From a virus, in IMG/VR virus record IMGVR_UViG_3300042879_000434, positions 1 through 37,629 of that record: a stretch of 37,629 nt of DNA; one strand, 5' to 3'. Made by a program: the position numbers and the translations under genes. This document shows positions 1 through 37,629 of the stretch, one piece after another (within the stretch, counting starts at the first letter, position 1; each line of letters opens with the position of its first letter). The notes beneath the pieces were generated by a model, which was given only the letters and a program-made list of their open reading frames with translations, searched no databases and had not been told where the DNA came from.

Positions 1-99
1 GACGCTGTTCCTAGACTTTCAGTCGGCAACGGCGCTCGACCCGCGCATCACCTTCTCTCGCGGCAGTCAGGCGACGCTGTTTGACTCCACGGGTACGCT
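1..99. repeat. Contig-end direct repeat, 5' flank copy 1
   Basis: These 99 bases are identical to 36950-37048, encoding the conserved N-terminal cap of the fibre. The match stops abruptly: base 100 is t, whereas 37049 is g, and the two sequences then diverge. It marks the left border of the variable fibre module. Confidence 0.95.
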
Positions 100-1795
100 T
101 GTAAATGCAAAAAGCAACGTACTGCTGCAATCGCAAAACTTTACGACGACTTGGACAACGACCAGCCAAAATGCGTCTATTACAAGCGATACGACAACTG
201 CGCCAGATGGAACTTTAACCGCAGATACGATTACAGACGATGCAACGAGCGGCATCCATAGAGTCAGCCAATCTGTAACAACATCAACCACGGCACAACT
301 CGTGTTTAGTGTTTTTGCTAAATACAACACGATGCAATGGATTGGATTGTCTGCTGCGACCGGAACAGGCACTTGGGCTGGCGCAAAGTTTGATATTCAA
401 AACGGCGTGTTGGGAAGCACGAGCCAGCAAGGAACCGGCTGGACGGCAAATTCATCTTCTATCACGCCAGTTGGAAACGGCTGGTACAGATGCGTACTGG
501 TGTTTACCCCCGGCGGAACTGGAGCCACGACGTTTCTGGTTAATTGCGCCACGGATGGAACGACTTTTACAGCCAGCCAGCGTGGCTCGGAAGTTTATTC
601 TGGAACTGGAAGCGCGGCGTTTATCTGGGGCGCTCAACTCAACCTCGCCAACATGGAAGGCGGCGTCACCTCGTCGCTGACGACGTATTACCCGACGACG
701 ACTGCGGCCTACTACGCACCTTGCTTCACCTACGACCCGGCTACGCTGCAGCCGCAGGGCTTGCTTATTTGGGAAGCGAGGACGAATCTGTTGTTGCAGT
801 CAGAGGACTTCAGCACGACTTGGGTTGCGGCTAGAGCAAGCGTGACGACCAATACAACTGTCGCGCCTAATGGAACGCTAACGGGCGATAAACTTATTGC
901 CACATCAGTTTCTGGAAGCCATTTAATTTCTCAAACAATATCGGTTACAGCGCAAGCATATACGCTAACTTGTTTTGCAAAGGCTGGCGAATATAACTTT
1001 ATTCAATTAAATATCCCTGATCCCGGTGCTGGCGGAGCGGGAAAAGTTGGCTCTTTTAATTTGTCCACAGGAACATTAGGGGTAGTCCAAGACGCTGGCG
1101 TGACTAGAACAATTACGTCAGTTGGGAATGGCTGGTACAGATGCTCAATTACCTACACAATAACTGGAGCAGGGTCGTCAGGAATTAGTTTTTTTGTCAC
1201 CAACACAGACGTTCGGGCCGAATCGTTTACAGGAAATGATGTCAACGGCATCTTTATCTGGGGCGCCCAACTAGAAGCCGGTGCCTTTGCGACTTCCTAC
1301 ATCCCGACCACCACCACCGCCCTCACCCGCAGCGCAGATGTGGCCAGCATGACGGGGACAAATTTCTCGTCGTGGTACAACGCGAGTGAGGGGACAACTT
1401 ACGTTGAAGCGCAGTCGCCAAGTGTTGCCGGAACGTATTTTTACTATTCGCTGAACAACGGCACAACAAACGAAATCAGATTAGCGTCAGCGTCTTCTGG
1501 TTCCAACCCGACCTTTGTTGTAACAAATACCTCGTCATCGCAAGCATCTATTGCAGTCACTCTAGCCGCTGGAACGGCGTTTAAGGCGGCGTCTGCTTAC
1601 GCAACGGATAGTTTCAGTTCTGCGGTCAACGGGACACTTGGAACGCCAGATACAAGCGGCACACCGCCAACTGCAACAAGTCTGCGGATTGGCGCTAGGT
1701 CAAACGACACGCTGTATGTAAACGGTTACATCCGTCGCATCGCCTACTACCCCACGCGCTTACCTAACGCTACTTTGCAGGGTTTAACGGCATGA
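2..1795 (+). CDS. Tail fibre / receptor-binding protein, 3' part (allele A, 5' end outside window)
   Basis: The frame is open from base 2, so the first internal ATG at 302 is not the start. The homologous 5' end lies at 36870, where translation begins MSTAGLDLLRTNPRTY. What is visible is an N-terminal cap (residues LFLDFQSATALDPRITFSRG), then two homologous beta-sandwich-like modules. Each opens with an LLLQS-x-(D/N)F-x-TTW motif (about 115-160 and 787-825) and closes with F-x-WGAQL (about 622-640 and 1252-1272). A Ser/Thr-rich LamG/concanavalin-like tail follows to 1795. This is a modular phage adhesin that presumably contacts the host surface. The codons of the modules are visibly more AT-rich than the flanks, suggesting exchange. 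The stop overlaps the next start by 4 bp (ATGA). Fibre role is inferred from module type and neighbours; the exact fold is not proven. Confidence 0.8.
   Translation, partial: TLFLDFQSATALDPRITFSRGSQATLFDSTGTLVNAKSNVLLQSQNFTTTWTTTSQNASITSDTTTAPDGTLTADTITDDATSGIHRVSQSVTTSTTAQLVFSVFAKYNTMQWIGLSAATGTGTWAGAKFDIQNGVLGSTSQQGTGWTANSSSITPVGNGWYRCVLVFTPGGTGATTFLVNCATDGTTFTASQRGSEVYSGTGSAAFIWGAQLNLANMEGGVTSSLTTYYPTTTAAYYAPCFTYDPATLQPQGLLIWEARTNLLLQSEDFSTTWVAARASVTTNTTVAPNGTLTGDKLIATSVSGSHLISQTISVTAQAYTLTCFAKAGEYNFIQLNIPDPGAGGAGKVGSFNLSTGTLGVVQDAGVTRTITSVGNGWYRCSITYTITGAGSSGISFFVTNTDVRAESFTGNDVNGIFIWGAQLEAGAFATSYIPTTTTALTRSADVASMTGTNFSSWYNASEGTTYVEAQSPSVAGTYFYYSLNNGTTNEIRLASASSGSNPTFVVTNTSSSQASIAVTLAAGTAFKAASAYATDSFSSAVNGTLGTPDTSGTPPTATSLRIGARSNDTLYVNGYIRRIAYYPTRLPNATLQGLTA
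635..761. repeat. Contig-end direct repeat, 3' flank copy 1
   Basis: These 127 bases are identical to 37503-37629, the last bases of the window. One mismatch (634 t versus 37502 c) marks the right border of the variable fibre module. The protein stretch QLNLANMEGGVTSSLTTYYP is therefore common to both alleles. Confidence 0.95.
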
Positions 1796-2106
1796 ACGAC
1801 TATTACCTCAAAGCAGCCGACGCCACAGCCCTGTACGACGTATTAGAGGCGGCGGGAATCGTGACCGAGGGCGACCAAGGCTGGCACGTTACCGACGCCC
1901 ATAAGTACGCTCTGGATGTGATCGGCGCGATCTACAAGCCGACCGGCAAGGTATTGCAAACCGACGACGGCGAAGTGCCGGAGATGAAACCGCTTGACGG
2001 TTTCCACGCTAATGTGCGTGTCATTAACATGAGCGATTTTGATGTTAATAAAATCGCAAAAATCTTACTTGAAACGCCAAGCAATCCGGTAAGGGGTTGG
2101 GCGTAA
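1792..2106 (+). CDS. Small tail-region protein of unknown function (104 aa)
   Basis: The start overlaps the fibre stop (ATGA) and the stop overlaps the next ATG (TAATG), so it is translationally coupled in the adhesin operon. The protein is acidic, without signal peptide or membrane segment. It starts MNDYYLKAADATALYDVLEA and carries a KYALDVIG-x-IYKPTGK stretch. I recognise this as the type of small protein often found next to phage fibre genes, but I know no assigned function. A role as a fibre accessory or chaperone is inferred only from position. The last third (2030-2080) is AT-rich relative to its surroundings. Confidence 0.75.
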   Translation: MNDYYLKAADATALYDVLEAAGIVTEGDQGWHVTDAHKYALDVIGAIYKPTGKVLQTDDGEVPEMKPLDGFHANVRVINMSDFDVNKIAKILLETPSNPVRGWA

Positions 2107-2372
2107 TGGCGCACTTTGCACAACTCGATGAGAACAACGTCGTCACTCAGGTGATCGTGGTTCACAACAACGAACTGCTCGATAACGGCGTGGAGCGCGA
2201 GGAACTCGGTGTCGCGTTTTGCAAGTCTCTGTTCGGCGCAGATACGCGCTGGGTGCAGACAAGCTACAACGGCAATATTCGCGGCGTATACGCTGGCATT
2301 GGTTATACATACGATCCTGACAAGGATGAATTTGTTGCGCCAGAAGCGCCAAAACCGCCTACTGAGGGCTGA
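2106..2372 (+). CDS. Conserved small phage tail-region protein (88 aa)
   Basis: I chose the ATG at 2106, which overlaps the preceding TAA, rather than the upstream alternative at 2097. The sequence begins MAHFAQLDENNVVTQVIVV and contains FCKSLFGADTRWVQTSYNG, a motif I recognise from many environmental phage genomes, where it sits near fibre or neck genes. The C-terminus (YDPDKDEFVAPEAPKPP) is acidic and proline-rich. It is probably a virion-associated or fibre accessory protein; the biochemical role is unknown. It ends 2 bp before the next gene. Confidence 0.8.
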   Translation: MAHFAQLDENNVVTQVIVVHNNELLDNGVEREELGVAFCKSLFGADTRWVQTSYNGNIRGVYAGIGYTYDPDKDEFVAPEAPKPPTEG

Positions 2373-2374
2373 TC

Positions 2375-3385
2375 ATGGCTGACAAAAAGATTACGCAGTT
2401 CACGACGCTGGCATCCAGCGACATCGATTCCGCAAACGATGTCCTGCCTATCGTCGATGCAACGGGGCCGACGACTAAGAAGGCGACAGTCGCTGCTATC
2501 GTCGGTGCGCCGATTACCGCGGGATCTGGCATCACGGTCACCAAGAGTTCGAGCGCAGTCACGATTGCCTCGTCTAGTTCTGGCGACGTAGCCGGCCCTG
2601 CCTCCTCTGCCGACAACGCGATTGCGCGATACGACGGCACGACTGGCAAGCTTCTGCAAAACAGCGGCGTCTATGTCAGCGATGCCAACAAGGTATCGAT
2701 CGGCAACGCGACCCCTGTTGCTCTGACCGGTACGATCACTCCGCAGGTGCAGTCGCTCGGTGCCAATGTTGGCGCGTCGGCGTACATGGTCGGTCGATAC
2801 TCTGCTGATGCCAGTCAGACTTGGTACTACACGGCTAAGTCGCGCAACGCGACGATTGGATCGCACACAGTCCTGCAAGACAACGACGGCCTCGGTGGCA
2901 TCGCGATGTTCGGCAGCGACGGAACGACCTTTGTTGCTGGCGCTGAGATATTCGGCGAGGTGGACGGCACACCGGGCTCCGGCTCGATGCCCTCTGCGAT
3001 TGTGTTTCGCGTCAACAGCGTCGAGAAGTTCCGCGTTGCGAACAGCGGAGTTTTGACTGACGACAAGGGCAACATTCGCGCTGTACCGCAATCAGGCGCG
3101 GCCAAGACGGGCTCGTACTCGCTGGCGACGACCGATGTCGGCACCTACATCCATGTCGGCTCCGGCGGTTCGGTGACGATCCCTGACGCGACATTCGCTG
3201 CTGGCGATATCGTCTCTGTGTTCAACAACACCTCGGGCAACATCACGATTACCTGCACGATCACGACTGCGTACATCGCGGGAACGGATACGGACAAGTC
3301 GAGCGTGACGCTGGCGACACGAGGCGTGGCGACGATTCTGTTTATTAGCGGCACGGTCTGCGTGATCTCGGGGAACGTGACCTGA
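2375..3385 (+). CDS. Tail appendage protein with DVLPIVD anchor (336 aa)
   Basis: The first ~50 residues (KKITQFTTL...DVLPIVDA...TKKATVAAIVG) match the N-terminus of the 35785-36573 product, suggesting a shared virion-anchoring or assembly segment. The middle is Ser/Gly/Ala-rich with a 'DNAIARYDGTTGKLLQNSGV' motif, typical of the shaft of phage side fibres. The C-terminus is beta-rich and ends in a domain with repeated Thr/Ile/Val strands (TIPDATFAAGDIVSVFNNTS) that recurs at the ends of phage fibre proteins. No catalytic motif is visible. It is likely a fibre or appendage polymer carrying the glycine-rich adhesin encoded next. Confidence 0.75.
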   Translation: MADKKITQFTTLASSDIDSANDVLPIVDATGPTTKKATVAAIVGAPITAGSGITVTKSSSAVTIASSSSGDVAGPASSADNAIARYDGTTGKLLQNSGVYVSDANKVSIGNATPVALTGTITPQVQSLGANVGASAYMVGRYSADASQTWYYTAKSRNATIGSHTVLQDNDGLGGIAMFGSDGTTFVAGAEIFGEVDGTPGSGSMPSAIVFRVNSVEKFRVANSGVLTDDKGNIRAVPQSGAAKTGSYSLATTDVGTYIHVGSGGSVTIPDATFAAGDIVSVFNNTSGNITITCTITTAYIAGTDTDKSSVTLATRGVATILFISGTVCVISGNVT

Positions 3386-3386
3386 T

Positions 3387-4289
3387 ATGTCTGGTATTCA
3401 GCAAATACTGCTGGCTGCTAAGGGTGCGCCGGGTGTGACGCCGGATGTTGAATATCTCGTCGTCGCTGGCGGCGCAGGTGGCGCGTCGGGGTATTACGAA
3501 AGCCCTGACTACACTTATCTTGGCGGTGGGGGCGGCGCAGGTGGCTATCGTACTGCAACGAGTTTTGCAGTTGTTGCTGGCTCGGCAATTACTGTAACTG
3601 TTGGCGCTGGTGGCGCAGGCGGCGCTTCTGCTGGCAACGCCGGGGTGGATGGAAGTAATTCCGTATTTTCATCAATTACTTCAACTGGTGGTGGGAAAGG
3701 CCAAACTAGCAATACCCCGGCCGGATCAGGCGGTTCGGGCGGCGGTGGCGGCGCATTGCTGTATTGGGTAGGCAGCGAGGTATATCTTGGTAGTGGTGGC
3801 GCGGGGACGTCTGGACAAGGCAATAGCGGTGGAGCCTGTATAGGGTCTGGCCTTGTTGATGGATCAACTTATGACGCTGGCGGTGGCGGTGGTGCGAATG
3901 AGGCTGGCAATACGGACGCCAATGGATACGGGGGCGATGGAACGGCGTCTAGTATTTCAGGCTCATCTGTAACATATGCTGGTGGTGGCGCAGGGGGAAC
4001 TACAAGGGCGTCGGCAAGAATTGGAGGTGATGGCGGCGGTGGCAATGGTGGATCTTCTGCCGGCGATGCAATCGCGGGAACGGCTAACACGGGTGGCGGC
4101 GGTGGTGGCGGCGGCAAAAGATCTACTAGCGGAGTTCAGGCTGGTAAGGCCGGCGGCTCCGGCATCGTCATCATTCGCTATTCCGACGCTTATGCAGCAG
4201 CCACGGCAACGACCGGATCACCGACAATAACCGTCTCCGGCGGTTATCGTATTTACAAATGGACGGGCAGCGGCTCGATCACGTTCTAA
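3387..4289 (+). CDS. Glycine-rich distal adhesin (300 aa)
   Basis: The product is dominated by Gly runs in many GGGG or GGxGG blocks between residues ~25 and 260. It begins with VEYLVVAGGAGGASG and ends with GGSGIVIIRY followed by a compact beta-rich tail ending TGSGSITF. This resembles glycine-rich phage adhesins that form a polyglycine-type core with variable receptor-binding loops, so it is probably the tip of an appendage. It lies immediately after the appendage shaft gene, as adhesins commonly do. The long Gly runs produce open frames on the opposite strand, which I regard as shadows. It could alternatively be a structural Gly-rich filler protein, but the VEYLVVAGG and GIVIIRY signature favours adhesin. 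Confidence 0.75.
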   Translation: MSGIQQILLAAKGAPGVTPDVEYLVVAGGAGGASGYYESPDYTYLGGGGGAGGYRTATSFAVVAGSAITVTVGAGGAGGASAGNAGVDGSNSVFSSITSTGGGKGQTSNTPAGSGGSGGGGGALLYWVGSEVYLGSGGAGTSGQGNSGGACIGSGLVDGSTYDAGGGGGANEAGNTDANGYGGDGTASSISGSSVTYAGGGAGGTTRASARIGGDGGGGNGGSSAGDAIAGTANTGGGGGGGGKRSTSGVQAGKAGGSGIVIIRYSDAYAAATATTGSPTITVSGGYRIYKWTGSGSITF

Positions 4290-4304
4290 CATTGAGGTTG
4301 GCAC

Positions 4305-5972
4305 ATGGCAGACAGTAGAGCCGCAGAAGTATTGGAAGGCTATGACCGCCTCAAAGGCGCTCGTGGCACATGGGAAAACCATTGGCAGGAAGTAGCCGAG
4401 CGCGTATGGCCGACGATGGCCGAGATGACGGGCTGGCGTACACCGGGCGAGAAGCGATCTGAGAAGATATTCGACTCGACTGCGCAACGTGCGCTGCCGC
4501 GATTTGCTGCCGCGATGGATTCGATGCTGACGCCTGCTACTCAGATGTGGCACGGGTTGCGTACTGGCGTTCCCGAGCTCGATGACGATGTGGCGGTGCA
4601 GCGATGGTGCGATTCGGTGCGGGATGTGATGTTCCGGCAACGGTACGCTCCGACCGCTAACTTCGCCTCGCAGGCTTTTGAGTGCTACATGAGCCTCGGC
4701 GCATTCGGTACGTCTGCGCTGTTCATCGATGAAATCCCGGGGGTCACGCTGCGATATCGCGCTGTGGCGCTTTCGGAGCTCGTGATCGACCTCGACCACA
4801 CAGGCCGTGTCGACACCGTTTATCGCTCATTCCAGTTGTCTGCTCGGCAGGCGATGCAGATCCCGGGCTGGGCTGACAAGCTGCCGCGCGGAATCGTAGG
4901 GCAGGCCAAGACTGCGCCGAACACGATGTTCGAGTTCGTGCATTGCGTTCGCCCGAACTACGATTACAAGGAAGGCATGGCCGGTGCTGACGGGATGCGA
5001 TATGTATCTCGATATGTATCGCGCGAGGGGCAGGTGCTGCTCGAGGACAGCGGTTATCGGGTGATGCCGTATGCCGTTGGCCGGTACGTTACCGGGCCGC
5101 GTGAGATTTATGGGCGGTCGCCAGCGATGGAAGCTCTGGCCGACATCAAGAGCCTCCAAGAGATGGAAAAGACCATGCTCCGTATGGCGCACCGCATGGT
5201 CGATCCTCCGCTCATCCTAACGGAGGAGGGGGCGTTGAACGCCTTCTCCGTGCGCCCTAACGCATTGAACTACGGATACCTGCGAGACGACGGTACGCCG
5301 CTCGTGCAGCCTCTAATGACTGGCGGCAACTTGCCGATTGGCATTGAGATGGCTGACCAGAAGCGTCGCGCTGTGAACGACTCGTTCTTGGTGACGCTGT
5401 TCCAGATTCTGGTTGAATCTCCGCGCACGATGACGGCGACCGAAGTGCTCCAGCGAGCGCAGGAGAAGGGCGCGCTGCTCGGCCCGACGATGGGTCGCCA
5501 GCAGTCAGAGTTCTTGGGGCCGATCATCGACCGCGAGCTCGACTTGCTCTCGGCTAGCTTTGCCCTGCCGGAACCGCCTCCGATGCTGATGGAATACCTT
5601 GCCTCTGGCGGCGAGATCCTGCCAAAGTATCAAGGGCCGCTGGCTCGGTTGATGAAAACCGAAGAAGCCGCGGGAATCCTGCGCACGATTGAGGCCATGC
5701 TGCCTGTCGCGCAGGTCTCTGGTGATATGTCGGTGCTGCGTCGAATCAATGCTGACGAGGCCATCAAGCTTATTGCCGAGGCCAACGGTGTTCCGGCCAA
5801 GGCGCTGCGCACCGATGATGAGCTCGAGCAGATGGATGCCGCCGAGGCTCAAGCCGAGCAGACGCAAGCCCTGCTGGCTGCCGCTCCGATCGCCGGGCAG
5901 GCTGCTGAAAGATTTGCAAAGGCCGAACAGATCGCGGCATCGGCCCCGCGTAGAGCAATCCCGGGAGTCTGA
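4305..5972 (+). CDS. Portal (head-to-tail connector) protein, podovirus type (555 aa)
   Basis: The product forms the dodecameric portal ring at one capsid vertex, through which DNA is packaged and ejected. The N-terminus carries the family signature: an 'R...W...W.E....WP' region (GTWENHWQEVAERVWPTMAE), then KIFDSTAQRALPRFAAAMDS and MLTPATQMWHGL. The middle contains YGRSPAMEALADIKSLQEME and the conserved segment TATEVLQRAQEKGALLGPTM (around residues 375-395). The C-terminus is an Ala/Glu/Gln-rich helix (barrel or crown). The length of 555 aa is within the usual 500-560 range. It matches the T7-like head-tail connecting protein family. The gene is preceded by a short gap with an SD-like gagg and overlaps the next ATG by 1 bp. 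Confidence 0.95.
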   Translation: MADSRAAEVLEGYDRLKGARGTWENHWQEVAERVWPTMAEMTGWRTPGEKRSEKIFDSTAQRALPRFAAAMDSMLTPATQMWHGLRTGVPELDDDVAVQRWCDSVRDVMFRQRYAPTANFASQAFECYMSLGAFGTSALFIDEIPGVTLRYRAVALSELVIDLDHTGRVDTVYRSFQLSARQAMQIPGWADKLPRGIVGQAKTAPNTMFEFVHCVRPNYDYKEGMAGADGMRYVSRYVSREGQVLLEDSGYRVMPYAVGRYVTGPREIYGRSPAMEALADIKSLQEMEKTMLRMAHRMVDPPLILTEEGALNAFSVRPNALNYGYLRDDGTPLVQPLMTGGNLPIGIEMADQKRRAVNDSFLVTLFQILVESPRTMTATEVLQRAQEKGALLGPTMGRQQSEFLGPIIDRELDLLSASFALPEPPPMLMEYLASGGEILPKYQGPLARLMKTEEAAGILRTIEAMLPVAQVSGDMSVLRRINADEAIKLIAEANGVPAKALRTDDELEQMDAAEAQAEQTQALLAAAPIAGQAAERFAKAEQIAASAPRRAIPGV

Positions 5973-6208
5973 TGATGGATGCGCAGATGCTTTTCAATGT
6001 TTTGGTCGGCGTGTCCGGTTTCTTGGGAGGCTGGATTCTGAACAACATCAGCCGCTCGATTAATCAGCTTGATCGGGATGTGCGCAATATGCCTCACGTT
6101 TACGTTACCAAAGCGGATTACCGGGACGACATCCACCACATTCGCCGGACGCTGGATGACATTTTCAATCTGATCAACCAGCTAAACACAACCAAAGCGG
6201 ACAAGTGA
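5972..6208 (+). CDS. Small membrane protein with coiled tail (78 aa)
   Basis: The start overlaps the portal stop (TGATG), with GGGAG just upstream; the second ATG at 5975 is equally possible. One hydrophobic segment (MLFNVLVGVSGFLGGWIL, residues ~6-23) precedes a charged amphipathic helix with heptad-like hydrophobics (IRRTLDDIFNLINQLN). The position between portal and holin suggests a lysis-cassette accessory such as an XhlA-like protein or antiholin, but I recognise no family and the function is inferred from location only. Confidence 0.7.
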   Translation: MMDAQMLFNVLVGVSGFLGGWILNNISRSINQLDRDVRNMPHVYVTKADYRDDIHHIRRTLDDIFNLINQLNTTKADK

Positions 6209-6209
6209 C

Positions 6210-6356
6210 ATGGAGCTGTTCGAGATCTTCACCCGTGCATGGCCGGTGATTCTCGCGCTCATTACGCTGATCATTGTCCTGTCAAAGCTGGATCTCCGAG
6301 TTGCCGTGCTCGAGGATAAGATCAAGACCCTATTTGATCTGATCAACAAAAAGTGA
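6210..6356 (+). CDS. Short single-span membrane protein (48 aa)
   Basis: This small ORF starts with ATG one base after the preceding stop and ends TGA at 6354-6356, 10 bp before the holin. It encodes MELFEIFTRAWPVILALITL, continuing IIVLSKLDL: one N-terminal transmembrane helix followed by a short charged helix (VAVLEDKIKTLFDLINKK). The hydrophobic-then-heptad layout mimics the upstream 78-aa protein, including a shared C-terminal 'FxLINxL/K' type ending. It may be a second holin-like or lysis-regulating protein. Function is not known. Confidence 0.65.
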   Translation: MELFEIFTRAWPVILALITLIIVLSKLDLRVAVLEDKIKTLFDLINKK

Positions 6357-6366
6357 GGCTGCCGCC

Positions 6367-6852
6367 ATGATGACTATGCTTTCGACGTTCCTATCGTTTC
6401 TCGCTGGCGGTCTCCCGAAAATCCTTGAGTTCTTCCAAGACCGGCAGGACAAGTCTCACGAATTGGCAATTCTGCGTATGCAGAAGGAGCGCGAGCTCGA
6501 GTTAGCCGCCAAGGGGTTTGCCTCGCAGGAGCGCATCGAAGAGATCAAGACCGAGCAGGTTTTAGCCGAGACCTACGCGCAGGAGCGAGTCGCGCTATAC
6601 AAGCATGACGAGGCAATCGGCAAGGGCGCCAGCCAATGGATCATCAATCTACGGGCCTCTGTCAGACCTGTGGTGACTTATATCTTTGTGCTGGAACTTG
6701 TTGTTTTGAATGCAACTGGTGTATGGTACGCATATAGCACCGGCATCCCTTTTGCCGTGGCTATGGATAACGTCTTTGGCGAAGATGAAATGTTGATTCT
6801 GTCCAGCATCATTGCTTTTTGGTTCGGGACACAGGCATTTAGCAAAAGATGA
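6367..6852 (+). CDS. Holin, GTA-type 3TM family (161 aa)
   Basis: The layout is an N-terminal hydrophobic segment (MLSTFLSFLAGGLPKILEFF), a long Glu/Lys/Arg-rich helix (residues ~25-80, cytoplasmic coil), then two strong membrane helices (about 95-118 and 138-157) joined by a short loop, ending in a basic tail SKR. This matches the 3TM holin family first defined in gene transfer agents. It would permeabilise the inner membrane to release the endolysin. The start MMTM offers two ATGs; the stop overlaps the endolysin ATG by 4 bp (ATGA), typical of holin-endolysin pairs. Confidence 0.85.
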   Translation: MMTMLSTFLSFLAGGLPKILEFFQDRQDKSHELAILRMQKERELELAAKGFASQERIEEIKTEQVLAETYAQERVALYKHDEAIGKGASQWIINLRASVRPVVTYIFVLELVVLNATGVWYAYSTGIPFAVAMDNVFGEDEMLILSSIIAFWFGTQAFSKR

Positions 6853-7358
6853 ACACAAGCGAGCAGGCGCTCGCATCGATTAAGAAACACGAAGGTGTGC
6901 GCCTGCGACCGTATTTATGCCCAGCCAAGCTTTGGACGGTGGGCGTCGGCCATATGCTCTATCCCGAGCAGGCTCGTTTGCCGGTGGTGCGAACCGCCGA
7001 TAATGGCAATTTCCCTCTGCGCCGGGACTATCCACTAAAGCCCGAGGATAACCGTGTCTGGGACATTGACGAAGTGGACGCTCTCCTTGCTCAAGACCTT
7101 AAGCGGTTTGAGTCAGGCGTGGCCCGATATTGCTCTGTTGATCCTTCTCGTCAAGGGCAGTTCGACGCCTTGGTTTCCTTTGCTTTTAACGTAGGGTTGG
7201 GAAACTTGCAGCGATCGACGCTGCGCATGAAACACAATCGCGGCGATTATTGGGGCGCTGCATCGGAGTTCATGAAATGGACAAAAGCCGCAGGAAAGGT
7301 TCTGCCCGGTCTAGTAAGTCGAAGGCAGGACGAAGCAAGGATGTATCTATCCCCGTAA
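6849..7358 (+). CDS. Endolysin, GH24 lysozyme (169 aa)
   Basis: The product cleaves the MurNAc-GlcNAc bond of peptidoglycan at lysis. The family catalytic arrangement Glu-8aa-(Asp/Cys)-5aa-Thr is present as E15, C24 and T30 (KKHEGVRLRPYLCPAKLWTV), followed by GVGH. A second conserved block, QFDALVSFAFNVGLGNL, and a terminal GLVSRRQDEARMYL helix match the fold. An insertion around residues 38-62 lengthens the beta-lobe. No signal peptide or SAR segment is seen, so export presumably depends on the holin at 6367-6852. Catalytic Cys instead of Asp occurs in this family. Confidence 0.93.
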   Translation: MNTSEQALASIKKHEGVRLRPYLCPAKLWTVGVGHMLYPEQARLPVVRTADNGNFPLRRDYPLKPEDNRVWDIDEVDALLAQDLKRFESGVARYCSVDPSRQGQFDALVSFAFNVGLGNLQRSTLRMKHNRGDYWGAASEFMKWTKAAGKVLPGLVSRRQDEARMYLSP

Positions 7359-7549
7359 TCCAGATGTATGACGGGGTTTGGTATCGAGTCAAAGGCTATA
7401 CCTTCACCGAATGCTGCGATTGCGCCTTGACTCACAAGGAACAGTACAGGCTGGTGGATGGGCATTTAGAGTGGACAGCGGTGCGCGATGATGAGCGTAC
7501 CGAGGAACGCCGAAAGGAACTCGGCATCAAAGTAACTAGAAAGAGGTGA
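7277..7549 (+). CDS. Small Cys-containing phage protein overlapping the endolysin (90 aa)
   Basis: The ATG at 7277 has CGGAG upstream and lies inside the endolysin gene in another frame; a later ATG at 7364 lacks an SD. The first ~30 residues are basic (RRKGSARSSKSKAGRSK). The conserved-looking core is TECCDCALTHKEQYRLVDGH, a CxxC/His pattern suggestive of metal binding, followed by charged helices. Similar short CxDCxLxH proteins occur in other phages without assigned function. The location in the lysis cassette might suggest a spanin role, but there is no signal peptide or lipobox. Confidence 0.65.
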   Translation: MDKSRRKGSARSSKSKAGRSKDVSIPVIQMYDGVWYRVKGYTFTECCDCALTHKEQYRLVDGHLEWTAVRDDERTEERRKELGIKVTRKR

Positions 7550-7553
7550 TGCT

Positions 7554-8618
7554 GTGGTAGCCCCGAAGGCGACTGATGATCAGATCATTGAGGCATTGCG
7601 CAGACACAAAGGCGTTCGCGCTAATGCAGCCAACGAGCTCGGGCTGAATACCCGAACGATGCTCAAGCGTTTGGCTCGGATGGAAAAGAGCGGGTACGAA
7701 ATACCAAGGTCAACTTATCAGCCGGGCAGGCAGATTCCGAACGAGGAAGCATTTGAGTTCACTCCGGTACCGGACGACGACGTATCCATCGAAGAACTTA
7801 TCGAGCAGCGCAAGCGCAAGTTCCAGCACAAGCGCGAGCACGAGGAAGCCAGCAAGCTGATCCCGATTCGCATTAAGATTGCAGGGCCGATTGGCCTGCT
7901 GCATTTTGGCGATCCGCACGTTGACGACGACGGCACCGACATCGAGGCGCTCGAGCGTCACACCGAGCTCTGCCGTAAGGTTGAGGGACTTTTCGCCTGC
8001 AACGTCGGCGACACTACGAACAACTGGGTCGGACGTTTAGCAAGGCTTTACGGCGAACAGGCGACATCTGCTGCGCAAGCGTGGAAGCTGGCCGAGTGGT
8101 TCGTCGATCGTTGTCGCTGGCTCTATATGCTTGCCGGCAATCACGACGCATGGTCTGGAGCAGGAGATCCGCTCAAGTGGATCGCAAAGCAGCAAAGCTC
8201 AAACTACAAGTCCAGCGAGGCTCGCATTGCCTTGAAGTTTCCGAATGGCGCAGAGGTTCGTGTGAATGCTCGCCACGACCACAGCGGTTCGTCGGTGTGG
8301 AATCCAGCCCACGGGCCGATGAAAGCCGCCATGCTCGGCACTCGAGATCACATCTACGTCGCCGGCCATAAACACGAGAGCGCCTACTCGGTGCTGAAAG
8401 ATCCGATTAACGGGATCACGATGCACCTGCTGAAGGTGGCGAGCTATAAGGTGTACGATCGATTCGCGAAAGAGAAAGGCTTCCGCGATAACGCGCTCTC
8501 GCCCTGCGCGCTGACGACGATCAACCCGCTACTGCCTCCTACCCATCCAGACATGATCAAAATTTTCTGGGAGCCAGAGGAAGGCGCTGAATACCTAACT
8601 TGGTTGAGGAATCGCTGA
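7554..8618 (+). CDS. HTH-containing metallophosphoesterase (354 aa)
   Basis: It starts with GTG after AAGAGGTGAT. Residues ~8-47 form a Fis-like helix-turn-helix (AANELGLNTRTMLKRLARME). A charged linker (75-105) leads into a calcineurin-like phosphoesterase domain with its metal-binding motifs in order: GDPH (119-122), GD (152-153), GNHD (195-198) and GHKH (271-274). These bind two divalent metals for phosphoester hydrolysis, possibly nuclease activity. The fusion to a DNA-binding domain suggests action on DNA or a regulatory role. It sits between lysis and head genes. The substrate cannot be told from sequence. Confidence 0.85.
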   Translation: MVAPKATDDQIIEALRRHKGVRANAANELGLNTRTMLKRLARMEKSGYEIPRSTYQPGRQIPNEEAFEFTPVPDDDVSIEELIEQRKRKFQHKREHEEASKLIPIRIKIAGPIGLLHFGDPHVDDDGTDIEALERHTELCRKVEGLFACNVGDTTNNWVGRLARLYGEQATSAAQAWKLAEWFVDRCRWLYMLAGNHDAWSGAGDPLKWIAKQQSSNYKSSEARIALKFPNGAEVRVNARHDHSGSSVWNPAHGPMKAAMLGTRDHIYVAGHKHESAYSVLKDPINGITMHLLKVASYKVYDRFAKEKGFRDNALSPCALTTINPLLPPTHPDMIKIFWEPEEGAEYLTWLRNR

Positions 8619-8929
8619 TGCCCAGCATGGTTGCTGTGATGCGCGCTCGAGTCTCTCGGGTGCTGTTCCGGTCTCGTGCCTACAAGCGAGCCCTGATCGA
8701 TGGTAAGACGAACCAGCTATCGCAAGACGGGCAGATCATCCTCGCCCATCTGAAGCGATTCTCCCGTTACGGGAAACCCCCTGTCGCGGTCGATAAGGCC
8801 GGAGCGACGGATATGTTTGAGGTTGGCCGCATGGTCGGTCGCCAAGAAACGGTGCAGCTTATTGTCGAGGCGCTGCAACTGGACGAAAAGACCTTGACCA
8901 ATCTGCAAGAGGAATTCATCGATGAGTGA
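8618..8929 (+). CDS. Bbp19-like phage protein (103 aa)
   Basis: I chose the ATG at 8618, overlapping the preceding TGA, over an upstream TTG at 8600. The core 'YKRALIDGKTNQLSQDGQII...LKRFSRYGKPPV...FEVGRMVGRQETVQLIVEAL' follows the layout of the Bbp19-type domain (a helix pair, an aromatic loop, then a GR-x-x-V helix) known from Bordetella phage BPP-1 and many podoviruses, where it precedes the scaffold or capsid genes. The role is probably in head assembly, but unproven. It overlaps the scaffold start by 8 bp. Confidence 0.75.
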   Translation: MPSMVAVMRARVSRVLFRSRAYKRALIDGKTNQLSQDGQIILAHLKRFSRYGKPPVAVDKAGATDMFEVGRMVGRQETVQLIVEALQLDEKTLTNLQEEFIDE

Positions 8930-9779
8930 CGATCAAGGGTCTGCGGAAGCAGGCAACCCGACTGCTCCGGCAGCGGCTCCCGCGTGGTATGCGCCGGAAG
9001 GGATCGACCAAGGAACGGCAAGCCAGCTTGGCGAACTGGTCAAGGCCAAAGGATGGAAGGGGCCGGCTGATGCCCTGCTCTCGTACCAGAATCTCGAGAA
9101 GGTGTTCGGCGCTGACAAGGCCGGACGCACCATTCTCGCCCCCAAGTCAGATGACGATGCCGAGGGCTGGAGTGCCGTCTATAACCGCCTAGGACGGCCA
9201 GAGAGCGCGGATAAGTACGAACTGCCAGTACCGGAAGGGGATGATGGCTCGTTCGCTCAGGCGGTTGCTCCGGTGCTGCATGATCTGGGGCTTACCAACA
9301 AGCAGGCCAAGGGGCTCGCCGAATGGTGGAATCAAACATCCGCACAGCGGATAGAAATGGAGCGCGAGTCATTCCTGAGCAAGTCAGAGGAGGAGTTCTC
9401 GTCGCTGCGCCGGGAATGGGGTGCCGCGGCTGACCAGAACATCGAGCTCGCCAAGCGCGCTGTTGGCAAGTTTGGCGTGGACGCTGGTCTCGACGCTGAC
9501 GGTCTCGAGCGGCTAGAGCAGGCGATCGGCACCGGCCCGATGCTCAAGCTGTTCCATGCTATCGGCTCGTCGTTCGCTGAAGGCACGTTCGTCGGATCGG
9601 AAGCTCCGACCGGCGGCGCGCTTACCCCGCAGGCAGCGAAGAACAAGATCGCTGGAATGTTCGCTGATCAGGAGTTCATGGGTCGCTATATGAACCGTGA
9701 CGAGAGAGTTCGTCAGGGGGCAATTGAGGAGATGATGCGATTGCAGCGTATGGCTAACCCCGAACTGTTTACAGAGTAG
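8922..9779 (+). CDS. Capsid scaffolding / assembly protein (285 aa)
   Basis: An acidic, Ala/Glu-rich helical protein located directly upstream of the major capsid gene, the canonical place for a scaffold. It has a Pro/Ala-rich disordered start, a 'NLEKVFGADKAGRTILAPKS' segment, a helix-rich middle (YNRLGRPESADKYELPVP) and a C-terminal helix (MNRDERVRQGAIEEMMRLQ). The YNRLGRPESxxxYELP motif occurs in many podovirus scaffold-like proteins. It would template procapsid assembly and be expelled or degraded. No protease motif is seen. Confidence 0.8.
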   Translation: MSDDQGSAEAGNPTAPAAAPAWYAPEGIDQGTASQLGELVKAKGWKGPADALLSYQNLEKVFGADKAGRTILAPKSDDDAEGWSAVYNRLGRPESADKYELPVPEGDDGSFAQAVAPVLHDLGLTNKQAKGLAEWWNQTSAQRIEMERESFLSKSEEEFSSLRREWGAAADQNIELAKRAVGKFGVDAGLDADGLERLEQAIGTGPMLKLFHAIGSSFAEGTFVGSEAPTGGALTPQAAKNKIAGMFADQEFMGRYMNRDERVRQGAIEEMMRLQRMANPELFTE

Positions 9780-9808
9780 TTGCGAATGTGATACGCGCGC
9801 GATAGTAT
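9780..9808 (+). promoter_or_regulatory. Possible sigma70-type promoter before capsid leader
   Basis: TTGCGA (9780-9785), a 17-bp spacer and TAGTAT (9803-9808) lie immediately after the scaffold stop. The -35 box is close to consensus and the -10 box matches 4 of 6. It would start transcription near 9815, just before the first hairpin. Weak evidence, based on spacing and position only. Confidence 0.35.
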
Positions 9809-9815
9809 GCTTATG

Positions 9816-9842
9816 CCTCCGAGATTAGTCGGGGTTTGTTTT
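9816..9842 (+). terminator. Weak intrinsic terminator after scaffold gene
   Basis: CCTCCGA (9816-9822) can pair with TCGGGG (9829-9834), including one G-U, around loop GATTAG; TTTGTTTT follows. A short stem, but with a good U-tract. It lies in the scaffold-capsid gap. Confidence 0.45.
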
Positions 9843-9865
9843 GCATATTCTCCTGTATAGAAATT

Positions 9866-9893
9866 GGCCCGGGAGAAATCTCGGGCCTTTTTT
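9866..9893 (+). terminator. Intrinsic terminator between scaffold and capsid genes
   Basis: GGCCC (9866-9870) pairs with GGGCC, and the inner GAG pairs with CTC around loop AAAT, with a 2-nt bulge (GG). Six T residues follow directly. It would cut read-through from the scaffold operon, so capsid expression may rely on a local promoter or on antitermination. Confidence 0.75.
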
Positions 9894-10037
9894 ATAGGAT
9901 GGGTTAAGCCGTAAGGCCCCCGCAGACTGCTGGATAGACAGCCGACTGGTGAGAGCGTATCTCACAAGGATTCTGGCCCCGGCAACGGACAAGCCATCCG
10001 AGAAACACTACATATTTAGTTTTTTTGGAGGGCTATC
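9894..10037 (+). ncRNA. Structured 5' leader of the capsid gene
   Basis: This 144-nt non-coding stretch separates the terminator from the capsid ATG. Hairpins visible in order are: CAG/CTG plus GCTG/CAGC (9923-9948, loop GATAGA); a perfect 6-bp stem GTGAGA/TCTCAC (9949-9965, loop GCGTA); and CGGA/TCCG (9986-10000). A short AT-rich spacer and a strong SD (GGAGGG, 10027-10032) follow. It is not a tRNA and does not fit the hammerhead core. A leader controlling capsid mRNA stability or translation is the inference; no known RNA family is recognised. Confidence 0.45.
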
Positions 10038-10925
10038 ATGGCCGACAATATTGCATCAGTTTATGCCGTCCAATACGGCACTAACATCTCGCTGCTTTTG
10101 CAGCAAAAGGGCTCCAAGCTGCGCACTTCCGTGCAGACTGGTTCTTACAAGGGCAAAGCCTCTGAAGTCGTCACGCAGTACGGTGCTACCGCTGCTCGTG
10201 CGGTTTCGACCCGCTATCAGCCGATCGTTCCGGTCAACACCCCGAACAACCGTCGTTGGGTGTTTCCGGAAGATTTTGACTGGGCTGACCTGATTGATAA
10301 CTTCGACAAGCTCCGTCTCCTCGCCGATCCGCAGTCTGCCTATGCGCAGAACGGTCTCTACGCGATGGGCCGTGCGATGGACGATGTGATCATCAGCGGT
10401 ATGCTCGGCGACAACAAGACGGGCGAAGCTGGCGGCACGACCACGCAGTTCGACACGACCAACCAGCGCGTTGCTGTGAACTACGCTGCCTCTGGCAACG
10501 TCGGTCTCACGGTGGACAAGCTGCGCGAAGCGCGTCGCATCCTGATGGAGAACGAGGTTGATCTCGACGCGGAGCCGGTGTACTGCGCCATCTCTGCCGA
10601 GCAGCACGACGATCTCTTGGGCCAAATCCAAGTGGTCTCGAGCGACTTCAACAGCGACACTCCGGTGATGAAGGATGGCAAGGTAATGCAGTTCCTTGGC
10701 ATCAACTTCATCCACAGCGAGCGCCTGCCGTTGAGCTCGACCTTCCGTCGCTGCCCGGTGTGGGTGCCTTCGGGCGTTCACTTGGGTATGTGGAATGACA
10801 TCATGTCTGACATCACGCAGCGTCGTGACCTCTCCTCGCACCCGTATCAGGTTTACCTGATGGGCACCTTTGGTGCTACCCGCACCGAAGAGAAGAAGGT
10901 CGTTGACATCCTCTGCGCGGAATAA
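10038..10925 (+). CDS. Major capsid protein (295 aa)
   Basis: It is preceded by GGAGGG at ideal spacing, consistent with very high expression. The length and the order scaffold-capsid-decoration fit a HK97-fold capsid protein of small podoviruses. Recognisable segments are VTQYGATAARAVSTRYQPIV, RRWVFPEDFDWADLIDNFDK and the C-terminal P-domain-like stretch GVHLGMWNDIMSDITQRRDL. Family-typical features include an N-terminal extended arm and a long alpha-rich middle (RAMDDVIISGMLG). About 415 copies would make the head shell if T=7. No frameshifted minor form is evident. Confidence 0.88.
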   Translation: MADNIASVYAVQYGTNISLLLQQKGSKLRTSVQTGSYKGKASEVVTQYGATAARAVSTRYQPIVPVNTPNNRRWVFPEDFDWADLIDNFDKLRLLADPQSAYAQNGLYAMGRAMDDVIISGMLGDNKTGEAGGTTTQFDTTNQRVAVNYAASGNVGLTVDKLREARRILMENEVDLDAEPVYCAISAEQHDDLLGQIQVVSSDFNSDTPVMKDGKVMQFLGINFIHSERLPLSSTFRRCPVWVPSGVHLGMWNDIMSDITQRRDLSSHPYQVYLMGTFGATRTEEKKVVDILCAE

Positions 10926-10939
10926 GGGAGTAAACGAAA

Positions 10940-11446
10940 ATGGCAGTTGTAGCAGTTAAGTCAACCCTTATCACTAACGCAGACGCCCTCCCGGCTGTGC
11001 TCAACAGCCCCCGTGTAGACGGTGGCTTTGAGCGCATCGAGGTGGCAACAGCGGCTATCACCGATACCGACAGCATTGGTTCGACCTATCGTATGTTCCG
11101 CGTTCCTTCGAATGCGGTTGTTACGGATCTTCGAATCTATTCGCCGGACATCGGCACCACGACGATCTCCGACATTGGCCTGTATCGTACGGCCAAGGAC
11201 GGCGGCGCTGTGGTCGATGCGAACTTCTTCGCCGACGCTCTGTCCCTCAAGGACGGCGCGCTCAACGGCGTGGACGTTCTGCACGAGGGAGGTGGTTTCT
11301 TCACCATCGCCAACTCGGGCAAGGAGCTGTGGGACGCCCTCGGCCTTACGAGCGATCCTTCGGTGTTCTACGATGTGGCTTTCACTCTAACCGCCGCGGC
11401 TGACGCGACGGCGACCGTGAAGCTCATCGGTCGTTACACGGCGTAA
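10940..11446 (+). CDS. Probable head decoration / minor head protein (168 aa)
   Basis: Lies 14 bp after the capsid stop, with GGGAG as SD, and ends just before a strong terminator, so it is co-transcribed with the capsid gene. The protein is beta-rich with no Cys, no signal and no membrane segment. It contains GSTYRMFRVPSNAVVTDLRI, DIGLYRTAKDGGAVVDANFF and the C-terminal strand AAADATATVKLIGRYTA. This layout is common for a small virion protein following the capsid gene in podoviruses. A decoration or cement role is inferred from position. Confidence 0.7.
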   Translation: MAVVAVKSTLITNADALPAVLNSPRVDGGFERIEVATAAITDTDSIGSTYRMFRVPSNAVVTDLRIYSPDIGTTTISDIGLYRTAKDGGAVVDANFFADALSLKDGALNGVDVLHEGGGFFTIANSGKELWDALGLTSDPSVFYDVAFTLTAAADATATVKLIGRYTA

Positions 11447-11453
11447 GAAACAA

Positions 11454-11483
11454 GGGCGGGTCGGGAAACCGGCTCGCCCTTTT
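11454..11483 (+). terminator. Strong intrinsic terminator after capsid operon
   Basis: An 11-bp stem (11454-11464 with 11469-11479, including two G-U pairs) with a GAAA tetraloop, followed by TTTT. It follows the decoration-like gene by 7 bp and would define the 3' end of the abundant capsid transcript. Confidence 0.88.
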
Positions 11484-11499
11484 CTCGTAGGAGAGAATC

Positions 11500-11694
11500 A
11501 TGGCAGATCGTTTTTACGGCATTGACCGCGGCGAGCAAGGCGTGCGTAACGTGACTGAAGGTGCGGCCTCTACGGCCACCACGGACGTTGAGCTGCGTGT
11601 GGATCTGGCTGCAAATATGAACAAGGATGAAGTCCTGTACGCGATCGATTCGATCAAGCAGGCGATCATCGAAGATATTTGGCCGCCGGCTTAA
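11500..11694 (+). CDS. Small conserved head/tail-region protein (64 aa)
   Basis: ATG at 11500 preceded by GGAGAG. Sequence: MADRFYGIDRGEQGVRNVTE..., a short polar N-terminus, a Thr-rich strand (STATTDVELRVDLA) and an amphipathic helix (LYAIDSIKQAIIEDIWPPA). It sits between the capsid cluster and the tail-tube gene. I recognise it as the kind of short ORF seen here in podoviruses but know no function. It may be a virion component. Confidence 0.7.
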   Translation: MADRFYGIDRGEQGVRNVTEGAASTATTDVELRVDLAANMNKDEVLYAIDSIKQAIIEDIWPPA

Positions 11695-11712
11695 CGGTCT
11701 CGGGGTCTCCCG

Positions 11713-12315
11713 ATGGCCGCTAGCAACGTAGCAATCGCAAACCTCGCGCTGACGAAGCTCGGGGATTTGCGCATTTTGAATCTCACGGACAACACTAAGC
11801 CTGCCCGTGAAGTGAATGCCGTGTTCGATATGACACGGGATTATCTCCAGCGCCGATTCTCTTGGCGCTTTTGCATCAAGCGAGCAAACCTCGCTGCTGA
11901 CACCAGCACTCCGCTTTGGGATTGGACGTACCAGTATCCGATCCCAACCGACTGTATGCGCATCCTGCAAGTCGGCCAATGGTATCCGTCGCCTGATTTG
12001 TCGGATTTGATATCGACCGGCGGTCAGGAGTATGTGCTCGAGGGCAAGTACATTCTGTCGAATCAGGCTGGCCCGTTGAAGCTTCGATACCTGTCTCGAG
12101 TAGAAGATCCGGTTCAGTTTGATGCGGCGTTCGATATGGCTTTCTCAGCCTATCTTGCGTACATTCTTGCCGAGCCGTTGACCGCCAGCGCAGAGCAAAA
12201 ACAGATGGCTTATAACGATTATCGTAATGCGATAAAGGATGCCGTCATAGCCAACGCAATCGAAAACCCGCCGGAGTCTCTCGCAGATCAGACTTGGATT
12301 TTGGCGAGGCTGTAA
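11713..12315 (+). CDS. Tail tube (adaptor) protein A, T7 gp11-like (200 aa)
   Basis: The product forms the ring that joins portal to nozzle. The start region MAASNVAIANLALTKLGDLR (helix with ALxKLG) and the motif VFDMTRDYLQRRFSWRFCIK (R...LL...W-type block) are characteristic of T7-like gp11 adaptor proteins. The YQYPIPTDCMRILQV and ILSNQAGPLKLRYLSRVEDP strands also fit. The length of 200 aa is typical. It is followed 3 bp later by the nozzle gene, the usual pair. Confidence 0.9.
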   Translation: MAASNVAIANLALTKLGDLRILNLTDNTKPAREVNAVFDMTRDYLQRRFSWRFCIKRANLAADTSTPLWDWTYQYPIPTDCMRILQVGQWYPSPDLSDLISTGGQEYVLEGKYILSNQAGPLKLRYLSRVEDPVQFDAAFDMAFSAYLAYILAEPLTASAEQKQMAYNDYRNAIKDAVIANAIENPPESLADQTWILARL

Positions 12316-12318
12316 CGC

Positions 12319-15171
12319 ATGGCAAAGGTTTCGCCGGCGATCTCAAACTTCAACGGCGGCGAGGTCGGCCCTCTCCTATCCGGTCGCGTCGATTTCGAGA
12401 AGTACTCGAGCTCCTGCTACAAGATGGAGCGGTTCATCCCGACCGTGCAGGGGCCGGCCAAGCGCACACCGGGTACTCGGTTTGTTATCAACACCAAGTA
12501 TCCGAACAAGGCTGCCTATCTCAAGCGATTTGAGTTCTCGTTCGATCAGGCCTATATCCTTGAGTTCGGCGATCAATATGTTCGCTTCTACACCGACCGA
12601 GGTGTGGTACTCGGTGACACACTTGATATCACCGGAGTCACACAAGCAAACCCCGGGGTTTTGAGCTACACCGGAACTGACCCGGCCAACGGTGATTTCC
12701 TGTACATCACCGGCATCGAGGGCATGACGGAGCTCAACAACCGTTATGTGCGTGTCTCCAACGTCAATGCCGGTGCAAATACGTTTGAACTGCAAGACCC
12801 TGTCGGCGAGGACATCGACACGACCTCTTACAGCGCCTATGTATTTAACGGCGATATGCAAAAGGTCTACGAGATTGCTAGCCCGTATGCAGAGGCCGAT
12901 TTAACGAATGCAGAGGGCGGCTGCGCCCTCTCTATCGTCCAGTCTGGTGATGTCCTGTATATCGGCTGCGAGGGCTATGCGCCCCGCACGTTGACCCGTA
13001 GCGGCAACACAAGTTGGGCGTTCGCGACGTACTCGCCTACCGATGGCCCGTTCCAAGTCGAGCCGATCGACTATAAGAATTTCACGCTCGGTGCCTCGTC
13101 CGGCACAGGCGTATCGCTGGTCTGCACGACGAACATATTTGAGAACGAGCACGTTGGGATGCTGTTTCGGTTGGAGCCGGTCAACATCACGACGCCGCCT
13201 TGGGAAACGAATAAGACGATCACAGCGGGCAACCTGCGCAAGTCTGATGGCAAGTACTACGAGGCCACAAACTCCGCTACAACGGGCTCTGTGCGCCCTA
13301 TACACGAAGAAGGAACCGAGTCTGACGGCGCGGTGACTTGGGAGTATCTGCACCCGGGATACGTCATCGTCAAAGTGACGGCGATTACGGATCAGCAGAA
13401 TGCGACCGTAGACATCATTGGCCCGGGCATCGCTCCTGCTGAGATCGTTGCCGGCGACGACTGCCGGTATCGAATCGGCGCGTGGGGTGAGGCGACAGGC
13501 GCTGCGTTCCCGTACAAGGTCTCTTTCTGGCGCGATCGTTTGTGGTGGGCTGGCAACCAGCAGATTTATGCGTCGGTGGCCGGCGATTACTCGTCGATGG
13601 CTCCAGATACGCTCGGCGAGATTCTGGCCGATAACGCTATCTCGCTGACGCTTTCTGTCGGCAAGGTAGACAAGATTCGCTGGATCACGGCGTCGGATGT
13701 GCTGCTCGTCGGCACCGCTGGCTCCGAGGTTGCGGTGCAGGAGATCACGCCGAACCAAGTACTCGGCCCCGAAAACGTCAAGTACGAGATTCAGTCTGCT
13801 GAAGGCTCTCGAGAAGTAGAGCCGATTCTGGTTGAGGATTCTGTGCTGTTCACCCGTATCGGTGGCCGGCGCATCATGGAGCTTCGATTCGATATTCAGT
13901 CTGACTCGTGGGTTCCGCGCGACATGAACGTGCTGTACCCCGAGATCACGCAGTCTGGAATCGTTGAAGTTGCATTCCAGAAAGAGCCGGACAACATTGT
14001 TTGGTGCGTACTCGGTAACGGCAAGCTGATCGGCATGACGTATGACCGAGAGCAGAACGTCTACGGCTGGCACCGACATCCGATCGCCGGCGCTGACGTT
14101 AAGGTGAAATCGGTTCAAGTCACGACCAGCCCGAACGGCGACGTCGATGATGTGTGGATGATCGTCGAGCGCGATCTGGCCGACTACCGTGTTTTGTCGG
14201 AGGACGGCGACTACATCACCGCTGAAGATGGCGGCAGAATGCTGATCGACGAGGCGACCAACGTCGCGCAATACGTTGAGTATTTTGCGCAGAGCTTCGA
14301 GCAGGATGAGGACATCCAAGGCGCTGTGTATCTGGACTCGTCGCTCGAGTTTGATGGCAAGGTCAATGAGACGCTGCTGCCGGGATTTGACTCAGTCACC
14401 CGTGGCGCAACCAATGTGCCGTTTGAAGTGACATCGTTCTACGAACTAGTGACGGAGGACGGGCTCGATTTCTTGGTTACGGAGGCCGAAGATTTTATCG
14501 CCGCAAGCGACGATGTGTTTGCCGCGACAGATGTTGGCCGCGAAATCCGCGTTCGCTACTTCGACGAAACTGCGCAGCAATGGCTGACTGGCCGAGCCCT
14601 GATCACGACCTACGTCAACGAAAACAACGTGCTCTGCACGATTCTCGCCCCGTTCCCGAGCTCGGACGAAATTGCTGCCAATGGCTGGCGCATGACGTCG
14701 CTGACCGTCTCGGGGCTGTGGCATCTCGAGGGCCAGTTGGTCTCTGCTCTGGCCGATGGCGCTGAGATTGAAAACCTGCTGGTTGCCAACGGATCGGTTA
14801 CGTTTCCGACTGCGACTGCTCGAGCGCAGATCGGCCTGCCGTATACGTCTTATCTTGCCACTCAACGGATTGACGCGGGTGCCACGGATGGCACGGCGCA
14901 AGGCAAGATTAAGCGGTATCACCAGATCGTGATGCGCCTTTACGCGAGTCTCGGCGGCAAGGTTGGGCCGGATGCGTCATCGACCGATTACATCTTGTAT
15001 CGATCGCTGTCAGACTATATGGACGAAGTGCCGCCTGTGCTGACCGGAGACACCGATAAATTCCCATATCCCGGTGGATACGAAACCGATGGCCGGATCT
15101 GGGTGTTGGCTGATCAGCCGTTGCCGCTGACTGTGGTTGCGCTCTACCCGCGGTTGAGGACGGAGGACTAA
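12319..15171 (+). CDS. Tail nozzle (tail tubular protein B), T7 gp12-like (950 aa)
   Basis: A large beta-propeller-type nozzle protein forming the distal tail tube. The N-terminal signature SNFNGGEVGPLLSGRVDFEK, then YKMERFIPTVQGPAKRTPGT and FEFSFDQAYILEFGDQYVRF, is diagnostic of the T7-like gp12 family. A later segment KVSFWRDRLWWAGNQQIYAS (about residues 397-418) marks the propeller core. The C-terminus ends in beta-rich RIWVLADQPLPLTVVALYPR. The length of 950 aa is larger than T7 gp12 (~794 aa), with insertions in the central region that may hold a surface domain. It overlaps the next start by 1 bp. Confidence 0.93.
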   Translation: MAKVSPAISNFNGGEVGPLLSGRVDFEKYSSSCYKMERFIPTVQGPAKRTPGTRFVINTKYPNKAAYLKRFEFSFDQAYILEFGDQYVRFYTDRGVVLGDTLDITGVTQANPGVLSYTGTDPANGDFLYITGIEGMTELNNRYVRVSNVNAGANTFELQDPVGEDIDTTSYSAYVFNGDMQKVYEIASPYAEADLTNAEGGCALSIVQSGDVLYIGCEGYAPRTLTRSGNTSWAFATYSPTDGPFQVEPIDYKNFTLGASSGTGVSLVCTTNIFENEHVGMLFRLEPVNITTPPWETNKTITAGNLRKSDGKYYEATNSATTGSVRPIHEEGTESDGAVTWEYLHPGYVIVKVTAITDQQNATVDIIGPGIAPAEIVAGDDCRYRIGAWGEATGAAFPYKVSFWRDRLWWAGNQQIYASVAGDYSSMAPDTLGEILADNAISLTLSVGKVDKIRWITASDVLLVGTAGSEVAVQEITPNQVLGPENVKYEIQSAEGSREVEPILVEDSVLFTRIGGRRIMELRFDIQSDSWVPRDMNVLYPEITQSGIVEVAFQKEPDNIVWCVLGNGKLIGMTYDREQNVYGWHRHPIAGADVKVKSVQVTTSPNGDVDDVWMIVERDLADYRVLSEDGDYITAEDGGRMLIDEATNVAQYVEYFAQSFEQDEDIQGAVYLDSSLEFDGKVNETLLPGFDSVTRGATNVPFEVTSFYELVTEDGLDFLVTEAEDFIAASDDVFAATDVGREIRVRYFDETAQQWLTGRALITTYVNENNVLCTILAPFPSSDEIAANGWRMTSLTVSGLWHLEGQLVSALADGAEIENLLVANGSVTFPTATARAQIGLPYTSYLATQRIDAGATDGTAQGKIKRYHQIVMRLYASLGGKVGPDASSTDYILYRSLSDYMDEVPPVLTGDTDKFPYPGGYETDGRIWVLADQPLPLTVVALYPRLRTED

Positions 15172-15596
15172 TGGAAGTCGTTTCGTTCAAGGCTAAATAT
15201 CTGCGAGCGATGGTGCTGCAAGATGCGCAACAGATCATGGCTCCGCTCGTATTCGATGACAAATACTGCGAGCAGCTTGTGGCAGCCGGCCCCGCCTACA
15301 CCGTACTGGCTGGCGAGAAGCCCGTTATGTGCGCAGGCGTGGCAGAGATGTGGGCGAACCGATACGCAGCATGGGCGTGGCTTGCAAAAGACGCTGGCCC
15401 TCACATGGTTGGCCTCACGCGAATTGTCGATGACTACTTGAACACTCGCCCGTATCGCCGAATTGAGGCGTATGTGGATGCTCGTTTCCCGCAGGGGCAT
15501 CGATGGGCAAAGATGCTGCGGTTTGAGTTTGAAGGCTTGATGCGCTCGTTTGGTACGAGCGGTCAAGACATGGCGATGTATTCGAGGATTCAGTAA
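15171..15596 (+). CDS. T7 gp13-like internal protein with GNAT-like fold (141 aa)
   Basis: Small protein after the nozzle, the same position as T7 gene 13. Features are an N-terminal strand-helix (EVVSFKAKYLRAMVLQDAQQ), a middle VLAGEKPVMCAGVAEMWANR-type strand-turn and a C-terminal RFPQGHRWAKMLRFEFEGLM helix-strand that resembles degraded N-acetyltransferase folds of the gp13 family. In T7 the homologue helps assemble the internal core. Acetyl-CoA binding is not evident. Starts on the nozzle stop (TAATG). Confidence 0.75.
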   Translation: MEVVSFKAKYLRAMVLQDAQQIMAPLVFDDKYCEQLVAAGPAYTVLAGEKPVMCAGVAEMWANRYAAWAWLAKDAGPHMVGLTRIVDDYLNTRPYRRIEAYVDARFPQGHRWAKMLRFEFEGLMRSFGTSGQDMAMYSRIQ

Positions 15597-16108
15597 TGGC
15601 CGCACTACCGTTTATTGCCGCTGCCGCTTCTGCTATCAGCACAATCTCTGAGACAGCGCAGGCTCGCAAAGTCGGCGAAGCGCAAGCTCGAGGATTAGAG
15701 GAGCAGGCTCGCGCTGCATCTCTGGAGGCTGGGTCTGCCGAGGAGGCACAGCGCAGACAGGCGCGCGAAGCGTTCGGCGAGACTCGTGCTGCCGGTGCGC
15801 AGATGGGGTTGCTTGAATCTGCCTCGTTTGCCGATGCCTACTCGCAGGCCGCGACCGCTGCCGAGCTTGATGCGCTCAATATTCGATATGAAGGCGAGGG
15901 GCGCCGACGCGGTTTGATGTTTGAAGCTGGCGCTACTCGTGCCGCCAAGCCGCTGTGGGGGCCGGCCATCATTGCTGCTGGCACAAATGCCTTGATGGCG
16001 TTTAATGCTGCCGGCGGCAAGATGCCTGCTGGTGGCGGTGCACCTAAAACCGGAAAATCCACGATGGCGCTGAACTACCGCGGTGGATCTGCGCGAGGTA
16101 ATGCGTAA
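15596..16108 (+). CDS. Internal virion protein, T7 gp14-like (170 aa)
   Basis: N-terminal hydrophobic segment (AALPFIAAAASAISTISETA), then a long Ala/Glu/Arg-rich helix (GEAQARGLEEQARAASLEAG) and a Gly/Ala-rich hydrophobic C-terminal segment (WGPAIIAAGTNALMAFNAAG). This is the layout of the small ejection protein that forms the outer-membrane channel in T7-like phages. Position directly before two larger ejection proteins agrees. It overlaps both neighbours by 1 bp, implying coupled translation at fixed stoichiometry. Confidence 0.8.
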   Translation: MAALPFIAAAASAISTISETAQARKVGEAQARGLEEQARAASLEAGSAEEAQRRQAREAFGETRAAGAQMGLLESASFADAYSQAATAAELDALNIRYEGEGRRRGLMFEAGATRAAKPLWGPAIIAAGTNALMAFNAAGGKMPAGGGAPKTGKSTMALNYRGGSARGNA

Positions 16109-18138
16109 TGGCAAAGCTCGAGTTCTATCGACAGCAGACGACGCCTCGCGTCATTGCTCCCGATGTCGGAGGGCTCGGGCGTATCCAGTCTGGCGTGGCG
16201 CAAGCCGCTGAGGCAATCGCTCGAGGCGCTGTGGTTGGCGGCCAGATGGTCGAGCGCCGCAATCTGGAGATCGAGAAGCGCCGAGAAGATGAAGCGGCGA
16301 TTGATGCCTCTGCTCGAGCAGTTGCAATCAAGTCAAAGTGGATGACGCGATCTCAAGAGTTGGAGCGTGAGGCTGCTGAGAAAGGCGAATTTGACGGATT
16401 CACAGATCGTGCTCGTGCGGCCTACGATGAAATCGTTTCTGAAGAACTGAGGCAAACCAAGTCGGAAAGCGCAAATGCTTGGTTACGACAGCGATCCGAT
16501 GAGTATGCGCTTAATGTGCTTGATGGCGCTTCTCGCTGGCAGGCGCAGCGAAAGGTTGAGCGCGATGTCAATTTGGTTGGGCAGTCGCTTGATCAGGCTC
16601 GGCAAATTGTCGGATCGAAGCCTCAAGATTATGCGGCTGCTCGAGATGATCTTGCTTTGCAATACGCTCGGTTGCCGCCAGAAAAGCGCGCCGAGGCATG
16701 GGCTGCTGCTCGCCAGAGATTAGCGTATGACGCTGGTTTTGGTGCGATGCGCCAGAATCCGCGCCAGATAGATCAGGCGCTCAAGGCAGATCCGGGAAAG
16801 TCCGGCATTGCTTACATTGATGAACTTGGCGCAGATGAGCGATTGCAACTGCGCGCGCAGACTGATTCTGAGTTGCGCCGATTAGAGGCAGAGGCCAAGG
16901 CGAGACAGGCAGAGCGTCGCGAGGCTTTGCGTGAGCGCGTTGCTGATCAGTCTGCATTGCTCTCTGCCGGTTATGGTGTGAGCTCTCCGATCGGCCGAAC
17001 AGAGTTTGTTGCTGCTGGCATGGGTGATCAGTACGCCGATTATCAGGAGTCTCTGCGGATTGGAACTGTGGCATCCGGCATGGTTGGCATGGATAGCAAG
17101 CAGATCACCGAGTTGCTGGCTAAAGAAAAGCCTGCACCGACAGAGACTGGATTTGCTGAAAGAAACAAGCGGTATCAGTTGCTGCTTAATTCCGCAAAAA
17201 CGATTGTGTCGGAGCGTACGGCAGATCCGATCCAGTTTGCTGCTAATCGCAATCTGATGAAGATAACGCAGCTTGATCCTGCCGATCCGGTTGCGTTTGC
17301 TGCTGAATTAAAGAATCGCTCGACCGTATCTCGCACGATGACAAAAGAGTACGGCACTCCGATGGCATTGATGACGAATGACGAGGCCAAGGCGTTCTCG
17401 GCATTTGCATCAAATATGACTTCCGTTGAGAAGGTCAGTCTATTTACCAACATTCGTCGATCGCTGCCGGATGATGCCTATCAAACAATCATGGGGCAGA
17501 TCCGCGCAGATAGCCCGGTAACAGCAATAGCCGGATCTATGCTCGGTCGAGAATCGCAGATCATTACGAAAGAGGGCGGTTGGTTCTCGCGTCCGTCTAC
17601 GCTGCCGGCGTTCTCCGTTGCCGAGCGTGTATTGCAAGGCGAGGATTTGTTGAATCCGACGACCGGCGAAAAGGAGGCAATGGGGCGCGGCAAGTTCCCG
17701 ATGCCGTCTGATGGCGATTTGAGATCGCAATGGGTTGCTCTGACTGGCGATGCCTACCGTGCCTCGCCAGAAGTAGAGGCGACCGCCTATCAGGCTTATC
17801 GCGCGTTTTATGCTGCCGAGGTTGCTCGACGCGGAAACTACACCGGCGAGTTTGATTCGGAAGTTTCTGATATGGCTGCTCGAGCGGTGTCTGGTGGCGT
17901 CACCGAGATTGGTGGCTACAACATCCTGCTGCCTTGGGGTATGGATGAGGACAGCACGATTAACGATCTGAACAAACAATGGCCTTCTGCTCGCAAAACG
18001 GCAGGGCTGTCGGACTCTGTTGAGCTTGATGATATTGCTCTCGTCACGGTTGGCAATGGCGTGTATATGGCGACCGATGGCACGGCTCCGTTGAAGGATA
18101 AGAATGGTCGCGTGGTTTACTTGCGAGTGAATCCGTGA
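16108..18138 (+). CDS. Internal virion / ejection protein, gp15-like position (676 aa)
   Basis: Highly charged, mostly helical protein with long coiled segments (residues ~30-110 and 180-270, rich in Arg, Glu, Gln and Ala), such as RRLEAEAKARQAERREALRE. The second half is mixed alpha/beta, with the stretch TAYQAYRAFYAAEVARRGNY near the end and a globular C-terminus. Length and position correspond to T7 gp15, which builds the periplasmic tunnel during DNA ejection. No catalytic motif is visible. The stop overlaps the next GTG start by 4 bp (GTGA). Confidence 0.75.
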   Translation: MAKLEFYRQQTTPRVIAPDVGGLGRIQSGVAQAAEAIARGAVVGGQMVERRNLEIEKRREDEAAIDASARAVAIKSKWMTRSQELEREAAEKGEFDGFTDRARAAYDEIVSEELRQTKSESANAWLRQRSDEYALNVLDGASRWQAQRKVERDVNLVGQSLDQARQIVGSKPQDYAAARDDLALQYARLPPEKRAEAWAAARQRLAYDAGFGAMRQNPRQIDQALKADPGKSGIAYIDELGADERLQLRAQTDSELRRLEAEAKARQAERREALRERVADQSALLSAGYGVSSPIGRTEFVAAGMGDQYADYQESLRIGTVASGMVGMDSKQITELLAKEKPAPTETGFAERNKRYQLLLNSAKTIVSERTADPIQFAANRNLMKITQLDPADPVAFAAELKNRSTVSRTMTKEYGTPMALMTNDEAKAFSAFASNMTSVEKVSLFTNIRRSLPDDAYQTIMGQIRADSPVTAIAGSMLGRESQIITKEGGWFSRPSTLPAFSVAERVLQGEDLLNPTTGEKEAMGRGKFPMPSDGDLRSQWVALTGDAYRASPEVEATAYQAYRAFYAAEVARRGNYTGEFDSEVSDMAARAVSGGVTEIGGYNILLPWGMDEDSTINDLNKQWPSARKTAGLSDSVELDDIALVTVGNGVYMATDGTAPLKDKNGRVVYLRVNP

Positions 18139-20129
18139 GTTTTTTATCGATTAACGATCGGCAGCAGCGAGAGGTTGAGCAACAGTCGTTGCTGATAGAG
18201 CCTTCGCAGGAAGCCTTTGAGCCGGATTGGTTTGAAGGTGTTCCATCTGGCATCGGTACTGGTGTCGCTCGAGTTGTTGGCGTTGCAAACCAGTTGGCCG
18301 GAGCGGTCGAATATCAGGCTGGCCGCGCATTTACCGAGCCTCTTGATATGGTGTTTGACACCAAGGCAACCGAGGCGCTGCGCAGAATTACGATTGAGGA
18401 GCCGGCCAAGTTTACGGCTGCGCAGACTCCAGATCCGCTGACGGTTGGCGCGGCTGGTCGGGTTATGTATGGCGTTGTCGGTGTCGGTCTGCCTGCTGCT
18501 GTAGCCGGTTATTTTGGTGGCCCCGGTGCTGCTGCTGCTGCGGCTGGTGGATTCCAGATGACCGGCACTATGACCGACCTCATGCAGCAAGGCGTCGATG
18601 AGCGCACCGCTATTGGCGCGGCAACGATCGATGGTGCGCTGACGACGGCTGGCGTTCTTGTTCCGGCTGCGATTGGTGGCCGAGTTGCTTTGAACACTTT
18701 GCTCTATGGCCCGGGCGTCAACGTCGCGCAAGATATCGTAGCGTCCAAGGGGATCGGCGCATATTTGCAGTCGCAGGGATATGATGAGTTAGCGCAGCGA
18801 TATTCTGAACTGCAATCAGAGCAGTTGGCTGCTGACGTTATTCTCGGCGCTGCGTTTGGTTATCTTGGCGCTCGATCTGCTCGAGTCAATTCCGTTGTGT
18901 CGCAACGAGAGATTCAGCGCGGATTTACGCCGGACGAGGCTGCTGATTCTGTTCTGCCGATGCAGCCGACAGGGCCAGCATATACTCCGTTAGAGATTCC
19001 TCGGCAGGCTGATTCTTATGATGAATTGGCTGCGCGCATATACAGCGAATTGCGTGAATCCAAGAAGCAAGATATCGACCTAAACGATGTGGGTCAGATT
19101 CGTAAGTTTCTTGGCGATCCCAAAGTTGAATCTCTAGCGCAGTTTATTAAGCGCACCGGCGGCATTATCGGTGACGGTGGCGAGTTATCGTCACGCGATA
19201 TCACCAATAAGACGATGCCGGGATTGGTGCGCAAGGACACACCAGACAATCGGCGCGTGGCCGGATGGGATGGTGTGCGCGAGCGCATTTTTGATGCTGG
19301 TTATTTCCCAGAGAAGAATGACTATAACGAGATTACCGATTCCGAAATAGTCGATGCTCTGGAGAGCGATCTTTTCCGTGACAAGGTTTACAACGGCAAG
19401 GTTAGAGAGAGGCTCGAGGTTATTCGTCAAAGCCGATTCTTTAACGATTCGATGTCATATGAGGGCATCACGCCAGACATGACACCGACGCAGATCGCTG
19501 ATCGGTTGCGCATGATTGACGATGAAGCTCGAGCGAATGATGAGCGCGCGGTCGGCCCAGATGAGGAGATGGTTCGCGAATACGATCAATTTGCCGAGTC
19601 GATGGATGCGGCAATGGTCACGCGCAATCGTGCCAATCTGGAGTTAGATACGGCTCCGGGCATTCCAGCAAACCGAGCGGCGCTGATGACGCACCTTGCT
19701 CGTATGCGGGTTGCTGTTGAGCAGATGCTGCGTGGCGAGCCGGTGGCTGTGGATAACGTCGGCAAAGGTGGCACGTTTGCGCCTAAGCCGAAAATCAATA
19801 TTGATGAGGCTGAAATCATTAAGGCGCTGCGCGAGTCAGGCTTGCCCGGCGTACTGGATGAGATCGATATGCTCGAGGCCGAACTGGCTGGTCGCGGTCG
19901 AGACTTTGAAGGTCGAGCAATCGATGTTGCCGACATTGAGCGCCCTCGAGGCGAGATGATGCGGATCGGCGACGAGGAGTTTCCGGCCGATATGGAAGTT
20001 GCCGGCGACGATGGCATGGTCACGGTGCGCGATGGAATGCGCGATTCCGAGGATGCAATCCGTCAGGCAGAACAGGAATATCTCGGGTTCCCGGCGGCAG
20101 TAAACTGCGCATTGAGGCACGGCGAATGA
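18135..20129 (+). CDS. Internal virion / ejection protein with hydrophobic segments (664 aa)
   Basis: Starts with GTG overlapping the upstream stop. Residues ~95-135 are hydrophobic and Gly/Ala-rich (VGVGLPAAVAGYFGGPGAAA), and ~155-175 also (GALTTAGVLVPAAIGG), so it may insert in the host membrane during ejection. The C-terminal half is acidic and helical with many Asp/Glu, including 'DEAEIIKALRESGLPGVLDEIDMLEAELAG'-type helices. No lysozyme or transglycosylase motif was found. By position it belongs with the gp15/gp16-type ejectosome. The end overlaps the next ATG by 4 bp. Confidence 0.7.
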   Translation: MSFLSINDRQQREVEQQSLLIEPSQEAFEPDWFEGVPSGIGTGVARVVGVANQLAGAVEYQAGRAFTEPLDMVFDTKATEALRRITIEEPAKFTAAQTPDPLTVGAAGRVMYGVVGVGLPAAVAGYFGGPGAAAAAAGGFQMTGTMTDLMQQGVDERTAIGAATIDGALTTAGVLVPAAIGGRVALNTLLYGPGVNVAQDIVASKGIGAYLQSQGYDELAQRYSELQSEQLAADVILGAAFGYLGARSARVNSVVSQREIQRGFTPDEAADSVLPMQPTGPAYTPLEIPRQADSYDELAARIYSELRESKKQDIDLNDVGQIRKFLGDPKVESLAQFIKRTGGIIGDGGELSSRDITNKTMPGLVRKDTPDNRRVAGWDGVRERIFDAGYFPEKNDYNEITDSEIVDALESDLFRDKVYNGKVRERLEVIRQSRFFNDSMSYEGITPDMTPTQIADRLRMIDDEARANDERAVGPDEEMVREYDQFAESMDAAMVTRNRANLELDTAPGIPANRAALMTHLARMRVAVEQMLRGEPVAVDNVGKGGTFAPKPKINIDEAEIIKALRESGLPGVLDEIDMLEAELAGRGRDFEGRAIDVADIERPRGEMMRIGDEEFPADMEVAGDDGMVTVRDGMRDSEDAIRQAEQEYLGFPAAVNCALRHGE

Positions 20130-22645
20130 GACAGGCTTGTATTACAGCGGTTGAGCAGGCTATTGGCCGGTCGATCACCCAAGCGGAAGCCCGAAACATC
20201 GAGGCTCGTATTCGCAATGCAATGGTGATGGTGGCTCGCCAGCAGGGCAATGCTTATCAGGCATTGTCCAAGCAAGATCAGATGCGCGCTGCCGCCAACT
20301 ATGCTGCGAATGAATTGGTTGCGGAAGCGCAAAAGAAAGCGCAGCGATTGCGTTTGCAGATTGCAGCGCATGACGCCATTGAGCGATACACCACAGAGCA
20401 AGTCAGGCTCGGCGCTGATCCGAACCGATTGGAAGCGTTTGAGCGTTTGCTGGCTGGCAAAGCTGATGGCAAGAACAATAGCACCTCGGTAGAAGTGGAA
20501 GCCAAGGGCATTGCTGCTGGAGCGATGGGGCGGTTGGCCGATGCGTGGGAGGCGATAAGCCCGAGGCTGTTTGGCATCTTTGCCAACAAGGATGGCGAGG
20601 AGCAGTTTGTTCGTGCTGCCTATGGCGACACGGCTGGCATTAGGCCGGAGATTATTAAGGCTGCAAAAGAGTGGAGCGCGGTTGCAGAGACTTTGCGCAC
20701 CCGATTCAACGCTGCTGGCGGTGATGTTGGCCGGCTAGATAATTGGGGTCTGCCGCAGGCTTGGTCTCAGGATATCGCTATCCAGCTCGGTCGCGATCAG
20801 TTCGTCAATGACATGATGGGATGGGTCGATCGTTCGATCTATCGCAAGGATGACGGCACGTTGTTCAACGATGCTGAGATGCGCAAGTTCCTTGAGGAGG
20901 CTTGGCTCACCATCTCGACCGATGGCGCGAACAAGCAAAAGAATGTCACCGGCTACGGCGCTGCTATTAAGGCGAACCGAAACAACAAGGCTCGCCAGTT
21001 GCACTTCAAGGATGGAATGTCCTCGGTTGAGGCGCTGCGCAAGTGGTCTGGCCGATCGGTGTTTGAGGCGATGGCTGGTCACGTTAGCCGCATGGCGCGT
21101 GATGTGGCGCTCGTTGAAAAGTTTGGGCCTAATGCGGATCTCACGGTTGAATACTTTATTCAGTCGTTGGCTGACGAGTCCAAGCTTGCGCTTGCTGGAC
21201 AGCCGGGATTCAAGGCGTCGCTGATTGATAAGCGCGCGGCTTCTGCTGCCAACCTGTACAACTATGTCGCTGGAAACAATCCACCTCCGGCCAATCTGCG
21301 AGTAGCGCAAGCATTCTCTGCATTGCGGTCGTTGTTCGTTGCGGCCAAGCTCGGCAGCGCAACTATTACCTCGATCTCGGACGAAGGCACTCTGATATTG
21401 ACGAGCCGCGTTAATAACCTTCCGATGTTCAAGGTGTTTCGGAATGAGATGCGCGCATTCAATCTGGCCGATCGCGCAGAAAAGCAGCGAGCGCGTCGAG
21501 CGGGATTGCTAGTCAATACGATGCTGGATGAGGTCAATCGGTTTGGAGATGAGACGTTAGGCTCTCATGTTCCGGCCAAGATCGCCTCGACTGTTATGCG
21601 CTTGTCTGGATTGAATGCTGTGACCGAGGCTCGGCGTCGAGCGTTCTCTGTCACGATGATGGACACGATTGGGCAGCTTACTCGGCAATACCAACTAGTC
21701 ACCGATCTTGATCCGCAGGATTGGAAGATCTTGCGCAGCAAGGGGATCACGCAAGCCGAGTGGGATATCTGGCGCAAGGCCAAGCCTGATTCATGGAGCG
21801 GCAACGACACCGTTCTGACGCCAGAAAGAATCTATCAGGTGCAGGGCGTAAGCGATCTGGATAAAGAGCGAGCAGCCACAAAGCTGTTGGCTGTTGTTAT
21901 TGATGAGCGCGATATCGCTGTCATTGAGCCCGGCGCTCGAGAGAAGGCTACGCTCCTCGGTGGCACGATTCCCGGCACGGCTACGGGCGAACTGGCTCGC
22001 GCGTTCTGGCAGTTCAAGACGTTCCCGTTTGCCATTATCAATCGGCATTGGCGACGCGGCCTTGGGATGTTTGATAAGACATCCGGAAAGGTTGGATACA
22101 TCGCATCGTTGGTTGCGCTCCAGACTGTTATGGGCGCAATCGCAATGGAGATTAGCGATATTCTGTCTGGTAAAGATCCGCGCACGTTAAACCCAGAAAG
22201 CGCCTATGGCCCGAAAAACCTGATTGCTGCTCTGCTCAAGGGTGGCGCGCTCGGCCTGTATGGTGACTTCTTGTTTGCCGATGCGACGACATATGGTCGG
22301 ACATTGGCAGGTGCGATTGGCGGCCCGATGCTAGGTGCCATCGAAGACACCTACAAACTGACAGTCGGTAACGTGCAAGAACTGTCTAAAGGTAAAGACA
22401 CCAATTTCGGTGCGGAGGCTGTCAGGGCGGCGAGGGGGTATACTCCCGGCGCGTCGCTTTGGTACACCAAGACGGCTACCGATCGGCTGATCTTTAACCA
22501 GATGCAAGAGTATTTTGACCCCGGCTATCTTGCTCGAGCTCGAGCAAAGGCAAAGCGGGAATACGGAACGACATATTGGTGGAACCCCGGCCAGCCGATA
22601 AGTCGTGCGAGAGCGCCGGAGCTTGAGGCTATCGTAGAGGAATAA
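20126..22645 (+). CDS. Largest internal virion / ejection protein (839 aa)
   Basis: An 839-aa predominantly helical protein. The N-terminal 90 residues form a helical bundle (MRQACITAVEQAIGRSITQA). Mid-protein segments include SPRLFGIFANKDGEEQFVRA and WSGRSVFEAMAGHVSRMARD. A hydrophobic region near residues 655-680 (GYIASLVALQTVMGAIAMEI) and another near 690-720 could span membrane. The C-terminus ends with YGTTYWWNPGQPI. It is likely the terminal ejection protein that reaches the host cytoplasm. It lacks the soluble lytic transglycosylase motif found in T7 gp16, and no other enzymatic domain is recognised. Confidence 0.75.
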   Translation: MRQACITAVEQAIGRSITQAEARNIEARIRNAMVMVARQQGNAYQALSKQDQMRAAANYAANELVAEAQKKAQRLRLQIAAHDAIERYTTEQVRLGADPNRLEAFERLLAGKADGKNNSTSVEVEAKGIAAGAMGRLADAWEAISPRLFGIFANKDGEEQFVRAAYGDTAGIRPEIIKAAKEWSAVAETLRTRFNAAGGDVGRLDNWGLPQAWSQDIAIQLGRDQFVNDMMGWVDRSIYRKDDGTLFNDAEMRKFLEEAWLTISTDGANKQKNVTGYGAAIKANRNNKARQLHFKDGMSSVEALRKWSGRSVFEAMAGHVSRMARDVALVEKFGPNADLTVEYFIQSLADESKLALAGQPGFKASLIDKRAASAANLYNYVAGNNPPPANLRVAQAFSALRSLFVAAKLGSATITSISDEGTLILTSRVNNLPMFKVFRNEMRAFNLADRAEKQRARRAGLLVNTMLDEVNRFGDETLGSHVPAKIASTVMRLSGLNAVTEARRRAFSVTMMDTIGQLTRQYQLVTDLDPQDWKILRSKGITQAEWDIWRKAKPDSWSGNDTVLTPERIYQVQGVSDLDKERAATKLLAVVIDERDIAVIEPGAREKATLLGGTIPGTATGELARAFWQFKTFPFAIINRHWRRGLGMFDKTSGKVGYIASLVALQTVMGAIAMEISDILSGKDPRTLNPESAYGPKNLIAALLKGGALGLYGDFLFADATTYGRTLAGAIGGPMLGAIEDTYKLTVGNVQELSKGKDTNFGAEAVRAARGYTPGASLWYTKTATDRLIFNQMQEYFDPGYLARARAKAKREYGTTYWWNPGQPISRARAPELEAIVEE

Positions 22646-22648
22646 TCC

Positions 22649-24832
22649 ATGACCGTTTCATCATCTACCGCTCGAGTGAGCTATTCCGGTAACGGCGTCA
22701 CAGTCGCCTTTGCTGTTCCTTTCTACTTCCTGTCGAACTCGCATCTGGCGGTAACGCTGCGATCCTCGACCGGAGTTGAGACCCCACAGGTTCTCGGCAC
22801 AAACTACACCGTCACCGGAGCCGGCGTCCTGACTGGTGGCACCGTTACGATGACGGTTGCTCCAGCATCTGGCGCGACTCTTGTTATCGTGCGCAGCGTC
22901 CCGCTCACGCAGGAGACTGATCTCCAGCCAAACGATCGACTGCCGGCAGAGACGCTCGAGCAGACGGTTGATAAGCTGACGATGATCACGCAGCAGATCA
23001 ACGAGACGACGGATCGCGCGATCAAGTTCCCCGTGTCTGACTCCTCGACGTTTGACACGACGCTGCCGGTGTCGAGCTCTCGCGCTGGCAAGTACTTTAA
23101 GTTTGGATCGACTGGCGCGATCTCGCTGGATACCGCAGCGCCGGGATATGCGACCGCGGTTGTCACCGACTTCGGTGCGGTGGGCGACGACTCAACGATC
23201 AATACGACTGCGATTCAGACCGCGATCGACTCGCTGACCAACGGCGGTACTCTGTACTTCCCGACCGGCACCTATCGCACAGGCTCGCTGACGATCGGAA
23301 GCGCAAACATCAAGTTCCTAATGACCGATGGGACTGTGCTGAAGTTCCCGACGCTCGGCGCGAGCACGAAAGCAATCACGGTCAATGCCAATAACTTCTC
23401 GATTGAGGGCGGCAAGCTGCAAGGCCCGGCGGCCTCGGTATATGTTGCCAACGAGAACGGCATTCAGATGATCGGCACCTCGACCTCGGCTCGCAAGTCT
23501 GGCTTGCGTCTGGTTGATGTTGAGATCACGCAGTTCGGCGGCCACGGCATCTATGCGCAGTTCGTCGATAGCATTTTCCTCGACTCTTGCAAGATCCACT
23601 ATTGCGGATACTCTGGCGCATCGTTCCTGTCTTGCAATCATGGCGTCGCTACCAAGAACCAGTTCCTGAATATCACTCCGGGAACGGTCGGCAATATGTA
23701 CGGCATCACGCTGACCCATGACTCAACCGGGTATAGCAGCGATCCGAATGCCGGAACTAAGGCGGCTGCGAATCCGTTCTGCTGGGATTGGTATATCGGC
23801 TACAACTATGCTGCGTACAACGCATGGGAGCCGATCGATTGTCACGGCGGCTACGAGATCACCATCGACAGCAACAAGGTTTATGCCAGCTACGGCGGCA
23901 TCGCTTGCTGCTCGAGCAGCGGTGACGCGGCTGCATACGCTGGCGCGAATAACGTCATCACGAACAATGTCGTCGATGCGCGTAACCCGGACGGTACAGC
24001 CTCTGGCTACGAGAACGACAACTACGGCATCAACCTAAACGGCGGCTCGACGCTGAACCACAAGAACGTAGTTTGCAAAGGCAACGTCATTATCAATCAC
24101 GGCATCCTTGGAAATACCAACTCTGGTGCGATCCAAGCGGTGTATGTGCAGAATGCCTCGCTCACCGAGAACATCGTTCAGAAGTGGGGCGGCGCTGCGA
24201 TTGTGGCAACCGCAAGCTCCTCGATGATTATCGACAGCAACAACTTCCTTGAGTTAGGTGGTGTTGCTGCTGGTGCTGAAAACGCGATAATGATCGAGAC
24301 GACTTCTGCTCTCGGCAATACGTTCACGATCACAAACAACAATATGCAGGCCAACGGTGGCACGGCAGGATTGGTGGGCGTTCGCGCTCCGCAGATCACG
24401 ACGCTGCCGTACTTCGCAGGCAATGACTTTGCTGCTGCAACGTCTGCCGGCTATGTGGTTCCGAATGATTTCTTGACCAGCGATCTTGCCTCGCCCATCT
24501 ACCGCGTTACCGTGAATAACGCAGGAGGTGGAGCGGCTGTGAACGTAGACATAGCCGCGCTGTCTCGCTACCAAATCGTTCGGATCGATGTTACGTCTAG
24601 CAACGCAGCGTCTGAAATTTCGAATTTCACGAATGGCGTATATGGTCAAATCCTTCATATCCACTCGCCTGACTCGACGGCGTTCGTCCTAAACACGACG
24701 GCCAAGCGCCTATCTGGCGGCTCGTCATTTACTGCAAGCCAATGGGACATCATCACCCTTTTGCAGACAGGCGATACGGCTGGCGTCGGCGGTGTGTTCT
24801 GGACAGAGATCAGCCGGTCGGTGAACGCTTAA
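22649..24832 (+). CDS. Tailspike with pectate-lyase-like beta-helix (727 aa)
   Basis: The N-terminal ~130 residues are a virion-anchoring domain of the T7/K1F fibre type: SYSGNGVTVAFAVPFYFLSN, then GAGVLTGGTVTMTV and the helix TVDKLTMITQQINETTDRAI. A linker leads to VVTDFGAVGDDSTINTTAIQ and GGTLYFPTGTYRTGSLTI (residues ~170-215), the start motif of pectate-lyase-3-type right-handed beta-helices. Repeated N-x-(V/I)-x-x-N turns run through to ~600. A small beta-rich C-terminal domain follows (~630-727). It probably cleaves or binds capsule or O-antigen. Catalytic residues cannot be assigned by eye. The end overlaps the convergent minus-strand gene by 23 bp. Confidence 0.88.
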   Translation: MTVSSSTARVSYSGNGVTVAFAVPFYFLSNSHLAVTLRSSTGVETPQVLGTNYTVTGAGVLTGGTVTMTVAPASGATLVIVRSVPLTQETDLQPNDRLPAETLEQTVDKLTMITQQINETTDRAIKFPVSDSSTFDTTLPVSSSRAGKYFKFGSTGAISLDTAAPGYATAVVTDFGAVGDDSTINTTAIQTAIDSLTNGGTLYFPTGTYRTGSLTIGSANIKFLMTDGTVLKFPTLGASTKAITVNANNFSIEGGKLQGPAASVYVANENGIQMIGTSTSARKSGLRLVDVEITQFGGHGIYAQFVDSIFLDSCKIHYCGYSGASFLSCNHGVATKNQFLNITPGTVGNMYGITLTHDSTGYSSDPNAGTKAAANPFCWDWYIGYNYAAYNAWEPIDCHGGYEITIDSNKVYASYGGIACCSSSGDAAAYAGANNVITNNVVDARNPDGTASGYENDNYGINLNGGSTLNHKNVVCKGNVIINHGILGNTNSGAIQAVYVQNASLTENIVQKWGGAAIVATASSSMIIDSNNFLELGGVAAGAENAIMIETTSALGNTFTITNNNMQANGGTAGLVGVRAPQITTLPYFAGNDFAAATSAGYVVPNDFLTSDLASPIYRVTVNNAGGGAAVNVDIAALSRYQIVRIDVTSSNAASEISNFTNGVYGQILHIHSPDSTAFVLNTTAKRLSGGSSFTASQWDIITLLQTGDTAGVGGVFWTEISRSVNA

Positions 24833-25016
24833 GACGATAGATCTCTGCCTTCAAGGCATTGATCTCTGTGGCTAGGATAGCGGCCTCCGTCCAGAGGCCG
24901 CGAATCCTTAACGTCGCAAGCGCGTCCTCAATGCGCAGGTCTTGATCTGACTTGATCCCTCGTCGGTCGAGCTCCGTTCTCCATGCGCCCGGTGGGCTTA
25001 CGTTGTCCACGGTCAT
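24810..25016 (-). CDS. Small helical protein, last gene of leftward operon (68 aa)
   Basis: I chose the ATG at 25016, preceded by GAGG, over an upstream start inside the neighbouring gene. The sequence MTVDNVSPPGAWRTELDRRG then ALATLRIRGLWTEAAILATE and a basic end KSP-like RLKRSPTG shows a helical, probably DNA- or protein-binding small protein without recognised family. Its 3' end overlaps the tailspike gene on the other strand, with no terminator between. Confidence 0.6.
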   Translation of the reverse strand: MTVDNVSPPGAWRTELDRRGIKSDQDLRIEDALATLRIRGLWTEAAILATEINALKAEIYRLKRSPTG

Positions 25017-25143
25017 ATTCAGCCTCGTCGGTTCCCGGTTCGTAGGTGAAGTGATTGCAGCGGTGCTCTGCCGGCCAATCATTGGCGGTGCAGAATAACT
25101 GCTTGCCGTCATGCTTGGAATGTCGGCAACTGCGGCAGTTCAC
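24928..25143 (-). CDS. Cys-rich small protein, putative zinc-binding (71 aa)
   Basis: Starts with GTG overlapping the DUF1364 stop by a few bases. The N-terminus holds C3, C6, C18 and C29 (MNCRSCRHSKHDG, then LFCTANDWPAEHRCNHF), a CxxC...C...C knuckle. The second half is charged and low in complexity and overlaps the 24810-25016 frame by 89 bp, so the two compete or overlap. The Cys-rich head makes it plausible as a real gene. Confidence 0.55.
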   Translation of the reverse strand: MNCRSCRHSKHDGKQLFCTANDWPAEHRCNHFTYEPGTDEAEYDRGQRKPTGRMENGARPTRDQVRSRPAH

Positions 25144-25424
25144 ACTTTGCCTTCTTTGCGTAACTGGTTGATCGTGCGCACCATGCCCTCGAGATGCGCG
25201 ATCCGCACATAGTCTCTGGATAGCCCCATGTCTGCGCGTCGATCGATTGCGTCGTGGCAGGCGCTACAAGCCCATGCTCCGAGCAGATCGTCTGCCTTGA
25301 TCCCCATGCCGGATATGCCAGCCATGCGGATATGGGCGAGCACGACTGTTTCGCTGTTGCAGTTGCAGACCTCTGGTATGCGCACCATGCAGGGCCGGCC
25401 TCGAGCTTCGTTGCGCAGGTTCAT
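25140..25424 (-). CDS. DUF1364 family protein, HNH-like Cys/His protein (94 aa)
   Basis: The sequence NLRNEARGRPCMVRIPEVCN, then VLAHIRMAGISGMGIKADD and LLGAWACSACHDAIDRRADM, follows the DUF1364 family layout found in lambdoid nin-type regions: paired Cys (C12, C20, C22 and C53, C56) plus HxxD/CH typical of a treble-clef/HNH fold. A structure-specific nuclease or DNA-binding role in recombination is inferred; the family is uncharacterised. It sits beside NinB, as in other phages. Confidence 0.85.
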   Translation of the reverse strand: MNLRNEARGRPCMVRIPEVCNCNSETVVLAHIRMAGISGMGIKADDLLGAWACSACHDAIDRRADMGLSRDYVRIAHLEGMVRTINQLRKEGKV

Positions 25425-25762
25425 GCGTAATAGGCTGGCGTGAGTTCTCGCATCGCTGTTGCAGACTGATCCTCGGATGTCTGCTGGCGGGTGCGGAAGA
25501 ATCCCGCATGATCAGGGTACATCTTCATGAATCGGCGCGAATAGAAGGCGCGATAGTTGTTGTTCAGTTTGAACGAGGTTAGGCCGTCACCGCCGACGCT
25601 ATCCTTCTCCCAGCGTATGCGCTCGAAGATCGCATTCACAGAATAATTTTTGTATCCGCGATCGATCATCTGGAATGTGAACTGCACGAACATCTCCCAG
25701 ACCTCGGGGTGCTTGCGGTGAAACTCGGCAACCTGCTGCCTCATCTCCTCATGCCTGTTCAT
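25421..25762 (-). CDS. Conserved phage protein next to NinB (113 aa)
   Basis: Begins MNRHEEMRQQVAEFHRKHPE; the core WEMFVQFTFQMIDRGYKNYS and SFKLNNNYRAFYSRRFMKMY matches a widespread short phage protein found in recombination operons. It is basic and helical with conserved aromatics, possibly nucleic-acid binding. Function unknown. It overlaps NinB by 14 bp and DUF1364 by 4 bp. Confidence 0.75.
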   Translation of the reverse strand: MNRHEEMRQQVAEFHRKHPEVWEMFVQFTFQMIDRGYKNYSVNAIFERIRWEKDSVGGDGLTSFKLNNNYRAFYSRRFMKMYPDHAGFFRTRQQTSEDQSATAMRELTPAYYA

Positions 25763-26159
25763 ACGATGGCTCCGGTATGTGGATGCCGAGCTCCGCGCAC
25801 TTGGCCTCGATCAATGCGAGGTAGTCGCTGAACTCCTGCTTGGTGAGCTTGCTGGATCTGCGGATCGGCTTATGTCGCTTGCGGCCAAATCCCTCGATGA
25901 CCTCGGAGCCGAAAGCCTCAATCAGGAAATACTCGTGCAGATCGTTTGTCGTCCAGCCTCGCAGCGTCTCACCGCCTCCCTCGAGGATGGATGGATACAC
26001 CACCCCCCAGAGGAAAGCGTTCTGCTGGTCGCTACGTTTCGGCTTGAATGCCTCGATCGTGACTTGCCACGAGATGCTGGAGTCGAGCCCTCGCACCAAG
26101 ACCGAGACCGCTTGCGCGATCTGGTCTGGTTGAGTGCCGCGAGGAAATACTCGTTTCAA
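25749..26159 (-). CDS. ninB: NinB-like recombination protein (136 aa)
   Basis: Recognised by the segment RSDQQNAFLWGVVYPSILEG, then TTNDLHEYFLIEAFG and the C-terminal RRSSKLTKQEFSDYLALIEA, the order seen in lambda NinB (Orf). That protein binds SSB-coated single-stranded DNA and helps load the annealing protein. It starts with TTG overlapping the SSB-like gene stop (TTGA). The context (annealing protein, exonuclease, SSB-like, NinB) is a coherent homologous-recombination operon. Confidence 0.85.
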   Translation of the reverse strand: MKRVFPRGTQPDQIAQAVSVLVRGLDSSISWQVTIEAFKPKRSDQQNAFLWGVVYPSILEGGGETLRGWTTNDLHEYFLIEAFGSEVIEGFGRKRHKPIRRSSKLTKQEFSDYLALIEAKCAELGIHIPEPSYEQA

Positions 26160-26437
26160 AAGGGGATATCCGCGATATCGTCGTCGCTGAACGTCTCGGT
26201 CACCTGCTGTTGCTTCGGTGCCTGCCGCGGTTCGGCGAGACCATCCTTCGGCTTGACGGACAGCGAGAAGTATTTCTGCCCTGCCAGTCTGCCGTTCTGT
26301 CCGGTCTTGAGCCAGCCGTTAAGCCAATACTCGACGCCGTTGATGTTGATGCTGCCGGTGTAGTCCGGCTGGTTCTCGCTCTGCTTGCGATCGTTCTTGG
26401 CGAGCAGGCCGCGGTTGGTGTTATCAAATTGCTTCAC
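26156..26437 (-). CDS. Small OB-fold / SSB-like protein (93 aa)
   Basis: Starts with GTG overlapping the exonuclease stop by 4 bp. The core YTGSININGVEYWLNGWLKT then GRLAGQKYFSLSVKPKDG is beta-barrel-like, and the tail FSDDDIADIPF ends with the acidic-to-hydrophobic DIPF motif that SSB proteins use to recruit partners. This suggests a short single-stranded-DNA-binding protein. Family assignment is by pattern only. Confidence 0.75.
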   Translation of the reverse strand: MKQFDNTNRGLLAKNDRKQSENQPDYTGSININGVEYWLNGWLKTGQNGRLAGQKYFSLSVKPKDGLAEPRQAPKQQQVTETFSDDDIADIPF

Positions 26438-27033
26438 AGGGTCATCTCCTTCAATGCTTTGATTTTGCGTCGAACTTCTTCCAGAAACCTTTCGACCTTC
26501 TCGGTCATGTTCAGAATGTCGGCTTGGTTGCGCGGTACACGGATCACGTTCAAGCGCAGGCGCTCCGGCAGTTTCGGCTGGTACACGACGTAATCGCACC
26601 AGTCCCTGCCGGTCACGGCGAGTTGCCATTGGATTTGATTGTAGTGATCGGTCGGAACTTTCTTCGACTCAAGCAGGTCTAAAGCGGTCGCCGGCTGGAC
26701 GCACTTGATCTCGATGAGGCCGTCATCCCCGACGAGCCCATCCGGTGAGCAGCCTGCCTCGAGCTTCGGATGCCGGACGAATCCGGTCTGATCGACAATG
26801 ACCGCATTACGAGCCATATAGGCGGCGCGCGCTTCATCCTCGGTATCAATGCCGTGCTGCATCGCGGGGCTCACATACGTCTCCGTAGGCTCTCCCGTGA
26901 GGCGCTCGCATACAAGCTGCGCCTGATAGTTGCGATACCCGGCTTTGCTGCTGTCCATCAGGACGTTGGAGATAGCACTCCCGGTCACAAGACCGAGGCG
27001 CGCCGAGTACCATTCTGGTGATCGTTGTTCCAT
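26434..27033 (-). CDS. YqaJ-family (lambda Exo-like) exonuclease (199 aa)
   Basis: The second ATG (27033) is preferred, with GGAGG about 4 nt upstream, over the overlapping ATG at 27036. The N-terminus RSPEWYSARLGLVTGSAISN and the catalytic block GCSPDGLVGDDGLIEIKC (D98, E108, K110) define the PD-(D/E)xK YqaJ/RecE-type nuclease. A Tyr/Gln segment DHYNQIQWQLAVTG closes the core. It resects dsDNA 5' ends to give the 3' tails that the Sak annealing protein anneals. The stop is 4 bp inside the SSB-like gene. Confidence 0.92.
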   Translation of the reverse strand: MEQRSPEWYSARLGLVTGSAISNVLMDSSKAGYRNYQAQLVCERLTGEPTETYVSPAMQHGIDTEDEARAAYMARNAVIVDQTGFVRHPKLEAGCSPDGLVGDDGLIEIKCVQPATALDLLESKKVPTDHYNQIQWQLAVTGRDWCDYVVYQPKLPERLRLNVIRVPRNQADILNMTEKVERFLEEVRRKIKALKEMTL

Positions 27034-27575
27034 CATTCCTCCGCTGAATGCCAATCGGTTTGCCGGCGCAAAAACGTCGGCCATGAAAGCGTGTCCGTGA
27101 ACGAGCGATCCTCGAGCAGGACATGGTTTGTGGGTTGGGCGGTGTATCGCCCGTTGGTGAGCTGCATGAAATAGAACTCTTTGGATTGCGTTGGTGTGGC
27201 GCTAAACGCATCACCGATCGGCACCAAAGTAAACAGATAGTGTCCCTGATATTCGCCGCTCTTGCACTTGGCTTTGCCGTTCATGCCAGCAAGATACGGG
27301 TACTCGATCATGCTGAACTCGTAGCCGTAGGCGTCCCATGTCTGGGCGTCGGCAGCAGTCCACGGTGCCGCGGTGTTACGGTGCGCAACCTGATGCAACG
27401 GCACGTTACGGTAAACCGCTCCGCACTCGAGCATCACATGGCAACCAAAGGCGCGCCCCGGGTAGCAAGTCAGCCCGAACCAGACGCCCTGCAACCAGTC
27501 GTGCTGGCCGAGGGCGTTGGGCTCCACCCAAACGTACTGATGCGCTGGCAGCGCCCCTGCGTGGGTGTAGAGCAT
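27033..27575 (-). CDS. Unknown protein between annealing protein and exonuclease (180 aa)
   Basis: The longer frame reaching 27878 overlaps the annealing-protein gene in full and has a poor N-terminus, so I use the ATG at 27575, which overlaps that gene's TAA. Notable features are WLQGVWFGLTCYPGRAFGCH, ECGAVYRNVPLHQVAH, then WDAYGYEFSMIEYPYL and YMQ-like YFMQLTNGRY: aromatic- and Cys/His-rich, probably beta-rich. I recognise no domain. Its place inside the recombination operon suggests a partner role. Confidence 0.7.
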   Translation of the reverse strand: MLYTHAGALPAHQYVWVEPNALGQHDWLQGVWFGLTCYPGRAFGCHVMLECGAVYRNVPLHQVAHRNTAAPWTAADAQTWDAYGYEFSMIEYPYLAGMNGKAKCKSGEYQGHYLFTLVPIGDAFSATPTQSKEFYFMQLTNGRYTAQPTNHVLLEDRSFTDTLSWPTFLRRQTDWHSAEE

Positions 27576-28093
27576 TAGGCAAGTTCCTTCTTGCGCGCGG
27601 CAAACTTGTCGATGTAGTTCTGCCGGGTCGCCTCTGGCAGCGACTTGAACAGGATGGTCAACGCATCGACGCTGGTAGCAACCGCCAACTTGGCGTCGAT
27701 CTCGGCGTCCATCTCCTCGCGCTCTGCTTCCGGCAGATCCTCGCCGGCATAGATGTACAAGCCGAGGCCGTGGATCGCGATGCACTTGGCAAGGCAGCGC
27801 ATGATGGCGGTGTTGACCGAGAAGCTGTTCGGATTCTCGATCGCCTTGTTCTTGGCATCGAGCACCGGCAACAAGCAAGTCTTGATGTCGCCCTTGATCT
27901 CGACCGAGACCTTGACCATCCCGGTTCCATCCTTGAGATACATCAATGGCAGGCCGTCGTACTCATGGACGGTGTATCGAGCCGCGGGGTCGATCTTGAG
28001 AACCTCTGCCCAAGCCCATGCCCACGACAGATACGAGAGGCCGACCTTCTTCTCGACATGATCGTTGACGTTGATCTTAAGTAATTCGCTCAT
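27575..28093 (-). CDS. Sak-type single-strand annealing protein (DUF1071) (172 aa)
   Basis: The N-terminus NVNDHVEKKVGLSYLSWAWA with WAEVLKIDP is diagnostic of the DUF1071/SSAP_Sak group; the following strands (TGMVKVSVEIKG, KTCLLPVLD) and helix TAIMRCLAKCIAIHGLG complete the Rad52-like core. An acidic helical tail follows. It anneals complementary single strands made by the YqaJ exonuclease. The start overlaps the small upstream gene's stop (ATGA). Confidence 0.88.
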   Translation of the reverse strand: MSELLKINVNDHVEKKVGLSYLSWAWAWAEVLKIDPAARYTVHEYDGLPLMYLKDGTGMVKVSVEIKGDIKTCLLPVLDAKNKAIENPNSFSVNTAIMRCLAKCIAIHGLGLYIYAGEDLPEAEREEMDAEIDAKLAVATSVDALTILFKSLPEATRQNYIDKFAARKKELA

Positions 28094-28266
28094 GACAGGC
28101 TCCCGTAGATCTTGTCTAGTTCGGTTTCGATTATTGCGTTTAGCTCGGCAAGCGCCCGGTCGCAGGCGGCAATGCGTTCCTGCTCGTCACGCTCCTGCGC
28201 CTCGATCTCCTGCTGGTGCCACCAGCTCTGATCGTCGTTACCCCAAGGGGCGTTATCGATGTGCAT
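28090..28266 (-). CDS. Small acidic helical protein (58 aa)
   Basis: ATG at 28266 preceded by AGGAG. Sequence starts MHIDNAPWGNDDQSWWHQQE and continues as one charged helix (AQERDEQERIAACDRALAEL, TELDKIYGSLS). Unknown function. The stop overlaps the Sak start, so it is coupled. Confidence 0.7.
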   Translation of the reverse strand: MHIDNAPWGNDDQSWWHQQEIEAQERDEQERIAACDRALAELNAIIETELDKIYGSLS

Positions 28267-28372
28267 TGATGATCTCCTGTTGTGAGCAGCCGCCGTCACC
28301 GCACGGGTCGAGTGCGGCAGCCAGTAAGAATAGGACGATGAGCCCGATGAACTGCGGCCAAGGCGACTTCAT
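28253..28372 (-). CDS. 39-aa membrane microprotein
   Basis: Short ORF with ATG (28372) overlapping the upstream stop (ATGA) and GGGAGAAG just before it. Encodes MKSPWPQFIGLIVLFLLAAA followed by LDPCGDGGC and a polar tail: one transmembrane helix or signal segment, then two cysteines. Its end overlaps the next gene by 14 bp. Coupled start and one clean membrane helix support it. It may act on the host envelope early in infection. Confidence 0.55.
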   Translation of the reverse strand: MKSPWPQFIGLIVLFLLAAALDPCGDGGCSQQEIINAHR

Positions 28373-28539
28373 CGCTCTTCTCCCGCCATGCTCTGGACGC
28401 CGGCAACGTAGCCGTCAGACTTGCCGAGGGCGTAGGCATATCCGATCGCTTGTTTGATGAGCGGGTCGAGCGACTTGTTATCGACGAGCTTGGCGAGATC
28501 CTCAGCCACGCGGTCGAGCTCTGACTGGTAGGCGTTCAT
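28369..28539 (-). CDS. Small helical protein (56 aa)
   Basis: ATG at 28539 overlaps the upstream stop (ATGA). MNAYQSELDRVAEDLAKLVD then IKQAIGYAYALGKSDGY: an amphipathic two-helix protein without recognised family. A member of the small-gene string of the leftward operon. Confidence 0.65.
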   Translation of the reverse strand: MNAYQSELDRVAEDLAKLVDNKSLDPLIKQAIGYAYALGKSDGYVAGVQSMAGEER

Positions 28540-28727
28540 GCGGCCTCCTGCAAAGCCTTGACTACGGGAATCCATTCGGCAAAGCGAACTGGGTCGCGCT
28601 CGACTGATTCGAACAAGTCCGGCTGCTCGTCAGGGTTGGCGCGGAAGAACTTGATCTCGCAATCGACGCAGTAATCGTCGCAGGTTCGTTCAGCCACTTC
28701 GCATTTGAAACACCAAGCGTTATTCAT
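28536..28727 (-). CDS. Zinc-knuckle-like protein, first gene of leftward operon (63 aa)
   Basis: ATG at 28727 with AGGAG upstream; the longer frame to 28805 would run through the promoter region. The N-terminus MNNAWCFKCEVAERTCDDYC followed by VDCEIKFF has a CxxC...C-x3-C-x2-C pattern consistent with zinc binding. The rest is acidic (PDEQPDLFESVERDP). Likely an early protein interacting with host factors or DNA; function unknown. Confidence 0.7.
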   Translation of the reverse strand: MNNAWCFKCEVAERTCDDYCVDCEIKFFRANPDEQPDLFESVERDPVRFAEWIPVVKALQEAA

Positions 28728-28762
28728 GTCCGTCTCCTGTGTTGTTTTGCTCGACGGGAGAA

Positions 28763-28804
28763 TGTTAGCACAGGCTACTATCTTCATGTCAACACTTGCT
28801 AACA
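28763..28804. promoter_or_regulatory. Divergent promoter with two operator-like sites
   Basis: Two 18-bp imperfect palindromes of 8-2-8 form share half-site TGTTAGCA: 28763-28780 (TGTTAGCA-CA-GGCTACTA) and 28787-28804 (TGTCAACA-CT-TGCTAACA). The minus strand has a consensus -35 TTGACA (28792-28787), a 17-bp spacer and GCTAAC with an upstream TGT (extended -10). The plus strand has TTGCTA, 17 bp and CATCAT. The sites cover both -35 boxes and the leftward -10, as expected for Cro control of both early operons. Confidence 0.65.
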
Positions 28805-28841
28805 AATTAGTTTGTGGGCATCATGTGCGGCAGGAGGATCT

Positions 28842-29060
28842 ATGACATTCACGGAACTACTGTCCCATTACGGGACTCAGGCAGAGATCGCTCGGGCGTA
28901 TGGCGTCAGCCGTGCCTCGGTCAATCGATGGGCAAAGACAGGCGTGGTACCGGAACTGCGCGTATTGCAGTTTGAGCGCAACCAGAGCCCGCAGGAGCGT
29001 CGGCAGGAGCGCAAGCGCCTACAGGTCGAGGCTGCTCGTCGATGGGCTGAAAAGGGCTGA
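28842..29060 (+). CDS. Cro-like transcriptional regulator (72 aa)
   Basis: ATG at 28842 with GGAGG upstream. The N-terminal MTFTELLSHYGTQAEIARAY then GVSRASVNRWAKTGVVPE is the helix-turn-helix of P22-type Cro proteins, including the Q-x-x-(I/V)-A start and the W-x-(K/x)-x-(G)-x-V-P wing. A basic helical tail (QERRQERKRLQVEAARRW) is unusual. It should bind the paired operators just upstream and repress early transcription. No opposing CI-type repressor gene is present. Confidence 0.85.
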   Translation: MTFTELLSHYGTQAEIARAYGVSRASVNRWAKTGVVPELRVLQFERNQSPQERRQERKRLQVEAARRWAEKG

Positions 29061-29062
29061 CG

Positions 29063-30346
29063 ATGCGATACGGCAGCGTCTGCTCTGGCATTGAGGCAGC
29101 GACCGCAGCATGGCACTCGCTCGGCTGGCAACCGGCATGGTTCAGCGAGATTGAGGCTTTCCCGTCTGCTGTCTTGAAACATCACTATCCCACCGTCCCT
29201 AACTACGGGGACATGACCAAGTTTGAGGAATGGCCTGATGAACCAATTAACCTTCTGGTCGGAGGAACCCCCTGCCAGTCATTCAGCGTTGCAGGACTAC
29301 GCCGAGGACTGGCCGATCCCCGAGGCAATCTCATGCTTACCTACCTTGCGATCGCTCAACGTCACCGGCCTCGATGGCTTGTCTGGGAAAACGTCCCCGG
29401 TGTCTTGTCATCGAACGGTGGACGGGATTTTGGAACCTTCCTCGGGGCGCTGGGGGAGTTGGGGTATGGGTTCGCATACCGAGTGCTGGACGCTCAATGG
29501 TTCGGAGTGGCCCAGCGACGCCGTCGTGTGTTCGTTGTCGGATACCTTGGAGACTGGCAACGTGCCGCAGAGGTTCTTTTTGAGTCCGAAAGCGTGTGCC
29601 GGAATCCTGCGCCGAGCAGAGAAAAGGGGCAAGACGCTGCCAAATGCCTTACAGCAGGCGTTGGAAAACGTTACGACTTTGAAACCGAAACCTTGCCCGT
29701 AGCCTTCCACAACCGCCAAGACCCAGACGTAAGCGGCGACATCACGCACCCACTCGGCGCGAACGATAACGGCATGGCGGTGGCGCAGCCGATCCATTAT
29801 CGCAAAAGCCGCCGCGCACAGTCCGTCAGCGACCATGAGACATGGGTTGAGGATGCAGTCAGCAATACGCTCAACTGTTTTGACGTTGGCGATGTTCGCT
29901 CGACGGATGTAGTAGCGCAGCCAACCTACGGCATCCCCGGTAATTGGATCGGCAGGCAGCCAGAGAATGGCGGCAATGCAGTTGAGCCGATGCACAATGT
30001 GTCGCCGTGCTTGACCAAAACGGATCGGCATGGGGTAGCGCAGCCCGTCCCATTCCGCGATCCATGCCCAACCTTAACCGCAAAGATGCAAGGCTCTTCG
30101 GGATGGGCGCCAACCAATGAAGATGCGCACCTTGTTGGGGTTGCGCATTCCTCTATGCAAGTGCGCCGCCTCACGCCGGTTGAGTGCGAACGTCTGCAAG
30201 GTTTCCCCGACAACTACACCAACATCCCTTGGCGCAAGAGCGCAGAGTCGCCGGATGGGCCGCGGTACAAAGCCCTCGGTAACTCAATGGCGGTGCCGGT
30301 CATGCGCTGGATCGGAAAGAGGATTGCAAAGGTAGACGCCAAGTGA
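29063..30346 (+). CDS. dcm: C5-cytosine DNA methyltransferase (427 aa)
   Basis: Motifs in order: I SVCSGIEAATAAW (residues 5-17), IV GGTPCQSFSVAG with catalytic C71, VI ENV (109-111), VIII QRRRR (151-155), IX RLTPVECERLQGFPDN (369-384) and X YKALGNSMAVPVMRWI. The region 190-362 is the target recognition domain and contains degenerate TLT...VA(Q/F)-type repeats. It methylates cytosine at C5, probably to protect phage DNA from host restriction. It starts 2 bp after the Cro-like gene. A second ORF is nested in it (29238-29702). Confidence 0.93.
   Translation: MRYGSVCSGIEAATAAWHSLGWQPAWFSEIEAFPSAVLKHHYPTVPNYGDMTKFEEWPDEPINLLVGGTPCQSFSVAGLRRGLADPRGNLMLTYLAIAQRHRPRWLVWENVPGVLSSNGGRDFGTFLGALGELGYGFAYRVLDAQWFGVAQRRRRVFVVGYLGDWQRAAEVLFESESVCRNPAPSREKGQDAAKCLTAGVGKRYDFETETLPVAFHNRQDPDVSGDITHPLGANDNGMAVAQPIHYRKSRRAQSVSDHETWVEDAVSNTLNCFDVGDVRSTDVVAQPTYGIPGNWIGRQPENGGNAVEPMHNVSPCLTKTDRHGVAQPVPFRDPCPTLTAKMQGSSGWAPTNEDAHLVGVAHSSMQVRRLTPVECERLQGFPDNYTNIPWRKSAESPDGPRYKALGNSMAVPVMRWIGKRIAKVDAK
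29238..29702 (+). CDS. Overprinted ORF within the methyltransferase gene (154 aa)
   Basis: Open in the +1 frame relative to the methyltransferase, with ATG 8 nt after GAGGA. Sequence starts MNQLTFWSEEPPASHSALQD; the C-terminal part has VVCSLSDTLETGNVPQRFFL followed by SPKACAGILRRAEKRGKTLP. I recall this C-terminal pattern as a recurring phage ORF that overlaps or neighbours C5 methyltransferases, but I could not search. If real it is an overlapping gene of unknown function. It could instead be a shadow kept open by the codon constraints of the methyltransferase. Confidence 0.5.
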   Translation: MNQLTFWSEEPPASHSALQDYAEDWPIPEAISCLPTLRSLNVTGLDGLSGKTSPVSCHRTVDGILEPSSGRWGSWGMGSHTECWTLNGSEWPSDAVVCSLSDTLETGNVPQRFFLSPKACAGILRRAEKRGKTLPNALQQALENVTTLKPKPCP

Positions 30347-30609
30347 AGCGCACCGAATACCACCGAGCCTATTACTGGCGTCGTTTAAGCGAACGGAGAG
30401 CGTCTGCTAGGGCATCTCGACGTAAGGCTAGGGAAAGGGCTGCGATCATCAAGATCGTTTGTGAGGCCGTCACAGAGGCTAGAAACGACAAACCCCCTTT
30501 CGGGGGCTTGACGCTGCCGGGGGATGGCATTACGCTCAACCATGCGAGTTTGCGTGATGCGAAGGTTAACGGGGGTTGCGTTGACCGTCAAGCATCACGC
30601 ATGGTTTAA
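30343..30609 (+). CDS. Basic small protein downstream of methyltransferase (88 aa)
   Basis: GTG start overlapping the methyltransferase stop (GTGA). The N-terminal half is strongly basic (KRTEYHRAYYWRRLSERRAS and RASRRKARERAAIIK), consistent with nucleic-acid binding. The second half lies over a large hairpin (30538-30606), so its codons are constrained by DNA/RNA structure or the gene is read only in part. Function unknown. Confidence 0.5.
   Translation: MKRTEYHRAYYWRRLSERRASARASRRKARERAAIIKIVCEAVTEARNDKPPFGGLTLPGDGITLNHASLRDAKVNGGCVDRQASRMV
30491..30506 (-). terminator. Possible minus-strand hairpin terminator
   Basis: CCCCC/GGGGG stem with loop TTTC (30493-30506). Read on the minus strand it is followed by TTTGTCGTTT, a T-rich tract; on the plus strand the tail is poor. 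It may block antisense transcription into the methyltransferase gene. Confidence 0.35.
30538..30606 (+). other. Large composite hairpin upstream of replication gene
   Basis: Outer stem AACCAT (30538-30543) with ATGGTT (30601-30606); perfect 9-bp stem GCGTGATGC (30552-30560) with GCATCACGC (30592-30600); inner stem GGTTAACG (30564-30571) with CGTTGACC (30579-30586) holding one G-U; 7-nt loop. It ends 26 nt before the replication gene ATG. It could regulate translation or act in DNA as a cruciform. Confidence 0.6.
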
Positions 30610-30632
30610 CTTAATCATGCGAGACGAATACA

Positions 30633-31136
30633 ATGAACTTCTATCCGCGTCATCTGGGTGACTACGCCCGGGATGCCGGCTATCTGTCGATGACAGAGCA
30701 CGGCGCGTATACCCTGCTGCTCGATTGGTACTACGCCAACGAGAAGGCGATCCCGAAAGAACTGATCTATTCCATCTGCAAGGCTTCCTCTCGGCAGGAA
30801 AAGAATGCTGCCGATCGCGTCCTGCGCGCGTTCTTCCAATGGGACATCGAGCAGGGCTGGATGCACAAGAGAGTCGAGGCAGAACTCGCCAAGATGCGGG
30901 AAAAACAGAGCAAAGCGAAAGAGTCTGCTCGTGCTAGATGGGATGCGAACGCAATGCGAACGCATAGCGAACGCAATGCGAACGCAATGCTATCCAATAA
31001 CCAATATCCAATAACCAATAACCAAGATCCATTACCTAAGATTCAGAGTAACGTCGTGCCGGTACAAAACCGTCGCGGCAAGGGGCTCCGTTTAATTGGG
31101 GATATTTTGGGACAGGAGAAGATCGATGGGCGATGA
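30633..31136 (+). CDS. DUF1376 replication protein (167 aa)
   Basis: N-terminus NFYPRHLGDYARDAGYLSMT then EHGAYTLLLDWYYANEKAIP is the DUF1376 signature, found in phage replication-initiator positions. The middle is a winged-helix-like region with RQEKNAADRVLRAFF and a basic helix EAELAKMREKQSKAKESARA. The C-terminal part (residues ~104-131) is encoded by tandem repeats that look like an origin: N-A-(N/M) and NNQ/ITNNQ repeats. It probably binds that origin and recruits host helicase. The SD is weak (GAGA). Confidence 0.85.
   Translation: MNFYPRHLGDYARDAGYLSMTEHGAYTLLLDWYYANEKAIPKELIYSICKASSRQEKNAADRVLRAFFQWDIEQGWMHKRVEAELAKMREKQSKAKESARARWDANAMRTHSERNANAMLSNNQYPITNNQDPLPKIQSNVVPVQNRRGKGLRLIGDILGQEKIDGR
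30943..31025 (+). other. Candidate replication origin with iterons inside the replication gene
   Basis: Four 11-bp direct repeats (xxGCGAACGCA) begin at 30943, 30954, 30965 and 30976, each with GCGAACGCA at exact 11-bp spacing. They are followed by two exact 14-bp AT-rich repeats (TATCCAATAACCAA, 30991-31004 and 31005-31018) and a partial third TAACCAA. Iterons plus an AT-rich unwinding element inside the initiator gene match the lambda-type ori layout. Confidence 0.7.
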
Positions 31137-31464
31137 ATTCATGTACACACCGAGCGTATATACGGGCGCAGGGAAGTCGAGTCCGCAGGACAAACTCGAC
31201 GACCGGAGCGCCTACGCAGTCAAGAACTCCGCGGAGTATTGGACTCAAGCCGTTGCTGAGAACCCGCTAAACCGTTTACGTTTACTCGATGCCAAGCTTG
31301 CTAGACCCGGTGTCGATGTCGAATCTATCAAGGCTCGTGCTGGTGAACTGATCCGTGAGATCGGTGCTGCCAAGGTTCTCGGTGATCCTGATTGTGTCGG
31401 CCTCGTTCGTCAGTTGTTCGGTCAACGCGGTGTCGATCGTTTGAAGGAGAGGGCATCGGCATGA
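31126..31464 (+). CDS. Unknown early protein (112 aa)
   Basis: I chose the ATG at 31126 with GGAG upstream over an earlier frame start at 31096; it overlaps the replication gene end by 11 bp. MGDEFMYTPSVYTGAGKSSP then helical EYWTQAVAENPLNRLRLLDA and ELIREIGAAKVLGDPDCVGL. No Walker A, so it is not a DnaC-like loader, though it occupies that position. Function unknown. Confidence 0.65.
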   Translation: MGDEFMYTPSVYTGAGKSSPQDKLDDRSAYAVKNSAEYWTQAVAENPLNRLRLLDAKLARPGVDVESIKARAGELIREIGAAKVLGDPDCVGLVRQLFGQRGVDRLKERASA

Positions 31465-31679
31465 ACGACGCTATCAATCCTCTGCACTACAAGGCTGGTG
31501 ACATCGAGTGCATCGATGCGATCCAAGCTCAACTCTCGCCTGCTGAATGGCGCGGCTACCTTCGCGGTCAGATCGCTAAATACAACTGGCGACTAGGCTT
31601 GAAAGATTCCGTCGAGCAGGACGCAGCCAAACTGCTGTGGTACGCGATGTTGCTAGCCGGGAGAGACCCTCGTGCATGA
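31461..31679 (+). CDS. DUF3310 (SaV-like) protein (72 aa)
   Basis: ATG overlaps the previous stop (ATGA). The family pattern NPLHYKAGDIECIDAIQAQL, then RGYLRGQIAKYNWRLGLKDS and EQDAAKLLWYAML is complete. DUF3310 proteins are small, widespread in phages and sometimes called nucleotide-kinase-like, but the activity is unproven. Confidence 0.88.
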   Translation: MNDAINPLHYKAGDIECIDAIQAQLSPAEWRGYLRGQIAKYNWRLGLKDSVEQDAAKLLWYAMLLAGRDPRA

Positions 31680-31935
31680 GGACGCATACCGCAGGCTCTG
31701 GGCCTCGGTGCTGTATCAGGCGATCGCTGATGCGAATCGTAAAGGCATCGCTCGAGCAGCCCTGCATTGGATCTATTCGCCGCACGATGAAGCCGGAAGC
31801 CTGCGCTGGATCTGCGATATGCTCGATTACAACTACAACGAGGTTCAACGCCTATGTATGACTCGAGCGGGTCGATCAGAAATCTTGAGGAGGGGTCGTG
31901 TTAGAGCTAACCCTACCTTGGCCGCCTTCGATTAA
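31672..31935 (+). CDS. Small helical phage protein (87 aa)
   Basis: GTG start overlapping the DUF3310 end by 8 bp. Sequence MHEDAYRRLWASVLYQAIAD, then ALHWIYSPHDEAGSLRWICD and LDYNYNEVQRLCMTRAG. The pattern 'W...L.QA..D...ARRWI.S....F..iC...g.....V' is common in phage early regions beside RusA. Helical, role unknown. Overlaps RusA by 38 bp. Confidence 0.75.
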   Translation: MHEDAYRRLWASVLYQAIADANRKGIARAALHWIYSPHDEAGSLRWICDMLDYNYNEVQRLCMTRAGRSEILRRGRVRANPTLAAFD

Positions 31936-32260
31936 CCATTACTGGCGCAACTATCGTGGCCGCACCGTGATCTCGAGTGACGGTCGGCAGTACAGGCTAG
32001 ATGTATCCTATCGGATACTCGAGCAGGGAATCCCGCGGGACAATCTTAACTGCCGGTTGCAAGTGACGATCGATGCGTACCCACCAGACAAGAGACGGCG
32101 CGATCTGGACAACATCCAGAAGGCGCTGCTCGATGCGATCGTAGCCGCTGATGTCATTGAAGACGACAGCTTGATTGACGCGCTATCCATCACCCGGCAT
32201 GACGCCTGTGAGGATGGCAAAGTGATTGTGAGAATCAAGCCTTATGCCAAAGATGTGTGA
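31898..32260 (+). CDS. rusA: RusA-type Holliday junction resolvase (120 aa)
   Basis: GTG at 31898 with a strong GGAGGGG. LTLPWPPSINHYWRNYRGRT at the N-terminus and the catalytic block RRRDLDNIQKALLDAI carry D69, D71 and K75; the third acidic site is D90 (VIEDDSLIDAL). These are the residues required in E. coli RusA. It cleaves four-way junctions made during recombination and before packaging. Length matches the family. Confidence 0.93.
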   Translation: MLELTLPWPPSINHYWRNYRGRTVISSDGRQYRLDVSYRILEQGIPRDNLNCRLQVTIDAYPPDKRRRDLDNIQKALLDAIVAADVIEDDSLIDALSITRHDACEDGKVIVRIKPYAKDV

Positions 32261-32504
32261 TGTCTGCGGAATCGAGTATGTCCATCGATGCAGGCAAGAG
32301 AGATACCACGAGGTCATCGTGGGCGAGAGAAACCAAAAAACAGCCAAGAGGCTGATCAAGATACTAGGAGAAGGTGTCGATGAAGGAAGAAAAACTGCGA
32401 GAACTCTCATCCCAAATTCGCAAATTAAATCAAGAGCTAGCCGCAATCTATCGCGAAATATCGCGTACCGAGTTAGGTTTGCAAGAACCCTTAGACTTCG
32501 ATAA
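32244..32504 (+). CDS. Possible Cys-containing basic protein (86 aa)
   Basis: Starts MPKMCDVCGIEYVHRCRQER inside the RusA end, with a CxxC plus C motif, and has a basic C-terminal half (KTARTLIPNSQIKSRASRNL). It overlaps the next gene by 125 bp, so either its C-terminus is spurious or the genes truly overlap. Confidence 0.45.
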   Translation: MPKMCDVCGIEYVHRCRQERYHEVIVGERNQKTAKRLIKILGEGVDEGRKTARTLIPNSQIKSRASRNLSRNIAYRVRFARTLRLR

Positions 32505-32580
32505 AGATTGGATACCGCCTTATCTGAGGGAAGGGTCATGTATACCGTTACGGACGACGATGTTACCGACGAAGAATTGA
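32380..32580 (+). CDS. Small coiled-coil protein (66 aa)
   Basis: ATG at 32380 with AGGAG upstream. MKEEKLRELSSQIRKLNQEL and AAIYREISRTELGL form a heptad-like helix, then LDFDKDWIPPYLREG. Probably a real early gene of unknown role. Confidence 0.65.
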   Translation: MKEEKLRELSSQIRKLNQELAAIYREISRTELGLQEPLDFDKDWIPPYLREGSCIPLRTTMLPTKN

Positions 32581-32735
32581 ACAACGTAGATACCATCGTG
32601 ACGCTCGCAATCGCTTGGCATACCATGCGTGAATACGAGCGAGTGCTGAAACGGATATCAAGATGGCAGGACGATGGCCCCTCGATCTGGGCGCGCCGGG
32701 TGTTAAAAGAGTACGAACGGAGATTGGATTCGTGA
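32538..32735 (+). CDS. Small acidic/helical early protein (65 aa)
   Basis: ATG at 32538 after GAGGGAAGGG. MYTVTDDDVTDEELNNVDTI, then WHTMREYERVLKRISRWQDD and WARRVLKEYERRLDS. The stop overlaps the next GTG (GTGA). Unknown function. Confidence 0.65.
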   Translation: MYTVTDDDVTDEELNNVDTIVTLAIAWHTMREYERVLKRISRWQDDGPSIWARRVLKEYERRLDS

Positions 32736-32932
32736 AAGACGGAATCAGATTGGCTCCTTGCCCGAACTGTAACGCATCGGGCTGGATCGCTGACGGGATG
32801 GGAGACTGGATCAGGTGCTGCGACTGCAATCCAGAGGCACCGAAACAATCGGCAGAAGTGCTTCAGTTCGTGAGGGGCGCTCGAGTACGAAAGCCGAAAG
32901 ACCCGGTAGACGACCTGCCTCCCGCGGCATAG
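32732..32932 (+). CDS. Zinc-ribbon-like small protein (66 aa)
   Basis: GTG overlaps the previous stop. LAPCPNCNASGWIADGMGDW followed by IRCCDCNPEAP gives paired CxxC knuckles about 18 residues apart, a DnaJ-type or rubredoxin-like zinc ribbon. Acts probably in protein or DNA contact; unknown. Confidence 0.7.
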   Translation: MKDGIRLAPCPNCNASGWIADGMGDWIRCCDCNPEAPKQSAEVLQFVRGARVRKPKDPVDDLPPAA

Positions 32933-32941
32933 AATCCTGAT

Positions 32942-33088
32942 ATGAAACAAGGACTCTACGCAAACATCCATGCCAAGCGCGAGCGCATCAAGGCCGGAAG
33001 CGGCGAGAAGATGCGTAAGCCCGGCAGCAAGGGCGCTCCGACAGCGAAGGCGTTTCGCGAATCTGCGAAAACCGCGCTGAAGAAATGA
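32942..33088 (+). CDS. Short basic conserved phage protein (48 aa)
   Basis: MKQGLYANIHAKRERIKAGS then GEKMRKPGSKGAPTAKAF. I recognise the YANIHAKRxRI-x-x-GSGExMRKPGSKG pattern from many environmental phages. Lys/Arg-rich, probably nucleic-acid or virion associated. The stop overlaps the next ATG (ATGA). Confidence 0.8.
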   Translation: MKQGLYANIHAKRERIKAGSGEKMRKPGSKGAPTAKAFRESAKTALKK

Positions 33089-33321
33089 AGGTCGCCAGAC
33101 TTGGAGACAATGGGAATGATGAAGCTCCTCCGGTTAGGCGTGGTATCGCTGGCGACATCCGTCTGGGAGCGGCTGCTTTCCGTCCTATTGCGGCTCGAGC
33201 AACTCGTCTCGCAGGCGCGCAAGCCGTTGCACCCACCCGCCTCGGCGGCAGAACCGAAGGCCGAATCCCGTTCTACCAAGACAAAGACACGCCGTCGCAA
33301 GACACGAGACTGATCCCGTGA
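33085..33321 (+). CDS. Candidate coupled ORF (78 aa), competing with 33116-33313
   Basis: ATG overlaps the previous stop and its own stop overlaps the next GTG (GTGA), the pattern of true genes in this operon. Ala/Arg/Gly-rich: RGIAGDIRLGAAAFRPIAAR. No family recognised. A second frame over the same DNA is equally open. Confidence 0.4.
   Translation: MKVARLGDNGNDEAPPVRRGIAGDIRLGAAAFRPIAARATRLAGAQAVAPTRLGGRTEGRIPFYQDKDTPSQDTRLIP
33116..33313 (+). CDS. Hydrophobic-helix plus basic-tail protein (65 aa)
   Basis: ATG at 33116 (or 33119) with GGAG upstream. MMKLLRLGVVSLATSVWERL then LSVLLRLEQLVSQARK forms an amphipathic or membrane helix, and the tail is strongly basic (KTKTRRRKTRD). Codon use in this frame looks normal for the phage. 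It shares DNA with the 33085-33321 frame. Confidence 0.5.
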   Translation: MMKLLRLGVVSLATSVWERLLSVLLRLEQLVSQARKPLHPPASAAEPKAESRSTKTKTRRRKTRD

Positions 33322-33620
33322 AAACCCCGGCATGGCAGCGCAAGGCTGGACAGAATCCGAAGGGCGGTCTCAACGAGGCTGGACGCCGATCGGCTAAGGC
33401 CGAGGGCATGAACCTCAAGGCTCCGGTCAAGTCTGGCGACAACCCGCGGCGCGCTAGTTTCCTCGCGAGAATGGGTAACGCTCCCGGCCCAATGAAGGAC
33501 GAGAAGGGACAGCCGACACGATTAGCACTCGCCCTGCGCGCATGGGGTGCCAGCAGCAAGGAAGATGCTCGAGCGAAAGCCCGGGCGATTAGTAAACGAA
33601 ACGAGCAAAAGGTTAAATAA
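33318..33620 (+). CDS. DUF6321-like conserved phage protein (100 aa)
   Basis: GTG start. [20 protein letters not shown], then [20 protein letters not shown] and [20 protein letters not shown] follow a pattern I associate with DUF6321 proteins of environmental phages and some large viruses. Basic, probably a DNA- or virion-binding protein. The family name is from memory. Confidence 0.75.
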
Positions 33621-33622
33621 CC

Positions 33623-33793
33623 ATGCCGCTAAAGAAAGGATATAGCCAGAGCACTATCTCGGCGAACATCAGCAAAGAGATGAAGCGCGGCTATCCGCAG
33701 AAGCAGGCCGTCGCGATCGCCCTATCCTCGGCACGAAAGAGCGCCAAGGCAGCAGGCAAGAGCGCAGCGGTTCGTAAGCTGACGGAAAAGTAA
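33623..33793 (+). CDS. DUF6496-like short basic protein (56 aa)
   Basis: [20 protein letters not shown] then [20 protein letters not shown] is a recurrent phage motif ([13 protein letters not shown]-x-ARKSAKKAG). It lies directly before the small terminase gene, its TAA overlapping that ATG. Function unknown; perhaps a DNA-binding or packaging accessory. Confidence 0.85.
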
Positions 33794-34209
33794 TGCCAGC
33801 AGGACGCCCGTCCATCTACTCGCAAGAGCTTGCTGATCGCATCCTGACGGAGTACAGCAAGGGGCGCAGTATTCGCGAAATCTGCGAAGAAGCGGATATG
33901 CCTGATAGAGTGACCTTGTGGCGATGGCGCAACGAGAAGCCAGAATTTGCATCCGCTCTCGCGCGCGCACGTGAGGCCAACGCAGAGACGATCGAGGACA
34001 AGATCTCCGAGATCGAGAGCAAGGTGCTCTACGAGAACCTCAATCCGCAGGCTGCCAACGTGGTGCTCTCGTCCATGCGCTGGCGAGCTCGAGTGCTGCA
34101 TCCCAAACGCTACGGCGACAAGATCGACCTCGAGCACAAGGGCGAAGTCGGCATGACTGTCGTCGTCAAACAGTTCACCGATGTCGAAAATAATACTGCC
34201 GGCGAATAA
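33793..34209 (+). CDS. Terminase small subunit (138 aa)
   Basis: PAGRPSIYSQELADRILTEY then REICEEADMPDRVTLWRWRN is the helix-turn-helix DNA-binding segment of TerS proteins; the helical middle EANAETIEDKISEIESKVLY builds the ring. C-terminal GMTVVVKQFTDVENN binds the large subunit. It recognises the packaging site. It overlaps TerL by 29 bp. Confidence 0.85.
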   Translation: MPAGRPSIYSQELADRILTEYSKGRSIREICEEADMPDRVTLWRWRNEKPEFASALARAREANAETIEDKISEIESKVLYENLNPQAANVVLSSMRWRARVLHPKRYGDKIDLEHKGEVGMTVVVKQFTDVENNTAGE

Positions 34210-35557
34210 CTGGTCACCCCGCGAGTACCAGATCCCGGCATGGGGTGCGCTCGAGAGAGGCACCAAGCGCCTCGCTCTGGCATGGCATCGACGCTCAGGA
34301 AAGGACGACATCAGCCTGCATTGGGCTGCGGTGTCCATGATGCGCCGGGTCGGTTCGGTCTGGCATATGCTCCCGCAGGCCAATCAGTCCCGTAAGGCGA
34401 TCTGGGACGCGGTAAACCCGCACACCGGCAGGCGTCGCATCGACGACGCATTCCCGCCAGAACTGCGCGAGAGCACTCGTGAGCAGGATATGTTCATCCG
34501 GTTCAAGAATGGCAGCACATGGCAGGTCGTAGGTTCCGACAACTACAACAGCCTCGTGGGCTCGCCTCCGGTCGGCGTCGTGTTCTCTGAGTACGCGATG
34601 GCAGATCCCAACGCATGGGCATTCCTGCGACCGATCCTTGCTGAGAACGGCGGCTGGGCGATCTTCATCTCGACGCCCCGCGGCAGGAACCACTTCGCTC
34701 GGCTGGTCGAATACGCAAGGCAGGACTCCGGCTGGTTCGGGCAGGTGCTTACCGTCGAGGATACGAAGGCGATCCCGATGGCGACCATCCAGCGTGAGCG
34801 CAAAGAGCTACGCATGGAGCGCGGCGACAAGGAAGCCGAGGCGATCATCCGGCAGGAGTATTACTGCGACTTTGACGCAGACATTCCGGGCGCGTACTTC
34901 GGTGAGGCGATCCGCAGCGCAGAGCTCAACGGCAGGATCGGTGAGTTCCCGCACATCGTCGGCCAGCCGGTCGGAACCGCATGGGATATCGGTGTCGGCG
35001 ACTCCACGATCATCTGGTTCTATCAACTGATCGGTCACAAGGTGCGCATCATCAACGTGCTCGAAGGCTCCGGCGTTGGGCTCGAGTGGTACGTCAAGAA
35101 GCTGCTGGCGATAGATTACGTCTACGGCGATCACATCTGGCCGCATGACGGTGCTGTGCAGGAGTGGGGCAGCGGTCAGTCTCGAGTGCAGGTGGCTGCT
35201 GGCTACGGGTTCAAGCCCCGCATCCTCGAGCGCGACTCGGTGGATGACGGGATACAGGCTGCGCGAATGATGCTGCCTGCGACCGAGTTTAATACCGCAC
35301 CAGAGCCTTTCCCGGGCGAGAGCCGCGATGAGGCGAAGGCGAGGATGACTCGAGCGATCGACGCCCTGCGGCAGTACAGGCGCGAGTACGACGACAAGCT
35401 CCAACGGTTCAAGGACAAGCCTTTGCACGATTGGACGTCGCACTATGCCGACGCATTCCGCTATCTCGCGAAGGGCAGAAAGCCGTTCCGCGGTACGGAA
35501 CAGGCCCGTCGTCCGAGCCATCAAGTGGCAGTAGCAGACTACAGGGTGCTGGGGTAG
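34181..35557 (+). CDS. Terminase large subunit, ATPase-nuclease motor (458 aa)
   Basis: Walker A-like HRRSGKDD (36-43), Walker B-like VGVVFSEYA (131-139) and the coupling motif ISTPRG (163-168) form the translocation ATPase. The RNase H-like nuclease has AWDIGVGDST (D269, D274), WPHDG (D323) and YADAFRYLA (D424), which bind metals. It pumps DNA into the procapsid and cuts the concatemer. Walker B has Ser-Glu rather than the more usual Asp-Glu. Length is normal for small podoviruses. Confidence 0.95.
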   Translation: MSKIILPANNWSPREYQIPAWGALERGTKRLALAWHRRSGKDDISLHWAAVSMMRRVGSVWHMLPQANQSRKAIWDAVNPHTGRRRIDDAFPPELRESTREQDMFIRFKNGSTWQVVGSDNYNSLVGSPPVGVVFSEYAMADPNAWAFLRPILAENGGWAIFISTPRGRNHFARLVEYARQDSGWFGQVLTVEDTKAIPMATIQRERKELRMERGDKEAEAIIRQEYYCDFDADIPGAYFGEAIRSAELNGRIGEFPHIVGQPVGTAWDIGVGDSTIIWFYQLIGHKVRIINVLEGSGVGLEWYVKKLLAIDYVYGDHIWPHDGAVQEWGSGQSRVQVAAGYGFKPRILERDSVDDGIQAARMMLPATEFNTAPEPFPGESRDEAKARMTRAIDALRQYRREYDDKLQRFKDKPLHDWTSHYADAFRYLAKGRKPFRGTEQARRPSHQVAVADYRVLG

Positions 35558-35587
35558 ACTACCTGCGCAACCCGAAAGGAGCGCGAG

Positions 35588-35785
35588 ATGTCAAGTCTTT
35601 TTAAACCGAAGATGCCGAAGATCGAGCCGACGCCCCCGCCTCCGACGGTGGATGAGGCGCAGCAGTCCCGTATTGAGCAGCGCCGCATGGCTCGTCGCCG
35701 TGGCCGCGCGTCTACGATTATGTCCACTCCGGCCAGTCAGCAGACCGGCTCGGTGGCGGTCTCTAGACTGCTTGGCGGCGGCTAA
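35588..35785 (+). CDS. Small Pro-rich virion-region protein (65 aa)
   Basis: GGAG precedes the ATG. MSSLFKPKMPKIEPTPPPPT, then basic RIEQRRMARRRGRASTI and the end SVAVSRLLGGG. This Pro-rich/basic/LLGG layout recurs next to terminase and portal genes in podoviruses; function unknown. Ends 1 bp into the next gene (TAATG). Confidence 0.8.
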   Translation: MSSLFKPKMPKIEPTPPPPTVDEAQQSRIEQRRMARRRGRASTIMSTPASQQTGSVAVSRLLGGG

Positions 35786-36573
35786 TGGCTACCAAGAAGA
35801 TATCGGCGCTAACGTCGCTGGCGCAGGATTCGATTGATCCTGCTGCTGACGTACTGCCGATCGTCGATACCGGCTCGACCGAGACGAAGAAGGCGACCGC
35901 GGCTGCGATCGTTGGCAAGTCGATCGGTGCGCTGGCGGCAACGTGGAACAACGTCTTGACGACCTTCAAGGCGCGATCGTTCAACGTCACAGACACGGCC
36001 TCGGCTGCTGCCTCGCTGCTCGATGATCTGCAAGTTGGCGGTGTGAGCAAGTGGTCGGTGCGTAAGGATGGCGAGCTCACGGTGGGTGTCGTCCCGCACG
36101 ATCGGCTCAAGAACAACAGCCTCGGCGCGTTCTACTCAACCGCTGACCAAACCGGCAACGTCTCGACGCCTACCGCATTCACGCTCAGCAACACGGCAAG
36201 CTTCGCGACCGGCATCTCGATTGCGTCCAGCAGTCAGATCACGTTCGCCAATGCCGGTATCTATCTGTGCAGCGTGAGCATTCAGTTTCAGAATTCGGAC
36301 AGCAGCAACCATACAGCGAAAGTTTGGTATCGCATCAACGGATCTGACGTCACGGCAAGTGCAAGCGTGGTAACGGTTCCGAAGATAGCTGACGGTGGCA
36401 ACACCGTTTTCGAGTTGACGTTCCTTGAGCAAGTGACTGCGAGCCAGTACATCCAAGTGATGTGGCTGCCATCTAACGTCGCTGTCACGGCTGATCACAC
36501 GGCTGCGGCTGCTGGCCCTCCGGCTGTCCCGGCGATCCCCTCTGTTTTGTTCTACGCGCATCGCATCGCGTAA
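35785..36573 (+). CDS. Tail appendage protein, DVLPIVD anchor plus C1q-like domain (262 aa)
   Basis: N-terminal KKISALTSLAQDSIDPAADV, LPIVDTGSTETKKATAAAIV is the anchor shared with the 2375-3385 product. A short shaft (FNVTDTASAAASLLDDLQVG) leads to a C-terminal all-beta domain (GIYLCSVSIQFQNSDSSNHT ... IQVMWLPSNVAVT) resembling C1q/TNF-type heads that form trimers. Probably a short appendage or receptor-contact protein. First gene of the adhesin block. Confidence 0.75.
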   Translation: MATKKISALTSLAQDSIDPAADVLPIVDTGSTETKKATAAAIVGKSIGALAATWNNVLTTFKARSFNVTDTASAAASLLDDLQVGGVSKWSVRKDGELTVGVVPHDRLKNNSLGAFYSTADQTGNVSTPTAFTLSNTASFATGISIASSSQITFANAGIYLCSVSIQFQNSDSSNHTAKVWYRINGSDVTASASVVTVPKIADGGNTVFELTFLEQVTASQYIQVMWLPSNVAVTADHTAAAAGPPAVPAIPSVLFYAHRIA

Positions 36574-36585
36574 CTGGAGACTGAA

Positions 36586-36870
36586 ATGGCAACAGGCATT
36601 GTTCTCGCATCCAACGCAAGCGCAACTGGCGCGTGGTACGCATGGCCGGGTGGCCGCGGTGAGTTCCGCGTGGAAGGCTCATTCCCCGGCACGGTCAAGC
36701 TGGAGACGAAAGGCCCGAACGGCACAGCGCAGGACGTTGGGTCATTCACGACTTTGACGAGTGCTGGCGGCGGCATCTTCGAGCTTGGCGCTTGTGAGAT
36801 CCGAGCCAACATCGCGACAGCGACTGCTGTCTATGCGGTAGCTCTGCGCATCCCGTCGCCGTCGTTCTGA
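36586..36870 (+). CDS. Small beta-rich tail-region protein (94 aa)
   Basis: ATG preceded by GGAG. GAWYAWPGGRGEFRVEGSFP, VKLETKGPNGTAQDVGSF and EIRANIATATAVYAVALRI: a compact beta protein with W/G-rich N-terminus commonly found between appendage genes of podoviruses. It may be a fibre cap or connector. Its stop overlaps the fibre ATG (TGATG). Confidence 0.75.
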   Translation: MATGIVLASNASATGAWYAWPGGRGEFRVEGSFPGTVKLETKGPNGTAQDVGSFTTLTSAGGGIFELGACEIRANIATATAVYAVALRIPSPSF

Positions 36871-37629
36871 TGAGCACGGCAGGGCTCGATCTGCTGCGGA
36901 CTAACCCCCGCACTTATGCGCGTACCGCAGACCGGACGATCGCAGATCCGACGCTGTTCCTAGACTTTCAGTCGGCAACGGCGCTCGACCCGCGCATCAC
37001 CTTCTCTCGCGGCAGTCAGGCGACGCTGTTTGACTCCACGGGTACGCTGAAGTACGCGAAGCATAATTTGCTGTTGCAGTCGCAGGATTTTGCAACGACT
37101 TGGTCAGCAACAAATACAACAATTGTTGTAAATGATACGACTGCGCCAGATGGAACTGTTACCGCCGACAAAGCAACGCAAACCAGCACATCAAATCCAA
37201 GAGTTACGCAACAAGTCACGGTTTTAGGCCAATATCAATTTTCTGTATTTATTAAGTACATTGATATTCAATGGATTAGAATTTTAATTGGAAGTAATTC
37301 TGTTTGGTTTGATGTTCAAAACGGTCTTGTTGGAACGGCTGATCCTGATCGAGTTGGCAGTATTGAGGTATCTGCTAACGGTTTTTATCGTCTAATTGTT
37401 AATGCTAGTAATTTGAGCGGCGCAACGACGTTTTTTATAATTGGTGCAGATGCCAATAATTCTGTAAATGAATTATTAGGGTCGTATTACGCTTGGGGCG
37501 CCCAACTCAACCTCGCCAACATGGAAGGCGGCGTCACCTCGTCGCTGACGACGTATTACCCGACGACGACTGCGGCCTACTACGCACCTTGCTTCACCTA
37601 CGACCCGGCTACGCTGCAGCCGCAGGGCT
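36870..37629 (+). CDS. Tail fibre / receptor-binding protein, 5' part (allele B, truncated by window end)
   Basis: Starts MSTAGLDLLRTNPRTYARTA and enters the cap identical to bases 2-99. From 37049 the first beta-sandwich module (LLLQSQDFATTWSATN ... YAWGAQLNL) is a different allele from that at 100-634: the same fold pattern and anchor residues (LLLQS, TAPDGT.TAD, FSVF.KY, WFDVQNG, WGAQL), but many substitutions and 27 codons shorter. From 37503 it is again identical to copy A. The middle of the allele (37230-37480) is strongly AT-rich. Read with 2-1795 this gives the full gene. Confidence 0.85.
   Translation, partial: MSTAGLDLLRTNPRTYARTADRTIADPTLFLDFQSATALDPRITFSRGSQATLFDSTGTLKYAKHNLLLQSQDFATTWSATNTTIVVNDTTAPDGTVTADKATQTSTSNPRVTQQVTVLGQYQFSVFIKYIDIQWIRILIGSNSVWFDVQNGLVGTADPDRVGSIEVSANGFYRLIVNASNLSGATTFFIIGADANNSVNELLGSYYAWGAQLNLANMEGGVTSSLTTYYPTTTAAYYAPCFTYDPATLQPQG
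36950..37048. repeat. Contig-end direct repeat, 5' flank copy 2
   Basis: Identical to bases 1-99. Left border of allele B. Confidence 0.95.
37503..37629. repeat. Contig-end direct repeat, 3' flank copy 2
   Basis: Identical to 635-761 (127 bases) and runs to the window end. Right border of allele B. Confidence 0.95.

Follow-up and report, generated by a model that had tools for sequence, protein, structure and literature searches.

Two divergent modules at the ends of one contig

The window, that is, the whole stretch of 37,629 nt analyzed here, comes from a virus of bacteria in an environmental sample and is classed as linear in IMG/VR. Both its start and its end fall inside one fibre gene, of which the first 761 nt and the last 680 nt are partial copies (Table 1). 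Comparison of the window with itself gave two exact matches, of 99 and 127 nt, with a single T/C difference at 634/37502 just before the longer one. At these lengths of exact identity chance matching is not an issue.

Between the shared flanks lie two different modules of 535 nt (allele A, at the start) and 454 nt (allele B, at the end). Their proteins are identical at 70 of 152 positions (46%). GC content differs between the modules (Table 1); either anchor has about 63%, and the genome as a whole 56.5%. The original prediction had described identical DNA before and after a module that differs by 81 nt, or 27 codons, with frame and borders kept, and this was borne out to the base. It had also listed three conserved fold motifs: TAPDGT and WGAQL are present in both alleles, while LLLQS is exact in allele B and reads VLLQS in allele A.

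Table 1. Positions of the fibre gene parts and of the recombination genes in the window
Feature	Position	Strand	Evidence or remark
Fibre gene 5' part with allele B	36870–37629	+	ORF; continues at 762–1795 in contig 3300042914_000728, 597 aa
Fibre gene 3' part with allele A	2–1795	+	ORF open at 5' end; alignment; 624 aa if preceded by 36870–36949
Anchor 1 ("cap"), allele A copy, contig start	1–99	+	Identical to 36950–37048
Slot 1 module, allele A	100–634	+	GC 50%; 46% aa identity to allele B; nearest relative L022
Anchor 2 (post-module), allele A copy	635–761	+	127 nt identical to 37503–37629
Slot 2 module, second GTA_spike_fiber domain	803–1237	+	Best NF048003 stretch covers it; exchanged among relatives
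Anchor 3 (EAGAFATSYIPTTT...FSSWYN)	1262–1378	+	Conserved among relatives
Slot 3, C-terminal beta-sandwich module	1388–1705	+	Exchanged in L115/L117 and L064/L066
Anchor 4 and fibre gene stop	1718–1795	+	End conserved among relatives
NinB/Orf-like recombination mediator	25749–26159	-	phrog_72, E 2.9e-14
Single-strand DNA binding protein (SSB)	26156–26629	-	phrog_7364, E 4.7e-15
YqaJ-type recombination exonuclease	26434–27084	-	PF09588, E 9.2e-22
Sak single-strand annealing protein, candidate recombinase	27575–28093	-	PF06378, E 4.8e-45; phrog_659
RusA Holliday junction resolvase	31898–32260	+	PF05866, E 3e-17
Anchor 1 ("cap"), allele B copy, contig end	36950–37048	+	Identical to 1–99
Slot 1 module, allele B, GTA_spike_fiber	37049–37502	+	GC 39%; NF048003, E 9.9e-24; 6tb9 head spike fibre, E 1e-15; complete in L005
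Anchor 2 (post-module), allele B copy, contig end	37503–37629	+	127 nt identical to 635–761

A second contig crosses the junction

An independent IMG/VR contig, 3300042914_000728 (19,461 nt; L004/L005/L042), was recovered by an exact anchor probe and a protein search. It matches window positions 29364–37629 with 0 mismatches over 8,266 nt and positions 635–9273 with 0 mismatches over about 8.5 kb, base 634 being the allele difference itself. The contig passes from 37629 straight into window position 762 onward and carries one complete fibre gene with allele B, seen as an ORF in L004/L005. The window ends therefore meet, and the fibre gene is single-copy in the genome represented by this contig. 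Since that single gene holds allele B, the window carries A as the alternative arm. The slot 2 module is the same in both known genomes.

The ends of the window overlap rather than abut. Joining 37629 to position 1 creates a TGA codon; joining it to 762, as in contig 3300042914_000728, leaves the fibre gene open. The overlap lengths of 99 and 127 look like assembler k values, which would fit a circular path with one bubble arm at each end. Both numbers occur in the de Bruijn k series 33, 55, 77, 99 and 127 in common metaSPAdes use. The junction-spanning contig shows that the window begins in one arm of an assembly bubble and ends in the other. Assemblers are known to halt at such variable regions (Bellas et al. 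2020, PMC7468147).

Seen by itself, the window with its two partial copies would permit a tandem duplication, in which the module region occurs twice in one genome and the assembly was interrupted between the copies. Tandem copies, which the original prediction had set against its own reading of two alleles of one gene caught at the contig ends, were looked for in contig 3300042914_000728. That contig, otherwise identical over about 16.8 kb, carries the complete gene only once, as allele B, and no second module copy was found within the 16.8 kb searched. Tandem duplication is refuted there and is very improbable overall; the two-allele reading gains support from the same contig.

An assembly chimera, in which allele A came from another phage species and was joined via the conserved anchors, is also improbable. 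The anchors are conserved across species and allele A is known from this contig alone, an exact allele A probe having matched no second viral contig. Nevertheless, the 99 and 127 nt that flank A agree with this phage at every base, whereas the best anchor matches from other species reach about 96–98% over shorter stretches and about 91%. Even as a chimera, A would come from a close relative that has these anchors. For allele A as a natural variant of this phage, the DNA seen with it upstream is 99 nt, and its placement in the same strain background is presumed. Both arms sit in one contig, and alleles A and B may coexist in the source sample.

The two contigs also differ away from the fibre gene. 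Positions 27510–29363 show 178 differences, followed by 0 in the next 8,266 nt. This second recombinant tract includes Sak and the 5' portion of a C5-cytosine methylase gene.

The slot 1 module was replaced as a block

Among fourfold codons with the same residue in both slot 1 alleles, the third base is alike in 12 of 28, where codon usage would give 8.3. Where the fibre gene is identical, all such codons have the same third base (203/203). This result rests on the positional slot 1 count and on the positional counts for L014 and L117 given below; counts for high and low classes were picked by identity and are not relied on. Because synonymous sites are near chance inside the module and perfect outside it, the data support exchange of slot 1 as a whole block, not its mutation. 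Whole-module replacement had been proposed over point drift from the sharp borders, and the saturated synonymous sites, together with three further natural pairs described below, uphold that proposal.

Diversity-generating retroelements, for example that of Bordetella phage BPP-1, vary an adhesin within a fixed backbone. Diversifying selection on point mutations, or retroelement mutagenesis, within a fixed module could account for the fold and motifs that both alleles share. The synonymous sites and the 27-codon length difference speak against it, the change here being that of a whole module; neither a reverse transcriptase (RVT_1) nor a template repeat or template-like second copy of either module was found in the genome. 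We consider this explanation exceedingly improbable. The same holds for programmed switching from an archive, of shufflon or invertase type, although sharp borders and interchangeable cassettes are what such a device would leave. No second, silent cassette was found in the window or in the 16.8 kb of contig 3300042914_000728 searched, no serine or tyrosine recombinase family was found in the record, and inverted repeats of at least 30 nt were not found. For the families searched, this agrees with the original prediction, which saw no reverse transcriptase or invertase in the window.

The same pattern in relatives

DNA of positions 1–1800 gave zero matches in a phage collection, and a search of genome contigs with the 597-aa fibre found zero relatives. 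Relatives were represented by 39 fibre genes, giving 741 pairs for the comparison of slot and anchor identity. Four anchors and three slots recur in their fibre genes in a common arrangement. At the 99th percentile of these pairs, nucleotide identity reached 86, 94, 91 and 81% in the anchors, against 54, 55 and 50% in the slots.

Three pairs show exchange of a single slot. The fibre genes of L014 and L117 are about 100% identical outside slot 1, where amino acid identity is 41%; synonymous sites are alike at 4 of 29 in slot 1 and at 110/110 and 53/53 elsewhere. L115 and L117 are two contigs of one metagenome (3300025889), with 1 mismatch in the first 4.2 kb aligned and a differing slot 3 thereafter (L115:1–4386 and L117:1899–6284; the fibre gene is shared up to anchor 3). 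These are slot 3 alleles coexisting in one sample. In L064 and L066 the difference is again confined to slot 3.

Slots are also shared singly. L009 and L015 share slot 2 (88%) and neither slot 1 nor slot 3. The nearest relative of the allele A module is that of L022 (72% amino acid identity), yet the L022 cap is merely 57% identical. Some relatives have an empty slot 1, the distance from cap to anchor 2 being 31 aa (114 nt in L166 and L168).

In L119–L130 the terminase is 93–95% identical, and no related fibre was seen in the downstream DNA examined (up to 6 kb, often less). Most of the terminase relatives likewise lacked a related fibre at this place. From these sequences, the entire adhesin gene may be exchanged, besides its modules.

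The fibre as a putative adhesin

Slots 1 and 2 both match NCBIfam NF048003, "phage head spike fiber domain", with scores of 236, 226 and 84.9 bits against a curated cut-off of 36. Compared with the PDB, the family profile matches the head spike fibre Rcc01080 of RcGTA (6tb9) with E 2.3e-61, and also Pseudomonas phage baseplate proteins. Predicted models with either allele (pLDDT 84.8 and 89.0) have three beta-sandwich domains. Their fold matches include CBM40 sugar-binding modules and the baseplate proteins of phages E217 and Pa193.

The head spike fibres of RcGTA bind the capsule, a capsular polysaccharide (PMC10218006, PMC7296036). By analogy, our best guess is that the fibre protein is a putative glycan-binding adhesin; capsule binding is known solely from the distant RcGTA homologue. 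The two proteins belong to one family and would be alike in a capsule-type glycan binding. They differ in that the RcGTA fibre is 325 aa long with one module, while the protein here carries two modules of this type in 597–624 aa. At 22649–24832 the phage also encodes another, tailspike-like protein, which has a pectate-lyase-like domain.

Recombination genes and a model for module exchange

The phage codes for a set of recombination proteins (Table 1), and a Sak gene occurs in the L117 contig as well. Rad52-like phage recombinases build mosaics between divergent sequences, with help from Orf (De Paepe et al. 2014, PMC3945230). The situation here resembles that mosaicism in that divergent fragments bordered by homology are exchanged and an annealing protein, for which Sak is the candidate, is encoded together with an Orf-like accessory protein. 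Given these genes and the mosaics made by Rad52-like recombinases, exchange at the anchors during co-infection would be a sufficient mechanism.

In the proposed model, the assembler opened a phage genome of about 37 kb at a bubble, whose arms are two natural slot 1 alleles of a single-copy surface adhesin. In this protein, conserved anchors are combined with three beta-sandwich modules that can be exchanged, and two of these belong to the GTA head-spike-fibre family. During co-infection, modules would be exchanged at the anchors through homologous recombination of the single-strand-annealing type. Proteins encoded by the phage (Sak, YqaJ, SSB and the Orf-like protein) would probably assist, the evidence for a part of Sak being circumstantial. 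Selection for differing host surface glycans may keep the variants. Overall, we regard a bubble at two natural slot 1 alleles of a single-copy, three-slot adhesin, with anchor-mediated exchange, as the best explanation and as very probably correct. The original prediction had spoken of a diversification system; its interchangeable modules stand, but a dedicated device does not, as ordinary homologous recombination and selection suffice.

Tandem arrays are present at 30943–31025, where ATGCGAACGCA is repeated 4.4 times and is followed by 4.6 copies of CCAATAA, inside a DUF1376/primosomal-type replication gene. They may be origin iterons of the kind found in lambda O.

Comparison with known systems

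T-even phages provide an earlier case, in which recombination at conserved motifs of the distal tail fibre swaps adhesin segments (Tetart et al. 1998, as cited by PMC7468147). The likeness lies in the replacement of adhesin segments between conserved motifs. The modules here are domains of about 150–180 aa and the anchors measure about 25–55 aa. The T-even adhesin is not known to be related to the fibre protein described here.

The closest known systems are the metaviromic islands of Mizuno et al. 2014 (PMC3909814) and the flexible gene modules in near-identical phages of Bellas et al. 2020 (PMC7468147). The present case shares with them core genomes that are nearly identical, divergent homologous forms of tail-fibre domains (presumed here to co-exist), a DNA methylase as a further variable gene and contigs broken at the variable site. 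A near-identical core surrounds a divergent module here (0 mismatches on both sides, 46% amino acid identity in the module), and homologous variants at one site are replaced as a block, as judged from the synonymous sites and the pairs L014/L117, L115/L117 and L064/L066. In contrast to those studies, the unit swapped here is a single slot, the size of one domain, and the gene has three such slots that are exchanged separately.

Implications

Flexible adhesin modules in near-identical phages are an already published phenomenon (PMC7468147, PMC3909814). What is added here is resolution at the size of a domain, three separately exchanged slots and an unclosed contig as a readable sign. The virus occurs in at least two versions, set apart over the compared stretch by one swapped block of sugar-binding type in the adhesin. 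The locus is a very clean natural case of a domain-sized adhesin swap between phages that are otherwise identical over that stretch, with breakpoints at conserved anchors. A contig that fails to circularise can signal a polymorphic receptor-binding module, and this signature is searchable across virus collections. Alleles A and B and the slot 3 pairs are ready material for asking whether modules set host range.

Tentatively, and with somewhat less than even confidence, we suggest that each of the three slots can be exchanged independently via the anchors, by annealing recombination that the phage encodes, with modules taken from a large common pool. If so, the phage population would hold many adhesin combinations without a dedicated diversification enzyme.
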